64,000 nt of DNA from Isoetes taiwanensis (Eukaryota > Streptophyta > Lycopodiopsida > Isoetales > Isoetaceae): assembly GCA_021234155.1 (NCBI GenBank), contig JAJEKV010000062.1, positions 5,737,668-5,801,667 on the forward strand, read 5' to 3'. A program made the position numbers and the translations under genes. The first letter of the stretch is position 1. Each line of letters opens with the position of its first letter. Below, piece after piece: positions 1-64,000 of this stretch. The notes under the pieces are model-generated. The model was given only the letters and a program-made list of their open reading frames with translations. It had not been told where the DNA came from and ran no database searches.

Positions 1-620
1 CAGGTTCAAATTGATATGTTTATGACACCAAAAATTGTGGCATTGGGTCTACAAATATGGCATTCTTTTGGAAGGATTTTAAGTTTCAGTCCCACTTGGA
101 ACATTTCTGTACAGATTCATGGGTGAGGCCCAAACTTTTGGTAATATTACCAATATTAGCTAAGTTTTGTCTAAAAGCTACTCTGATGGCAGAAGCCAAT
201 TAAACATAGCTAGTTGCAGCTCAAAGCATCGTGAAACCTTAAAACCTGTTGTAAGGGGTTGCAACTGTGCAGCAGTCACAAGGAATTAGTTGTAGTATTT
301 ACATTATTATTTGATACGATGCAATTTGACATAGGAGAACCATAAAATATATCTAAAAGAAAGTGGTGGTGTCGCATTGTTGCCCTCTAAAACAAAGTGT
401 TGTTGCATTGTATTGCTCTCGTGAACCACAAGTGGTGATTCATTAACAACCTAGCCCTCAAGTTTTATAGCCAGCAGTTGGTTGCAATGGTGTTACCCAT
501 TAGGAACACATTGAAAAACCCATAAACACCTAGTTTATTATGTGAAACTAGTAATAGTGCCCAGCGTTCTTTGGGCTAATGTTGGGGACCTAGTAATGAA
601 CTTAGTCAATTCAATCAACA
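1..620. other. AT-rich stretch without recognisable gene
   Basis: No splice-bounded exon, conserved motif or RNA gene is visible. The short open frames here show no recognisable composition. It is probably intergenic or old repeat sequence. Confidence 0.5.
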
Positions 621-623
621 TAA

Positions 624-803
624 CCTGCAATTTTCATAGGATCTTTGTCTTGTGCCTATGTATTAATAGGTTCATGTTTGCACTTTTATCTAGGAAAGGA
701 TTAAAAGGGCACCCTAGAAAAACAAATTCAAGCGACATACCCTGCAATTTTCATAGGATCTTTGTCTTGTGCCTATGTATTAATAGGTTCATGTTTGCAT
801 TTT
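624..803. repeat. Tandem duplication, unit about 117 bp
   Basis: A segment of about 60 bp starting CCTGCAATTTTCATAGG is present at 624 and again at 741, nearly identical. The spacers diverge but both contain a CTAGAAA(A) block. A 114-codon open frame spans both copies, so its internal protein repeat is only the DNA duplication. Confidence 0.85.
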
Positions 804-834
804 GTTTACGAAAGGAAAAAGACACTCTAGAAAG

Positions 835-980
835 GTTTAAATCACACATAATCATTTTATTACATGAAATGCATATGCAACAATAATCTAGATAACGTCT
901 TCATTGAAGAAGCTACAAACATACACTAAGTTCACTATTATACACAAAGGCCAACTCTCACATGGTTATCATAATTAATA
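835..980. repeat. Dispersed repeat, copy 1 (others at 6713-6830 and 7080-7345)
   Basis: The order of short blocks (cacactAAGTTCACTATTATACA, CCAACTC, CATGGTTATCAT, TTAATAATG) recurs at 7205-7275 with scattered differences. Part of the family also recurs at 6713-6830. No coding capacity is seen. It is an unclassified interspersed repeat. Confidence 0.5.
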
Positions 981-2420
981 ATGCCCGGTAGAATCACTGT
1001 GGCTAAATGTGTTCTTAGTAATACTCATGTCTACATGGCGTCTGCTTTACTAGCTCCGCAGTGTAAGATGGAGGAGATTGTGCGTATCGTCAGAAATTTT
1101 ATTTGGGGTGGAAATGAGTTAGGAGCAGTGGTCAAGGTAGCTTGGGCGAAATGCATTAGACCTAAGGCAGCTGGTGGTCTTGGTATGTTGGATTTTCACC
1201 TCAAAGCAAGGTGATGATATCAAAGTTCATTTGGGAGGATTTTCATTTGGTAAGGATGATTCTCCCCGCTGAGGTTGTTAGTGCGGTCGATTGACATTGT
1301 CTCCCCATTTCATAAGGCCTCCATTAAGCCCCTCCTTCCTTGGGCTTTGCTTTTATCATATGCATCCGGTATCCCAATGCTTCTCCCTTTCTAAAGGGGT
1401 TGCTAGGCGACTTGGGACACCTTTGTCGAGGTCTCTTTTCCATATTAATCCCGAGGCATGTCTTGGGTTGTCCACTCCATCTTTGTGGATTCCTTTGCGG
1501 GACACTCGAGGAGAATGTGCCTCTAAAGTGTGGTTGTTCATCCAAAGACACAACGGCGATGGGTAGCAACCGGTATCAATACTATTGCGGCTTGGTATGA
1601 GTCCGATCATCTCATGTCATGGGAAGCATTTAGAACAAAGTTCTTGTTGTCTGAGATGGGGCAGAGTAATGCTGGAATCATATTGCGCATTGTTGCCCAC
1701 GGGATTACGGTCCCGCAGTTGAGGTAGTCATATGGGGTTGCCATCGGGGATATCGGCCGAGGCGGTTTTGTGTCTTACATGTATAAATTGCTTGTGCATT
1801 ACGAAATCCCCGCCTCCATCTAATAGATGGCATCTTCGGTCCCTCGACCACAATGGAAAAGTGTTTGGATATGGGTATGGGATAAGGCTGCTTCACCCCA
1901 AAGTAGTAGTTTTGTGGTGGCAAGTGATCCATAGATGCCTCGAAGTCAACAGTTAGTCTATAAAATGGATAATCGGATTTCGAGCTCGCCCTTTATGCCC
2001 GGCAAAGGGTTGAGAGTATTGAGCATTGTTTTTCTTGTGTGAGAGAGCCCGGCGGGCATGGTCTTGGTTGTTGACCCTTTTGGCGCGTCTCGATCTAGCC
2101 CGACAAATTTTGCTTGCTATCTATCCCGATGCTTGGCCCAAAAAACGAGCTTGAGCTTTTCATCTAGCATGTGGTGGCTTTTATGGTCAATGCGGAAGAG
2201 AAGGAGGTTGTTTATCTTTAAGGGCATAGATCTGCCGATGAGGTTGTTCTTCGCTGGCGCCAAGATAAAATTGTTATGGCTTACAATTGTTCTTCTCTTG
2301 ATCAAGAGAAGAAAATCCCGATCCGGCATACTTACCTTCGATTCATTCTTTTGCATAGGCGGTGGTTGTGCTTTCCGGTTGGATCGGTTTGTCCAGGGGT
2401 TATAATCCCACGTCTTTGCA
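975..2420 (+). pseudogene. LINE ORF2 C-terminal fragment (RT connection region and zf-RVT)
   Basis: The first frame (981-1214) reads GRITVAKCVL, then RNFIWGG and KAAGGLGMLDF. This is the conserved stretch just after the reverse transcriptase domain of plant L1-type LINEs (tail of RT, then the K..GGLG block). Further on, around 2000-2060, another frame gives CPARQRVESIEHCFSCVRE, which fits the zinc-finger-like zf-RVT module (C...ESxEHxFxxC). The pieces are in three frames with stops, so the copy is dead. The endonuclease and the YADD part of RT are absent, as expected for a 5'-truncated LINE. Confidence 0.75.
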
Positions 2421-2559
2421 TTTATGTTGCTCTTTGGTTTCTAGTTGGTGAATAAAGCTTGGCGTCCTTCAAAAAAACAAGGTCTTTAGCGCGCGGAGGG
2501 TTGCCCCTCCGTGACGAGAAAGTAAAATGGCTTAAATCACACTTCAAAGTCATGTTTTG

Positions 2560-2640
2560 AGCATATCTTGACATATACTTGGAATATGCCACAAACCCAC
2601 ATGGATGAGGGTTTTCCCCAGGGGCAACCCAAAAAAGCGG
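2560..2640 (+). repeat. Short interspersed tail repeat, copy A
   Basis: The block carries CATATACTTGGAATATG, CCACAAACCCACAT, GATGAGGG and GGGGCAACCCAAAAAA. Closely related copies lie at 3525-3600 and 6605-6712. Each is plus-oriented and ends in an A-run, as for the 3' end of a retroposon (SINE or LINE tail). Confidence 0.6.
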
Positions 2641-2645
2641 ACTCA

Positions 2646-3050
2646 ATCATATCGGTTGGAATGCTATTTCCATGCCCAATTCATAATTCATAAGGCAAGG
2701 CATTCAAATACGCTAATAACTCACAAATTGAATGTTGCAAATAGGAAAAGAAACACAATCCATTGGTTCCATTCAAACCTTGAACATATCGAAAAGCGAG
2801 AAGCAAGAATGATGATTTCGTTTAGTGTTTTAGTTTTTCTTTTTATCGGGGGGCCTTCTACAATGTGATCTTTGATGAGCCAACACGTTACAAGGAAGCC
2901 ATGAACAATTCCGAGAAAATGAATGGAGCAAAGCCATGCAAGAAAGAAAATAGTCCCCTTAAAATATGATACATGGGATAGTGCAAGCTCCCTCAAGCTA
3001 GTACCACCGCAAGTGAGTTTGTAAAGTAAAGTACAATGAAGAAGTAAAGA
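2646..3050. other. Noncoding spacer
   Basis: Open frames on both strands are short and show no recognisable domain. Nothing else is seen between the tail repeat and the copia fragment. Confidence 0.4.
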
Positions 3051-3450
3051 TCGGCGTGTTCAAAAGCTCGACTTGTTGCCAAGGGATACTCATAAGTGCC
3101 GTATTGATTTTCATGAAACATTTCCCCACATTTGCAAAGCTAAGTTGAGTTAAGTTCATTATTGCATAGTAGCTGAACATGGTCTTGGTATCAAGCGGAT
3201 GGATGTCAAGATTGCTTTTCTTAATTTAAAATTAGAAGAGGAAGTGTACATGAGGCGGGGCACCTAGTTTCATCTCGTGAGGGCAAGAGAGCTTGTTTAC
3301 AAACTTGAGAGAAAGCCATTTAAGGTTTAAAAGCAGGTCTTGTCGTTAATGGTACAAAACCATCCATATATTTCTCTTCAAAAATAGATTCACAAGGAGC
3401 CAATCGATTGGAATATGTACTAAGTCTTCTCTCAATTTGTAATATTGGCC
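3050..3450 (+). pseudogene. Ty1/copia pol fragment (reverse transcriptase)
   Basis: In broken frames the sequence reads KARLVAKGYS, then IDFHETFPHICKAK, then KRMDVKIAFLNLKLEEEVYM and ELVYKLERKP. These match, in order, the Ty1/copia RT blocks KARLVAKGYxQ, DFxETFxPV, MDVKTAFLNGxLEEEVYM and VYKLxKSLYGLKQ. At least three frameshifts or stops interrupt it and no integrase or LTR is seen nearby, so it is a relic. The second copia piece in the window (41.4-42.4 kb) covers the same domain but differs in sequence. Confidence 0.75.
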
Positions 3451-3524
3451 GAACCAAATATATAAAATGAACTATTCTTCATATATTTGCTAAAGATTTA
3501 TAAAAAGCAAAGTGTACCCGGCCT

Positions 3525-3600
3525 ATGCTCTCGGCATATCTTTGGCATATACCTGGATATGGCCACAAACCCACATAAACGAGGGCCAACCCAAAAGACT
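3525..3600 (+). repeat. Short interspersed tail repeat, copy B
   Basis: Contains TTGGCATATACCTGGATATG, GCCACAAACCCACATAAACG and AGGGCCAACCCAAAAG. It is related to the blocks at 2560-2640 and 6605-6712. The GC-rich hairpin-like piece seen in the other two is missing here. Confidence 0.55.
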
Positions 3601-3974
3601 ACATTATATATGTTTAAAACCGCCACCAACTATATAGCTTCACCAAAGCGTGATGATAAATGAAATATCATGATTTCTAGACCATATTGAATGTTTATTT
3701 GAATACAAAAGAGACCAATGTATGCAATGAATAGCAAAAAACAAAACATTAAGAAGCTTTGTAGTGTTTTTGAGTTATGGGGAGGCAACAACCGGTTAAC
3801 CAATGTTGAAAGGTACATGGAAGCCAATTTTTCTTACCGTGTATACTCACACAATTATTGTGGAGTATCCCCGCCGCCTTATGGCGTAACAAAGTGGAGG
3901 ACACGTGATAGGCACAAGTTCTACCACGCTCTGGGATCATGGTAATGATAACCCCAAGAACCAACTCCCAAAGC

Positions 3975-4065
3975 TAAACATACACCGGGGTTTGAACCCC
4001 TGACCAAGTGCACATTTATTTTGGCATTACTAGGCCTATACCAACTCACCACACATCCGTTGGGC
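3975..4065 (-). repeat. Possible tRNA-derived SINE head
   Basis: On the minus strand a box-A-like GAGTTGGTATAGGC is followed about 40 nt later by GGTTCAAACCC, a close match to the pol III box B (GGTTCGAANCC). Spacing fits an internal tRNA-type promoter. No full cloverleaf can be drawn, so a SINE or tRNA pseudogene is more likely than a functional tRNA. Confidence 0.35.
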
Positions 4066-4499
4066 AAAACTTTAGCTATACATGCACACTTTGTAGGCAC
4101 AGATTCTTACTTGTTACTAGTCTTTATCATGGGCTGGAGCAAGTTGGAGGTTCAATTTTTCCAACGCATAGCGGGGGTCTCCACCACATATGCCAAAGAA
4201 TATGTGGCATTTAACATCGGGTCCAAAAGTTACAAGACAAAAATAAGATGTAAGATATGTCCACATGAATAAATTTCTAACATTTGTCAACACCAAGGTG
4301 CATTTCGTGAAAGCAGAAGAGCATTTAAGAATTTTTTTCCCTTTTAAGCTCTTATCAAAAAGTCCAGAGAATAGAATAGGAGAAGGGCGATTTAAAACGT
4401 TTTCTCAATGGTGCAATATTTTAAAAGAACTTTATATTGCAAAGTACAGAAATGAGGTTTCTAAGCCCACATGGTAAACACATTCTTTGGAGTTATTCC

Positions 4500-5560
4500 C
4501 AGCCGCATAAGGCTTCGCAGGAAAGAATGACAAACATCCTTCTATACAATTACATAAAATATAAAAGTCTACTCTCCATTGTATGAAAATGTTATTTTAT
4601 TTTGCTTGGAAATATAGGAACCTTTTGAACTTTGCAGCATAAATCATGCCATGAATCTATTCAATCAATCTGCTGTTCATGACATAATACTGCCATCTGG
4701 ATGACTACAATTATGAGATGGTTTAATTCCAAGGGCAAGGATCATTCGTGGGGTGCTATTGATATTCCCATTAGTAGTATATAAAATCATAAATGATCAG
4801 CCATTAACACATGCTCTTTCTGTTCCACCCATAAATAGGAGAAATAGGAGAATTTACCCATAAATCCAAACCAAAATAATAACCTTAATTTTCCATACCA
4901 CTAACCCTTTTGCCACTTATTTACAATAATTTCCACTCATGGGCGCACCATTTTTGCAATCATTATTTGGGAGTCATCCTTAAAGTGTTGTGCGACCTCC
5001 ATGAGTGTGGGAGCCAACTTCATGCATGGCCACACCAAGATGCAGATAACTCAAGCAGAACTACAGCAAATCGAAGTAAAAAAATATTAATTTTAATTCA
5101 TTTACTGAACAGGAAAATCAATATTGGCATTTAGATAAGAAAAGAAACTGCATCTGAGACCAATCAAAATGGCCAGCATAATTGTCTAACAGGAAGATTT
5201 CTTTCCAATGTTTTCAATTCCATCGGTTCATTCACTTGAAAAGTTGGAGCACAGAAAGCAACAATTCTAATACATCGGCTCCAGGTACTTATTTTACTTC
5301 CTTTTCAAACTTTTCGACAAACAATCAATGTTTTATGCAATGTAACTGCTTATGACTAGCTCTATTACGTCCCATATCTATAAAGAGCGAAACCTGGCAG
5401 CACGTTTAACGTTGTCAAAATAGTTTACAACGGGCTCAAAAATGCTTACATTATGCTCTTCAAAGTGCTAAGGAAGGTATCTTTGAAACTCATCTGACTT
5501 TAGCTTCAAAGATCTCTAGGTTAGAAGCATATAATACAACTACACAATGTGAGCCTTAGA
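4500..5560. other. AT-rich stretch without recognisable gene
   Basis: No exon with consensus splice sites and no conserved protein motif is visible on either strand. Confidence 0.45.
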
Positions 5561-5588
5561 CGCACCATCTTTCCCAGACTTGAACACT

Positions 5589-5914
5589 TTATCCTCTATC
5601 GAAGTTCGCCTGAACAACTTTCAACGGTTCGTCATTCTTCGAGAGGAACTCGCTCGGATAATACTCATTCTTTTGCTTTTCCATCCTGTATTGTTCAAGT
5701 AAAACAGGAGTCAGAAGAAGAGTAAAATAGTAATGCACACTGGTTTGCATGACAAGTACCTACAATGAAGAAAACAACCTTCAAGACTTCTTTGTTATCC
5801 ATAGCATTTATAAGAAGAAATCTTAAACCTTTTTCCCTCATTGGTGCAGCAAGCTCTGCATACAAAGCCTTAAACTCATCTGCATTGCTATCGTGAAATT
5901 CAAGAACAAAACAC
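5589..5914 (-). CDS. Partial thioredoxin-fold (protein disulfide isomerase-like) exons
   Basis: Two minus-strand exon-like blocks. Block A (5914 to 5779) follows a good acceptor (TAACTGCAG) and encodes CFVLEFHDSNADEFKALY, then RFLLINAMDNKEVLK. Block B (5685 to 5589) follows acceptor ATACAG and encodes EYYPSEFLSKNDEPLKVV before a stop. The pattern (hydrophobic strand, helix, FLLINA-D...VLK, then a Tyr/Pro-rich strand and an acidic helix) resembles the b/b' non-catalytic thioredoxin domains of plant PDI-like proteins. No CxxC active site is present. Phase between the blocks works only with a weak donor. It could be part of an active gene or a captured fragment; the family assignment is tentative. 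Confidence 0.4.
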
Positions 5915-6011
5915 CTGCAGTTAGCAAATACCAATTTAAGAGACCATTCTGATAAAAAGAATGCTAAATGCATGTGGAATGCATGCAGGATTGTTTGTTG
6001 CAAAACCCATG

Positions 6012-6386
6012 TTAAACTGATCCAGAGGAGTTTTTCACTGATCCATCACCAGAACAATTTATTGAGACCCTGTAGTCTTCCCTAAACACACCTTGAGATG
6101 GATACCAAGTGATATCACCAAATTCATATTGTTGACCAAATGAAACAACCTTAATAACAAGGTCAAGATCAGACGTAAGAATATTAGTAACAGAGCGCTT
6201 GAAAATGGGCTGCAACTTGAAGGTCACTTTGGAGATAACTCCAAGGACACCCAGAGAAATCCTAGCAGCCCCAAAGCTCTTGTTACGATGGTCGAGAGAG
6301 ATGATTCTAGCAAATCCTTGAGAGGCGGGGCGGGGGACTACAAGGCGGATGTTTTTGAGATACTCATGAACAAAGACTTCCATGCC
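6012..6386 (-). CDS. L-gulonolactone oxidase-like exon (partial)
   Basis: After an acceptor (CTCTTTTAG at 6393-6387) the minus strand encodes VHEYLKNIRLVVP, then AARISLGVLGVISKVTFKL, FKRSVT, and FGDITWYPSQ before DYRV. These are the conserved blocks of plant L-gulono-1,4-lactone oxidases (FAD-linked oxidoreductases of ascorbate synthesis): end of the FAD-binding domain, the AAR.SLGVLG helix, and the start of the substrate domain. Only about 120 of roughly 550-600 residues are here. The FAD-anchoring N-terminus and the C-terminal ALO-like end were not found on either side. The frame is intact, but neighbouring exons are missing and a PDI-like exon starts only about 100 bp downstream, so it may be a gene fragment. 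Confidence 0.7.
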   Translation of the reverse strand, partial: GMEVFVHEYLKNIRLVVPRPASQGFARIISLDHRNKSFGAARISLGVLGVISKVTFKLQPIFKRSVTNILTSDLDLVIKVVSFGQQYEFGDITWYPSQGVFREDYRVSINCSGDGSVKNSSGSV

Positions 6387-6604
6387 CTAAAAGAGACCTT
6401 CCATGAGCTCCAGGTGAGATAAAATGCCTCCCCATAGATAAGCCACTCCGGTAGGGGGAAGCCGTGAGCATCTAAACTTGATCACAGAGCAACCATTTGG
6501 CTATCGCATCTAGTTCTTCTCAAACTATGGTCTTGGGTTACCCGATTTCCACACCGGCCGCCAAATGATGTCACCACCGCCAATTTGACGTGGTCGAGCC
6601 GGTT

Positions 6605-6712
6605 TTTAGCCACCAAACATATGCTAGGCATATGCTGGCATATACCTGAATATGCCCACATACCCACATAAACGAGGGTTTGCCCCCCTAGGGGCAACCC
6701 AAAAAAAAAAAA
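6605..6712 (+). repeat. Short interspersed tail repeat, copy C with poly(A)
   Basis: Carries GGCATATACCTGAATATG, CCCACATAAACGAGGG and GGGGCAACCC followed by ten A residues. It is the most complete of three related copies (see 2560 and 3525). The A-tail supports a retroposon 3' end. Confidence 0.6.
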
Positions 6713-7345
6713 TCATAATTAATAATGCACTGTGAAATGTCATGTGTACAATAGTTGCATTTATTTTTTTATTTTTATTTTTTTTTGAGCTTGCAACATT
6801 TCCTAGCAATGCACTCTAGATATTATCCAATATTCTCTCTAAGAGGGCATCCGATAACTAAGCTTTCCAAGTGTGGAACTTGCTTCATATGTCCATTGGG
6901 TTAGCAATTAAGAGATCTTGTGTTCAAGTCTCTGGGGATCCATCATATGTCCTCACAGATGCTGCCAATGTGGCATGACGTAAAAATACTATCTATCTAT
7001 CAATATTGATTTGCCAAGCATGTCTATACTAATCTTCCCAAGTAGTCCTTACCTGTAGATTCAAGACCTCTTTAACATGATCGTTAAGTGCACATCCCAA
7101 GAGAAAAGATATTTTCTATCATTTTCGCGTGAAGGTTTTAATTCACACCCAATCGTTGTATAGCTCATAATTTCATAGCCATGCAGCAATAACCTCTCTG
7201 AAGGTGCTATAGACACACACCAAATTCACTATTATACATAAAAATCCAACTCGCATGATTATCATTAATAATACTTTTGGCAAATGTCATGTGTACAATA
7301 ATTGCATTTCTTTGCTTGCAACATTTCATAGCGTGACACTCTAGA
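6713..7345. repeat. Dispersed repeat, copies 2 and 3
   Basis: TGTCATGTGTACAATA(A/G)TTGCATTT and CTTGCAACATTTC-TAGC followed by CACTCTAGATATTAT appear near 6740-6830 and again near 7285-7345, about 530 bp apart. The second also matches 835-980. This indicates a local duplication of an unclassified repeat. A tRNA-like stretch (TTAGCAATTAAG ... GTTCAAGTCTC) near 6900-6940, followed by an ATCT microsatellite near 6990, may be a SINE inserted between the copies. Confidence 0.5.
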
Positions 7346-8490
7346 TATTATTCCATACTTCTAAAAGGCCATCCCCTAACTTGGGTTGCCAAATGTAAGA
7401 TTACATCAAATCTTTATAGTTTAGAATTGTTTATGTTTATCCTTCAAGACACGTTGGCTTATTCAAGACCTCTTTAATATGATTATTGTATGCGCATCCG
7501 TGTTACCTATAAGTAAGTTGTGTTTTTTTTTCAATGAAAAGATAGCTTGATATATTGCCCGAATGGCCTTAACAATGCCTAAAGAGGGTCTAAAATTCAT
7601 TTGCTTGCTACACAATGCATGGAATATATCTGGTAAAAGAACTCCCAAGAATACCATTACCATATGATTGATTGAGCTAGAGAACTTGCATCAGCCACCA
7701 AACGCAGATCAAACTAAATACATATAATATGTCGGCAAAAAAACTTCCTAAGAATGCTAATGAACAAACAATTATTGATGGAAAGGCATGCTTGATATGA
7801 ACAGTTATTGATGGAAAGGCATGCTTGATATGGTAGATGTGGCCCCATCCACAACATGAAGAGCTTTTCCATATTTAGAACCACCAACTCTCCCAAAAAT
7901 TCCTGATAGCCAATTAAATTCTCCGCTAAGTTTTATATTATGTAGCATTTCAGCTTACCAAACAGGAATTGCTTTGTATAGATTATTTTTATTTATAGGG
8001 GACAGTACCCTGGATGGCTAAGCACAATTGAGTACAACAGAATAATAATCCATTTCGAAACAACTCATCTTTGCAAGCATTAAATCCATAAGACCTTGTA
8101 ATCATTAAGCTTCTTTTGTGTTGATGAATACCAGAATACCTTTACTCATTAAGCTTCTTTTGTGTTGCATGAAGGAGAAACTTGCAGAGATTTATCTGCA
8201 CATATTTGGCCTCATATAGAAAAGCTTAAATTAGTCATAACATATATCTTATATGATATGGATGCCCCTATGTTGGATCATATATGCTATATGCGGCAAT
8301 ATATTCGATGTTGCCGAAAGTATATATAAAGCTGAATGCTGCGTTAAGCAATTCGTTGCGTTTACCAACAAAAACGCCAATATTTGTACTTGCTTACAGA
8401 GATTATCCGATGCATACTAATGTTCTCTGTTTGCACCATAAATTATTGTTCTTCGCTTATAGTTATGCAGTGTATATTGTTTTTTTTTGC
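7346..8490. other. Noncoding stretch with a 33-bp tandem duplication
   Basis: No gene is recognised. A segment ATTGATGGAAAGGCATGCTTGATATG is directly repeated at about 7773 and 7807. The rest is AT-rich and probably intergenic or the 5' flank/intron of the exons that start at 8493. Confidence 0.5.
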
Positions 8491-8492
8491 AG

Positions 8493-10429
8493 AACTTGAT
8501 CCTCCAGCCACATGCTATTGCTAAAAGGCTACCAAATACAAGGTGGTTTCACAGGGAGGTAAGAAACGCATGTTAGCAAATACATGTTTTCCAAATGTTC
8601 TTTAACCGTTGGCTTTTGATACACAAACCTCCCTTTTCATTTGTGCATTCGCAAACCACGAGTGGCCCCTTATCTTGAAGGCTAGCCTATCCACGTGTCA
8701 AAAAATCTGAATTGGTTATGGTTAAGCCATTTGATCATGATCTAGATTAATAGACGGTCTTCAAAATTCGATGGCCGTTCTTGACCGTGCCTAGGTTAGA
8801 GCAGAAGATGCTCCACACAGGTATGGATCGACGCCTTATGATGCTCCACAAAGGTAAATCAGGGTTTTCTTAGCTCCTATTATCGTAGCTTACCCAGCCT
8901 TAATTAAGATCATATTCAAAATCATAGTTCCCGGCATCGCAGAATAATGGCATCCTGGCATTTGAGACGTGATTTACCTTGCCATGCCATTTGCATTTCG
9001 GGGTCTCACTGGTATGGACCGACACGTCTATTTGCCAGAGTTTGCTCTGTAATCTGTGTAAATTGATGTTTAGATGTGGCGGCGTCAGTTCTAGCCTGCA
9101 AAGACATGTGCAATGCATTCTTTAGTAAAAACCTCTGGTTGCAAAGGCATGCGCAATGCATTCTTTAGTAAGAACCTCTGCATGACATGATTAAAAGTTT
9201 TGTCTGATGAATAGGGGCCTGGTGATAATTTCTCTGGTGCTAGCTTTTATATGGCAATTATACAGTTTATGGCTTTTAATTCGTCAACACGAAGGTATGC
9301 CAGTCTATATGTCTCTTAGGTTGCTGGCTGCCTTCAATGCGTCAAAGAAGAAGGAACGGTTTGAACTCAATGCACCAGCATATGGCTACGACTCTTTTAC
9401 ATTAATTAAAGGACCAAACGTTCCCCTTTTCGACGATGTTGGGCGCTAACACATTGTTAATAGTATAGTGCTCTAGTGAGAATTTGAGATGACTATTTAG
9501 AACAACAATGGTAGTCAATATACATTTTGATCTACATACCTTGCTGTTGATGTGTTGCAGAACCAAAAATTCTATATGAAAATGCAGCATTCTGTATCTC
9601 TAATGTGGCTATTCATCGCTCCTCCAGCCTGGTATTTTCTTCTTAGGTCTCATGATGTTGCAAACTGGTAAAGAGCATATATGTGCTGGCATAAGATCAA
9701 TTCTTGGCTCGTTTTTGAAGTTATAACACTGCTTTGTAAGCCTCCTATCTTTCTTGGATTATAGGGTCTGTGCTTATACTCAGTATAATAGGGTACCTCT
9801 GCATAGGCCTCCTCTAAACTAGTGACTAGATGCAGTATTATATTTTGGCAGCTCCCCAATTCCAGGCAATTGCATCAGAATATATTTGTCATATTTAGGG
9901 CTGTGCATATGCTCAGTATAATAGGATACCTCTGCATAAGGATCCTGTAAACTATTGACTAAGCTTCCCAAAGAATGCGGATGCAATAGAATTGACAATT
10001 CCTTTTTGGAACATTAACTATCCATTTGGCCTTACTTTGTTTGTTTGAAATTATTTTCTCGATTTAGGCTTAGTGTGATTTAGCTAAATGTTGTTGAAAA
10101 TTAGTTGCTCGTGTCCTTTCAAGAAAGTTTTTTGTCGCTTCCAACTTCAAAAAGTGCATGAGTCCTGTAAGACCCTCAGCCTGCCATAACCTGCTGCAGT
10201 CTTGTCCGCTAACTTTCTTAATTATTTTGTTTGGTGGGTAATGCCTAACTATCTAGTTCTTTCTCATTGTAACTTCTATGTTTAAGATGCTTGTTTGAGG
10301 ATTTCTCATTATGTGTATGGGCGATATCGCGTTATATGTAGGTTTTTTCAGGCGGCTCAATTGGGTGGAAGGATCATCTCTTAAGGGTCTTTATTCTGGT
10401 TTTAATGGAAACCTTGCTGGAGTTCTACC
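8493..10429 (+). CDS. Unrecognised gene, several exons (partial)
   Basis: Three short exons have good splice sites and compatible phases. 8493-8558 lies between TTTTGCAG and GTAAGAAA and encodes NLILQPHAIAKRLPN..., ending in phase 0. 9561-9631 lies between GTTGCAG and GTATTTTC, encodes NQKFYMKMQHSVSLMWLFIAPPA and ends in phase 2. 10352-10429 lies between TTTTCAG and GTAAGTAC, completes a Trp codon and encodes RLNWVEGSSLKGLYSGF. Between them, 9213-9293 encodes GLVIISLVLAFIWQLYSLWL, a good transmembrane segment with a flavour of plant amino-acid permeases, but its phase link to the other exons is uncertain. I do not recognise the family. Start and stop exons were not found. It is probably a real membrane-protein gene, or a relic of one. 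Confidence 0.45.
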
Positions 10430-13130
10430 GTAAGTACTTTCTTGTGTATTTACAGGTTAGAAATTTCCATAGAAAAGTCTGTTTCACTTTGTATCAAAGG
10501 CATGACTGTATGAAGAATCATAATATTTTAGACAACATATGAAACAAAGCAAGCGATTGTTAGGACTGACTAAGAACATCCACATCTGCACGAATTTTTG
10601 ATGCTTATGGCAAGCAGGTTTGCTAATGCACCATATTATGCTCGAATTGCTTAAGCATGAATGCAAGGGAAGGCGGCACAGAGAAGGACCCTAAGTGAAG
10701 TTATTTATGCCCTTTAGAACTTGGTAGGAAGTAAAGGATCATAAATGGCGATGGGAATGTTATTCCATCAGGGGTTAAGAGGGCCTTACATCCTATGTCT
10801 GGAGGCAATTGAACTTGATAACTAATTGAGTGTGTACAAACCTATCAAACAGAAGCTACTTAAAATGTTTCCAGAGAATTTTAGATCAATTGCTGGTTTG
10901 AACCTCTTGTGTTGTCTTGTCATTACATAGTTTAGCACATTGGTTGTTCTTACTTGGTCAAACTGGCCATTGAAACCAATACATGATTTAAATTGAAAGT
11001 CTATAAAGGTTATCTCTTTAGACCACTAGCAGATCATTCCAAATGCATGCTTTCACTTTTAACCAGAGCATGGCAAATAATAAAACACCAATAGAGACTG
11101 ATTTGTTGAGTTGGGCTGAATTCTTGGGATGTTTTGAAGAGAAAAATGCACCTTAGATCATATGTTCGATGAATTCTGGGTAGATAAGAAACAATTCTCA
11201 TGAATCAGTTGGAGTTCTATGATAAACAAATGGAAAAGGATTCAGTCGATTAATGATCATCTTCAGGTAAGGCAAGATGCTTGCTGCTCATGGAAGTCAG
11301 GCTTGTTTCAGTAAATTAAGATCATGAATGATATTAGGCTGCGCTATTGGTTTAGTGGCTATGTTTCCAGCTCCAGCCAACTGTGGCAAATGAGAACCTC
11401 CTTCCTTTCTAGAATTCTTAGTCAAGTATTATGTTTCATTTTTCATAACCTGGGTATTACAGTTTGATATTTAGATTTTGGGGTGTCAAATCATTTCATG
11501 AAATCATTACAAGAATCTGCAGAATCTTGTTGGAGAGTTGAATGCTCATATAGGTCGATCTAGAACTTAAAAATTCTATTTTAAACAAGCTAAAGTGTCT
11601 CTTTTTTAAGGAAAATTTGTTGACTTTCGAATGAGGAAGAAATATGTCTTCTGGGGCCTGGGGTTCAATTCTTCATTCTCTTTTTTTTCGTAGCTTACTG
11701 TAGCTGTTGAATTTAAGAGGTCAAGAACAGCGTACATAATGAATCTTTCACTTTTTCATAGTAAATTTTATATTTATGGAACCAAAGCTTTTCTAATATG
11801 CACTCTCAAATGCCAAGAATAATCATTTTGGACTTCAGCTTTTCATATTTGCTGATGGTACTCAATTTTAGATCGCCAGAACTCTTGTATTTCACCATGG
11901 AACTACAGGTCTTCTACCTTTGGGTAATTAGCGGATTAAGAAAAATCAAGGAAGTGTGTACCTCTTATGTGTTGTAAGAGAATCATCTTCTTCACGTGAT
12001 GGTTGGATGGATTTCCTTGACATATTCTACTTGTTGATGATTCATCCACGGTTCTCTATTCGTGATCTCCTACATCTCACTTCAACTTATATCCCAAGAT
12101 ACCATATTGAACTACAGAAGAGTGAATACAAAGTATTGCATCAACCCGCTAGTAGAACCTTGATTTGAAAGCTCTAGTATTGCAATATTCTCAACAATCA
12201 CCCAGTAAAATGTGATTGAATATAATTGTTGCAAACAATGATTTGTCATGATTACTACCATCGGGATCATGACATAAGCATGTGCTTATTAACATGATGT
12301 TTATGTGTATCATGATGTAGTTCCTAAGGTAATAGGTTTGAAACACTAGAGTTGTTTTAATGCTAAAAATTGCATATTAGTTGACATTGTCTATTGCTCA
12401 ATGTTAATTTCAAGTTAAAAGTTTGCATGTACCATTAGTAGGTTGTAGTGGGTAGAAGTTGGGTGTCACTTTGTGTTATCTTGCAATATTGGCATTGTTT
12501 GGTTATCTTGCAATATTGGCCTTAGTTGGTCTTGTTCAACAGATATGCTCATGTGTTTTTTTCTTGAGCAAATCACGGTTGTAAAAATTCTATGAATGGA
12601 TTGGTAAATTAGGACTAGCTTCAAAGGTTAGAAAAGTGCAATTTGTGGCGATTCTCGAAATGGACTAGTTAGACATGCAATTAAAAACAAAAAGTTCGAT
12701 ACTTATTTGTATAACCATTGTAGCTAAAGTTCCTATCACGGCACCATCTAACATCTAAGTTGGGGCATCATTAAGATTGTTGAAATGATAAATGATAAAG
12801 CTTAATGTAGTTGAATATTTTTTTATGAGAATTTGTTATTGGTCATATTAAATTTTATTGGTTTATTTTCTAATACGAAACAATGAATCACTCAGCAGTT
12901 TCTAATAACCAGTTCTAATAACCAATTCTGGTCATATTCAAGAAACTGTATTCAAGATAATCAGCCTTTATCAACATTTATGTGGCATAGAATTCCAAGC
13001 TATGTAAGATGTAATGAGATAGTTGCAAAGTGAAACATTACATCTTCCTTTATAGTAAATATTGTAGTGTGCGCTTAAAATTGAGCATGCATTGTCTTCT
13101 GTCCTTGCAGTTAACTGTATTGTGAGTGAC
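10430..13130. other. Noncoding stretch, probably intronic or intergenic
   Basis: No exon, RNA gene or transposon motif is recognised. Near 12476-12520 TTATCTTGCAATATTGGC is directly repeated. A 70-codon open frame at 11956-12168 has no identifiable features. Confidence 0.45.
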
Positions 13131-13138
13131 TTGTACGA

Positions 13139-14905
13139 ATGTCCGTGACATTGTTCTGTACACATGGTTCACTTGATATTGAACTCTTCGTTGAAGATAC
13201 TCCCCGGTAAGCCTACCATTAGTTAACAAACTCTTGTACAATTAGAATTGAACTTGGTAGACATAGATTCTTTACAGCATTTGACGTGCGATACATATTC
13301 TCGTTATGTTTTGTTGTATAATTGGTAGTTTGGACAGGTGCCCATGCCGGTTCATGTACTTGGTTAATGCATTAGAAAACAAGGAGGAGCCTCTTCAATC
13401 CTGGAAGACATCAGATACTTCATCATCATGCATTGAAACTCATATTTGGACACACCATCCTGTTCTCATTGAAACTCTTGGAAATATCTAATAACACTTG
13501 TCTTATTGTTTGTCTTTAAATAACCTACAAAATGACCATTGATTAGCGTTAAGGGATTTATTTTGGAAACTTTAAGTGGTGTTAAAATCATGTAATTGCT
13601 TCTTGGGCTTGTTGAAATCACGGGACATCACGAAATTTTATAGAACTATGTAAAAGCGAGGCTACTACGATGGCATCACCTTCCATAATGCGTAGTTATG
13701 GGAAGGGAAAAAAAAATCATTTCAGATTGAGGCTTTTAATTAATAACTAATATTATATTATATGTGGGTGGTTCACGAAACATGAGAAATGTTAACACCA
13801 ATGTATAGTGTCATTATTTTTTGCCTTAATTAACTAAAGTGCTTGAGAATGCTATTTATGTTGTCTCTCATCTATGTAATCCATTGCTATGAGTTGAATC
13901 GCACTTCTAAAAAACTGTAAATTTGACAACACATCCCACATTTGAAGCTGTGGTGTTCATCAATTATAGTAAGAATCAATTACATTAAGGAATTCCTTTG
14001 TCCATCCTAAATTAGGTGTAAACATCCTGGAGGGCATATATCTTGTCGATCCTAAAGCTTTAAACCGCGAGCTTGTTGAATAAAGAGATTTAAACTTCTA
14101 AGGCTTTAAACGTGTAGGTTTTAGTAAATGATCATGAGCTTGTTGAATGAGAGGTTGAACTATCTAAATGGTACTATCATAGAGCCCAAATGCAAATAGT
14201 ACTAGTATGGATTTAGCCTTGCTTGTGTGAACGTTGGAAATGGTTTAATGTATTCATAATTATTTGGATGCGCAATGCTGTTTTTCAGAAAATCATTCCA
14301 GGATTTATGTGTCAAAGTGGCGATCCTTGGTACATATCAACTTTTAGATTTTCTAGGAGGACAATATCATTAAACAATTATGTTCTCGAGAGCGGGGGCA
14401 TGGCGGAGTATCTATTTATGGTCCAGTATTCCAAGATGAATTATGTGCAAAACATAATCATGATAGAAAAGGGATCATGTCTATGGCTAATTTTGGACGA
14501 AATACAAACTCCTCTCAATTTTTATAATTTTTTAAACCTGTGAGTTGCATAATTATCATGATTAATCATATGGAAAATAATATCATAACATCAGTTATGA
14601 TGGTGAAAACAGTGTCCTCACTTGGATGGAAAACACACAGTTTTGGTAGAGTAAAGGACCACTCACTTTCTATTTTGGACAAAATGCAAGTGGTGAAAGT
14701 GAAGGATGGCTTTCCTCTACGACCTGTTAAACTGTAAGATTTGATCCCCTTATGTACGATAGTAATTTTCTGCAAACTAATTTTTATTCCCAATTTCAGT
14801 TATGTTGCAGAAGTTACAGAGGATCCATGGAAAGGTGAAAAACTACCTCTAGGAGCATCAATTCCTCCTAAACCTTTAATAAGTCAAAATCAAGGAAGGG
14901 GCAAG
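13139..14905 (+). CDS. Cyclophilin-type peptidyl-prolyl cis-trans isomerase, multi-exon
   Basis: Cyclophilins catalyse cis-trans isomerisation of Xaa-Pro bonds. Exon 13139-13206 begins with ATG (MSVTLFCTHGSLDIELFVE), ends at donor CCCG|GTAAGC, and matches the N-terminus of the short PPIL-like cyclophilins. After an acceptor at 14288 comes KIIPGFMCQSGDP (family FHRxIPGFMxQxGD). From 14393 follows GHGGVSIYGPVFQDE, then RKGIMSMANFGRNTNSSQF (family MANxGxxTNxSQFF). After an intron, 14610-14735 gives CPHLDGKHTV, GRVKDHSLSILDKMQ. A last exon from about 14802 encodes YVAEVTEDPWKGE and an IPPKPL tail. The exon for the TxxNFLALC part was not found. Frame breaks near 14516-14535 and 14640 are T-run length differences, so the gene may be intact in reality. 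Confidence 0.7.
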
Positions 14906-16300
14906 TGTACAATCCAATGACATTTATTGATGTCACTACATACAAGTCACCATATTAAGTTGTTAGATTATTGTGCCACCATATAACATTTGCACATGAA
15001 GTGATGCACATATTGCCAAATTCTATTGAATGTCGAGCATGATGGATTTTGTTGCAATAAAGGCAAGTGGTTACTCCCCAGTTGCCTTCTTTGCCTAGTG
15101 AACTTGTTAACTTATACAACACGACTAGGTTTAAGCAGAGAATCTAGAACGACATTGCTTTAACATGCTTCAAATTAACAATGGTTTTAAAATTTTATTT
15201 AACTTAAAATACTGTAAATAGTGATGAAACAAAGTGCTAACACACTATGGATTGTGTGCACGCCATATGTGATTATTTTGTGTGTTCCAAATTCTCTCCT
15301 GTCTTTATATATCTATCTATCTTCTCTGTTCTCTCACTACATTCTTTTTCTATCTCATCTCTATTCTCTCTATATATTTTTTACTTTTATTCCTCTGTTT
15401 CCATGCTATGATACCATAAAACAATTTAACAACCTAAACACACGATGAGCATGAATTGCAAGAATCGGAGATGGACCCATGGCATTCACTCTCTATTAAT
15501 ATACACAGTTATTTACAACCAAGAAGCTAAAATTATCCATAATCGTAATCTGGTTTTTCAACGTCTACTTTCGTTAGAAACAGAATATCCTTTATTAATT
15601 TAATAGAACGATATGTTGTTGTATCCCTCAAGCTTTTTGGACAAAAGCCTTTGGTTTCTATATTAGAACCCGAATTTGAGGCGCTCTTGGAGTTCAAGAG
15701 AGCTTTTATTTTATGGCCTAAAAAGGATATATTACGCCTTACCTCGGGGAATGGAGGAATTCTCTACCCCACAAACACAGTTATAATATATAAATTGGCA
15801 AAAGTCGGAGAGCAATATACACCATCGAGCTAAGTGATCCGACTCAAGGCTTATTAAGGGATGAGCTTTTGGAGCACAATTGCACATTATTACATGATTG
15901 TTGTGACATACCGGATGGCATGCATGTGATTAGCTTCATTGATCCTAATCATGATGTTGTTGATCTGACGGTGGAAGAAGACGCCATAATGAATCAGTAT
16001 CCTATGCCGAAAAGCCTTCTAGGAGGTGTCAAACTTGTGCTAAAATGCCACGGTTGTATGACTGATCAATGGCAAATTATCCTCGATGCGGGTACTGATT
16101 GATAATGTTGATGTATTGAAGCTTATGAAGGCGGTGAAAAAGATGTACATAGAGGTGGAACCCCTACGCCATGAAAGTAGAAGTTGGTAATACAAAAGGG
16201 AGAAAGGGGGGGAGAGAAGAGGGGGTTATAAAATGATAAATTGCACACCAAGGACACCTACCATGCTTAATAAAGGTGAAAGAAAAATCCACAAGAAACC
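14906..16300. other. AT-rich stretch with two orphan open frames
   Basis: Frames at 15651-15833 and 15869-16102 (the latter with DIPDGMHVISFIDPNHDVVDL) look more protein-like than average but match nothing I know. They may be the 5' part of the DUF7869-type element that follows, or another relic. There are CT-rich runs at 15300-15400. Confidence 0.35.
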
Positions 16301-16309
16301 ACCATTTTA

Positions 16310-18060
16310 GATTTAAGTCTTCATTTGTTGCTTCAGAAGATATTATGCTGGCTTTTCATCAAGCAAGATCACATGCATGAGAGTGTTCTATTGGAATATG
16401 AAATCACTAGAAAGGACCACATTTGCACACAACATGCTAGATCCTTGCTCAAAAAATGATCGGTCGGGGAACTCATATTAACTAATAACCATGTTTGCTT
16501 GAAAGCATGGTGTAGAATATAATACCAATGTCAACATTTTATAAGTGGAGGAAGCTTTTTTTATCTGTTGACAGAGTAGCTGAACATGGAAATATTGGGT
16601 CAAAGAAACCAAGATCTCATGCACTCACTATAATGCAATGTTATCTACGTATATAGACGAAAATGCAAAGACTATGCCTTATAGATCAAAAATAACAATG
16701 ACTAGTAAATGGGCATGAGTAGATGGTATGAGGACAAATGCGGAAAGGCTCCCATCTTAACCAAAGAAAATATACATCAGAAGATTGGCGTTAGTGTGAC
16801 AGAGATGACTAGCAAGCATGTATATCCATCCTCATTTTTAAGCAGGTGGAAGAAACACTATTTAAAAGTTGCAATAGTCAAGAGGACTGCATTTTCAAAG
16901 TGTAACAACTATATTGTAATAAAGGAAAAATTGGTTAAGACTAAAGATCTAAGAGAGAGAAGAGAATTGCAAATGGAAAAGAAAGCACACGTGACAGCAC
17001 AGATCTTTTGTAGAAACCTTTACTGGTGATGGAGAGCTTTATCACACCATGCTCATGAGCAAGCCCTTACAATCATTCCAGATAAAATGGACCAGAGAAA
17101 AAATATGGTACCTCGACTAGAGAAATTGGGGAAATTAATATGGAGGAAAAAATGCTTGAAAGTTAGTCTCTCTGGTGCATTAATGCATGGCCATGACATT
17201 GGCACATTAGGTCACTTTTCACTCGATCTATAACCCAATGACTCGAACTTTCATGTTGATTGCTTGAATCATGCATTAAAAACCATGGAGATTGCTTCAG
17301 AAGATAGTGGAGTCATTTAAGAGAAGATCACCTTGACTGCATATGGGAACTACACCTTCATTTGGATGGTTTGAAAACTAAAATAGTCAATGCTACTAAG
17401 AATGATTTTGTAGCTCCATCGAAGCAATCAATACAACCCCGAAAGCTACTTAGGAGACTCTATTTGCAATTAGACAACTGCTCTGGTCAAAACAAAACAG
17501 ATATTTGTTCTCATATTTTTCTTACCTTATTTATTTAGGTCTTTTTGATCAAATATGATGGTTGATTACGACTCTTTTGAGAGTGTAGTTCCACGACACC
17601 AGCACCATATCTTGTGAATGAGGTTCCTAACTGAATATCTTTTGTAAAAGACTATATTCCAGTCAAATCTGAGCATTTGATTGGTCATTTGGAGCTTCTA
17701 TTCTTCGAATGAAGGATGGATGGCCACTCATATATTACAAGGATGAGGCCAGATCATCGAGAATGGCTATCGGAACAAAATTACGAATGTGGAACACAAA
17801 TGACAATGGTTTTTCGACAATACCAAGTGGGTAAGGTTGTTAAGCCATATGGAAGCTTGAAGGATGCAAGTGCATTAAGATCGTCCATTGCAAAGTACAT
17901 AATGCATTTGGCAGTTATCTCTAAGGTTGGTATGAATTCATGGTTTAATGAATACATGAATGAAGTTATTGACTATTGGTCCTCTCAAATGCATGTGCTG
18001 GTTCTCCAATTTGTTTTTAAGGCGTTAAAGAGGTATTTAATCAATGGTTTAACATAAGAT
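16310..18060 (+). pseudogene. DUF7869-type transposase-like gene, decayed
   Basis: Across several frames the order of motifs follows a widespread, uncharacterised eukaryotic transposon protein (DUF7869 type). They are SVLLEYEITRKDHICTQHAR near 16380; GNIGSKKPRSHALTIMQ near 16590; RWKKHYLKVAIVKRTAFSKC and LREREL-like coiled segments (16709-17029); IIPDKMDQRKNMVPRL near 17080; GALMHGHDIGTLGHF; then LQLDNCSGQNK near 17465, which holds the invariant D-N-C/T-xx-N/QNK signature of the catalytic-like core; and DGWPLIYYKDEA near 17715. The usual VGHTHEDID block is lost. Many frameshifts and stops show a dead copy. A second, better preserved member lies at 26.5-29.2 kb on the other strand. Confidence 0.7.
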
Positions 18061-19440
18061 TGTTGTGTCTGTATGTATTTATTTCCGTATGTTTGTGGCA
18101 TTGCAGTGTGGTTTTCGGCAAGGTTTTTTGTTTTGTATGGACGAGTCTTTCAATGGCCCTATATTTTTGGAAAGCAACTTTTTATATCCCCTATATTTTT
18201 GGAAAGCAAGTTTTTGTATTCCCTGGTGCGCTTAGTAGGCGGACGGCCTGCTGTGAAGCGGCGGACAGATGGAGTTGGTTCAGAGCTTCGAGACCGTGTG
18301 TTCAAGAAATTGCATAAATTTGTGGGCCCGAATCTGAAGCATTTGGTGGAGTGACCGGCCTAAACAAGCAGCGGCTACTGTTTTGGGTTGCACAAGCGGC
18401 GAGTAGATAAGTGAATCCCTTGTTCTGGGCTCCTTGCATTAAAATCTGGTAGGTTCCATCCATGCTTCTTAATTTTTATTGAGCTATTGAGGAGGTATTA
18501 TGCTTCTTGTAGAGAAGCCTCTGGTGAAGGCCATATGGCCAACAGGTTCGATTCCCCTCAGCTTATTTTGTATTTTTCTTCTTAGAGTGCAGCTTTGGAA
18601 GATCATGCTAATTTATAACAGATCGGCAAGCAGGCTGCACCTGCGATTATTTGACACAATAGTCATTAAGATAATTTGTGGATAATTTTTTTAGTGTAGT
18701 CATTGGTGTTTTTGGATATCTTATTGGGTGTAGTCAATGGTTCCTATGCACCTTTGGTTTGGACAGGCCTTTTCAAGAAAGGAAGGAGCACCGAAGATGT
18801 GGAAGATTCCAAAGAGAGGGATTCGAGTGACAGATTGTGTGCACCATTTTGTGATTATTGACGAGGGTAGTGGAGAGCATGGCAATGCTGCCACGTCTAG
18901 AAGTGTACAAGTAGTGTTCTTCATATACACAGGCACAGATAGCTCAGATTACCATCGCTTTTATTGATATTAAGAATGCGCCCATCTCGCGAAGTGAAAC
19001 TCTAGATTACCTACTTTAGATTATCTACAAGAAGTCCTGAATATGCAAATGTACCTTCTGATTGTTATATGAATAAAGAATATAGTTTCTTTTCAGTGGT
19101 TCTATTTTATTCAAGTTTTTTCCCAGTCGTTTTAGCAATGGATTGACTCTCAACCATTCATTTGGAATATTTTGTAGTATATGCTCACATCTGAAGGCCA
19201 AGAATAAAAAGCAATAAGGATAGCAAATAAGGAAGCTAATAAAAAACATTCAAATCTTTAATGCTCCATTCCGTATATATATATATATATATCTCGACCT
19301 CGACCTCTGTATGTATTTAGTTTAAAGGCCCATTAAACCCTTAGGATTCCCTTTGTCTCTTGTCTTGCGAAAATATCATACATTTTAGATAATTATTGCA
19401 TGCTTTGCTTGACCTCGACCTCGACCTCTGTTAATAACTA
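18061..19440. other. Stretch without recognised gene
   Basis: Open frames at 18073-18354 (ends GSELRDRVFKKLHKFVG) and 18737-18967 are not recognised. An (AT)n run sits at 19275-19292, followed by CTCGACCTCGACCTCTG, a phrase that recurs at about 19411 and loosely at 36340-36410. Confidence 0.4.
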
Positions 19441-20110
19441 TTGCCTTGAGGCAGTATCTTGATGCTTGCTTCCTCAGCAAGCTTTGGGATGCCAGTGCCC
19501 TTGAACATGTCAAGGCAAGACACTACAAATGCCACATAAATCCCACATTGGAGCGAGGCCCGCAATGCTACTTATGTGCCTACTTGCCCATGACAAAGGC
19601 GCGGACTCATTGCCTCCATTAGCGCGGGGAGCACACCATCTTCGAATTGAGACGGGCAGATGGATTGGTGAGCCACGCCAGGACAGGCTCTGTCAATGCT
19701 GCCAAATGGGAGTCATTGAGGATGAATCTCATACTCTTCAAAGTTGCCCAGCATATGATCAAATCCGGATGCACTATCTTTGAGTTGGTCGAGCTTTGGC
19801 CCGGCCGCTACATGTGACATTGAGCCGGCTTAGGTGCGGTCTTTGGGATCCTAACCGAGGAGGTTATGGGCGTGCGAGATCAGTTATGTCCTCGGACACA
19901 CACTTGACATGTATATATACATTTATTTCATGATGATGTATACTTGTACAGTTTGACAGACTGCCACGATTTTCCCTCGAAAACCCTTCGGGGCAGGGGT
20001 TTTTTAACCCGGACAGTAATAAGTTTGTTGTGCTCCTTCTGGGTCCATAGACCGATTGGTCTTAGTGAACGATAAAAATCATTCTTTCTTTCTTTCTTTT
20101 CTCGTAAAGG
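19440..20110 (+). mobile_element. LINE 3' end with C-terminal zinc motif and (TTCT)n tail, copy 1
   Basis: Coding end: HVKARHYKCHINP, then AHHLRIETGRWIGEP, then CQCCQMGVIEDESHTLQSC and PAYDQIR (19529-19783). The C-x2-C...EDExHxLxxC pattern is the zinc-knuckle-like end of an ORF2-type protein after RT. The 3' UTR contains a hairpin TTTTCCCTCGAAAA, a GGGG-TTTTTT block, CCATAGACCGATTGGTCTTAG, and ends GATAAAAATCATTCTTTCTTTC. The same order occurs at 33.9-34.8 kb. The tail is a tetranucleotide repeat rather than poly(A). The element is 5'-truncated. Confidence 0.75.
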
Positions 20111-20980
20111 TCTAAACCCCCCAAAAAAAAAAGTTTAAAGGCCTCTTAAACCCTTAGGATTCCATTTGCCTCTTAGTCTTGGAGAAAATATTGTACATTT
20201 AAATTACATCCTTTGCTTCTATACCCAACATAAGGTACGCATTGCATGCGCAATTTAAAAGGAGCTCCTTATCCTATCATCCTACTTCCACTCACTAACA
20301 AGAGCTTGTCAAATGAAACATGTTTTTACATTTGATGATGGGTCTGTTGAATTCGATGGGCACTATCCAGAGCTTGTCAAGTGATCGCAGTTAGTTTCAA
20401 TGATGTATTTGTTGAATTTGATAGTTTCAAGATGTAATACATTATTTTACTATCTTCCATGCGACACTTGCCAATCACCACAAAAGAAATCATAGAATTG
20501 TACGTCTGTACAAGGTGCAATTTTTTAAAATTCTTTAAGACGTGCGTCAAAAAGATTAAATCTTAATGCTAGTCACTAAATGCTCAGGTTACCTGGCCAA
20601 ACCTTTAACGTTTGCAAACTAACATATCCTGATTAGCTACTACATTAAACTTGACTTCCATAAGTATGCCACTGCTTGCTATTGAAACAACAAGAGAAGC
20701 GCAGTGAAGTAGAGCGCATGTTTATCAGGCTTGGGGCTTAAAAAAACAATTTGAAGTGATATAATCAAGAAACGAAACACGAGACAGTAGAACAACAAAT
20801 AAGAAATAAAGGCAAGTTAGAACCATATAGCACAGAAATCCCAGACTCAAAAGCATCTTAGAGAGAAATCATTCTCATGCCCCCAGCTTAAAACCTAGGA
20901 AACAGAAAAAGGCATTAAATTTTACATATGCAGACACCTAGAACTTAGCATCCTTCAACAAATATTCATATGCAATCCTA
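20111..20980. other. Spacer and probable 3' UTR of SNF8
   Basis: No other gene is visible. The part directly below 20981 is probably the SNF8 3' untranslated region (minus strand), but no clear poly(A) signal could be assigned. Confidence 0.4.
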
Positions 20981-23512
20981 TCATCCCAATTCATCGATGG
21001 ATGAACTGACACATGGAAACCAATAGCGACGCCTGCCATCAGGATGACCATCATCCACCATCGCCAAACCATCCTGTTAATTGAAGAGAAGTTCAGACTT
21101 TTAAGTACCAACAAGAATCACCACCTATTGATCGTTCTACATCAGAGAAATGACATGCCTTCATTAGTGTTTCAAAGGCGTCTACAATGCGCCCCAGTGA
21201 CCAGGAAAGAGTTGCCTGTATGTCTTCAGCGGTTACATATCCAGATGCCTGCATTCAGCGTGGCAGGTCATTATCCATAGCTCATTGCAAATGCAAAGTC
21301 CCATATAATATAACAAATTCAACATTTACTTGAGCAATTTCTAAAATCTGGTTATGGTCTTTATTCAGCTCCGTAGGAACTGATCGGACAAGCTTTCTCC
21401 TTCCCAAAGAAAAGATCTCAAACCCACTTCCCAGAGCCTGCAAATCATGCGCGATATACGACCAGCTATCAATTATCTTCAAATCTGCAGCACAATATAA
21501 AATATCATAAAAATAACGTTCTAATGGTGATGCTCTATGGTTACTGCCAGGGTATGAAGCACCTTCAGTTTATTAATGGCTCTCATGCAGTCATCTTCTG
21601 TGATTGGTTCCCGGGGAGCCCCTCGTCTTTTGAGAGCAACAGGCGCAGTTCCTCAAGATCAATAAGCCCACCATTATGAGCCCTTGTTGCTAGGCATACG
21701 TCAACAATTTGTACCCCTATTAAACAGTTTCAATAGTTTAGATAAACTAAATTAGCAAATGCAAATATCATAAAGTGCAGTAAGATGTCCATATGTGAAC
21801 ATATGACTTGACAAACGAGAATGAAATTTATGCCAGTACAGTCATATGCATAGTTTACATGGGATAGTTAAATAAATTATACCAGTCCCTTGGAGCAGCA
21901 AGAAACGAGTTTCAAGAGGGTGATACAAGCATCTATAAGACCAATTACATGCAGCAATTTGCATTTCAATCTGCAAGTAGATGCAATCTATTTTCTATAT
22001 CTACTCATTGAAAAATATTTCCAAAGAATACATTTTGTTTGCTTTCCTACCTACTCCAAAGTACACCTAATATTAACAGTAGGCACCCTCTAATATTTTC
22101 AAAGAATACATTCTATTTGCTTTCCTACTTGCTCCAAAGTACACCTAATATTAACAGTAGGCATTGTTTCATATCAGGCCTAAATGTGTCTCCCATAATA
22201 TTGTGAGATTTCCTTTTCTTTGATGAGCATCCTCCCATAAATCATCTCTTCATTATGATTTTGTTAATAGAGAAAAATGAGGCTAACTCTACTTGTCTCC
22301 TTTAAGGATGCTTCCTCATATTTAAGCAAGTTCATGATCAAATAAAGATATGCCTTTCTGATCATAAAATTTCATATGTGTATTTGTGAGATGGGGAGAG
22401 AGAGACCTAATTCATAGTAGAAGTCCCCTATTCCCAAGAGTTCTGCCCAAAAGCCTTTGTTCGAAGCAAGAGGGTCTACCCCAACTTTTGCACACATGAT
22501 ATGAAATTGGGTCCTAAAAGAAGGATTTTTCCTGATATCATTCTGCACACAAAACAAAACACAAAAGCTCATCCCACAGACACCTTTTTCCTAGAGAACT
22601 ACAAAGCAATTTGTGGACCATGAGTTTTACTGAAAGTATTATAGGATGTTTAGCAATTAACGACATCAAAAGACCTTGATCAAAAGACCTACAAAATGCA
22701 AATAAAAAAGAAGCATGCCATTAATATTGCTTTTGAACCTTTAAGGAAAAGATAAATGATAAGAAAGCAGACATGAAGAATTAAAGCCCAACAAAGATGT
22801 GTAGTCTATCTGTCAAAAGCTCTACAAGGTCCTACAATCTTACTTTATTTTTAACAAGTTTCTAGTTCCTTGGGGAGATAAAAATATAAGATTGTCCAAT
22901 CATTTGTTTTTAACAGTTTCCAAGTTCCTTAGGACATGTATATACGTAAGATGTAGAATGGACAAAACACTAATTCAAAACAGCATAGTGTTCGAATAAT
23001 TTCCAATGCAAGTCTATCATGATATTAAAAAAAGGGAACTGCAAACGTGCCTTGTGCTTACGCGCAAACTCCTCTAGCTGTGTCCGAAAGGTTGAAAGCT
23101 GCTCTTTCATCAGCTCGGTTCTTAACTGAGCAACATTATCACCGACAGAACGATACTGGTTCTGCACACAATGACACACCATATTTACATACTGCGCCCA
23201 TCATGAAATCAATGACATAAGAAAATTCATGATTAAATTGCCTTCCAAACTATCAAGATAGAATAACGTTAGCCCAGATCATAAGAAACATTTCGATGCT
23301 GGCCTCGAATTTTAGTATATGATTTTGAGTCAACCTCATAATATAGTGACGTTAATGAATCGGCATTTTTGTTGTACTTGACTATGGTTGTAAGAGGCTT
23401 TATACATAACTCCGTCAAAACAGATAGAGCAAAGCACGGAAGACAAAAAGATACAACTTACCCTAGCAGCAGCTGCAGAATGGAGACCGGAAATCCCTGG
23501 GCGCCGCTTCAT
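20981..23512 (-). CDS. SNF8: SNF8 / VPS22 (EAP30), ESCRT-II subunit, seven exons
   Basis: ESCRT-II acts on endosomes in sorting ubiquitinated membrane proteins into multivesicular bodies; SNF8 is a core winged-helix subunit. All exons are found: 23512-23462 ([17 protein letters not shown]), 23161-23051 ([14 protein letters not shown]...EEFARKHK), 22542-22407 ([10 protein letters not shown]...[16 protein letters not shown]), 21716-21563 ([20 protein letters not shown]...), 21437-21330 ([19 protein letters not shown]...), 21248-21159 ([18 protein letters not shown]), 21073-20981 ([19 protein letters not shown]). Phases agree throughout. The predicted length is about 247 residues, close to plant VPS22. 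Two introns, after exons 2 and 6, start with GC instead of GT (AAG|GCACGT, AAG|GCATGT). Exon 4 needs one extra base, most simply in the A4 run at about 21629-21632, to stay open; otherwise a stop follows. Confidence 0.93.
22022..22165. repeat. Tandem duplication (78 bp) inside SNF8 intron 3
   Basis: CAAAGAATACATT-T-TTTGCTTTCCTAC followed by CTCCAAAGTACACCTAATAT and TAACAGTAGGCA occurs twice, at 22022 and 22100, with few differences. It is a recent local duplication in intronic DNA and does not touch splice sites. Confidence 0.85.
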
Positions 23513-24760
23513 TTCTTAACACTACCGCAGGATCAACGTGCGCCTAGATAGCAAGGCCTTTTTGGCTCCCGAAAGGGGGGCGTGCCGCAGGCGTCATTGA
23601 AAATCGCTTAATGAAAATCGCTTAAGCGAATTTCATCTTGAGCTTATTCTTGAAGCCGCGGACCGGAAATCGCGGGTGGACCGCCGCGTGGACCAGAAGC
23701 GTCATGTGGATCGCCGCGGGCGGCGGCCTTGACCCACCGCAGACTCGATTTATTAAAATTACAAAGCGAATTTCACAAGTCTATGTAAATGGATTCGAGT
23801 TCTTTCACGCCTGGCAATTTTAGTTCTTCCACGTTTCTTGACACCTTCCACCCTTGAAGCATCACCCGGTGCATGATGTTTAGTTTTACATTCAAAGCGA
23901 TTTGTAACTTCAGTTAGCGATGTTTCTTTGGCCCGATACATAATGTGCAGGCATTACAACATGGTGACATGTGATCGATGGGGCAGAGATCTTATGCAGG
24001 AGAGTCGCCCGATAGGGATGGATGAGAGTGAGCTCGGGATTCGTCGGCCCGGACGGTAGGACTGATTGATACATCACTTTCTGGTAAGTACCCTCAGACC
24101 CCATTAGAATAACTGCATTGTTGTCATTAGGGTTTTCCTTTGTACTAGTATGGTTGGTAAGAAGCTGCTTCAACGATTATGAAAGCCATGCGAGAGTGCT
24201 CGAGGTATATGGTATTTGTCGGCCCTGCCCCTTTAAACAACGACCGTGGCACATAGTCAGCCACTTATTGAATGCTGTGATGCACGGGATGTCCCCATCT
24301 GAAATGACAAACTACTGGTCAATCGTTTGTGGGCGTGTCGACTAAGGATGGGGCCATTGGGCACCATAACGCATATCCGCGAGAGATATGTGGTGGCCGG
24401 CCGAGCGTGGTCGTCGAATGACCCGATCCGCGGCCATCCCCTCTCCGGATGAGAGAGGGCGCCTTAGTGACCTCTCCGACCGTTAGTCGTGAGCGGCCCG
24501 GCAAGAAGCCCGAATCACGATTCTGGCGGCCATAGAGACGGCGTCTTTATGCGGGGGCAGGTGTCCATATCTCGGGCTCCATGCACATGTAATACAGCAT
24601 CTGGACATTACCTGCTGGCAGCCGAGGCGATGGAGCAGGATGTCGATATCCCGGCGGGGGCATACGGGGGTGGTGCACCCTCTATCTGGCGGGGATGCTT
24701 TCGGTGCGCTATGATCATCGGGACGCAGCCACCCAGGAGGATGCCAGGATAAATGTGCAG
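23513..24760. other. GC-richer stretch, upstream of SNF8; no gene recognised
   Basis: It holds the presumed SNF8 promoter. Near 23598-23632 GAAAATCGCTTAA is repeated and leads into the palindrome ATCGCTTAAGCGAAT. From 23640 to 24720 base composition is clearly richer in G+C than the surroundings. Open frames on both strands there have no recognisable family. The block may be a repeat of other origin. Confidence 0.4.
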
Positions 24761-24762
24761 TT

Positions 24763-24860
24763 GTATGAGTGGATGAGCCAGGCTGAATTTGATGAATGGA
24801 TGAGTGGATGAATGGATGAATTTGATGAATGGATGAATTTGTATGAGTGGATGTGCAAAT
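24763..24860. repeat. Minisatellite of GATGAATG / GAGTGGATG units
   Basis: A run of TGGATGA(A/G)T(T/G) and TTTGATGAA units alternates over about 90 bp, giving IHPFIKFIHS-like repeats in translation. It is simple sequence, not a gene. Confidence 0.8.
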
Positions 24861-25205
24861 TTGATGAAACTTAAATTACACAGGCTGAAACCAAGTACAG
24901 ATTGACACAAAGTTGAGAACGTTCAAGTTTTGCAAGTTTTGCAGTCAAGTTTTACAAGTTATTTTGCTAACACATATTTAATATCCTAGTTCAGGATACT
25001 TCCAGCAACAAAATGCTTCCAATTAAAGGTTCTTCCAGCAACAACATACTTCAAGGCTTGCAACAACAAACCTAAGGCCTGCAAACAAAATAATGGACAA
25101 AACAATGTAAACAAAACAAACTGGAGCATAATTATGCAATAAAGAAAAGCATGCACACACTCAGAGAATTTTCAAAGTTGATGACTACCTGTTGAATGTG
25201 ATTAC

Positions 25206-25857
25206 CAGACATGGATAACTGTCCGCCCGATGAAGATGCATTAGGAAAGTAGCTCTTCAATTCAGTAAAAAGCGATCAAAATCATCATCCAAATTCATCT
25301 TCGTAACATCCTGCAATGGAGCAGAATGCTTTGAAGTCTCAGCCAGAAGTGGCAAACAAGCAGGATATTTAAAAACCAGAAGTGGCAAACAAGCAGGATC
25401 CACCAAGCCAGCCACTTGTAAGTCCAAAACTAGACAAAATTTGATGATTAGTTACAAGATTTTTATAATTACATATATACTACAGATTCTTAAAATTATA
25501 AGAACCTACATGCACAAGATGAACCTACAAAATAGTAGAATTATAAGAACATATATGCTATTTATGCTATCTACATAATATTAGAATTGCAATTAGAATA
25601 GTAGAATTAGAAAAACATAAGATCTTTCTGCATCAGGAGACTTTTCCAATAAAGATTCAGTAGATTCAGCAAGAACTCCATAAGGATCTTCCACAGCATC
25701 GTTTTTAGCCCCATCATCCACTCCAGATAGCAAAACTAAAAAAAAACGGTGAAAACTTAGTATTAGAAACAAAAAAACATGAAAGATTTATGTTCTGGGA
25801 AAATGCAGAACCTTCTTGCTTGGAAAAGTCGTCAGGATCAGGCTTCTTGCTTTCCAT
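25206..25857 (-). CDS. Unrecognised plant gene, three exons seen
   Basis: Exon 1 (25857-25812) begins ATG and encodes MESKKPDPDDFSKQE, ending at AAG|GTTCTG in phase 1. Exon 2 starts after a T-rich acceptor at 25735 and encodes LLSGVDDGAKNDAVEDPYGVL and ESTESLLEKSPDAERS; its donor is unclear. Exon 3 (25310-25206) lies between ATTGCAG and GTAATCAC and encodes DVTKMNLDDDFDRF, then TELKSYFPNASSSGGQLSMSG. A T5 run at about 25269-25273 must be T6 to keep exon 3 open. The predicted product is acidic and soluble. I do not recognise the family. Codon-phase behaviour and splice signals argue for a real gene or a very young relic. No further exon was found downstream, so the 3' end is open. Confidence 0.5.
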
Positions 25858-26539
25858 TACAGCATCTTGCATCAATCAATTACCATTACCCTTAGATGTC
25901 GGTTTGTAGCTCTGACGACCGCTCTTGAAGAAGATCTTGCCTTTGGACGACAGAAATCAAGCTGCTCGCGACGTCTGCGACATGCCATAGCTGCCGAGAA
26001 TGCTGGCGCCAGAGTAAAAACGCAACAAAGAAACAGGCAAAATGAACGAAAAATTTTTCCCCAACTATTATATTGTTAGGGTAACATTTTTTGTCCAAAA
26101 TTCCCCCTTATCCCAAAAATGTTACCCTAGTACGACTATATCTCCATTTACGACTATCACATCTCTATCTCTACATAAATAATTTTACTCTCTAATATTT
26201 AGCAAGCTTGCCTAACCGAAGGTGCACCATTTCTTGCAATTCTAAGGTGTCCACATCAATACCAAGATCAGCACACCCACGTCAGTCAAACTTAATTACC
26301 TCCGTTGGATGGCCTTTTTTTTCAATCCACAGCTATAAAAATTGAGAATTTTCTTTGCCAGTGTTCTTTCATCATGCTTGATGATCATTTAACTTTGAGA
26401 GCTCCAGGGCAGACTCAATGCAATTTTTAGATGCAGCCGGTTTCTAGTTGAGCTCTAGATTTGGTGGAAATTTAGGTTTTGCAACAGGTCGTTCCAGTGC
26501 AGACTATTCTAAGATGTCATCCTTCTCAGTTGGAAAAGT

Positions 26540-29213
26540 AATCAGCATACCTTTGGCAATTTCTGTAATATTATATTGAGGCTCATTCCTGCGTCTCGGT
26601 CCGAGGTACATGACTCCTCGTCTTCCTCTACTGCAAGTGCTATTGTAGCATTGCTTGGACCTGCCTGGTGCTGGGTTTGATGGAAGGTGTTAGGCCATTG
26701 AAATGGTTCTTGCAACTGTCTTAGAGCTAGGTTTTGCATAACAATTTTCTATTCAAGAAAGAAATTTCTCCACCACATTCGATCTTCTTCTAAGAAGTAC
26801 TTAAAGCCTGAGGAAATTCCATTTTCAATGGTTTTTAAGGATGTCACTGGGGTACTTTTCTTTTGCTTAGACTCCTTAGGATTTTTGAGAGGAAGTTGCT
26901 CTGCACGTTCTATGAAGCAAGTGTCTTGAATAGATTTAAGGAAGCGCAATCTGGTGGACTCCAGTCCTTAGTTGTGGTGTACTTCTTCCCCTGTAAGAAG
27001 CTTTGTCCATCCTTCAAGTAGAACTTGATGTGATGTTGAAAGGTGAGATCATTCAACTTGTTCACAGCTTGTTCTCTCTCTGAACGTTGAGAGAAAACAA
27101 ACTCACTGAAGTCAACAGTCTCATTAAGAAGCTCAATCACTGGAACGGGAGTGTAAGAATCTTCAATAATTCGAACTAAAGTAGGAAGACAAAAAGCCTT
27201 CTTCCTTCTAAGACGCACAGAAAATCTGCTGAACGTCTGGTCAATCTGATCATGAGTGTGGCCTACAAGTAAGAATTCGAGCTATACTTTTCTAAAGATC
27301 CCTAGCTCCACTAACATGGCACAGTAAGCAAAGAGTGTTTGATTCTTGTTCTCTCTTGCAGTATTGTCAAGTTGCAGGTAGAGCACTGGTGGTAATTGCT
27401 CTTTCTCACACGGGACCTTGTTAAGATTGTAATTGTGAGGTCAGGGTCACCATGCAAGTTTGGATACGTCAAAAATACTTTGCACTTTAGACTTCCTTTG
27501 AAGACCATCCTACAAGGTGGACCTTAACAAAACATTCATCTGGCACATCTTTAGGAATATTCAAAAAATGGGGTAGAGTAGTTTTTTTTAATCCATTCCA
27601 TTAATTACAACAGACATATATTGCAGTGGACGTTCGAGAGCTTTTTTTTCTGTGCTTGGCAAGCTTTCTTCTCTCTGCTGCTTGTTGTTCACGATGTCTG
27701 GCAAGGTTTTATTGCATATTATCTATTGAAGAAATCAGGTCAAAACATTTCTTTAAACAAGTGAGAGAGAAGAGAACTTGGGCTTACTTCTTTCGACCTC
27801 TGTTTTTGCAGATTCCCGTTGACTCTTTAATCATGCACACCTTGAGCAAACAGACATTATATGTCTCCTGGGAATTTTCACAAGACCGAATTCACTTTTC
27901 CGAAGTCTAGTGAAGAGTGAGTGAGAGATGTGCTGAAACTGGCCCTGAATGCAAGTCTCTTTGTATTCGTTGAAGACATCTTTTTTTTGTGATGTTATCT
28001 GTCAAATGATACATGTTGCTGTTAGGCAACTTCTCACATGTTTCTCTAAAATATTTCTCCATCCATGACACAGTAGCAAGGGCATGCATGGTTACAACTC
28101 TTCTTGGTCCACAATGATCATCAATTGCTGGGTTTTTATCCAGTCTTTTGTGTACTCGAGACATTCTGGTGGAACCTAAATGGTGGACAACCATAAAGCA
28201 TTTTTGGCAGACTTCTTCACAGTTAATATAGTGCAAGAAGGTGTTGCGGTTTGGTCTTACATGGTAAGCCAAGTAGGCATTCTGATCTGCCAATGTCATT
28301 GAACTGTAGTTGTCTCTAACTGCTCGTAATTTAGACATGTTAAATTTGTTGATGCAACCCAATGGGCAGCATTTAGTTCTTAAAAGTCTCCTCATTTTGT
28401 GCTCGTCCATAAGGTTTCTTCTTCTTACTGAGGAGGAGCATGCTCTCTTGAACTAAAGTCCACCTTGAATTTCTTGGAGGACTGGCTGAAGAATATGTAA
28501 TCTCGTTGCACCTTGTTGGTGTTTTCATCTTCTGATGAGAGTTCTACTCTAGGGGTGACCATCTCTGCCCTTAGTAGCATGCTTGTAGAGGAAAACAAAC
28601 CATGTGAAGCTATACCTGGATAAGTCGGAGGCACGGTATTAAATGAAGAAGATGGGCCATAAGATGTTGTGCCAGCAAATGTTGTTCCAGCTTCTTCACA
28701 AGGAGTTTGTTCAAACATATCCCTTTACACGGTAGAATTGAATTCGCAAGCCCATGTGTCACCAAGGTTGTGTGAAGAGGAGTAGATCTTTGTGAGGCCA
28801 TCTTCATTTGTAGTAAAAGTCGTGAAGCGGTGGAGAATCTCGCTGATCTTTACGAGCGTCTGCAGCCCTTGTTTGTTCAAGTGAAGAAGGAGAAACTACA
28901 AATGGTTGAGGTAGTCTGTTCCAAAAAACTTGCTGAGATCGAGCCTCTGTAGTTTCGGGGGGTGGAACAAAAGGTGGTGGAAGATTGCTACGTGCAACTG
29001 GTGAGGGAATGAAAGGAGGGGGCAGCCTGTTTCTTACTGGACTTTGGAGAAGGTTGGAAAGGTGGTGGTAGTCTACTAGTTACTGGACTCAGAGTGTCTT
29101 CAAGGAGCAACAAGAGGAGTCGGAGAAGGATTTGCGACACGTATTCCATCTGAAGTAGAGGTACTAGAGGAAACAAAAGGTGGCAGAAGTTTGTTCACGA
29201 CGCGGTTAACCAT
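26540..29213 (-). CDS. DUF7869-type transposase-like gene (frameshifted)
   Basis: The start is probably ATG at 29213 (MVNRVVNKLLPP), followed by a Pro/Ser-rich region to about 28430. Then comes TKCCPLGCINKF (28370), NRNTFLHYINCEEVCQKCF, RVHKRLDKNP and MHALATVSWMEKYFRETCEKLP, then LTDNITKK and, in another frame, DVFNEYKE. A C-terminal core follows near 27390: LYLQLDNTARENKNQ, then FLLVGHTHDQIDQTFSRFS near 27240. The LDNxxxxNKN and VGHTHxxID motifs are the hallmarks of DUF7869-type proteins of eukaryotic DNA transposons, thought to have an RNase H-like fold. Frame changes include an A8 run at 27978-27985 that would read on as A7. A TAG lies just before the VGHTH block. It is divergent from, and probably partner to, the methyltransferase gene starting at about 30.1 kb. 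Confidence 0.7.
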
Positions 29214-30085
29214 CTTAAACAACTGCAAAACAATGGAGACATGTAAGTAATTCAGTGGACAGTTGTGCAATTGCTATTCGAGAATACAAAAAGCTATTCC
29301 AGTGTTTGGTGTGATGCATTTGCTGTGTGAGTGCATGAAACCTACTCCAGAATACACTAGTACAGCCCGTCTGGACAAGTCGTATTCCACTTTACATAGA
29401 AAAAGAGAGCGAACCATAGTCTACCTTTAAAAAGGAAAATTAAGCGCCTCAGTTGTGTATTCTGGTTTCACAGCTTCAGTCGCCAGAGCGAGGGCCTTCT
29501 ATCCTAATCACATTTGCTGTATTCCGGATTACATAGCGAAAATCATGGACAGGTAAGCATGTGAAGTACATAGTACGTCTTTTAGATCTGTTAGATTTTA
29601 CTTCTTATTCCAGAATAAGCATTTAGAACTTTATGATGGGCTAAAGTGTATTCCGGAATACACTTTGCCTTTTGTCTTTAGGCGAAGTGTATTCTGGAAT
29701 AAACTTTGCCTTTTGTATTTAGACGAAGTGTATTCTGGAATACACTTCGCCTAAAGACAAAAGGCAAAGTGTATTCCGGAATACACTTTGCTTAAGCTAA
29801 AGGGCAAAGTGTACACTTTGCCTAAACACAAAAGGCCAAAGTGTATTCCGGAATACAGTTTGCGTAAAGACAAACGACAATGTGTATTCCGCAATAAGAA
29901 TTTAGTAGCTTTGGTTAACTTAGTCCTTGTTTTTGTTAGTTTTTAGCCTTTAACAATCCCTTTCTTGTTAGTTTGGCACACAAAAAAGCATTCTGGCTGT
30001 TTTTTCTTCTTTTTGCCCGCATTTAACACACAAATTAGCAATTGTTATTCTGGAATACATTTTTCTTCCTTTTTTTACTCTTGAC
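29214..30085. promoter_or_regulatory. Divergent spacer packed with TATTCCGGAATA palindromes
   Basis: The spacer between the two divergent element genes carries perfect 16-bp palindromes TGTATTCCGGAATACA at 29647, 29770 and 29842. Two of them extend to longer palindromes (29643-29666, 24 bp; 29764-29791, 28 bp). Variants with CTGG or CAGG centres are at 29604, 29685, 29724 and 30044, and others are near 29275, 29345, 29383, 29456, 29520 and 29882. At 29804-29821 the arms GCAAAGTGT/ACACTTTGC are joined without the ATTCCGGAAT core. Such density between two promoters suggests binding sites for the element's own protein(s), but this is inference. Confidence 0.75.
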
Positions 30086-30089
30086 AGAC

Positions 30090-33000
30090 TTGTTTGAAAC
30101 ATTACTTTGGCAGACAAGAAGGAAGCAAGAGGGCACCAAAGAAAGTGCTCAAGCTTGTCAAACAGCCACACCCACAGACAAAGTCGCAGGACACTGAGGA
30201 GCCTGCGATTTACGAGAACTTCCAAACCCAGTGGTTTATAACCAGAGGTGCAGGTGGAAAATATAGCACATTGACGTTTCTCCATGTCTGTAAAAGCCCT
30301 GGACAAAAACGCTATGACGACACCGAGTTCGTCAACCTCGGAACAATCAAAGATGTTTCTGAGGTTGCCGGTCAAGATGATTAAGTGGGGAGGCTTTCTT
30401 TCAAGACCTCCCAGGGTTTCATTGTGGTTGACATTGCATTTTTTAGAATCGTCAGTGTGCGAACAGAAATATTGTACAAGTATATCTCACATTACCGGAA
30501 ACAAAGCTTATCATTAGGAAGGTTTGTTTCAGTCACAGCGAGGACTTTTCTGTTAGCGAGTCCGAGCATGAGAAAGAAGAAAGTGGGTCACCTGTTGCTA
30601 GCACTTCTGGGCAGGACAAGGAGGATGGAAGCTCAGAGGAAGAGGAAGAGGTGCAACCCAAAAAACTTAGCACGCCAAGAGACACCATCGCTGCTAAGGA
30701 ACCAAAGAAAAGGAAGGTACAGCCGCTCGATATAATGGAACTCCTCGAGGAAAGCACAAAGAAAAGGAAAGGAAACGGAAAAGCACCCGAGGTAGCAATA
30801 AGAGAGAAGAAAATAGATAAAACCTCCGAAAGAATGGAGGCAATGAACAGGGAGAAGTTTGTGCAACGGGTCATATCTTCCAATAACTTGCATGAAACTA
30901 CCCCCTAAAAATGAAGTTGGTGAAAGACCATGTCAGGTTCGAAAAATCTACGCAGATCATCTGAGGAACCTGAAAGACAGAATAAAGAGCAATCCAAATG
31001 CTCATGTGGCCCCAATAGTTGTCCTCATTGACGGGAGCGATTATAGACCCCAAGACTATGACAGGGGAAAATGCAGATACTTACACACATTATGTCTTGG
31101 GAGGTAATCACAGCTTGAAGGCAAGAAGGCAACTCTATAAGGAAAATAAGAACCCAGGGTACCTCTCCGTCTGTGTGCTGTTTACTGTGGTCTTACCGAT
31201 GAAGAAGCAAAGATCGTTGCCAACACCCACAATGCTGACAACGAGTACAAATTGAAGATGAGCTTCATCGACAAGATCAGGTTCATGGACGGAGAATATA
31301 TTATTCTTAAGGAAAACTATGGTAAGGACCTAAAGAAGCCAGCATACTCCTTGGAGCTTAAGGAGGCATACGCTATTGAATGCTGCCTAAAATATGATGA
31401 AGCTAACAAAAGGCAGTCACTCATTGGCCGCAAGGCACAGACGATCCATATTCCAGAATAAGAAGTCATGCCAAAGTTTTTTTTAGCATTTTCGTGTTTG
31501 ATTGTACTTGTCCACAAAGTGACGTACAATTTTCCTGAATAGATATGGGAACTCCAGAATGAAATATTCACTATGTTCGAAGGGGGGGGGAAGTTGAAGA
31601 GCAAAGGCAAGGAGACAGCCAAGAAGAAAACCTCCAACATGCCGAAGAAAGAAATGACAATTATTGTCCGGGGAAATGCGAGGGGCTTTTCCGACACCGA
31701 AGCTACTACTAAAGGTACGCCCCCTTGAAGGTTGTCGACAAGGAGTTTACCCTTGAAGAAATGTCCAAGGAATTGCACAAGTAAGTTCTTCGTCAAGATT
31801 AACTATTTGGTTGTTGTAGATCTAGTAGCAGCGGTGTATTCTGGAACACATTATGTTGTGTTATTGTGTAAACTTTGTATTCCGGAATACACATGCTTTA
31901 TTGTAGTCCAGCAATGTCAACAATGTTCTTTACTAATTTGTATTCCGGAATACACGTTCGAGCTTTTAAAACTTAAAATATATGTTTCAGAACAAACACT
32001 CACTCACACGACAAAACAAAATAGTATTTCGAAATACACAATCATTTCCTTGAAGCAGCACATTTCTTTTCAAGATAGCAACTCTGGGGAGCGGTTGTGT
32101 ATTCCGGAATACAACTTGCTTTACTGTGTAATGTTTTTCTTGTGCCTTGTTATGTTTTTCTTGTTTCCTAACAGAGTATTTTTCTTATTGTCTTGCAGCC
32201 AAAAAGAACGTCATAACGTGTCAAATATGTTTGATGGAGCGGTTGAGCGTGGAGACACAGGGACGGATGCAAGGAGCTCTACCCTATTGCTACCTCCGAC
32301 GAGCGCATTGTACAATATGCTCTAAATTTTGAGGGCTAGGTAAGTTTGCTCATATTATTTCCTCTCAAGCCGCGATGTGTTAATGGTTGCAGTTTTTCTT
32401 CCTCTTCTGAGCAAGAAAAAAAATAAAGATCTTCAGGGGCTTCATGCACTTGGTTAGAACTACAGGAAGAGAGGTGGATTAGCGGAAGGGAGGATCGTCG
32501 ATGCAAAACCTTCCGACTATGAAAGATTTTGCATGTTTGATCAAAACAACTGTTTTTCGATCATTCATGGCGATTACACAAAATTGGTCGAGCGATGAAG
32601 CCGCAAGACTTCATGTTGGTACTACTGCGACCTACCCTCGGCTTCAAGCTAAAAGATACCGTTATGGCGGACCAGCCCTTTTAAATTTCCGAGTTCAATG
32701 CGTTTATTGATGGCATCAAGCGATCTAACGGTTAAGCATTGGCATCTTGTTGTGTTCCATTCTAGCATGCAGGCTAGCATGTTGGAATCCGCTTTTAAAA
32801 ACTACTTCGGTTCCCCAGTTCAGGCAGGATATGAAAACCTGGTCTGGTAAGTCTTATTCCAGTTCTCTTTCTAGTCTTTGTTTATGCTAACCTCTTCAAT
32901 AAGGTTTCGTATTCTGGAATAGGATTACTTTAGTTCTAGTTTTCAAATTGTTTTCTTGTTTTTCATTTTTGTGCTAACTGCACTTCAAATATTTTACTAG

Positions 33001-33670
33001 ATACAAAACGAACATCAATTATCATGGTGGAGGACTAAGGTTGCTCAGCAAGGTAGAGTATCTCCATGTTGCTTACTGGAGTTTTGACGGGAAGAGAACT
33101 ATGGAGCACTTCAACACTGCCGCCTGCCAAAATGTTTTGAATGTCTTAGAGTTTCCAGCGGTCTTACAGAAACTGCAAGACCCAAGTGCACAAGGCAGGA
33201 TAGTGAATCGCTATCAGAAACGACAAAAGCTCATTAACCATCTCCTGGACATGTTCTCGCGTCCAGGAGATTGGGTGCTTGATGCTTTTTCTGGCTCTGG
33301 TACTACCATTGCTTGTGCACTTAAGAAGGGCCGCAACTGTGTAGCCGTGGACATTGACAAGGAGGCTGTAAATTTTGTGAGGATGAGACTGGCTGCCTTA
33401 CCTACTTTACCAGATGAAAATCAAGAGTTAGGGGCCAAGTCTTTATCTGATTATGCTAAGCTAACGTCCTCAGAGATACAGCCTCCTTTCACAAGCTCAC
33501 TAGACGACGAGGCCACTTTTACAGAGCTGAAAGAAGTAGCTCTAGCTACTATTCCAGAGGACAAGGAAGAAGCAAAAGATGATAAGTCTCCAAGGAAGGA
33601 GCAGACGACAGAGAAAGATAGTGCTGAGACAAGCAAGAAAAATGATGAGGATTATGATATAGATCTTTGA
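30090..33670 (+). CDS. ParB-like plus N6/N4 DNA methyltransferase gene of a putative transposon
   Basis: The domains appear in order. An N-terminal block (30094-30383) has no known family. A Lys/Glu-rich linker with nuclear-localisation-like KKRKVQ follows (about 30540-30905). A ParB/Spo0J-like domain lies at 30910-31460: ADHLRNLKDRI, THYVLGGNHSLKARRQL, GLTDEEAKIVANTHNAD, SFIDKIR. A linker follows to 31790. Then a methyltransferase of beta-type order: GDYTKLVER near 32570, a degenerate DPPY-like DLPS near 32625, FHSSMQASMLESAFKNYFG, and VLDAFSGSGTTIACALKKGR plus VAVDIDKEAVNF (33270-33390), the SAM-binding motif. An acidic/Lys tail ends at TGA 33668-33670. Introns: 31790-32198, 32340-32436, 32847-33000. 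Several frame changes, some at homopolymers (C5 at 30900, T3 at 31189). Such fusions are typical of bacteria and phages. Confidence 0.72.
31860..32115. repeat. Intronic cluster of the TGTATTCCGGAATACA palindrome
   Basis: Three further perfect 16-bp copies lie at 31876-31891, 31939-31954 and 32098-32113, inside the methyltransferase intron 31790-32198. There is a TTCGAA-centred version, GTATTTCGAAATAC, at 32024-32037 and a degenerate copy at 31834. The exons themselves hold almost none (one at 31448), so the motif is confined to noncoding DNA of this locus. Confidence 0.85.
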
Positions 33671-33879
33671 CTTTTTTCATGCTAAATTATTTATTATTTA
33701 CTACAATGTACTGCCAATATTGATGTACTGAGTTTTATTAAAAAAATAAAATTATTTTTTCTTTCCTATTTTGGTGTTTTTTATGTCTTAATTTCAGTCT
33801 TTTCAAATTCATGTCTAAATTTTGCCCCTTTTTTTTAATTTTCTTTCTACAAATACAAAGTTATCACCTAATGCCGCTT

Positions 33880-34775
33880 CAGCGGGCAGCCCTTGATAGA
33901 CACATCGTCTATTTTCAGAAAGTGGTTACTATGGGTGATGCTCGGCTCCCTTTTGCGACTGCTTGTGGCAATGGGTCCCTTGGTCCGGGCTGGCTTAGGA
34001 GCTGTTGGAGGGGTAAGAGAGATCGATGGTTAGCCCGGATGGAGCGTCGCGAGAACCTGCAGTCGCGTCTTGGTGGACCGCAAGGCCGATCGTGGCGGCC
34101 TAGCGGGAGTACCTAGGCGCTTGTTTCCTTGGCAAGCTCACGGGACCCGGCTCTAGAAGCGGTCAAAGCGGCCCATTACAAGGAGCACATCAACCCGTGT
34201 TATCCGGGGCCCCAGTCTCTGCGTTCCCGGCTTGCCCGCCAAAAGCGGACTCATTGCCTCCATTCGCGCAGGTGCCCACCATCTTACCGCTCCGAGGCGA
34301 GGCGGTGGATTGGGGAGCCCGCCGGGGCGGGCTCTGTCGGTCTTTGTCAAGCGGGTGCCATTGAGGATGAGTCTCACACTTTCCCGAGTTGCGGATCACG
34401 GCTCCCTTAGTGCGGTAGGACTTGCCCCTTACATTTCTTTGATGAACACACCGCCGTCCGATGCGTGCCACAGGTCGCGTTACATTGAGGTCTTGGACCT
34501 GCGAGGTCACCTTTGCCCCGCTTTGCTGGCGCCGCTTCGATTAGGCACTACGGTGCGGTGCATGACCTGTATATATTTGGGTGTTTTTCGCATTTTATAT
34601 GTTAGGACGGTTTGTCGTGGCCGATTCTTTGCCACGGTTTTCCCTCGAAAACCCTTCGGGGCGGGGTTTTTTAATCCGGGCAGTAATCCGCTTGCTGCGT
34701 TTTTGTATTGGGTCCCATAGACCGATTGGTCTCCGTGGACGATAAAAGTACCTTCCTTCCTTCCTTCACCTTGCT
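33880..34775 (+). mobile_element. LINE 3' end with (TTCC)n tail, copy 2
   Basis: Coding end in broken frames: DRWLARMERRENLQSRLGG, then DPALEAVKAAHYKEHINP, THCLH, RRWIGEP and AIEDESHTFPSC (33950-34410). This is the same C-terminal region as in the copy at 19.4-20.1 kb. The 3' UTR has the same hairpin GGTTTTCCCTCGAAAACC, GGCGGGGTTTTTTAATCCGG and CCCATAGACCGATTGGTCTC, and ends GATAAAAGTACCTTCCTTCC. The copy is richer in G+C and thus possibly younger than copy 1. It lies about 200 bp after the methyltransferase stop codon. Confidence 0.75.
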
Positions 34776-35345
34776 TGTTTAAATAAGCAAAGTAGACATA
34801 TCAATTTACTGTTCCTTAATTTACAGCAAATGGTAAATCACTTAAACCACCTAAGTGTTAGTTTCTAAAAAAACTCCTCCATTCATCTTGAGGAGAGACA
34901 AATCACTGCCCTTATTTCTTTCAAAATATAACAGCCCAGCAGCAATAAACCCCTTATTTTCAAGTTTAACTTCATTTATTTTTTCAGATCTGTCATTCTA
35001 GCATGCATTGATCTATCTTATTCAGCCTCCTGCACTTGAAGTATAAGGAAACCACTCCAGCATTACAATTTCCCTTAGTTAGTGGTAGAATCACCTTAGT
35101 TATCATAATAGAAATGGTACTAAAATTATTGCAGAATCTCCTTAGTCAATCATAATAGAAATGGATCTAATATTATTGCAGCAATAAATTGCATAACTAG
35201 AGATGTAGTTCTGAGATCTATTATAATTTGTATCATAGGAACACACTAAACTATTTTTGATAATGCTTACAAGCAAGCTTTAAGACATTAAATCTGTGAA
35301 TAACCATCAAAAGCCAAAGGTAATTTAAGCAATATGCAATCAAAC
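34776..35345. other. AT-rich stretch, no gene recognised
   Basis: Near 35085-35180 TAGTTATCATAATAGAAATGG and TCAATCATAATAGAAATGG are direct repeats of about 55 bp. The right end is the first intron of the minus-strand exon 35346-35538. Confidence 0.4.
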
Positions 35346-35538
35346 CTGATGAGCTTGAAGTTGTTTCATGATCTGTGCATTGGATGAGATCTTGCACAGA
35401 TTTAACTACTGAACCAGTGGCCTTGACAGGATCTCTTCTTGCCTCTGGAGTAACAGCGGTTCTATGATATTGGAAGAATTTGCTCTTCATTTTTGTAGAG
35501 CTGGCTTTTTCTTCCTCGATCCTCTTTCTTGTTGCCAT
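35346..35538 (-). CDS. First exon of an unrecognised gene
   Basis: ATG at 35538 opens MATRKRIEEEKASSTKMKSK, then FFQYHRTAVTPEARRDP and VVKSVQDLIQCTDHE, ending TTSSSS at donor TCAG|GTTTGATT. It is basic at the start with protein-like composition. No later exon was found, and I do not recognise the family. The upstream side holds a 58-bp tandem repeat. Confidence 0.4.
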
Positions 35539-35570
35539 ATTTAGATCACCTTTTTTTCGAGTCATCCTAT

Positions 35571-35686
35571 CCAATCTATCTAAAGCTGAAAGTCTGCTAA
35601 CAGCCCAGCGGCCATGCAAGCATCTTTACCAATCTATCTAAAGCTGAAAGACTGCAAAAAGCCCAGCGGCCATGCAGGCATCTGCT
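35571..35686. repeat. 58-bp tandem duplication
   Basis: CCAATCTATCTAAAGCTGAAAG and GCCCAGCGGCCATGCA-GCATCT occur in the same order from 35571 and again from 35629. Two copies, about 90% alike. Confidence 0.9.
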
Positions 35687-35689
35687 CTT

Positions 35690-37170
35690 GACGAATTCCA
35701 TATTTTCCTATATTTAAGAAGGAAAGGTGAGTACCTATTACCGACAGTACTCTGAGTTGATGGCCCTAAATGCAAGGAAAAAAAAAAACGAACCTCTTCA
35801 AATTCTCAACAACTTTCAAAAAAGGCCAATTTCAGAAACGTGGTGTTCTTTACAAGGGGATCTTGAAACGGAGTCTTTTGCAACACTCCGTTTAATTTGC
35901 AAATGATGTTATATAAGTCCATAGGTTGCAAATGCACTAAAAATGACAACACTCCAATCTTTACACAGTTTACAATAATAATATGACATGGAAATGCTTC
36001 CTTAAGCACAATTTGCCCCAAATGTTACAAATATGAGACAAAAATCCGTCTCAGTTTTTATCGGTGGTACATAATAAACTCAAATATCTGGCAATGGCGG
36101 CACAACCAAGGCTTCATGAAAAACTATTGTTTTGTTTATTTATGCTAGTAATAAATTTGAAGTTCACTGTAACCATCTAGAATGAAGATTCTTGCTTTTG
36201 TCACTCTTGTCATTTATCTTAGATATTCTAGATGTGTATCCCTATATTGCATTCTTTTACATTGGATCGTAGTCCACACTGATAATTTCTTTTGAGAATT
36301 TGTTTCAGAGGCACATCTCATTGCTTAGATTGCTATTGCCCTTGACCTCGACTTTGATTTCTGCCTGTTTCTGACTTTGTCAGCCGTCTTGACCTTTTCC
36401 TCGACCTCAGCTTCTGTTCATTAGAAGTGACCCCTCTCCTATGACTGCCTAAGCGCCATCGACTATCTGGTTCGACCGCAACCTTATGTGGACCCTCGTT
36501 TATCCAGTTCTGCATTACCTTTCCAGGCTTGTTCGAGCGTAGCTATATCCCTCTCTCATTTGCGTCATTGATTACCATCTTTTATCTTTCTCTCGCTCGT
36601 TTTACGTTACTCCTTAACCCCTCTCTCTCCCTCCACCCCCCCCCCCCTCTCTGTTGTTATTGTTGTTGTTGATGTGGCATGATGTCGGCATTGCGTCTAC
36701 TATAATTTTCGATATTCATTCACGCTTTGATGTTCTATCTTTGCGATGCTATTGCAACTTGGCATGTTTTGCAATTCTTACAGTCTGTTGATGTAGATTT
36801 ATCTTGATTTCGGCTTTCATCTAGCGATTTTGAGATTTCTTGTTCAGAGTATTTAGAATATAAGTTTTCTTGTGTTGATTGGTCATGGCAATCTTTATCC
36901 GGTATTTCCCTGTTTATTGCTCTTCTATATTTCCACGTCTTTGGCCTATCATGAATTCCATATTATGCATCTATACTTCCACTTGGATTTGAATTTTGTC
37001 ATTACATATCAGGTGAGGATGTTTTTTTTTTGAATTGCATATTTCTTTTACATAATTTCTCAAGGTTGGCAGTGGCAAGAACTTTAAAAGTTTCACTTTC
37101 CAGATTCCAGCCTTGAAGCGCGCATTTGGACAAGTGCCGACCACTTTCCAGCGTCCCAGCAGCCACCAAG
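35690..37170. other. Noncoding stretch with simple repeats
   Basis: No gene is recognised. From 36340 to 36660 the plus strand is strongly pyrimidine-rich, with CTTGACCTCGACTTTG, a C12 run near 36637 and TTG repeats. This may be simple sequence or part of a repeat. Confidence 0.4.
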
Positions 37171-38285
37171 CTTGAATCTCGAGGGCCTTCTCCAGTCAAA
37201 GCTCGATCTGACTGTAGCAGCAGCATGGACGCTTTCCAAGTCATTAGAGCGGCTTCAAGGATCTGGTAAGTGTTGATTGTAACCTCCAATGCATGCTTCC
37301 CGATGGTTAGAAGGCCGGAATTGTGTCTACCCTTGGCCATATACGACATCTAGAGACCAAAAACTCTTATAGTTCTAAACGGACTAAAGAACCCTAATCA
37401 TGTTTGATTAGAGTAGTTAGATTAGATCTACATTTCTGATATTCCGATACATTGTAATGATATCTCTTTGCACATCTCTTGTGTATTGGGAAAGGGGATA
37501 GAGACCCAGATCCTTCTAGTTGATGATTCTAGATTAGCCCATTAATTCCCAATTAAATGCGGCCTGTGCAAAAGAGCCCGCCTGGCTGTGGGTGACTAGA
37601 CTGGCTAACAAGGAAGACTTGTCTAGTTACAGTCAATTCCTCTGGTGCATAGTGACGGCTGAAAATGTTGTGGGCTAGGCCTGATAGCTTGCCACTGAGT
37701 GTGGGCAAGGTATGGGCTCGATACCTCCTAGATGATGTGCCACCTCAGTGGGGTTCAAGTCGAATATGAGCAGTAGCTCTCTAGTCCGCCTTTGATTGGC
37801 ATCACATCTCTTGGAGAGGAGAGATCTTCTCTTGCCTCATCGAGATTGGGGAGATGCAACCCAGGAGTAGCCCCTTTTGGCTATGCCCCTGTCAGGCTAC
37901 GATCAACCTCCAATACTTTTCAGCCTATCTCTAAAAGATGCACAGGAGAGGTGGATGGAGTGGACTACCCAATGATCCTTCCAAATACACACGAGTCCAC
38001 ACAGAAATATCATACATCATCACAATGAATCGAAATAACAGAAATGTAGATCTAATCTGACTACTCTAATCAAACATGATTAAGGTTCTTTAGCAAGTTT
38101 GGAACTATAGAGGTTCTTAGGCTCTAGAGATCATCTATGGCCAAGCCCAGACACAATTCCGGCCTTCTAACCATCGGGAAGCATGCAATTGGAGGTCACA
38201 ATCAGCATTTATCGGATCGTTGGCTGGCTCTCTACGGTCGAATCGAGCTTCGATTGGAGAGGGAGCCTCAAAATACTATTCGGCA
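37170..38285. repeat. Inverted repeat, arms about 200-280 bp around a 550-bp centre
   Basis: The plus strand of 37264-37465 is the reverse complement of 38015-38213 with roughly 85% agreement. Shared runs include ATGCTTCCCGATGGTTAG, AAGGCCGGAATTGTGTCT and AATCATGTTTGATTAGAGTA. Weaker homology (ATCGAGCTT-GA-TGGAGA) extends the arms outward to about 37180 and 38275. The right arm runs straight into a tyrosine-recombinase frame. The structure is either two head-to-head truncated copies of one element or the terminal structure of a recombinase element. Confidence 0.85.
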
Positions 38286-39170
38286 TTCTCACCTAATTTC
38301 GTGGCTCCTATCCTTACCTTGGTCCTTCAGTCTCGGGCTGCTTCTATCTTACTTGCATATGTCTCTGCGTGGCATGAGTTTCGGTCTTGGTGCCTGTTGC
38401 AAAGTGTTTCTTTCCTTTCTGCTTTTTCCATCCACGTCACAACATTTTTCGCCTCACCGATATCTTCCTATTGCTATCCTCTATGAGAGTGCATCTACTG
38501 CCATCTCTTTCTTCCACAGTTTGATTAACACCCCTTCTCGCCTACTTCCCGGCCTCAGTTACGCCTCACTATGGCTCCGCGTCGTCTATGTATCTTGTCT
38601 TTTGCTCCGATCCACGCTGGATGGCGGGATTTGATGAATGCCTCCTTGATCACTTTATGTTTTGCCAGCATTCTCTGTATCTCTGAGGCCCTCCAATTCA
38701 ATTGACATGATCTTGACCTTTTTTCTAGACCATGTCTGCATGTCAATCCGAAAATCTAAGTGTGATCAGGTTGCAGCCAGACAAGATATCTTAATTGCCT
38801 GCACAGGATCAGCATTCTACCCCATTCGTCTCTTGCAATGATTGTTCTTCGCCTACGATGTCCATGTTGTTGACCCTCCTGAAAGTGGTCTGTTGTTCCG
38901 ATGCTCTTTGTCATCTCACCACAACTTGTCATATTCTCCAGCTCAGTCTTAGTGGTTCGAGTGCTTGCGTCGCATTGAAATAGCTCTCCATCGTTTTGGT
39001 ACACATGCAGGTAGTCGTGGGGGGCAACGACAGCATCAGCAGCTGCAGTTTCTTCTGATGTGGTTCGCTCTCATGGTCATTGGCATTCTGCCTCGTCTCA
39101 TTCTCGTTACATTCTGCCTAGTATCGAGGAGTGTCTCACAGTCTCCCGTAATCTCGATCTGTGATTAAGT
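38220..39170 (+). pseudogene. Tyrosine recombinase (DIRS/Ngaro/Crypton-like), decayed
   Basis: N-terminal core-binding part: KYYSAFSPNF, AYVSAWHEFRSWC and ESASTAISFFHSL (38260-38540). Catalytic half in other frames: LITLCFASILCISEALQF near 38660, where the catalytic Arg of the family pattern (LRxSE) is replaced by Cys; HAGSRGG near 39005 (HxxR box); VVRSHGHWHSAS near 39066 (H/W residue); and SRYILPSIEECLTVSRNLDL with a stop at 39168, holding the nucleophile Tyr context. This order and the GATTA-type AAA stretch are typical of the recombinases of DIRS-like retrotransposons and Cryptons, which integrate via site-specific recombination. There are several stops and frameshifts, so it is not active. 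Confidence 0.7.
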
Positions 39171-39189
39171 TGAGGTAGGTCCCTCTTTG

Positions 39190-39250
39190 TTTCGGATGTT
39201 GTTATGTGCAAGGACCTTTCCCTAGAATGTTATAGTTCTCTTCTTATATA
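39190..39250. repeat. 60-bp direct repeat, partner at 40855-40920
   Basis: TTCGGATGTTGTTATG followed by CAAG-ACCTTTC-CTAGAAT is shared by 39190-39250 and 40853-40915. The second then runs into (ATTCT)n. The pair, 1.66 kb apart, could be LTR or target-region remains of one element. The TATATAAAGGGGCC at 39758 between them looks like a pol II TATA region of an LTR. Confidence 0.6.
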
Positions 39251-39254
39251 AAAG

Positions 39255-39552
39255 AGAATCATCATTCTAGGGAATGGGATGCTAATTTTGGCGTCACACC
39301 ACTTTTGGGCCCAATCCATCTATAGCTTGTCTGACGACCATACGAGTATTTGTATCATACGAGCATTATACATATGTACAAAAGATGGTCGTCACATATG
39401 GATGCGAATCATCATTCTAGGGAAAGGGATGTCAGTTGTGGCGTCACGCTGATTTTGGACCCAATACATCTATAGCTTGTCTGACGACCATACGGATATT
39501 TATATCATACGAGCATTATACGTATGTACAAAAGATGGTCGTCACACGGATG
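39255..39552. repeat. Two 151-bp tandem units, each with an internal hairpin
   Basis: GAATCATCATTCTAGGGA opens units at 39255 and 39406. Each unit contains GACGACCATACG and, about 45 bp later, the complement ATGGTCGTC, so a stem-loop of about 60 bp can form. Repeats of this kind are frequent in the U3 part of LTRs. Confidence 0.85.
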
Positions 39553-39569
39553 CCGAAAGGTAGTTATAT

Positions 39570-39625
39570 AAAATGGGATTTGAACTCGCAACCTTTTAGT
39601 TGCGAGTCAAGCACTTTTGCCAAAG
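39570..39625 (-). repeat. tRNA-like fragment
   Basis: On the minus strand GACTCGCAACTAAAAGG is followed by TTGCGAGTTCAAATCCCA, similar to the variable and T-arm of a tRNA. No D-arm or acceptor stem can be matched. Probably a SINE or chance. Confidence 0.25.
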
Positions 39626-41350
39626 TTCATTACCAATACTTATTAAAGAAAGTATTTTGCATCTTCCTTCATTCATATTATTATCTAGGTTCTAGAACAT
39701 TCGAACTTGGCATATATCCCACATGCATTAAATGCCAAAAGATGTCCCTTTTCTAGTATATAAAGGGGCCTTCCCGCTTAGGGTTCAACGCCCGATCTTG
39801 GGCACATTAGACATTTGTCTTACGTTCTGCTTGCCTTCAGGCCATTGTATTCTTGTTTCTCTATTATATATCAGATTTTTTGCCGTTCTTGGCATATTTC
39901 TTGTATATTTTTCTTTTCATTATTTTCCACGTTATTTCTCTTGTTTTCACGTGGGTTCATGACACTTGGCTTTTATAGTGCGCCCTTCTTTGGCTCTGTC
40001 TACCTTATAAGATCTATTGTTTCCTTCCTCATCGGCATTTCACGTGAGTTGAATTATGTTCTTGTCTTGGAGTCCTCCTCCCTCCCCCCTCCCTCCCTCC
40101 CTCCTCTAAGTCTAGTCACCTAACTTCACCATGTCCTTGATAGTGTTGGTTGTTTTTCATCGTTCCATCTAGTAAGTGGTGGATCATCACTTCTTTTGAG
40201 TATATTGGGGGCTGATGCCCTCTACAATTTCCCAGCATAGCATCGGTCTCTTCTGGAAGGCACCGAGGGGAAGACCCTCGTAGTCGAGCCTAGACTACAT
40301 TTCTCTTTAGATTCTTTCTCTTGGCGTAGGGCTATAGCTTCTGAGGATTCTCATAACTTATTATTTCACATTGTCCCTTAGGTCATTTTTTCTTCCTGCT
40401 CATGTGGTTGGCCTTTCTAATTTAGTTGAGTCTGATGGTTGACCCGTAGGACTCCTAACTCTCTTTCTTACATTAACCATCCATGTGGTCTGTTTGATTG
40501 CAGTTAGCACGCGAGCCTTCTTCTTTGGTTCTCACAGAGTGGACTGCCTGGAGCAGTTCTCAAAGCGGGCACGTATGATTATGGGGATCAAAGATGGGCT
40601 CCTGCCTCTTGGGGCGCAACTTGGAGGGTCAATGTTGGAGGTTGCAGTGTAGTTGTGTGGCTCTAGCCTAGTGACCTTCGCTTGACAATTCCACTTTAAT
40701 TTAGCTTTGTAGCAAGCATTTTTGTGCTACCCTCGGGGTTGTCTAAACTATCCAGCTTTATGTTGTTGCTTCACTCATTTGGGGTTCGTTATTCTGTTCC
40801 CCTATGGGCAATTATACTCATTCATCCAGCTCAATAGAACACCACTTCACTTCGGATGTTGTTATGCAAGAACCTTTCTCTAGAATTCTATTCCATTCTA
40901 TTCTATTCTATTCTTTAATGCCTTCTTTCTGCGTATATTAAAACATATCAATCATTTTTTTAGCAGTTGCAAAAGAAGCACTTGCAAATTGAACATATGT
41001 AGATATCATAGTATTCCATTTAACCACATTCTTGCGGCACATCTTGTGAAATAGCTTGTCTATCTTGCTAGTGGATATAAACACAAGATGCAAGCTGTTT
41101 TACAGATTATCCCGCACATCTTTCCTATATCCACTAGCAATACAAAGTCTCAAATGCGTCATGGTGGGATAATCTTTGGAAGCAAAAGCATATCGGCTTT
41201 ATTGTTTGGAAGCTAGAATCTTACTGCTTATTAGGGATTTTTGCAATGAAGAAGAGTTATATGACACAAGTTTGAAGCATTCTACAGCCTTAGCATCTGT
41301 CGTAACAGCCCATTTTGATGACTTAGAAACCTGTATATGATGGAGAATAG
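39626..41350. other. Pyrimidine-rich, possibly LTR-derived stretch
   Basis: No coding motif is found. A TATATAAAGGGG at 39758 precedes AGGGTTCAACGCCCG. CCCTCC repeats sit at 40080-40105, and ATTCT repeats at 40895-40915. A 15-bp inverted repeat (TTGCTAGTGGATATA / complement) at 41065-41079 and 41126-41140 could form a hairpin with a 46-nt loop. Confidence 0.4.
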
Positions 41351-41359
41351 TTCTTTCTG

Positions 41360-42412
41360 ATGAGCGCAGCTCTCACACATGATATAGAACACATTCAAAG
41401 GCTATGGGAGTGCCTAAAATGTGCCAAACAATGGCTTGCAATAGCCAATGATCAAATTGTGGACTCTCCTTTTGAACAAGGGTCTACATCTCATGCATTA
41501 TCATTTGTTAATCCAGGTGTGACTGATGACAGTGTCTCAATGGTTGGAGATATGAAAGACATGCCAAGCAAGCAGTCATGTCATTTTAAAGAAGAATTTT
41601 ATGGAAGCCAATAAGAAGATGGCAGCCCATACCTTCAAAGAGAGACCAAATCGAGGAGCCACTAGATCTGGTCAGATTGGTTATTTGAGTGCAAAGGCCA
41701 TGGAAGCAATGGAATCAGAAAAGTTAAGCAATAAGAGATCTCGAGGATACTTGGCTTTTTCTATTCCTCAAGAAGAAGAACCTCTTACTTTTCAAGATGC
41801 ACTCAATCATCCGAGTGCAGCAGATTGGAAGAAAGCCATAGACCTTGAATATGAGTCTCTCATGAAGAATCAAACATGGGAACTAGCTGTTCTTCCACCT
41901 GGAAGAAATCTTGTGAGTAGAAAGTGGTTATTTATATTAAAGAAGAATGCAATTAGACAAGTGGAACAATACAAGGCGAGATTTATTGCGAGAGGATTTT
42001 CTCAAATTGCCAGTGTTGATTTCACGAAGACATTCTCTTCAATAGTACATATGACTTTAATCCGTGTTCTTTTAGTTATGCAGCTCATACGAACCTAGGA
42101 GTCCACCAAATGGATGTTTGCACGACATTCTTACATGGAGATCTAAAAAGGAGATTTGCATTTCTTAACCTGAAGGCTATGAAGTGGCTGGGCAAGAACA
42201 CCTGGCATGTAAGCCGAAGAAGGTTCTATATAGTCTTAAACAATCCCCTGAAGCATGGTATGACTGTATTAATGGTTATTTGCTAGCTTTGGGATTTCAT
42301 AATGCTCATGCTTATAATAATGTTTATGTGCAAACTGTAGGAGAATTCTTTAAAGAACAACTGTATCAGAAAAATAGACAGCATAATCAACCACACACAT
42401 CAACCTTCATTT
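41360..42412 (+). pseudogene. Ty1/copia pol fragment (end of integrase region to RT)
   Basis: The clearest frame (41601-42098) reads EEEPLTFQDALNHPSAADW, then EYESLMKNQTWELAVLPPGR, VSRKWLFILK, YKARFIARGFSQ and VDFTKTFSSI, the opening blocks of the copia reverse transcriptase. After a frame change, HQMDVCTTFLHGDL (near 42105) and KPKKVLYSLKQSPEAWY (42200-42260) follow. The DD pair of the YVDDM motif, RNase H and LTRs are absent. Frameshifts and truncation mark a relic. Confidence 0.85.
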
Positions 42413-42659
42413 AAACCTTCAGAAAAACACATAGCATAATCAACCTTCATTTAAACACACATCGCAGAGCAAAGAAAGCCACATGATGCCTGACACTGGC
42501 GAGTCTCGAAACTGACAAGAGTAAAGCCCAAGAAAATTCATGAAAGAACAATGCATCTACAACAAATTGCTCATGTCACAAGCGACCAACGGCCACCAAG
42601 GAGGTGAAGGCCATGAAAAGACGATCAAATTAAGGCAGGCATGGCATAGGTGTGCATGG

Positions 42660-43440
42660 TGCAAGACAACAAGGATCAAGGAGGCAGGAGGGAAGTTGAA
42701 GAAGCACCAATTCTAGGAAAAAGCATCGGGAGAATCTGAAAAGGGTAAGCGTCAACCCCGACCCTCATTGCTTGCATCAAAACCGAGGGTGATCTTAGGA
42801 AGGAGAGGTGGCCAAAGAGAACAACAGTCAAATTTGAGAACAATGGCACATGAAAGAGACAACTCATGATGTGCAAGGAGGAAAGATGAAAAGAGGTATT
42901 CCAAAGATCGGAGCAATGGAGATCGAGTGGAGACTTGAAGTCAAGGCGCGGTAAAGCGTGGCTGAATACTAGATGTAAGGACTGAATAAAAACCGAGGAA
43001 ACGGGCAACCAAATGAGCCGACACTACAAGAGCAGCAAGCAAGCGAGAAGATAGAGATAGGGCACGTGACTTTTTAGAGCCCAAGATGTGGAATAAACCA
43101 TCGCGGGAATCAATGACGAAACCCAGGAAGATAGTCGCGGAGAAATCACGAAAAGCAACACCTTTTTGCAGCGAAGAAAACCCCGCTTCGAAAAGTAAAA
43201 AATAATCTAGATCTAGAGTGACTCGGGTAGGGAACGACATAGAAAAAGGATATCATCAACGTATGAAGAGCAACGGATACCCTGGGTACGCCAATGACAA
43301 ATCAATTGCCTAATGAGCTTAGTAAGCACAAGGGGATGCAAGAGGAAAAGGGATTGCAATCTGAAACAACAACTCACCAAATGAGAATGCAAAAAACTGA
43401 AACACCACAACATGTACAATTTAAAGATGATGCAACAGAT
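42660..43440 (-). pseudogene. DIRS-like reverse transcriptase / RNase H fragment
   Basis: The minus strand, in two frames, gives TKLIRQLICHWRTQGIRCSS, directly followed by the catalytic YVDDILFL (YVDD codons about 43263-43252). Then FLGFVIDSRDGLFHI and KKSRALSLSSRLLAALV follow, and MRVGVDAYPF further on. The pattern GIRxxxYVDDxL ... FLGFxIDxxxxxFxxxxxK is that of DIRS-type (tyrosine recombinase) retrotransposon RTs rather than of copia or L1. Frameshifts separate the blocks. It is opposite in strand to the recombinase at 38.2-39.2 kb, so they are not one intact copy. Confidence 0.5.
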
Positions 43441-44078
43441 TCATGTTCATAAGTCAACTTCCAGGAAGAGAACAGTAAAATGCCAACTTTGACCATCAAA
43501 AAACTTCATATAAGCAAACTCTCCCAGTTGTTTTTAAAGAACTAGAGACACGTGAAGCAGGGGGAGCATGTGGACAAGAATGCACGAAATATGAAACAGC
43601 CTAATGTACAACCATGACGTCCAAGCCTTGCCATTACGATAACATTCCGACAAATGCAAGAGAGTTCTACCAGAAAGGACGAATGTGACTTTCTTGACCA
43701 CAAAACAACTTGTCAACAAAACCCTTTCCAATCACCCAGTTTGATGATGCAAGAGAGATCTTATCGCTAGGATGAATGCATGAAAATACCTTTTCTATAA
43801 CAACCAGGAAGATGCAACTTATTCCAACAAATTCTCTTTCTAACCATATAGATTAATGATGCAAGAGACAACATAGTCATAGTTCAGCTGAATGAAATGA
43901 GGTGTACGAAACCACAACAACCCATCCAAAAACATGACAAAACAGAACTTGTAAAATCTAATACGCTTCCAAGATTGAGAATATAAAATCATAGTCTGCC
44001 AAAACTGTGCTAAAAAACAATAAAGATCATAGTCCAATTGCTCGTGACCCAACAAAGAGCACATATCATTTAGCTCAC

Positions 44079-44430
44079 ATATGAGGACGAGGGAAATACT
44101 GAGGGTTGACCAGGAAAGGAGGCCCTGGGGGAAGAGGAGGAGCAGGAGGAAGTGTCAGGGGACTATTAGAAGTAGCTATATGAGAAAAACATGTTTCCAT
44201 CCTATGATTATTGCGGCCACAAAATGTGGAGAACAAATGAGGGGTGCCACAGGGAAGGGGAATAGCCAAGGCAAAAGGAGCAGATGTAGAAGAAGAATGG
44301 ACGTGAAAAAGAAGAAAATGTTGGAGCGCCAATTTTCTTGGAACTTTTGTCCTCTAGTGCATTTTTCTGTTAAGCTTTGCTTCTTGCTCGGATTTTGAAA
44401 ATTTTGCCCCTCTAGCTCTTCATTCAATCG
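44079..44430 (-). pseudogene. Gag-like fragment with zinc-knuckle-like motif
   Basis: The frame 44332-44075 reads LFSTFCGRNNHRMETCFSH followed by a Pro-rich tail PPAPPLPPGPPF. The CGRxNHxxxxC part resembles the second half of a CCHC knuckle. It lies upstream (on the minus strand) of the DIRS-like RT and may be its gag. A similar Pro-rich frame is at 52.4-53.07 kb. Confidence 0.35.
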
Positions 44431-44462
44431 AGATTTGTGCTAGCCCTGTAGGGGCTAGCAAT

Positions 44463-44828
44463 TTGAGCCTCCTGCCATATGAATCCTCTCCAAATTATCT
44501 ACAAATGGACATTAAAATCTTTGTAATTTTACAGGATAATGGCAGATTAACTTGCGGATATCTGTGTGGATATGCAACTTGCGGATCTGCAACTTGCCTC
44601 TGGCAATCTTTGATAACACATCAACTCTTCCCGGAGAAAAATTTTCATCTGGAATACACATTTGTTCCAAGCTGTGAAGAATTTGAAATTGAAATCATTC
44701 ATTCTTGGCTAGAAGAATTCATTGGAAACAAAAATACTGAAGCAACTGCTATTCTAAGAGTAAATTGTGATTGGACAGATTCAAAATTGACAGTTAAATT
44801 GTATTCCGAGACAGATCAAGGGCAATGA
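44463..44828 (+). CDS. 121-residue open frame, unknown
   Basis: The frame reads MSLLPYESSPNYLQMDIKIF, contains a Cys/Gly repeat (TCGYLCGYATCGSATC) that comes from a short DNA repeat TGCGGAT/TGCAACT, and ends DWTDSKLTVKLYSETDQGQ. It sits about 150 bp before the LINE ORF1 start and could be part of that LINE's 5' region. It matches no family I know. Confidence 0.25.
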   Translation: MSLLPYESSPNYLQMDIKIFVILQDNGRLTCGYLCGYATCGSATCLWQSLITHQLFPEKNFHLEYTFVPSCEEFEIEIIHSWLEEFIGNKNTEATAILRVNCDWTDSKLTVKLYSETDQGQ

Positions 44829-44981
44829 AGAGTGCTTTCCTGAATTCTTAGTGATTGAGTTGATTTCCTTTCAATCTCCCTCTCCTTTGATCTTCCTTTT
44901 CCCCTCTTCCCTTTCAAATTTTTCGCTCCCTCCTTTTACTTCCTTCTCACGTGTCTCTGTTTTCTTCCCCTGATCTTTTTA

Positions 44982-47428
44982 ATGGATAATCTAGCCAATT
45001 TTAGCCCTAAATTCCTAACTTTTCTTCACGACTTTGCTCAGCTTGAAGACTCTGAGCACTCCCCCTTGCTTCACCAGTTAAGTCTTTACCAAGAAAATCC
45101 AAAAAAATGTATGCTCTTTGGTGATTTTGCTAACCTCCTATCTTCTGATCAGATCATGCACCCTAGAACTCACAAGGTGCCAATCTGGGATAATCTCTCC
45201 AAGGACCCAGATCTTTATGGTCGTCTTCCAATTCTGCACCCAAACACTCAGATCCCATTGCCTTATGGGGTGCCAAAACCAAAGTGAGAAGTGTCCTCTC
45301 GCACAAAGCTTTGATCAAGCCTTATTGGAGACCCGATCTCCTGATGGAAGCAAGCAACCACTCTACCATGGTATTTCTTTAAATCTTCCCTCTGTTCATG
45401 AAAAGATGTCAATTCTTAAAGATACTGCTATTCTAGTTAAGGTCAACAAGTCTGGCATTAACCTAGGAAAGCTTTGGAATTTCTGCCAAAAGCTCCAAAA
45501 AGGTGTTCTTATCAAAGCTATTTACTGGCTAAATTATCCGTTCATCATGATTGAGTGTGAAAATAAAAGATCTCGCAAAAATTTCTTTTCTGAACCATGG
45601 TCCTCTGGTATTTGAAAATTATCAAATCTCATTTCTTAAATGGAATCCCAGACTTGAAACCAAATCCTTTGACTCTTTATGCATTGCTTCTACTACTTTG
45701 CATGGCTTGAATCCTATTTACTGGAATGAAGATTGTTTCAGATCTTTATTTAATTCCATTGGCACCTACATTTCTCTTGAATATTACCCCCGAAAGACCA
45801 CCCGCGGCCTTTATCCAACTTGACCTTTCCAAAGATATCCCAACTCAAATTCCTTTCCTTGATGCTTTTGGACAGAAGTCAACTCTATCACTAAGGTGGT
45901 CAGGTCTGCCTCCTCAATGTCAAACATGTCAGAACAGGCATTTTTGGTATGATGTTTGCAGTTCAGGCTCTAAGAATCAGGTGACCATACCAACATATTC
46001 AATTCCATTAAAGGGTATGAGTCAAGCTGAAAAAGTTGAGTCCTTACATGAAACAATAGCATCCAGAAATGCTATGCCTCGAGACAGAAATGAAACAGCT
46101 GGGACGACACTATTAGATAATGCTTCAAATACAAAGGATTATAATGATTTCAGCTGGAAAAGAGTCAATGGTTCTCAAAGGAGAATCCACAAGAACAGAA
46201 TGGAAAAGGAGAAGTTAAAGCAAAATCATGACCATCAAAATTTTGCATTTTCAAGTGATAGTGCTTTGACAGGAATGTTTAAAAAGCCTGCAGAAATAAA
46301 GGTGATTCAGAAGTATGGTGAATACATTGGAAAAGGGAAAGCCCCATGGATCGGGCAAGAACATCAATAAGGTCCGTGATTCAACTCGATAGAATTATTC
46401 AAGATGCAAAAATCTTGAATAATTCCAAACCGCCTTCAAAAAAGTGGATTTTCAAAAAGCAAGAAGGGAGATCTATTAATTAGGGAAAGCCATGCAAATA
46501 AATCCCAACTTCCTCGGGTTCTCGCAAAAACTCAAGATAAACAATTGGAGAAACAAGAGATTTCTAAATCTCTACAAAGGCAAAACACAAGTAGTGGATA
46601 AATGTAAGAATTCATCAACTCTTCCCCAACACGACTGGACAAAGGGGAAAAAATATCTCCATTAGGGATTTCAAATGAACCCCGATCAAGATAACATGGT
46701 TCTCTGCCCAATCAGTTTCGTGTACTTGCAGATTTAAATACTAACCTTGATGATCAAATGTTGTCTCATTGGAAATCATGACACCCCCGCTTCCCTTCAT
46801 GTTACTCCATCATTTCCTTTCAAGATGGTCCCATACCCCCAATCTCCATGTTCCTTTCCTCCACCTCAGCCCCATCCTCTGATTGATTTTGGAATGTCCA
46901 CTCCCCCTGTGAACCTAAAGAGACAATCTATCTCAGCAGATGTAGAGCAACAAATGGCCATACTGCAGGAAGGGCTAGTTTGCATGAACTCAACTCATAT
47001 TGGCACTGAGGCTCAGGATGTTGGAAAGATTGATCTTCTCAGTCGCTTTCTTCGAGAATGCAATGGTATTAGATACTCCGTAAAGAGATCAGGTTCAAGT
47101 TGTCTCAAAACTCCTCCAAGTCTTAGTCCTGAGATCGCATCAACCATCAAACCTCTCTATGGATTCTCAAATGCCCAGGCAAGTACCTTTTCATAATTCA
47201 GCTAAGAAATGCTTGTTTGATAATTCAGTAAATAGGATGTGTGAGTTTATACCAGGGGGTGCTTCTGATAGTGAGAGTGAGAAAGATCTAGATTCTAATA
47301 AAGAAAATCTAGGAGATAATACTTGGGAAGATGATGAGCTCTTGAGAGACTCTCTCTGTAAGGCTAAGCCCCTTCCCAAAACTGTGCTAAAATTGGTGGA
47401 TGCCAATACCCCAATAATACTCAAGTAA
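44982..47428 (+). pseudogene. L1-type LINE ORF1 (gag-like), frameshifted
   Basis: The start MDNLANFSPKFLTFLHDFAQ is followed in shifting frames by VHEKMSILKDTAILVKV, KLWNFCQKLQKGVLIKAIYW (DUF4283-like RNA-binding region of plant LINE ORF1s), LDLSKDIPTQIPFLDAFG, and WSGLPPQCQTCQNRHFWYDVC, the CCHC-type zinc knuckle. The C-terminal half (46747-47428) is Ser/Pro-rich and acidic. At least four frame changes are present. The protein would bind element RNA in the RNP. ORF2 follows about 85 bp downstream. Confidence 0.75.
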
Positions 47429-47513
47429 AAATCTAAACAGAAAATAAAAAGGTCGCAAAAATTTAGGAGATCCTCATAACTTCCCTCCATCCATCTCTTA
47501 TCTCATCTTTAAA

Positions 47514-50500
47514 TGAAGATTCTTAGTTGGAATCTAAGAGGTATTAAAGGACCTTTGAAAAGAAGGAGGCCATTGCTCAAATTAGACAAGATGATGTCGA
47601 CATTATAATGCTTGAGAGCTCAAACTACCTAAGTTTGAAGCTTCTAATTTGGGAGACCGGATTTACCCAGTCCTCATCAATCTGGATTGAAGCTAATGGT
47701 ACTAAAGGTGGAATGGCCATCATTTGGAAAAACCTCGCATCATGTCTCCTACCGCAATAGTCTCTCTAAAATGTGGCGTCTGTCACTTTCTCTGTGAACA
47801 ACACATCCTTTGGTGTTATAAATGTCTATGCCTCCACCGTCCAAAGGAGAGGGGAAAATCTTTGGCCTAATATTAGCTCTGGATCACTCAAAATTCCTCT
47901 GCTGACTTGGATTCTAGCGGGGGACTTTAATAATACCCCTACTTGGGATATGAAATTGGGAAATAAAATCAATATGTCTGCATGACAGAAAGGGGGAGAT
48001 GGAATAATCTTATCTCTGATTCATCTCTCATTCACATTCCTTCTTCTACCTCTGTTTATACTTGGTCTAATAAACAAAAAAAAATCTTGATAGAGTGTTC
48101 TCGGCCTTGGATAGATTTTTATGTCTCAATCCAAACTCTGATTTTTGGGATAATTGCTATGTCATAAGTGATGAAGGCACTTCAATCTCGGACCATCAGC
48201 CCCAATTTCTCTGTACCAAGCATTTGCTTAATCCCCCAAGGGAGAGAAATATCCCCTTCAAATTTAATTGTTCTCTCCTTCAAAACAACTCTTTTCATGA
48301 AGAGTTCTCTAATTTCTACAGGTCCCTTGGCTCTATGCTTCCTAATACTTCCATGAAAAATTTCTATTCCAAAATAAAAAAGGCTAAAGAGTGGATAAAG
48401 GTTTGGGCAAAAAACAAAAATAAGACCAAAATTCAGGAAAAAGAAAATCTTCTCCATAAGATGAAAGATGTGAGATCCCTGCTGCAAATTGACCCTTATA
48501 ATTCTAGCCTTCACATAGCAGAGGAATTAATTGAGAGGCATCTTAAATCCATAGAGGAAAAGGAGGCTAGATTCTCTCGCTATAAAATGTAAAATCAAAT
48601 ACAATAGTGAGATTGACCATGGGAGCTCTAAATTTTTCTTCCGAGTTGCAAAGTCCAGACTTCTCAAGAACTCCATAAGTCATGTAATTAATGGCTCTGG
48701 CACTTCCCTCAGTTCGAGTCATGAGATCAAGAAGTATTTTTATGACAGTTACTCTATGCTTTTCAGGGGGAATGATCTCACTGCCACTGATATTATTAAC
48801 AGAGATAAATTTCTGGCTAGGTTGGACTCCATTCTTCCAAATACTATTGATTCTATGGATATCTCTCTAACTGCAGTGCCTGGGGAAGAGGAAATTCTTA
48901 AAACCCTTTTGAGCTTCTCCAAGAACAAATCTCCTGGTCCCTGGTTTTCCCCGAATTCTATTCTCAGTGCAGGACATTATGAAATCTGATATTATTGGCT
49001 TTGTTCATGGATTTTGGAATTCTGAGCATTTGCACTCCTCCATTTCTGCTGGTTTCATTACTCTTGTGCCAAAGGTGGATAATCCTACTTCCTTCAATGA
49101 ATGGAGACCAATCTCTCTCACCAATTCTTCTTACAAACTCTGTGCCAAAATTATTGCTAGAAGAATCCAGGCTTTTCTCCAGAAAAATATAAGTATCAAC
49201 CAATCTGCATTTCTTCCAAACAGATTTATCCTAGATAATTATATTAGTGCTATGGAAGGATTGCATTGGAATAGGATCTCCCATCAATCTTGCATTCTGC
49301 TTAAACTAGATTTTAAGAGAGCTTTTGATACTGTTAGCTGGGATTTCATTGACATTGCTCTCAAAAAAATGGGGTTTCACTCTAAGCTCATATCTCTTAT
49401 TCATGGTCTAAATTCCATGTCCAACTCTGCTGTCCTGATCAATGGATCTCCTTCAAATTTCTTCCCCTTGGCAAGAGGTGTTAGACAAGGTTGCCCATTG
49501 GCCCCTTACCTTTTTCTCATTATTGCTGAAATGCTCACGAGATGTGTTCTCCATATGCAAAATTCTGGACTGTTAACTGGTTTATCTCTTCCCAATAACT
49601 TGGATATGCTTACAATTTCCCAGTATGCTGATGACACTTTTGTATTCTTGGATTCCAATCCCAATAATATCAATACCTTTCTAGATCTTCTCAAGGAGTT
49701 CTCTGACAAAGATCGTGTGTTCATCTCAATATTGATAAAAGTAAGATCATAGGTGATGTCACTCGATCTTATATTTGTGATATTCAAGTTCTCAATCCTA
49801 ATCAAGCTTCCAAATTATTAGGTATGCCTCTCTCTCTAAGTCCAAACTTAAAGGGCCTTTGGGATCCTATCCCGAAAAAATCAAAAGGAAACCCGAATAA
49901 TTATAGGAATTGCCTATCTTTTGCGGGGAGGACAATCATTGCAAACTTCGGTTTTAGCTTCATCTCATGTATACTTTTCTTCCGCTCTAATTGCTCCTAA
50001 AACAATTTACTCCGAAATGGAAAAGGTTATTAGAAATTTCATCCGAATGGTTCACATTTGGTTAATTGGAATTACGTCTCCGTGCCTAAAAATTTGGGGG
50101 TCTTGGTCAAAACATCTTCATCTTCGGGCTTGTTCTCCGGCGAGGGAAATATATTTGGAGAACTATCATGGGAAATAATTCTGCCGCATCTCGGTTCGAA
50201 AATCGGCTTAATTGCTCCCACCCTACCGGACATTCCTCTATTAAGCATTCCCTTCCTCAATGCGCTTTTGTGGACATTCACCCTGCCCTAATACTTCTCC
50301 TCGATGAAAATCTAATAATGGCCTGGAATAAAATTCATCCCGCGGTTCAGAGATAATGTTCTTCAAGCCACTATGAACACCGATCTTTTTGGTCACCAAT
50401 CTTCTTTGATCAGTTTTCTAATACTATGGCCATTAAGCATCCTAAGATTTACGAAAAATGGTCTAATAAAGGGATCATCGCTATAAAAGATCTTTACAGA

Positions 50501-51150
50501 GATAATAATACCTTCAAAACTTGGACTTCTCTCGAAGACCGCTCTAAGGGGTACCTCTAGTGATAAGAAGCTTTTTTGCATTTCAAGAATATCTTGTCTT
50601 CCTTCAATAATTTTGGTGACTACAAAGACATCTCTTGGTTGCTCTATAAATGGAAAACATGCTTACGTGGTCAAAGAAATTTATACCTTGATTAATGTGG
50701 ATCGATACTCCACTAAAGGCTTTGCAGAAATGGTCATTAGATCAAGCTCAAGTTCATCTCTTTTTGATAATGTTTGGAAGTCATTTTGTACTCCTAAAAT
50801 TTGCTTCTTCATTTGGTTGATTGCCCATAAAAGTCTCGACAAACTTGGTTTCTATCTAGAAGATGCAATGTAATTCCATTATGTAACTCGATGTCTTCGT
50901 GAAGAGGATCTACAAAGATATTTTCCTTTGTCCCAAGCCGAGACCTTTTCGGACTTGGTTCCTAAATAAGCTTGGCTCATATTTGAAAAATAGAAATTTC
51001 CAAGAATATTATTCAATTTCTTCAAAGAAGGTGACATCTTTGCAAACACTCTTGTGCACACCGCCTTGTGGAATATTTGGAAATCCGTAAATAGGGTTCT
51101 CTATGCATCTAAACCTCTCTCCATTTTCGGATCAAAATGCACTTCCAATT
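47514..51150 (+). pseudogene. L1-type LINE ORF2: endonuclease, reverse transcriptase, zf-RVT
   Basis: ATG at 47514 opens MKILSWNLRGIKGP, the start of APE-type endonucleases. ILAGDFNNTP (47910) and ISDHQPQF (48190) are its GDFN and SDH motifs. The RT domain (48967-49752) has SAGFITLVPKVDNP, WRPISLTNSSYKL, LKLDFKRAFDTVSWDF, GVRQGCPLAPYLF and the catalytic QYADDTFVF. After a frame change come INIDKSKIIG-like and KLLGMPLSL blocks. A zf-RVT-like region VWKSFCTPKICFFIWL lies at 50775-50830. Stops and shifts break it in about ten places, but all domains are present in order, so the copy is nearly full length. Confidence 0.88.
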
Positions 51151-52176
51151 AGATATTGAAGCTATTGCAACGCGCACAAAAGAAAATCTGGTGACGCTTA
51201 TAATACTTGGCCGGAATTCTATTGGGCTATTCGGGGGCCACTTTGATTTGTTTGTATCCTCTCTCAATGTTATTGATTCTAATGCTCCATATTCCGACCG
51301 TGATGTAAATACTTAATATTTCAAAGGGTGAAGGTGCCACAAAGCCGACATAGATGTTGACAGCTTATGAGTTAGCCATGTATCGAAAGTCAACAAGTTG
51401 GGAAGAAATTATCATTGAAGCAACCGTGGTGATCCGTAGATGATTTTTGAATGAGGTAGAAAGTGCTAGAACAAGAGAAGCAGTATGGGCAGAAATATAT
51501 ACTCGAGAGTTTATGCAGATGCACATCTTGTTTGAATTCTTATTCAACACTCATTTCAGTATGACAGAAACTCAGTTGAGCAGATTCAGGGAAATGTACT
51601 ACAGCCACAAACTATTGACAGACTTGTATGGTACACTTCTTCTTCTGATGGGGAGGGAAAGTTTGACAAAGTTACTGGTGCAAAATGATAAAGGACAAGG
51701 CGCTTACATCTTGGGTTCTACAAATAGAAGTTTTACCAAAGACTACAATGAATGGTTTAACAACCACCTTGGCAGCCAAATCTGAACCTCTGATTCCCCA
51801 CTACAGCCTTCCATTTCATTTTACATATCCTATCATTCCTATCATCCAAGTTCATCTCTATGATTTCCAGAAAACAGCTCTTGTGAAATCATGGTTGGTT
51901 TTTTGTTTGCTTTTACAGGAAATTAAGAGCAGGAAATTGAAGACTTTTCACTGCAAACGACATCCCAAGGAGTAGAACTACACTCAACTTCTCTAAGTTC
52001 ACTATTGGATTATATTACTTTGCTTATCTACTGCTACCTCTATTTGCATATTATTTTCACTACTTCTACTTGATGCTCATAAAGAGTATCAATTTTCTCC
52101 AATTGTCATACCTGTTAGGTGGACAAAAGGATTGTATGGCTTTATCTAATTAATGGAAAAATCTACCCTTACTCTC

Positions 52177-52205
<29 letters not shown>
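51151..52205 (+). mobile_element. Probable LINE 3' region with poly(A) tail
   Basis: No RNase H motif could be confirmed. An open frame of 112 codons (51447-51785) is unidentified. The end GTATGGCTTTATCTAATTAA, then TACCCTTACTCTC, then 29 A residues (52177-52205) is typical of plant L1 3' termini and fixes the orientation. No target-site duplication was found by eye. Confidence 0.65.
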
Positions 52206-52207
<2 letters not shown>

Positions 52208-52209
52208 AG

Positions 52210-53067
52210 CAAAAGAGGTGCCAAGTGCTTTGGTGGCAAAACTAGGGCGGCAATCAAGGCGGCCTTGGCGAGCCAATTTCAAATGACGAGAATCATTCAC
52301 AGATAATGAAAGACCAGAATGGTTAGCAAAATCAAAAGCAATATCGTACCCCTCATGATCTGCAATCAATCTGGATCGCGATCTTACCCTCTTCAATAAG
52401 TTTTAAGACCGAAGTCCGCACCCGATGAGAGAGAGTATAGGCGGGCATACAATTCGGGAAATCCTCGGTAGCATATAAAAATTAGTATTGGTGCCTCGAG
52501 GATTAATGTTGGCGGCGTCCTCCCTACCCGCCTCCACCTCCCTCCTCCGGCGGGACTTGACGTTTCTCGAATGGAGGATTGGGCTAAAAAAATGACAATT
52601 GTAAGTCATTGATTTGAGCCATCTGCAATTGTACGGATTGGAGGACTTCGGGTAACAAAGATCATAATGAGAGGAGGACGCCATCGCCGAGGCGTATAAG
52701 GCGGATTGAAAAAAAACGTAGTGGGGCACCGCACCTAGAGTGGTAGGCGGGGGAGGAAAATCAATAGGCTGGGATGGGGAGGGGGTAGAAGTGGGGATAG
52801 CCGAGGAGTTGACAATGGGTTGGGGTGGGGGGTGGGAGTAACCGAAAGTGGGATTGAGAAAAAAGATGCTGGCATAAAGAGGAAACCAAAGGGCTTCGAG
52901 GAGGAAGAGGGGGCCCAAGATCCCACCCTTGCGGCCGCATTTGTTAGCAAGTGGACGTGACAAGTTTGCAGCATCCACATTGACCGCAAAGTGCGACCGC
53001 ATGATTTTGACCGCGAGCATGCATCACTTGTGTGATGCTCCCCGAATCTATACGATGCTCCCATCAT
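52210..53067 (-). pseudogene. Pro-rich gag-like frame interrupted by the LINE
   Basis: A 205-codon frame (53020-52403) contains NKCGRKGGILGPLF and repeated Pro/Ser segments, then NTNFYMLPRISRIVCPP. A second frame continues with DHEGYDIAFDFANHSGLSL up to the poly(A) of the LINE at 52205. It may be the gag-like part of another element cut by the LINE insertion. Family uncertain. Confidence 0.3.
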
Positions 53068-53069
53068 AT

Positions 53070-54060
53070 AAATACGAGAAATTCCCTCCTATGGCAACTC
53101 CATCACCAAGGAATGGCCCTCCGCCTGACTCGGACCACTTGTGATGGCCAAGTGTCTGGGTGAAGGACACAGAGGTGTCATTCGTCCCATGCCTTCTATG
53201 GAAATCCTATATAGCGGAAGCATACATACATGTTAGCACCTGAAAACAATACCATTAAATAGGGTGGCCCATCATCATCATTATAACTAACAACAAAATA
53301 CCACGATAACAAAGGAAATGCACCATAAATAAGGGCTCTACCCTGGGCTCAGACTCATGGGGGTCAACTGACAGTCAAAGCCTCTAGATAACAACAGACA
53401 TAAGTATAATATGGTGTTGGCTGGTATAGAACAATGGCTAGGGTAGTCCATTCCATCTGTCCCTCCTGTGCACACTTTGTGTAGATAGGGTCAAACATGC
53501 TATGGCGTATTATAGCCTTCCTGGAGATGCAATCACATGGAATTTCCCTATGAGACTACTCCAGGTTACATCTCCTGGGTCCGATGAGGCAGGTCAGGGA
53601 GGCGTCTCCTCCCCGGGCATGATGGATTCCTAGATGTTCTAGAGGACACGTGCCACATCAGCAGCCCCCACATCCGTACACGACTTACTCCCCTAAATCT
53701 AAAGGCCGGTTCACTGTGCCTGTTCGAGCCTAGAACGTCCATATAGCACTCATCCTGCGACCCAGGGAGTGTCAGACCCATACCCGGCCCTCTTCAGTGA
53801 CTGACTATAAGCCTAGCACACTATAGGAATCCTGTAGCCTAGCTAGGCAAGATCCCACTCCCGTTTAACCATCATACCCGTTAACTGGTGCCGAATCACA
53901 ACATAGCATCCACAATCATGTGGGCTCTTGTGCACAGGTCGCATTTACTGGGTTTTAAGGGTTCTTACTATGAATATCTCCACTTCTAGTGGCCTTTAGG
54001 TCTCTACCCCCCTTTTACCCATACAACACAGGAGGAACAGAAAGAGAACATTCATATCTG
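53070..54060. other. Stretch without recognised gene
   Basis: Short frames only. No LTR ends, tRNA or conserved motif could be recognised. It may be internal or LTR sequence of an unidentified element. Confidence 0.35.
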
Positions 54061-54065
54061 ATTCT

Positions 54066-54994
54066 GGGAAAGGACTCGCGAGAGACACAAAACCGGATAG
54101 ATAGGCTTGTCATTCATCACAGCAGCAGTATACAATGTATAAGAAGAGAGAGGGGTAGCCGAACATAGGAACAATATCGGACTACCCCAAAAAAAGAAAA
54201 TGTGCTAAGGCATGATAAGAGGGCAATGGCGACAAGTTCTCATCGGGATAAAAAACCCCGCCCTTTCGGGTTTTCGAGGAAAACCCTAATGAGAAATGGT
54301 CGCCACCAACCTCGAATGTGTTGCCTAGAGAACGAGAAAACCGGACGAGCGCGAAGGCAAACCGAAAGCACGACCCCAAACAACCGCTAAAACCCCATGT
54401 AACAACGAGGATGACGAACGGAAACCAAAGCCAGGACCCCCAAAAGCCGGTGGAAGATAGCGAAATCAGAAGACCAAAACTCAAAAAACACCAGAAAGAG
54501 TCGAGAAACAAGCCTAGCCATAAAAAGAATCCGCGATCAAGAAAGCCGAAGAGATAAGGCATAAAAATCGATTTAAAAAGAGCGTAACAAAAAGATAGCG
54601 CCACCGGCAAAGGTGGAAAAGCATCACCCAAATGGTGGAAAACATGATATATAAAGATGCATCACCCTCAAGGTGGAAATAAACAAAGATCGCCGCAAGC
54701 GGAGAAAAACACAGAAAATGCCAAGGAAACAAAGAACAAGGCAAAAGCGACACCCACAAGTGAAAACCACAAAAAGAGCAAGGACCAATACTAATACAAA
54801 TGAAAAGACGCATACACGCCACGCAGGGGGGGTGGGAAGGGGGAAGCTACGAGCACGAAGAAAATGCTATCAGAGAAGACCCATAACCGCCCCGAAATGG
54901 AACTAGCCTAATATTGCCCTTTCCTTAATGGCGATCCGATGGCTCCTGATCGATGGGATTCTCGGGAAAGGACTCGCGAGAGACACAAAACCGG
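54066..54994. repeat. 31-bp perfect direct repeat, 898 bp apart
   Basis: GGGAAAGGACTCGCGAGAGA followed by CACAAAACCGG is identical at 54066-54096 and 54964-54994. Flanks differ after the repeat. Between them, at 54250-54290, lies the reverse complement of the LINE 3' hairpin block (GGGTTTTCC-TCGAAAACCC with GGGCGGGGTTTTTT), pointing to a minus-oriented third copy of that 3' end. Confidence 0.85.
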
Positions 54995-56159
54995 CCGACT
55001 ACCAAAGGACTTCCTTAACTATAAACCCAGTATGGCGAAACCTCCGTGTGTTGAGTAGGGTCGCAAAGACATTTGTGTGGAAGGAAGAGTGGAGAGAGCC
55101 AAGACGACAAAGAAGGTGAATCAAAATCAAATCGAAATCCAAAGCGCAAGATAGAACTCCAAGTCAAGAATGAGGAGAAGTGCCCCAACCCCTCCTCGCA
55201 TCCAAACCCGGAGATACCGCAAAAAAACATCGAAGGAGCACTACTAGATCATGACAGAAGAGGTTGTAGACTAGGTAAAGTGATTCGGATTAAAAATAAA
55301 AGCTAGGGGCCATATATAGGGTCCGAAATACTAAAGCAAAAGACAATAGTGGACATGATAAAGGAACCAAAAACGTAATGACAATCGGAAGGGACATGAT
55401 AGAAAAATAAGAACGCTGTTGAAATGTAAAATATAACAGAAATCCGAATGATAGGGCCGAATGAATGTGCATGATCTGGCGGCGGCAAGTCGCACAACAA
55501 CTCAAATCGATGTGAGCTTTTAGTAATGAGGAAATCAACAATACATGAAAAGAGAGATAGCATCACCCGGAGGGTGGAGAAAAGCGCCACCCAAATGGGT
55601 GGAAGAAAAACCAGATAAATACAAATTCGCGCCCCCATCGGGGGGGAAAGAAACAACGCCACCCACAAAAAATAGTCCAAGAGAAACTCATGTCACAAAA
55701 TTGCAAAAAACGCAATATCTGGCACATCTAATCATAGCGAAATAGCAAATATGATAAATAATAATAGCACAATGCACGATGATATCCCAATACACTGTGA
55801 ACAAAGAGCTCAACGGTTAGCTAGAAATGTATGCCCTGACAAATGATGCATAAGGATAGCATAATGCACAATGCACAATGATAGCACAATGTACAGTGAA
55901 AAAAAGATCTCAACAACCAGCTAGAAAGGAATTCCCCAAGACAACTAGAATGCGACAAGACGAGCACCCCCCATGGATGTGTCTAGGAAGTTCTTATATG
56001 AATGCAAATCACGGATGCATGTCCGTGGAGGTTTTTCGCATCTGAATACAGATCACGGACTGAAGTCCATGCATGTGTAGCCCGACACATAGACAATAAG
56101 ACAAAGAAGAAACTCAACCTAGGGCAATGTGTAAGCTGTATATACAAAATATTCAAATC

Positions 56160-56490
56160 CAAGTATAAGTCCGAACCCAAATACATAATACACATATAAG
56201 AAATGTAGCTACAACGAACAAGAGGTGGAAAACAGGTCGCAAAATACTTTAACTTCAAGAACAGAGAATGCAACTTCATGAAGCAACAAAATAATTGCGC
56301 TAACACAGTGAACAAAGGAATCAACAAACACTAAAGCTCCGGGATGATCATGCCAAAAAAGAAGAAAAAACTTAAACGCAACCCAAATACTCCACTCCAC
56401 GTATAGTTCCAAAACCAAATACATAATACACATATAAGAAATGTAGCCACAAAGGACAAAGAGCTGGAAAACATGTCGCAAAATACTTGA
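56160..56490. repeat. 90-bp direct repeat, offset about 237 bp
   Basis: CCAAATACATAATACACATA, AAGAAATGTAGC and TCGCAAAATACTT are found in both 56175-56250 and 56412-56490, with small differences. Confidence 0.85.
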
Positions 56491-56549
56491 ATGGGATAGA
56501 AAAGGACTCAAAAATTTTAACCGAACGAAAGGGGGAAGGAGGAGAGGAG

Positions 56550-56658
<109 letters not shown>

Positions 56659-58597
56659 TTCTGGAGGCAAACCCGAGAAGAGGAAGTCCGATGTCGCTAT
56701 GATGAGCCCGAAGGGATCAAAGTGGGCCAAGTTGACAAAGGAGTGGAGATGGTGATGGGTAGGACAAATGGTGGAAGGAAAAGTGGAGAGAGCAAAGACA
56801 GAGCAAGGTGAATCAAAGGCAAATCGAAATTCCAAGCGCAAGATAGAACTCCAAGTCTAGAATGAGGAGAAGTGCGCTAACCCCCCCACAAGATCCAAAC
56901 AGAGATACCGCCAGCATCACAAGATGGATAGATAGATAGAAAAATAAGAATGCCCGCTGAAATGTAGAATATATAAAAGGACGCCGAATCATAGGGTCAA
57001 TGAATGTGCACGACTGAAGCCGGCAAGTCGCACAACAACAAGCACTCAAATCGATGTGAGCCATTAGTAACGAGGAAAATCAATAATACATGAAAAAGAG
57101 AAGAGAGCATCACCCGAGGGGGTGGAGAAAAGCCGCACCCACGGGTGGAAGAAAACCATGATAAATAGAAATGTGTGTCCCCATCGTGGTGGAAAGAAAC
57201 AAAGACCACCCACAAAAAAATAGGGAACAACCACCAAAATTGAGACTTATTCCAAAGTCATGTAAACACTAAAATGCGATATCGATCGATAAAACCACAT
57301 ATACAAACTCAAACCAAACAAGATAATGTATGAAAGGAACATGAAATTCAATATGTAAACAAACTAAGATAGATCATCTGATAGAAGCCGTAACATCCCA
57401 AGATAAGGTACCCTTTATTGCGCACTTTTGAGGCATAGGGAGAAGTAAAACTTTTAACTAACAATACGCTTAAAGTTGGCGTATGTTCAATATTGCCCAC
57501 AAAAACAACTCAACAAAGGAAGATGACCTTCCCTAAAATGAGAAGACCGCTATCAAAATAGATCACGGAATGCAACATAGGGATAATAGCAAGGGAAACC
57601 ACAAGAGTGACGAAAACCTAAGGTGCCGAGATGAAAAGGACAAGAGATGTAGAATAATATGCCATAAGGACCAGAATCGCCCCATATTCAAAAAAAAGCA
57701 ATATACACATGCAAAAATACACCTCATGGAAAAAATGCATTAATTATCAAGGAAACCCATGCAAATGCACCCATAAGTTCAAAAAGCCAAAGCTCTCCCA
57801 TTATCCTAAAGAAATTCCCACCAATGGGAAAGAAACATGTCTAGACAAATTGATTATGTAACAAGATGAATCTTAACAAATGACCCCAAAATATGACGCT
57901 AAGGAGTACGAAATGAAATGCACATGGGAGCAAATGCAAAGAAATAGGAAACATGTGAAAACCACATTTGCACAATGAAAAATGCCGAGGTCTATCCAGA
58001 TGTGCCAAGCTAGAAACCCGCCAAGAGAAGTTACCTTAATTGTATGTGAGTAATGTGTTCAACCTCAAAAGCTAAAATGAGAATGAACCGAAGAGAATAA
58101 AAGAGCACCACAAGATTAGAAATCTAACATTGGCAAATCCCAAATGTCAGAAGGCAGGTGAAGTTGACAAAAAGGCAACATAAGCTGTAGACACGAGAAA
58201 AAAGGAAAATAAAAATAAAATAAAGATGTGCTCCAAAGAGCAAAGACCACAAAAAGGCCAGAGTAACAAAACGCAATGCCATAGTGCAAAAAGGATAAGA
58301 AATGTAGGGTGTAAATAGAAGATCAAATATGAAAGAAACAAGATGGACTAAACGGACGAAATGAATATGGGTATGCATATAGTAGAATAGAGGAATTCAT
58401 AAACAAAAAGTTGAAGGATGCGATGCCAAGCACGTAAATAATACCAATATAAATCCCCATAAGTAAAGAGGAATATGTGATGAATGAAAGCTCTAAGGAA
58501 AAATGAACAAAAGGAGAAAGGACAAGCGAGAGCCCGAAAGACGGACATGGAGAAGGCAATAAAATGAGATTGGGATGGCAAAGGAGGTCGGAGAAAT

Positions 58598-58893
58598 GAC
58601 GCGGTAGCAACTTACAAGGGAACTAACACACGATAAAGGTGTAAAGCCCTAATAAACCGAAAAGAGTTGATTGTGAAAATAAAAAGGCGGGGGGGTTGAC
58701 AATAACCTAGGAAGAAGCCGGAAGTTGAAAATAAGTGGTGAACGGTATAACAACAAAAGTGACGCGGGCAACCGACAAGGGAACCAACACACTAGAAAGG
58801 TGTAAAGGCATAATGAATGGAAAAGAGTCGATTTTGAAAAGAAAAACGGGTGATTGACACTAACCTAGGAAGTAGATTGAAGTTGAAATTAAC
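58598..58893. repeat. Tandem duplication, offset 163 bp
   Basis: GACGCGG-, AACTAACACAC/AACCAACACAC, AAAGGTGTAAAG, AAAAGAGT-GATT and AACCTAGGAAG occur in order from 58598 and again from 58761. No coding function is seen. Confidence 0.8.
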
Positions 58894-59502
58894 AAAGTGC
58901 AAAACCCGCAATGTAACATTAAAATGATAATGCGCATACCCGTGGTTTGAACCAAAGATTCACAAATAAGGCGCCAACGGCTGCCTAAGGAGCTACTTCG
59001 CATAACGAAAAACCCAAATAAGAAACAACAGGTCAGAGAGAAAAGGGCGAGCCATCTACGCACTATAGCAAGACAAAAGAGATTGGTCGAAATGGACGAA
59101 TTGAAACCGCCGTGCAGACGGCTTAGGGAATGAAGGCAGAAAAGATATCGTGAAAAAGCGCCATCCGCTTGGCCACGCTGATCTACTTACAACACAAAGC
59201 GACCAAAGAACGATTCAAAGATCGCCAAGAGGGAACCCCTCAAAAACACTTAGGAAGAAAAATCACATTCGTGTTAAAGATCCAAAAAACATGAAAAACG
59301 AAACACAAGATAAATGCTTGATAGCATATTATTCAGCAGACAATGCAAAAAGATGAGGCCCACTCATGCAAAACCCCCCAAGTTGTCAATAATGATAAAT
59401 AACCCCATACAAAAGCAATAAGATGAAGAGGAAAAGCCAACCTATGGTTGCGAAGAAGATGCATAAACGTTAGAAAGACAAGATGCAACCTTGCAGATGA
59501 AC

Positions 59503-59600
59503 AATAAATCACAAAAAAGCTAGCTAGGTAGCAGAATCGAAAACACGACATAATAAATCGCGAAAAAGCTAGCTAGGCAAATAGACCGAAAACATGACAT
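59503..59600. repeat. 49-bp tandem duplication
   Basis: AATAAATC-C-AAAAAGCTAGCTAGG followed by GAAAACA-GACAT is present at 59503-59551 and 59552-59600. Confidence 0.9.
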
Positions 59601-61395
59601 AGGCAATAACGGAAAAGAAAATGAAACCACCGTCAATGTTCTGATGCCTAAAAAGAAAAAACAACGCTCGAGAACAACATTTGAAAAAAGGAAAATAGGC
59701 AACAAGATCGACTTGAACTGAGAAAGCACGTGCAACAATAATTTAAAAAAAAATCAAACCCTGATAATGCATAGAAATTATAACGTTGAAAATAGTTTGA
59801 TACATCGCAAATTCGAATGATGCCCAACATAAAAAATCAAAAACCATGTGAATGCCTATGATTAATAAGAGGATGCCAACAGATAGTGAAAACCACGTTG
59901 TCAACCAAACGCAAAAATGTAAAAAAGTAACACAAGAAAAGAGAGATAAGCCTGAGTTCAGAACCATGAAACATATCACAAGACCCCTATAGGTGCATCA
60001 TACATAAGAAACAACAATAATAATTAGAAACCTTTATAAAATTAAGCACATATAGGAATGGGCAAGAAACCCACAATATTTTGGCGTCTATGATCTAAAA
60101 ACAAGAAAAGACATAAACGTGAAACTCTGGAGGTGGTGAAAAGGGAGAAAAATCCAACAGGGAAAATCGTAGCGGAACAAAAAGGGGCAAGGGAACGGCA
60201 TCGGAACCTATGAAAAAAACCAAAAAGGTATACGGAAAAGAAGCTGTAGGCCAAAAGCAAACGCTGTAAAAAGGGATCTGTGGCAGGAAAACTTAAAGCG
60301 GAACCAGTAATGCACAGAGGGCACAAAAACCCAAAGAAAGTATAAGTGGTATGGAGCGTAAATCTAAGGGATGAGAACGGCCAGAAGGAATGGAACCGAT
60401 CCACGCACAAGCCCAAGCAAAGAATCGATTATGAGAGGGCTAAACCCAACCGTAAAACGATGAGAAAGGCTAATCCAAAAAATGAAAAACAAGAAGCCCG
60501 AATCAACCCAATGAGGGGAAAAAGGGCATGCAAAGAAACTCAACAGATGCTCCTGGTATGAATATGCAAAGAATCCCGATCATGTTCACGCTAATCCCAC
60601 AACAAATGGCGTAAAAAAATTAGATCTTTGTGGGCGCTAAGCTTTGGCTTTCGGATTTCGAATTCAATCCAAGGAAAATTGGCTATAGAATTCGCAACAA
60701 CAAATCCGCTATGGAATCGACCATGCACTCGACATCCCATGCAGATCACCACACAAATCTAGCAATCTTCACAAACCGAAGCTACACTAAATCAAATTGA
60801 ACTAACCCTCGGATAAGCTCCGCCAATAGCTCACCGAACAAACCAAGAATACTAAAGCACTCCACCAAGAAAGCGATCCAACCATGCAACAGAGCAGCAA
60901 CCAATACCCGTGAAAATGAACCCAAAGAGACGAGAACAAAAGGCAAAACATCCAATCTAAAACTTGAAAACCATAATTACATCGCCAACCACAAACCGCC
61001 TTGTAACCACCGAAGAGCCCAGGCACCAAAAAACTCAACATGCAAATGTAAACAAAGAGAAGCCATGCGAAAGCACAAAGAGAAAAATGATAGAACAAAA
61101 AAATCAGAAGAATAAAGCTAAGCATGAAAGCAAGGAAGCGTACCTTCCAAAGAAGGACGATCAAACTCGCCAGGAAGATGCCGGTTGCAAGGAGGTGGAG
61201 CAAGGAGGTGAGACAGAACCAGTAGAGAAGCTGGTGAAGAAATCCGTCGGTCGAAAGGCCATGGTCGCTACGAGCACGGCGAAGAAAATGCTATCAGGGA
61301 GAAGACGCCGATAACCGGCCCGAGAATGGAACTAGCCTAATATAGGGCTCGCCCTTTTCCTCGAATGGCGATCCGATGGCTCGGATCGATGGGAT

Positions 61396-61694
61396 ACATC
61401 CATCATAATCTCATCTAGAACATGAAATAAAGAGACTAATCATCCATCTAACAAGCAAGGGTTAGTTATTAACTATAACCTCAAGCTAACTAAGCCTACT
61501 AATAGGTATCTGTGCTAGATCTCCCATCTCTCAGGTTCTCCATGCCCTGCTGGTTGAATAAGCTCCTCCTCCTCCTCCAATTGCCCCCAAATCGAATTGA
61601 AGCAAATTGGGGTAGAAGCCCCAATTTGGGTGACCCAAAGTTAGCAGGTTTGCCTTGCCCAATCGATTTGGGCCAGGTGGCAATTCTAGATTAG
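61396..61694. other. Short spacer, no gene recognised
   Basis: It contains a CTCCTCCTCCTCC run at 61563-61578. Open frames are short and unrecognised. Confidence 0.4.
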
Positions 61695-63586
61695 CACTAG
61701 AGTTGTCCCTTGATGGACCATAAATGGTTCATTTGTACAGCTTTGCTTTAAAATTCATATAAAATCAACGGCATAAAATTCAGCTTAAGCCCTTTCTATA
61801 TGTTAATATATGGTCACACTTTGCATAGGAAAAATAGTTAAAAATGCATATACCCCTAAAATTGAAAGTTATGCTTGGGTGAACCAAGGGGGTCAAGATC
61901 CAGCTTTGTTTCATGTTTATATAATGTAAAACTTTCTCAACAAAAAGATTTTTTTGATTTTTTTTATTATAATGGTATTTTTCTATACGAGATAAGGATG
62001 AATACACAAAAAACCTTGTTCCAATCCGAAGTCTAGGAAGAAAGATATAGTCACCAAACATGACAGGTCAACACAAGTCATTTTCCAGGGACCAATAATG
62101 GTTCCCAAAGATGATATGATAACATTAGTTGGTTAGGGAGGATTCTCTATCTAAAGGGTGATATTGAAGCACGAAAATTAAGTAGTTAAGGGCTACTTTG
62201 AATGTATGAGGAGGAAGTCCACTTACACCTTTCAAAGATTAGCTTATAGATCTAATTTAGAAATCATAATATCATTATAGGGGACAAAATGAATAGAGCC
62301 AAAGGCAAAAAAATAGAGAAATTTTCTCAATCCACTTGGTTTAATTCGACCTATAAATAGTCCATGCTTATTTATATCCAAATCTTGTATATATAATAGA
62401 TTATTCTAACATGAAATTTGAGATATATATTGCCAATAAAGGTTCAAATTTACAAAAATTATAGCCTATCATAAAAGTTGATCTACATGTACTATGGTCC
62501 TACTTAGACTACAATACTTTAGAGCAGCCACACATTGACTAACTTTATAATAGTGGAAAATAAGTAGATTTCTTCATTTTTTCTTCTAATAAGACCACAA
62601 AAATATCCATTTTTATCATATATTGTGCCATTTAAAAAACCTATCGGAGAAATGTAGTGCAATAACTTAATATTTTAGATGAACTAGAAAACATATACGG
62701 AAAGTCTTTTGATCTATTTATTTATAGTCATAGCTAAACTTCATGATATTGTCCTCCATTCATAAATAACCATCACTATCTACATCATTGTTGAGTTTTA
62801 GACCTATAAGGGTATAATCAACGCAGCCTTTTTAGAACCTTTCTTTGTGTTCATCCTGTTGTATTAGATCTTGTTTAAATGCATGTTTATACCCTAGTTA
62901 CATTATATTTATGTTGATAAAGTAAATTCCTATATAGAGTTAATTAGAATGCATCATTTATTATCGTTATGAGACTTATAGATGTGGTTTATTGGAGCAC
63001 TTTAATCTATATTTTTATTTTGAATTTTGTACAATAATTTCTTTTAGTTAATAACGATACTAATATAACATATAAACATCTAAAAAAATTCCTTGCACTA
63101 TAGCTTGTCTTGTTAAAACTCATTGTCACAAAAATTAAGTCAAAAGTTGTAATAATAAGAGAGAAATAATTTTTGAACCTCATGCAAAGATTTTTAAGCA
63201 AAAATAGGGTTTGGCGACTTCAATTGACATCAAATGATAGCGCCAAAACATGGAAATATGCAAAATCAATATGTTTTATCATAATATATCAATTACTTTC
63301 ATATTTAGCAAGGTTTAGACATTTTTACGCTAGAAAATTGAAGAATGCAGTTCTGGAGTGCTGTAAAAACTGCCAAATTCTCCAAAGTTTGAACAATCAT
63401 ACCAATATAAAGGTGAATCCAAAGAGTCATGAAATTCTCATAAGTCGCAAGAATCAAGTGAAGACTCAGATGGTAGTGGTATATTTTAAAATTAAAATTT
63501 CTCTTGTGAGATATATCGGTTTGGCGGGGGTATGGTGGACCATTTCTCGTCCATGGACCAAAATGGTCCCCGTGACAACTCTAGTG
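61695..63586. mobile_element. CACTA-like non-autonomous element
   Basis: It starts CACTAGAGTTGTC and ends GACAACTCTAGTG, a perfect 13-bp terminal inverted repeat with the CACTA hallmark, 1.89 kb apart. Subterminal TGGACCA/TGGTCC blocks recur near both ends (61717-61735; 63537-63572). The interior is AT-rich with no transposase. The flanking triplets are TAG (left) and CGC (right), so the expected 3-bp target duplication is not seen. A second CTAGTG-type end lies 110 bp further at 63692. The assignment rests on the terminal repeats only. Confidence 0.5.
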
Positions 63587-64000
63587 CGCTTATCTTTTTT
63601 TTTAATTGAAGGCTATTTATATTTAAGTATATTTAAGGGGTACAAAACACTTTTTTCAAGGGAAGTTTAACCCTTATACTGATAAACAATTCTAGTGCAG
63701 TTATCATTAACTAATTTAATATTTTAGCCTTTTTAATATTAGGTTAAGTCCTAAATTCGAATTAGAGTTTAAGGTCAGATTTCCACCTTAATTAATTAAT
63801 GAGTTAACATAGCTAACCTTAGTTTAATTATTCTTAGTGATGTGTCATGTATTTATACCTAAAAAGGCATATAAATATGTGGAATGTCACATTCTCCCTC
63901 CTCAAAGATCGAGACTATGCTTGCTCTAGACCAACACATGACATGTTGGAAGTAAGTGTTCCTATCTTAAAGAGGTAATGCAACATTATAAGTCACACAG
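63587..64000. other. AT-rich window end, no gene recognised
   Basis: ACAATTCTAGTGCAGTTATC at 63685 resembles ACAACTCTAGTGCGCTTATC at 63576, the right end of the CACTA-like element, so the end was duplicated locally. Nothing else is seen. Confidence 0.45.

Follow-up and report, generated by a model that had tools for sequence, protein, structure and literature searches.

Two genes diverge from a common spacer within the window, by which the whole analysed stretch of 64,000 nt is meant (Table 1). In this copy, both are pseudogenes. On the minus strand, a match to DUF7869 (PF25273) was detected at positions 26,910-27,281 (E 3.5e-19; 5.2e-41 for a pieced reading), and on the plus strand a match to N6_N4_Mtase (PF01555) at 32,978-33,670 (E 6e-15). 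Both assignments had been made in an earlier sequence-only reading and were confirmed by these matches; the motifs it quoted for the two genes, including DAFSGSGTT, are present.

Table 1. Features of the element copy in the window and the evidence on which they are based
Feature	Positions	Strand	Basis
Transposon remnant	26,516-33,873	.	homology to other copies from about 26,515 to 33,873 (L001 alignment)
DUF7869 transposase-like gene, broken (stops, frameshifts)	26,516-28,720	-	PF25273; P0003/P0004 alignment
Proline-rich N-terminal stretch of DUF7869 gene (inferred)	28,804-29,210	-	reading frames; L021 likeness
Divergent spacer, presumed common promoter, with degenerate palindrome sites	29,211-29,545	.	
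Palindrome just 5' of presumed start codon	29,518-29,533	.	1 mismatch
ParB-like/DNA methylase gene, broken; introns and start inferred	29,545-33,670	+	exons continued in other copies
Intron 1 palindrome array	29,647-30,059	.	sites 29,647, 29,688, 29,729, 29,770, 29,842, 29,883, 30,044; mostly 41-bp steps
ParB-like domain (VLGGNHSLKAR, GLTDEEAK, NTHN), frame-split	30,900-31,460	+	motifs; weak NCBIfam ParB match
Later-intron palindrome cluster	31,835-32,113	.	sites 31,835, 31,876, 31,939, 32,023, 32,098
Methylase motif IV region, out of frame in window	32,600-32,645	+	DLPY in other copies
Last-intron palindrome	32,908-32,923	.	4 mismatches to 16-mer, core intact; conserved footprint in other copies
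Final exon, with methylase motif I (DAFSGSGTT) and an acidic tail	33,002-33,670	+	PF01555; 150 scored genomic copies

Two divergent genes in a decayed copy

The DUF7869 gene of the window lacks its C-terminal part, where most of a BAH-like domain would sit. At its other end, the assignment of the proline-rich stretch is consistent with copy L021, in which a similar stretch runs continuously with the N-terminal DUF7869 open reading frame. For a fern relative of the protein, the predicted architecture comprises a transposase core of the RNase H-like type together with a BAH-like domain, and the predicted core of the DUF7869 protein carries conserved acidic positions. A Foldseek search returned nothing at E <= 0.001.

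The ParB-like fold claimed for the plus-strand product is a putative one. The three motifs named for it are present, but the stretch is split between frames and has no Pfam match, nor did Pfam give one in the other copies scanned. The NCBIfam ParB model TIGR03764 matched three of three uninterrupted genomic copies (E 5.4e-5 to 1.3e-4), matches that lie far below the curated cut-off, and the pieced window reading with an E-value of 0.0014. No ParB was matched in a PDB sequence search. The methylase part was recovered by PF01555 in all three copies scanned (best E 2.6e-18). Its motif IV reads DLPY in 18 of 20 other copies and precedes motif I (FSGSGTT), an order as in beta-class N6-adenine methylases. 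Since the best solved relative is the adenine methylase CcrM (aligned over CcrM residues 15-275, E 9.7e-9) and motif IV is DLPY, N6-adenine would, judged from the sequence, be a better guess for the methylated base than N4-cytosine. Searching a protein collection by a method that needs shared five-residue words, the pieced ParB-methylase query retrieved only two methylases, P0001 and P0002, and a three-copy alignment retrieved no relative, which under this requirement is a weak negative.

Terminal inverted repeats, proposed as something to be located around this copy, were sought and not found: neither the left nor the right repeat matched anywhere in the 64,000 nt at up to three mismatches, and both element ends are absent. 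The window copy is a dead, decayed fossil. At 14.2 kb, a candidate for another methylase copy (E 0.76, identity 33%) was dismissed as a chance match.

One element family across the genome

The methylase exon yielded 3,596 first-look candidates in the 1.66-Gb genome, the best 150 of which were scored and all proved to be strong matches. Among the 150 best matches of each gene, all 37 pairs lying within 25 kb of each other were divergent, and thus the predicted gene order recurs elsewhere in the genome. In a non-random set of 20 fetched methylase copies, picked for few stops, 16 are preceded by a DUF7869 gene or gene fragment on the other strand, of which L030 retains the N-terminal part alone. 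Thirteen copies were available with both flanks; in six of them an end was not recognisable, leaving seven testable copies. In all seven, inverted ends of about 25 bp, matching each other at 20-21 of 25 positions, and perfect 4-bp target duplications, all different, enclose both genes. Six of these elements measure 8,087-8,462 bp and one 10,187 bp; complete copies free of inserts have 8.1-8.5 kb.

Seen in isolation, the window, in which no element ends are visible, would be compatible with a mere juxtaposition of unrelated genes or with one element nested in another. For the copies tested, this explanation was rejected, since divergent pairs recur genome-wide and a single pair of ends encloses both genes, so that the refuting conditions named beforehand were not borne out. 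Neighbourhood by accident is thus virtually excluded, and it is almost certain that both genes belong to one DNA transposon, as had been suggested. It might also be argued that the methylase is a captured cargo that hitchhikes without any function for the element, as many methylase copies carry stops or frameshifts. However, the methylase exon revealed a median dN/dS of 0.04-0.06 between subfamilies (A, B and C, grouped by eye; 19 of 21 copies used, those with an unrecognised frame being left out), and the ParB core a dN of 0.05-0.07 with saturated dS (six of 21 copies used). Purifying selection acts on both the ParB-like and the methylase part, and these low values indicate long selection for a working protein, which makes mere cargo very unlikely. 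For DUF7869, values of 0.21-0.32 were obtained across groups, except for a single B-B pair with 1.10 (seven of 21 copies used, again leaving out those with an unrecognised frame).

Palindromic sites in the spacer and the methylase half

A 16-bp palindrome, TGTATTCCGGAATACA with the core TATTCYRGAATA, occurs 13 times in the window at 29,518-32,113, where 0.27 copies would be expected by chance. At 20 loci, 6-19 such sites per locus were counted, restricted to the spacer and the methylase half and often arranged in steps of 41-42 bp. None was detected at up to three mismatches in the transposase half or beside either end. The palindrome is conserved while the surrounding intron sequence is not, as judged from alignment columns holding 18 letters or more (20 of the core and 75 others) and from the centres. 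The palindrome of the last intron adjoins the donor site on its 3' side. Beyond the 41-42-bp arrays, helical phasing of the sites was not supported (21 loci minus L037, L039 and L040). An Rfam search gave nothing that reached gathering scores. In these loci, 15 palindrome hits lie inside translated matches, 13 of them at 9.18-9.25 kb and two at 7.79-7.85 kb; to judge from splice signals, the matches there extend across introns.

Bacterial ParB proteins bind clustered parS-type palindromes of 14-16 bp. The element resembles these systems in combining clustered palindromes, here putative sites, with a putative ParB-like domain, but differs from them in that no partition genes were seen.

Possible functions and known relatives

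The best reading of these data, which we regard as slightly more probable than improbable, is a Sola-like transposon whose ParB-methylase recognises its own palindromes and marks its own element. The element would be a cut-and-paste DNA transposon of the Sola-like type of about 8.3 kb, with imperfect inverted ends and 4-bp duplications. The minus-strand gene would encode the transposase, in which a predicted BAH-like domain following the RNase H-like core might act as a reader of host chromatin. The plus-strand gene would encode an accessory protein that combines a ParB-like domain with a DNA methylase of the beta class, probably specific for N6-adenine. Its ParB-like part may recognise the palindromes in the divergent promoter and in the introns of its own gene, where the 41-42-bp arrays (about four helical turns) could allow several molecules to line up along the same face of the helix. 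The methylase might then mark the element, so that the promoter stays usable or the copy is labelled as self. We infer the palindrome's binder, the occurrence of methylation, the base methylated and its purpose; taken alone, the binding of the palindromes by the ParB-methylase and methylation of the element would stand at even chances. Since the palindromes are confined to the methylase half, element-marking by the methylase gains plausibility. A more far-reaching version, in which parS-like arrays in promoter and introns nucleate a ParB-like protein that spreads over the element, the N6-methyladenine it writes keeps both genes active against 5mC silencing by the host and the BAH domain of the transposase reads the chromatin so formed, is rather doubtful.

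It is also conceivable that the palindromes are enhancers or repressor sites to which either the DUF7869 transposase or a transcription factor of the host binds, while the ParB-methylase acts elsewhere. The sites flank the common promoter, binding to repeated motifs inside the element is known for transposases of other families, and the tie between palindrome and ParB-like part is a putative one. However, at up to three mismatches no palindrome lies in the transposase half or beside the ends, the places where binding by a transposase would be required, and the introns of the methylase gene are full of them, so that we hold this explanation, in which a host factor may still be the binder, to be unlikely. 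A function in RNA is less probable still. Many sites are intronic, the one in the last intron is located directly past the donor, and self-complementary copies in the methylase pre-mRNA could pair mutually and steer splicing. On the other hand, some sites are situated in the spacer ahead of the presumed first exon (exon 1 is inferred and its boundary unsure), and the 41-42-bp steps fit a DNA-bound protein at least equally well.

Should the far-reaching version above prove true, the element would be a eukaryotic transposon with a self-built self-recognition centre. The palindrome provides a concrete candidate DNA target for the proposed marking and makes the idea testable. An adenine-marking, counter-silencing system might exist in plants if the element marks itself, a group for which doubts have been raised about whether 6mA is present (passages of PMC12695648).

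Neither a ParB-methylase opposite a transposase nor the idea of self-marking is new. Both have been published for Ectocarpus: according to the accessible text of PMC12477816, Sola1-1_Ec32 possesses an accessory gene on the strand opposite its transposase, with ParB-like and N6A/N4C methylase domains, whose product is suggested there to attach to the transposon that encodes it and to modify it. The likeness to our element is one of described architecture. Sola1-1_Ec32 is 21.5 kb long and resides in a brown alga, the element described here is much shorter and resides in a plant, and the accessible text mentions no repeated candidate binding site. The palindrome sites in such an element are new here. 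The same domain pair in transposons was reported by Iyer et al. 2011 and for the Bostrychia genome in 2025 (both as cited in this text of PMC12477816). For the Sola superfamily, the excerpted part of PMC10741241 gives 4-bp target duplications, a DDD transposase, sizes of mostly 2-9 kb and an occurrence in moss. Our element agrees in its duplications and its size of about 8 kb, and its inverted ends, at about 25 bp, exceed the minimum of 11 bp. Retrotransposons with captured DNA methyltransferases, namely C5 methylases (PMC5890265), share element-encoded DNA methylation, which is predicted here; no ParB part is mentioned in the portion of that source at hand. A viral origin was not supported, as two viral-contig scans gave no relative. 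Weak matches to the methylase exon were present in 12 of 50,697 phage records (best 55% coverage, 29% identity), and the match to an archaeal-virus protein with a partition-related annotation was limited to the methylase part. Finally, copy L021 and copies L035/L036 have near-identical transposase halves with unlike accessory halves, a constellation similar to the Sola2-Fanzor chimeras outlined in the available text of PMC3627910, in which the accessory protein is Fanzor and not a methylase.

Linkage of the two genes and the ends of the element

The genome searched was the 1.658-Gb assembly of 1,110 contigs. It yielded 3,596 first-look candidates for the methylase exon, of which the best 150 were scored (all with E 1.3e-103 or better), and 6,241 for DUF7869, of which again the best 150 were scored. 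Between these two sets of best matches, 37 DUF7869-methylase pairs no more than 25 kb apart were detected (including the window itself, and with one methylase match entering two pairs); the chance expectation is 0.14 pairs within 10 kb on one side. Judged by coordinates alone, all 37 pairs are divergent and none shows any other arrangement, so the gene order described in the window recurs elsewhere in the genome. In 27 of them the separation is 5.2-6.4 kb. Twenty methylase copies, picked for few stops, were fetched with 10 kb each, upstream side included. In 16 of the 20, a DUF7869 gene, or a fragment of one, lies upstream of the methylase in opposite orientation, with only the N-terminal part in L030. 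Another copy (L037) harbors a DUF7869 piece, but in the same orientation as the methylase, and in L033, L039 and L040 DUF7869 was absent from the fetched 10-kb stretch.

Homology breaks off sharply about 330-355 bp past the methylase stop, and this right end was recognised in 15 of the 20 copies. On the left, according to our reading of the alignments, it breaks off about 360-385 bp past the point where the DUF7869 match ends. Of the 13 copies having both flanks in the fetched sequence, seven showed two recognisable ends; six of these are 8,087-8,462 bp long and one 10,187 bp. All seven possess inverted ends agreeing at 20-21 of 25 positions and a perfect 4-bp duplication (CTAG, CCAC, TGAA, GCTA, TTCA, TTCT, TGTG). 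Since one pair of ends and one duplication enclose both genes in every case, the two genes sit within a single cut-and-paste element, as the sequence-only reading had proposed.

Among the DUF7869 relatives listed, the nearest proteins (70-73% identity) come from a 3.5-kb contig, and the nearest named sources among the matches listed include Ceratopteris, Riccia and Adiantum, which makes a seed-free plant the likely host. The liverwort Riccia sorocarpa supplies many of the 120 relatives listed. Single relatives carry extra domains: rve (P0053, Adiantum), Peptidase_C48 (P0091, Branchiostoma) and a glycosyl hydrolase (P0087, Riccia, named cellulase). For the relative P0011, a BAH-like domain resembling the plant histone readers EBS/SHL is predicted at residues ~682-797, on the C-terminal side of the DUF7869 protein.

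The window copy and its surroundings

Pfam matched both genes that had been proposed from the window, the DUF7869-type gene on the minus strand and the methyltransferase gene on the plus strand. In three-frame readings, the plus-strand gene is interrupted by a stop (30,382) and shifts frame near 30,905, 31,107 and 31,150, and methylase motif IV is out of frame. The minus-strand gene contains several stops and shifts, ends at ~26,516 and is devoid of the C-terminal part present in its nearest relative. Terminal inverted repeats were sought across the window, and none was detected at ≤3 mismatches. With both genes broken and terminal repeats absent, the window copy is therefore a fossil, and the case is built on related copies found elsewhere in this genome. 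A further DUF7869 stretch (G000:C927:71693-72061, minus strand) is 99% identical to that of the window, the other copies listed reaching 89-91% at best; it probably reflects either a duplication of recent date or a haplotype left unmerged in the assembly.

Features of the window
Feature	Position	Strand	Remark
DUF7869	26,910-27,281	minus	Pfam, E 3.5e-19
N6_N4_Mtase	32,978-33,670	plus	Pfam, E 6e-15
Homology with other copies	~26,515 to 33,873
Palindrome sites	29,518-32,113		13 sites
Second, distant DUF7869 relic	16751-17290	plus	best match mussel protein, ~30% identity
G+C-rich stretch	33874-34770		adjoins the element's right break
DNA similar to the G+C-rich stretch	19601-20096		two pieces, 75-81% identity
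Strong AT skew	54001-61000		0.40 to 0.50 per kb across 7 kb
Reverse-transcriptase ORF	48913-49752	plus
Reverse-transcriptase ORF	41556-42098	plus

No methylase gene was found near the second DUF7869 relic. By eye, the G+C-rich stretch looks organelle-like, and the reverse-transcriptase ORFs resemble a plant L1-type LINE and a Copia element.

The accessory protein and related systems

CcrM was matched across the whole methylase domain (E 9.7e-9), and motif IV is DLPY in 18 of the 20 copies. The ParB-like core, uninterrupted in three copies, matched the NCBIfam ParB model with E 5.4e-5 to 1.3e-4, far below the model's cut-off; pieced readings gave E 2.8e-5 and 3.9e-5. A database search with the three-copy alignment detected no relatives of the accessory protein. 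For the methylase exon (19 of 21 sequences), median dN/dS is 0.04-0.06 between the three subfamilies, where dS is ~2 and thus near saturation, and 0.07-0.36 within them. For the ParB core (six of 21 sequences), dN is 0.05-0.07 between subfamilies with dS saturated, and the value within them is 0.17-0.20 (four pairs). Selection has acted on both domains.

Copy L021 is ~91-98% identical to L035 or L036 in the transposase core (2,400-4,800) and ~60-81% from its N-terminal part onward. Here, one transposase half is joined to old, diverged methylase halves, modules having been exchanged between subfamilies. Sola2-Fanzor chimeras are likewise described, in PMC3627910, with a shared transposase half on unlike partners. 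According to PMC12477816, the ParB-methylase domain pair also lies opposite the Sola1 transposase of an Ectocarpus element; the paper cites transposon-borne cases from green and red algae and proposes that the Ectocarpus accessory protein binds and modifies its own element. Hence, the self-marking suggested by the sequence-only reading is an already published idea.

Palindromes in the methylase half

The kind of element being known, the main new content is a palindrome as candidate recognition site; a literature search, covering few subscription papers, found no report of such a site. At ≤3 mismatches, the window contains 13 copies of the 16-bp palindrome TGTATTCCGGAATACA, compared to 0.27 expected. 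Each of the 20 fetched loci contains 6-19 sites, in total 247 versus 2-3 in shuffles. With no motif preselected, the commonest 12-bp palindrome of the methylase half was TATTCCGGAATA (93 of 147). No site was detected in the left flank (22,870 bp, 11 loci), in the transposase half including the left end (32,334 bp, 10 copies), between the methylase stop and the right end (5,219 bp, 15 copies) or in the right flank (17,221 bp). The sites are located in the divergent spacer and the inferred introns of the methylase gene: in 18 of 21 loci, the sequence not covered by translated matches (43,869 bp) contains 219 sites and the sequence covered by them (88,996 bp) 15, the latter located where translated matches extend across inferred introns.

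The distance from one site to the next is mostly 41 or 42 bp. Between sites so spaced (113 pairs), 1.7% of core positions differ, compared to 39% in the ten bases flanking the core on each side, a comparison that favours the core, as sites were chosen by similarity. This applies less to the last intron, outside the arrays, where the two cores are 97% conserved versus 72.5% for the other intron columns (21 sequences, three subfamilies; p 5e-8, columns and copies not being independent). Outside the arrays, the spacings revealed no helical phase (p 0.65). The palindromes may be read as the footprint of a candidate protein-binding site. Their central CG is often replaced by TG or CA, the usual trace of 5mC decay, with the core otherwise kept.
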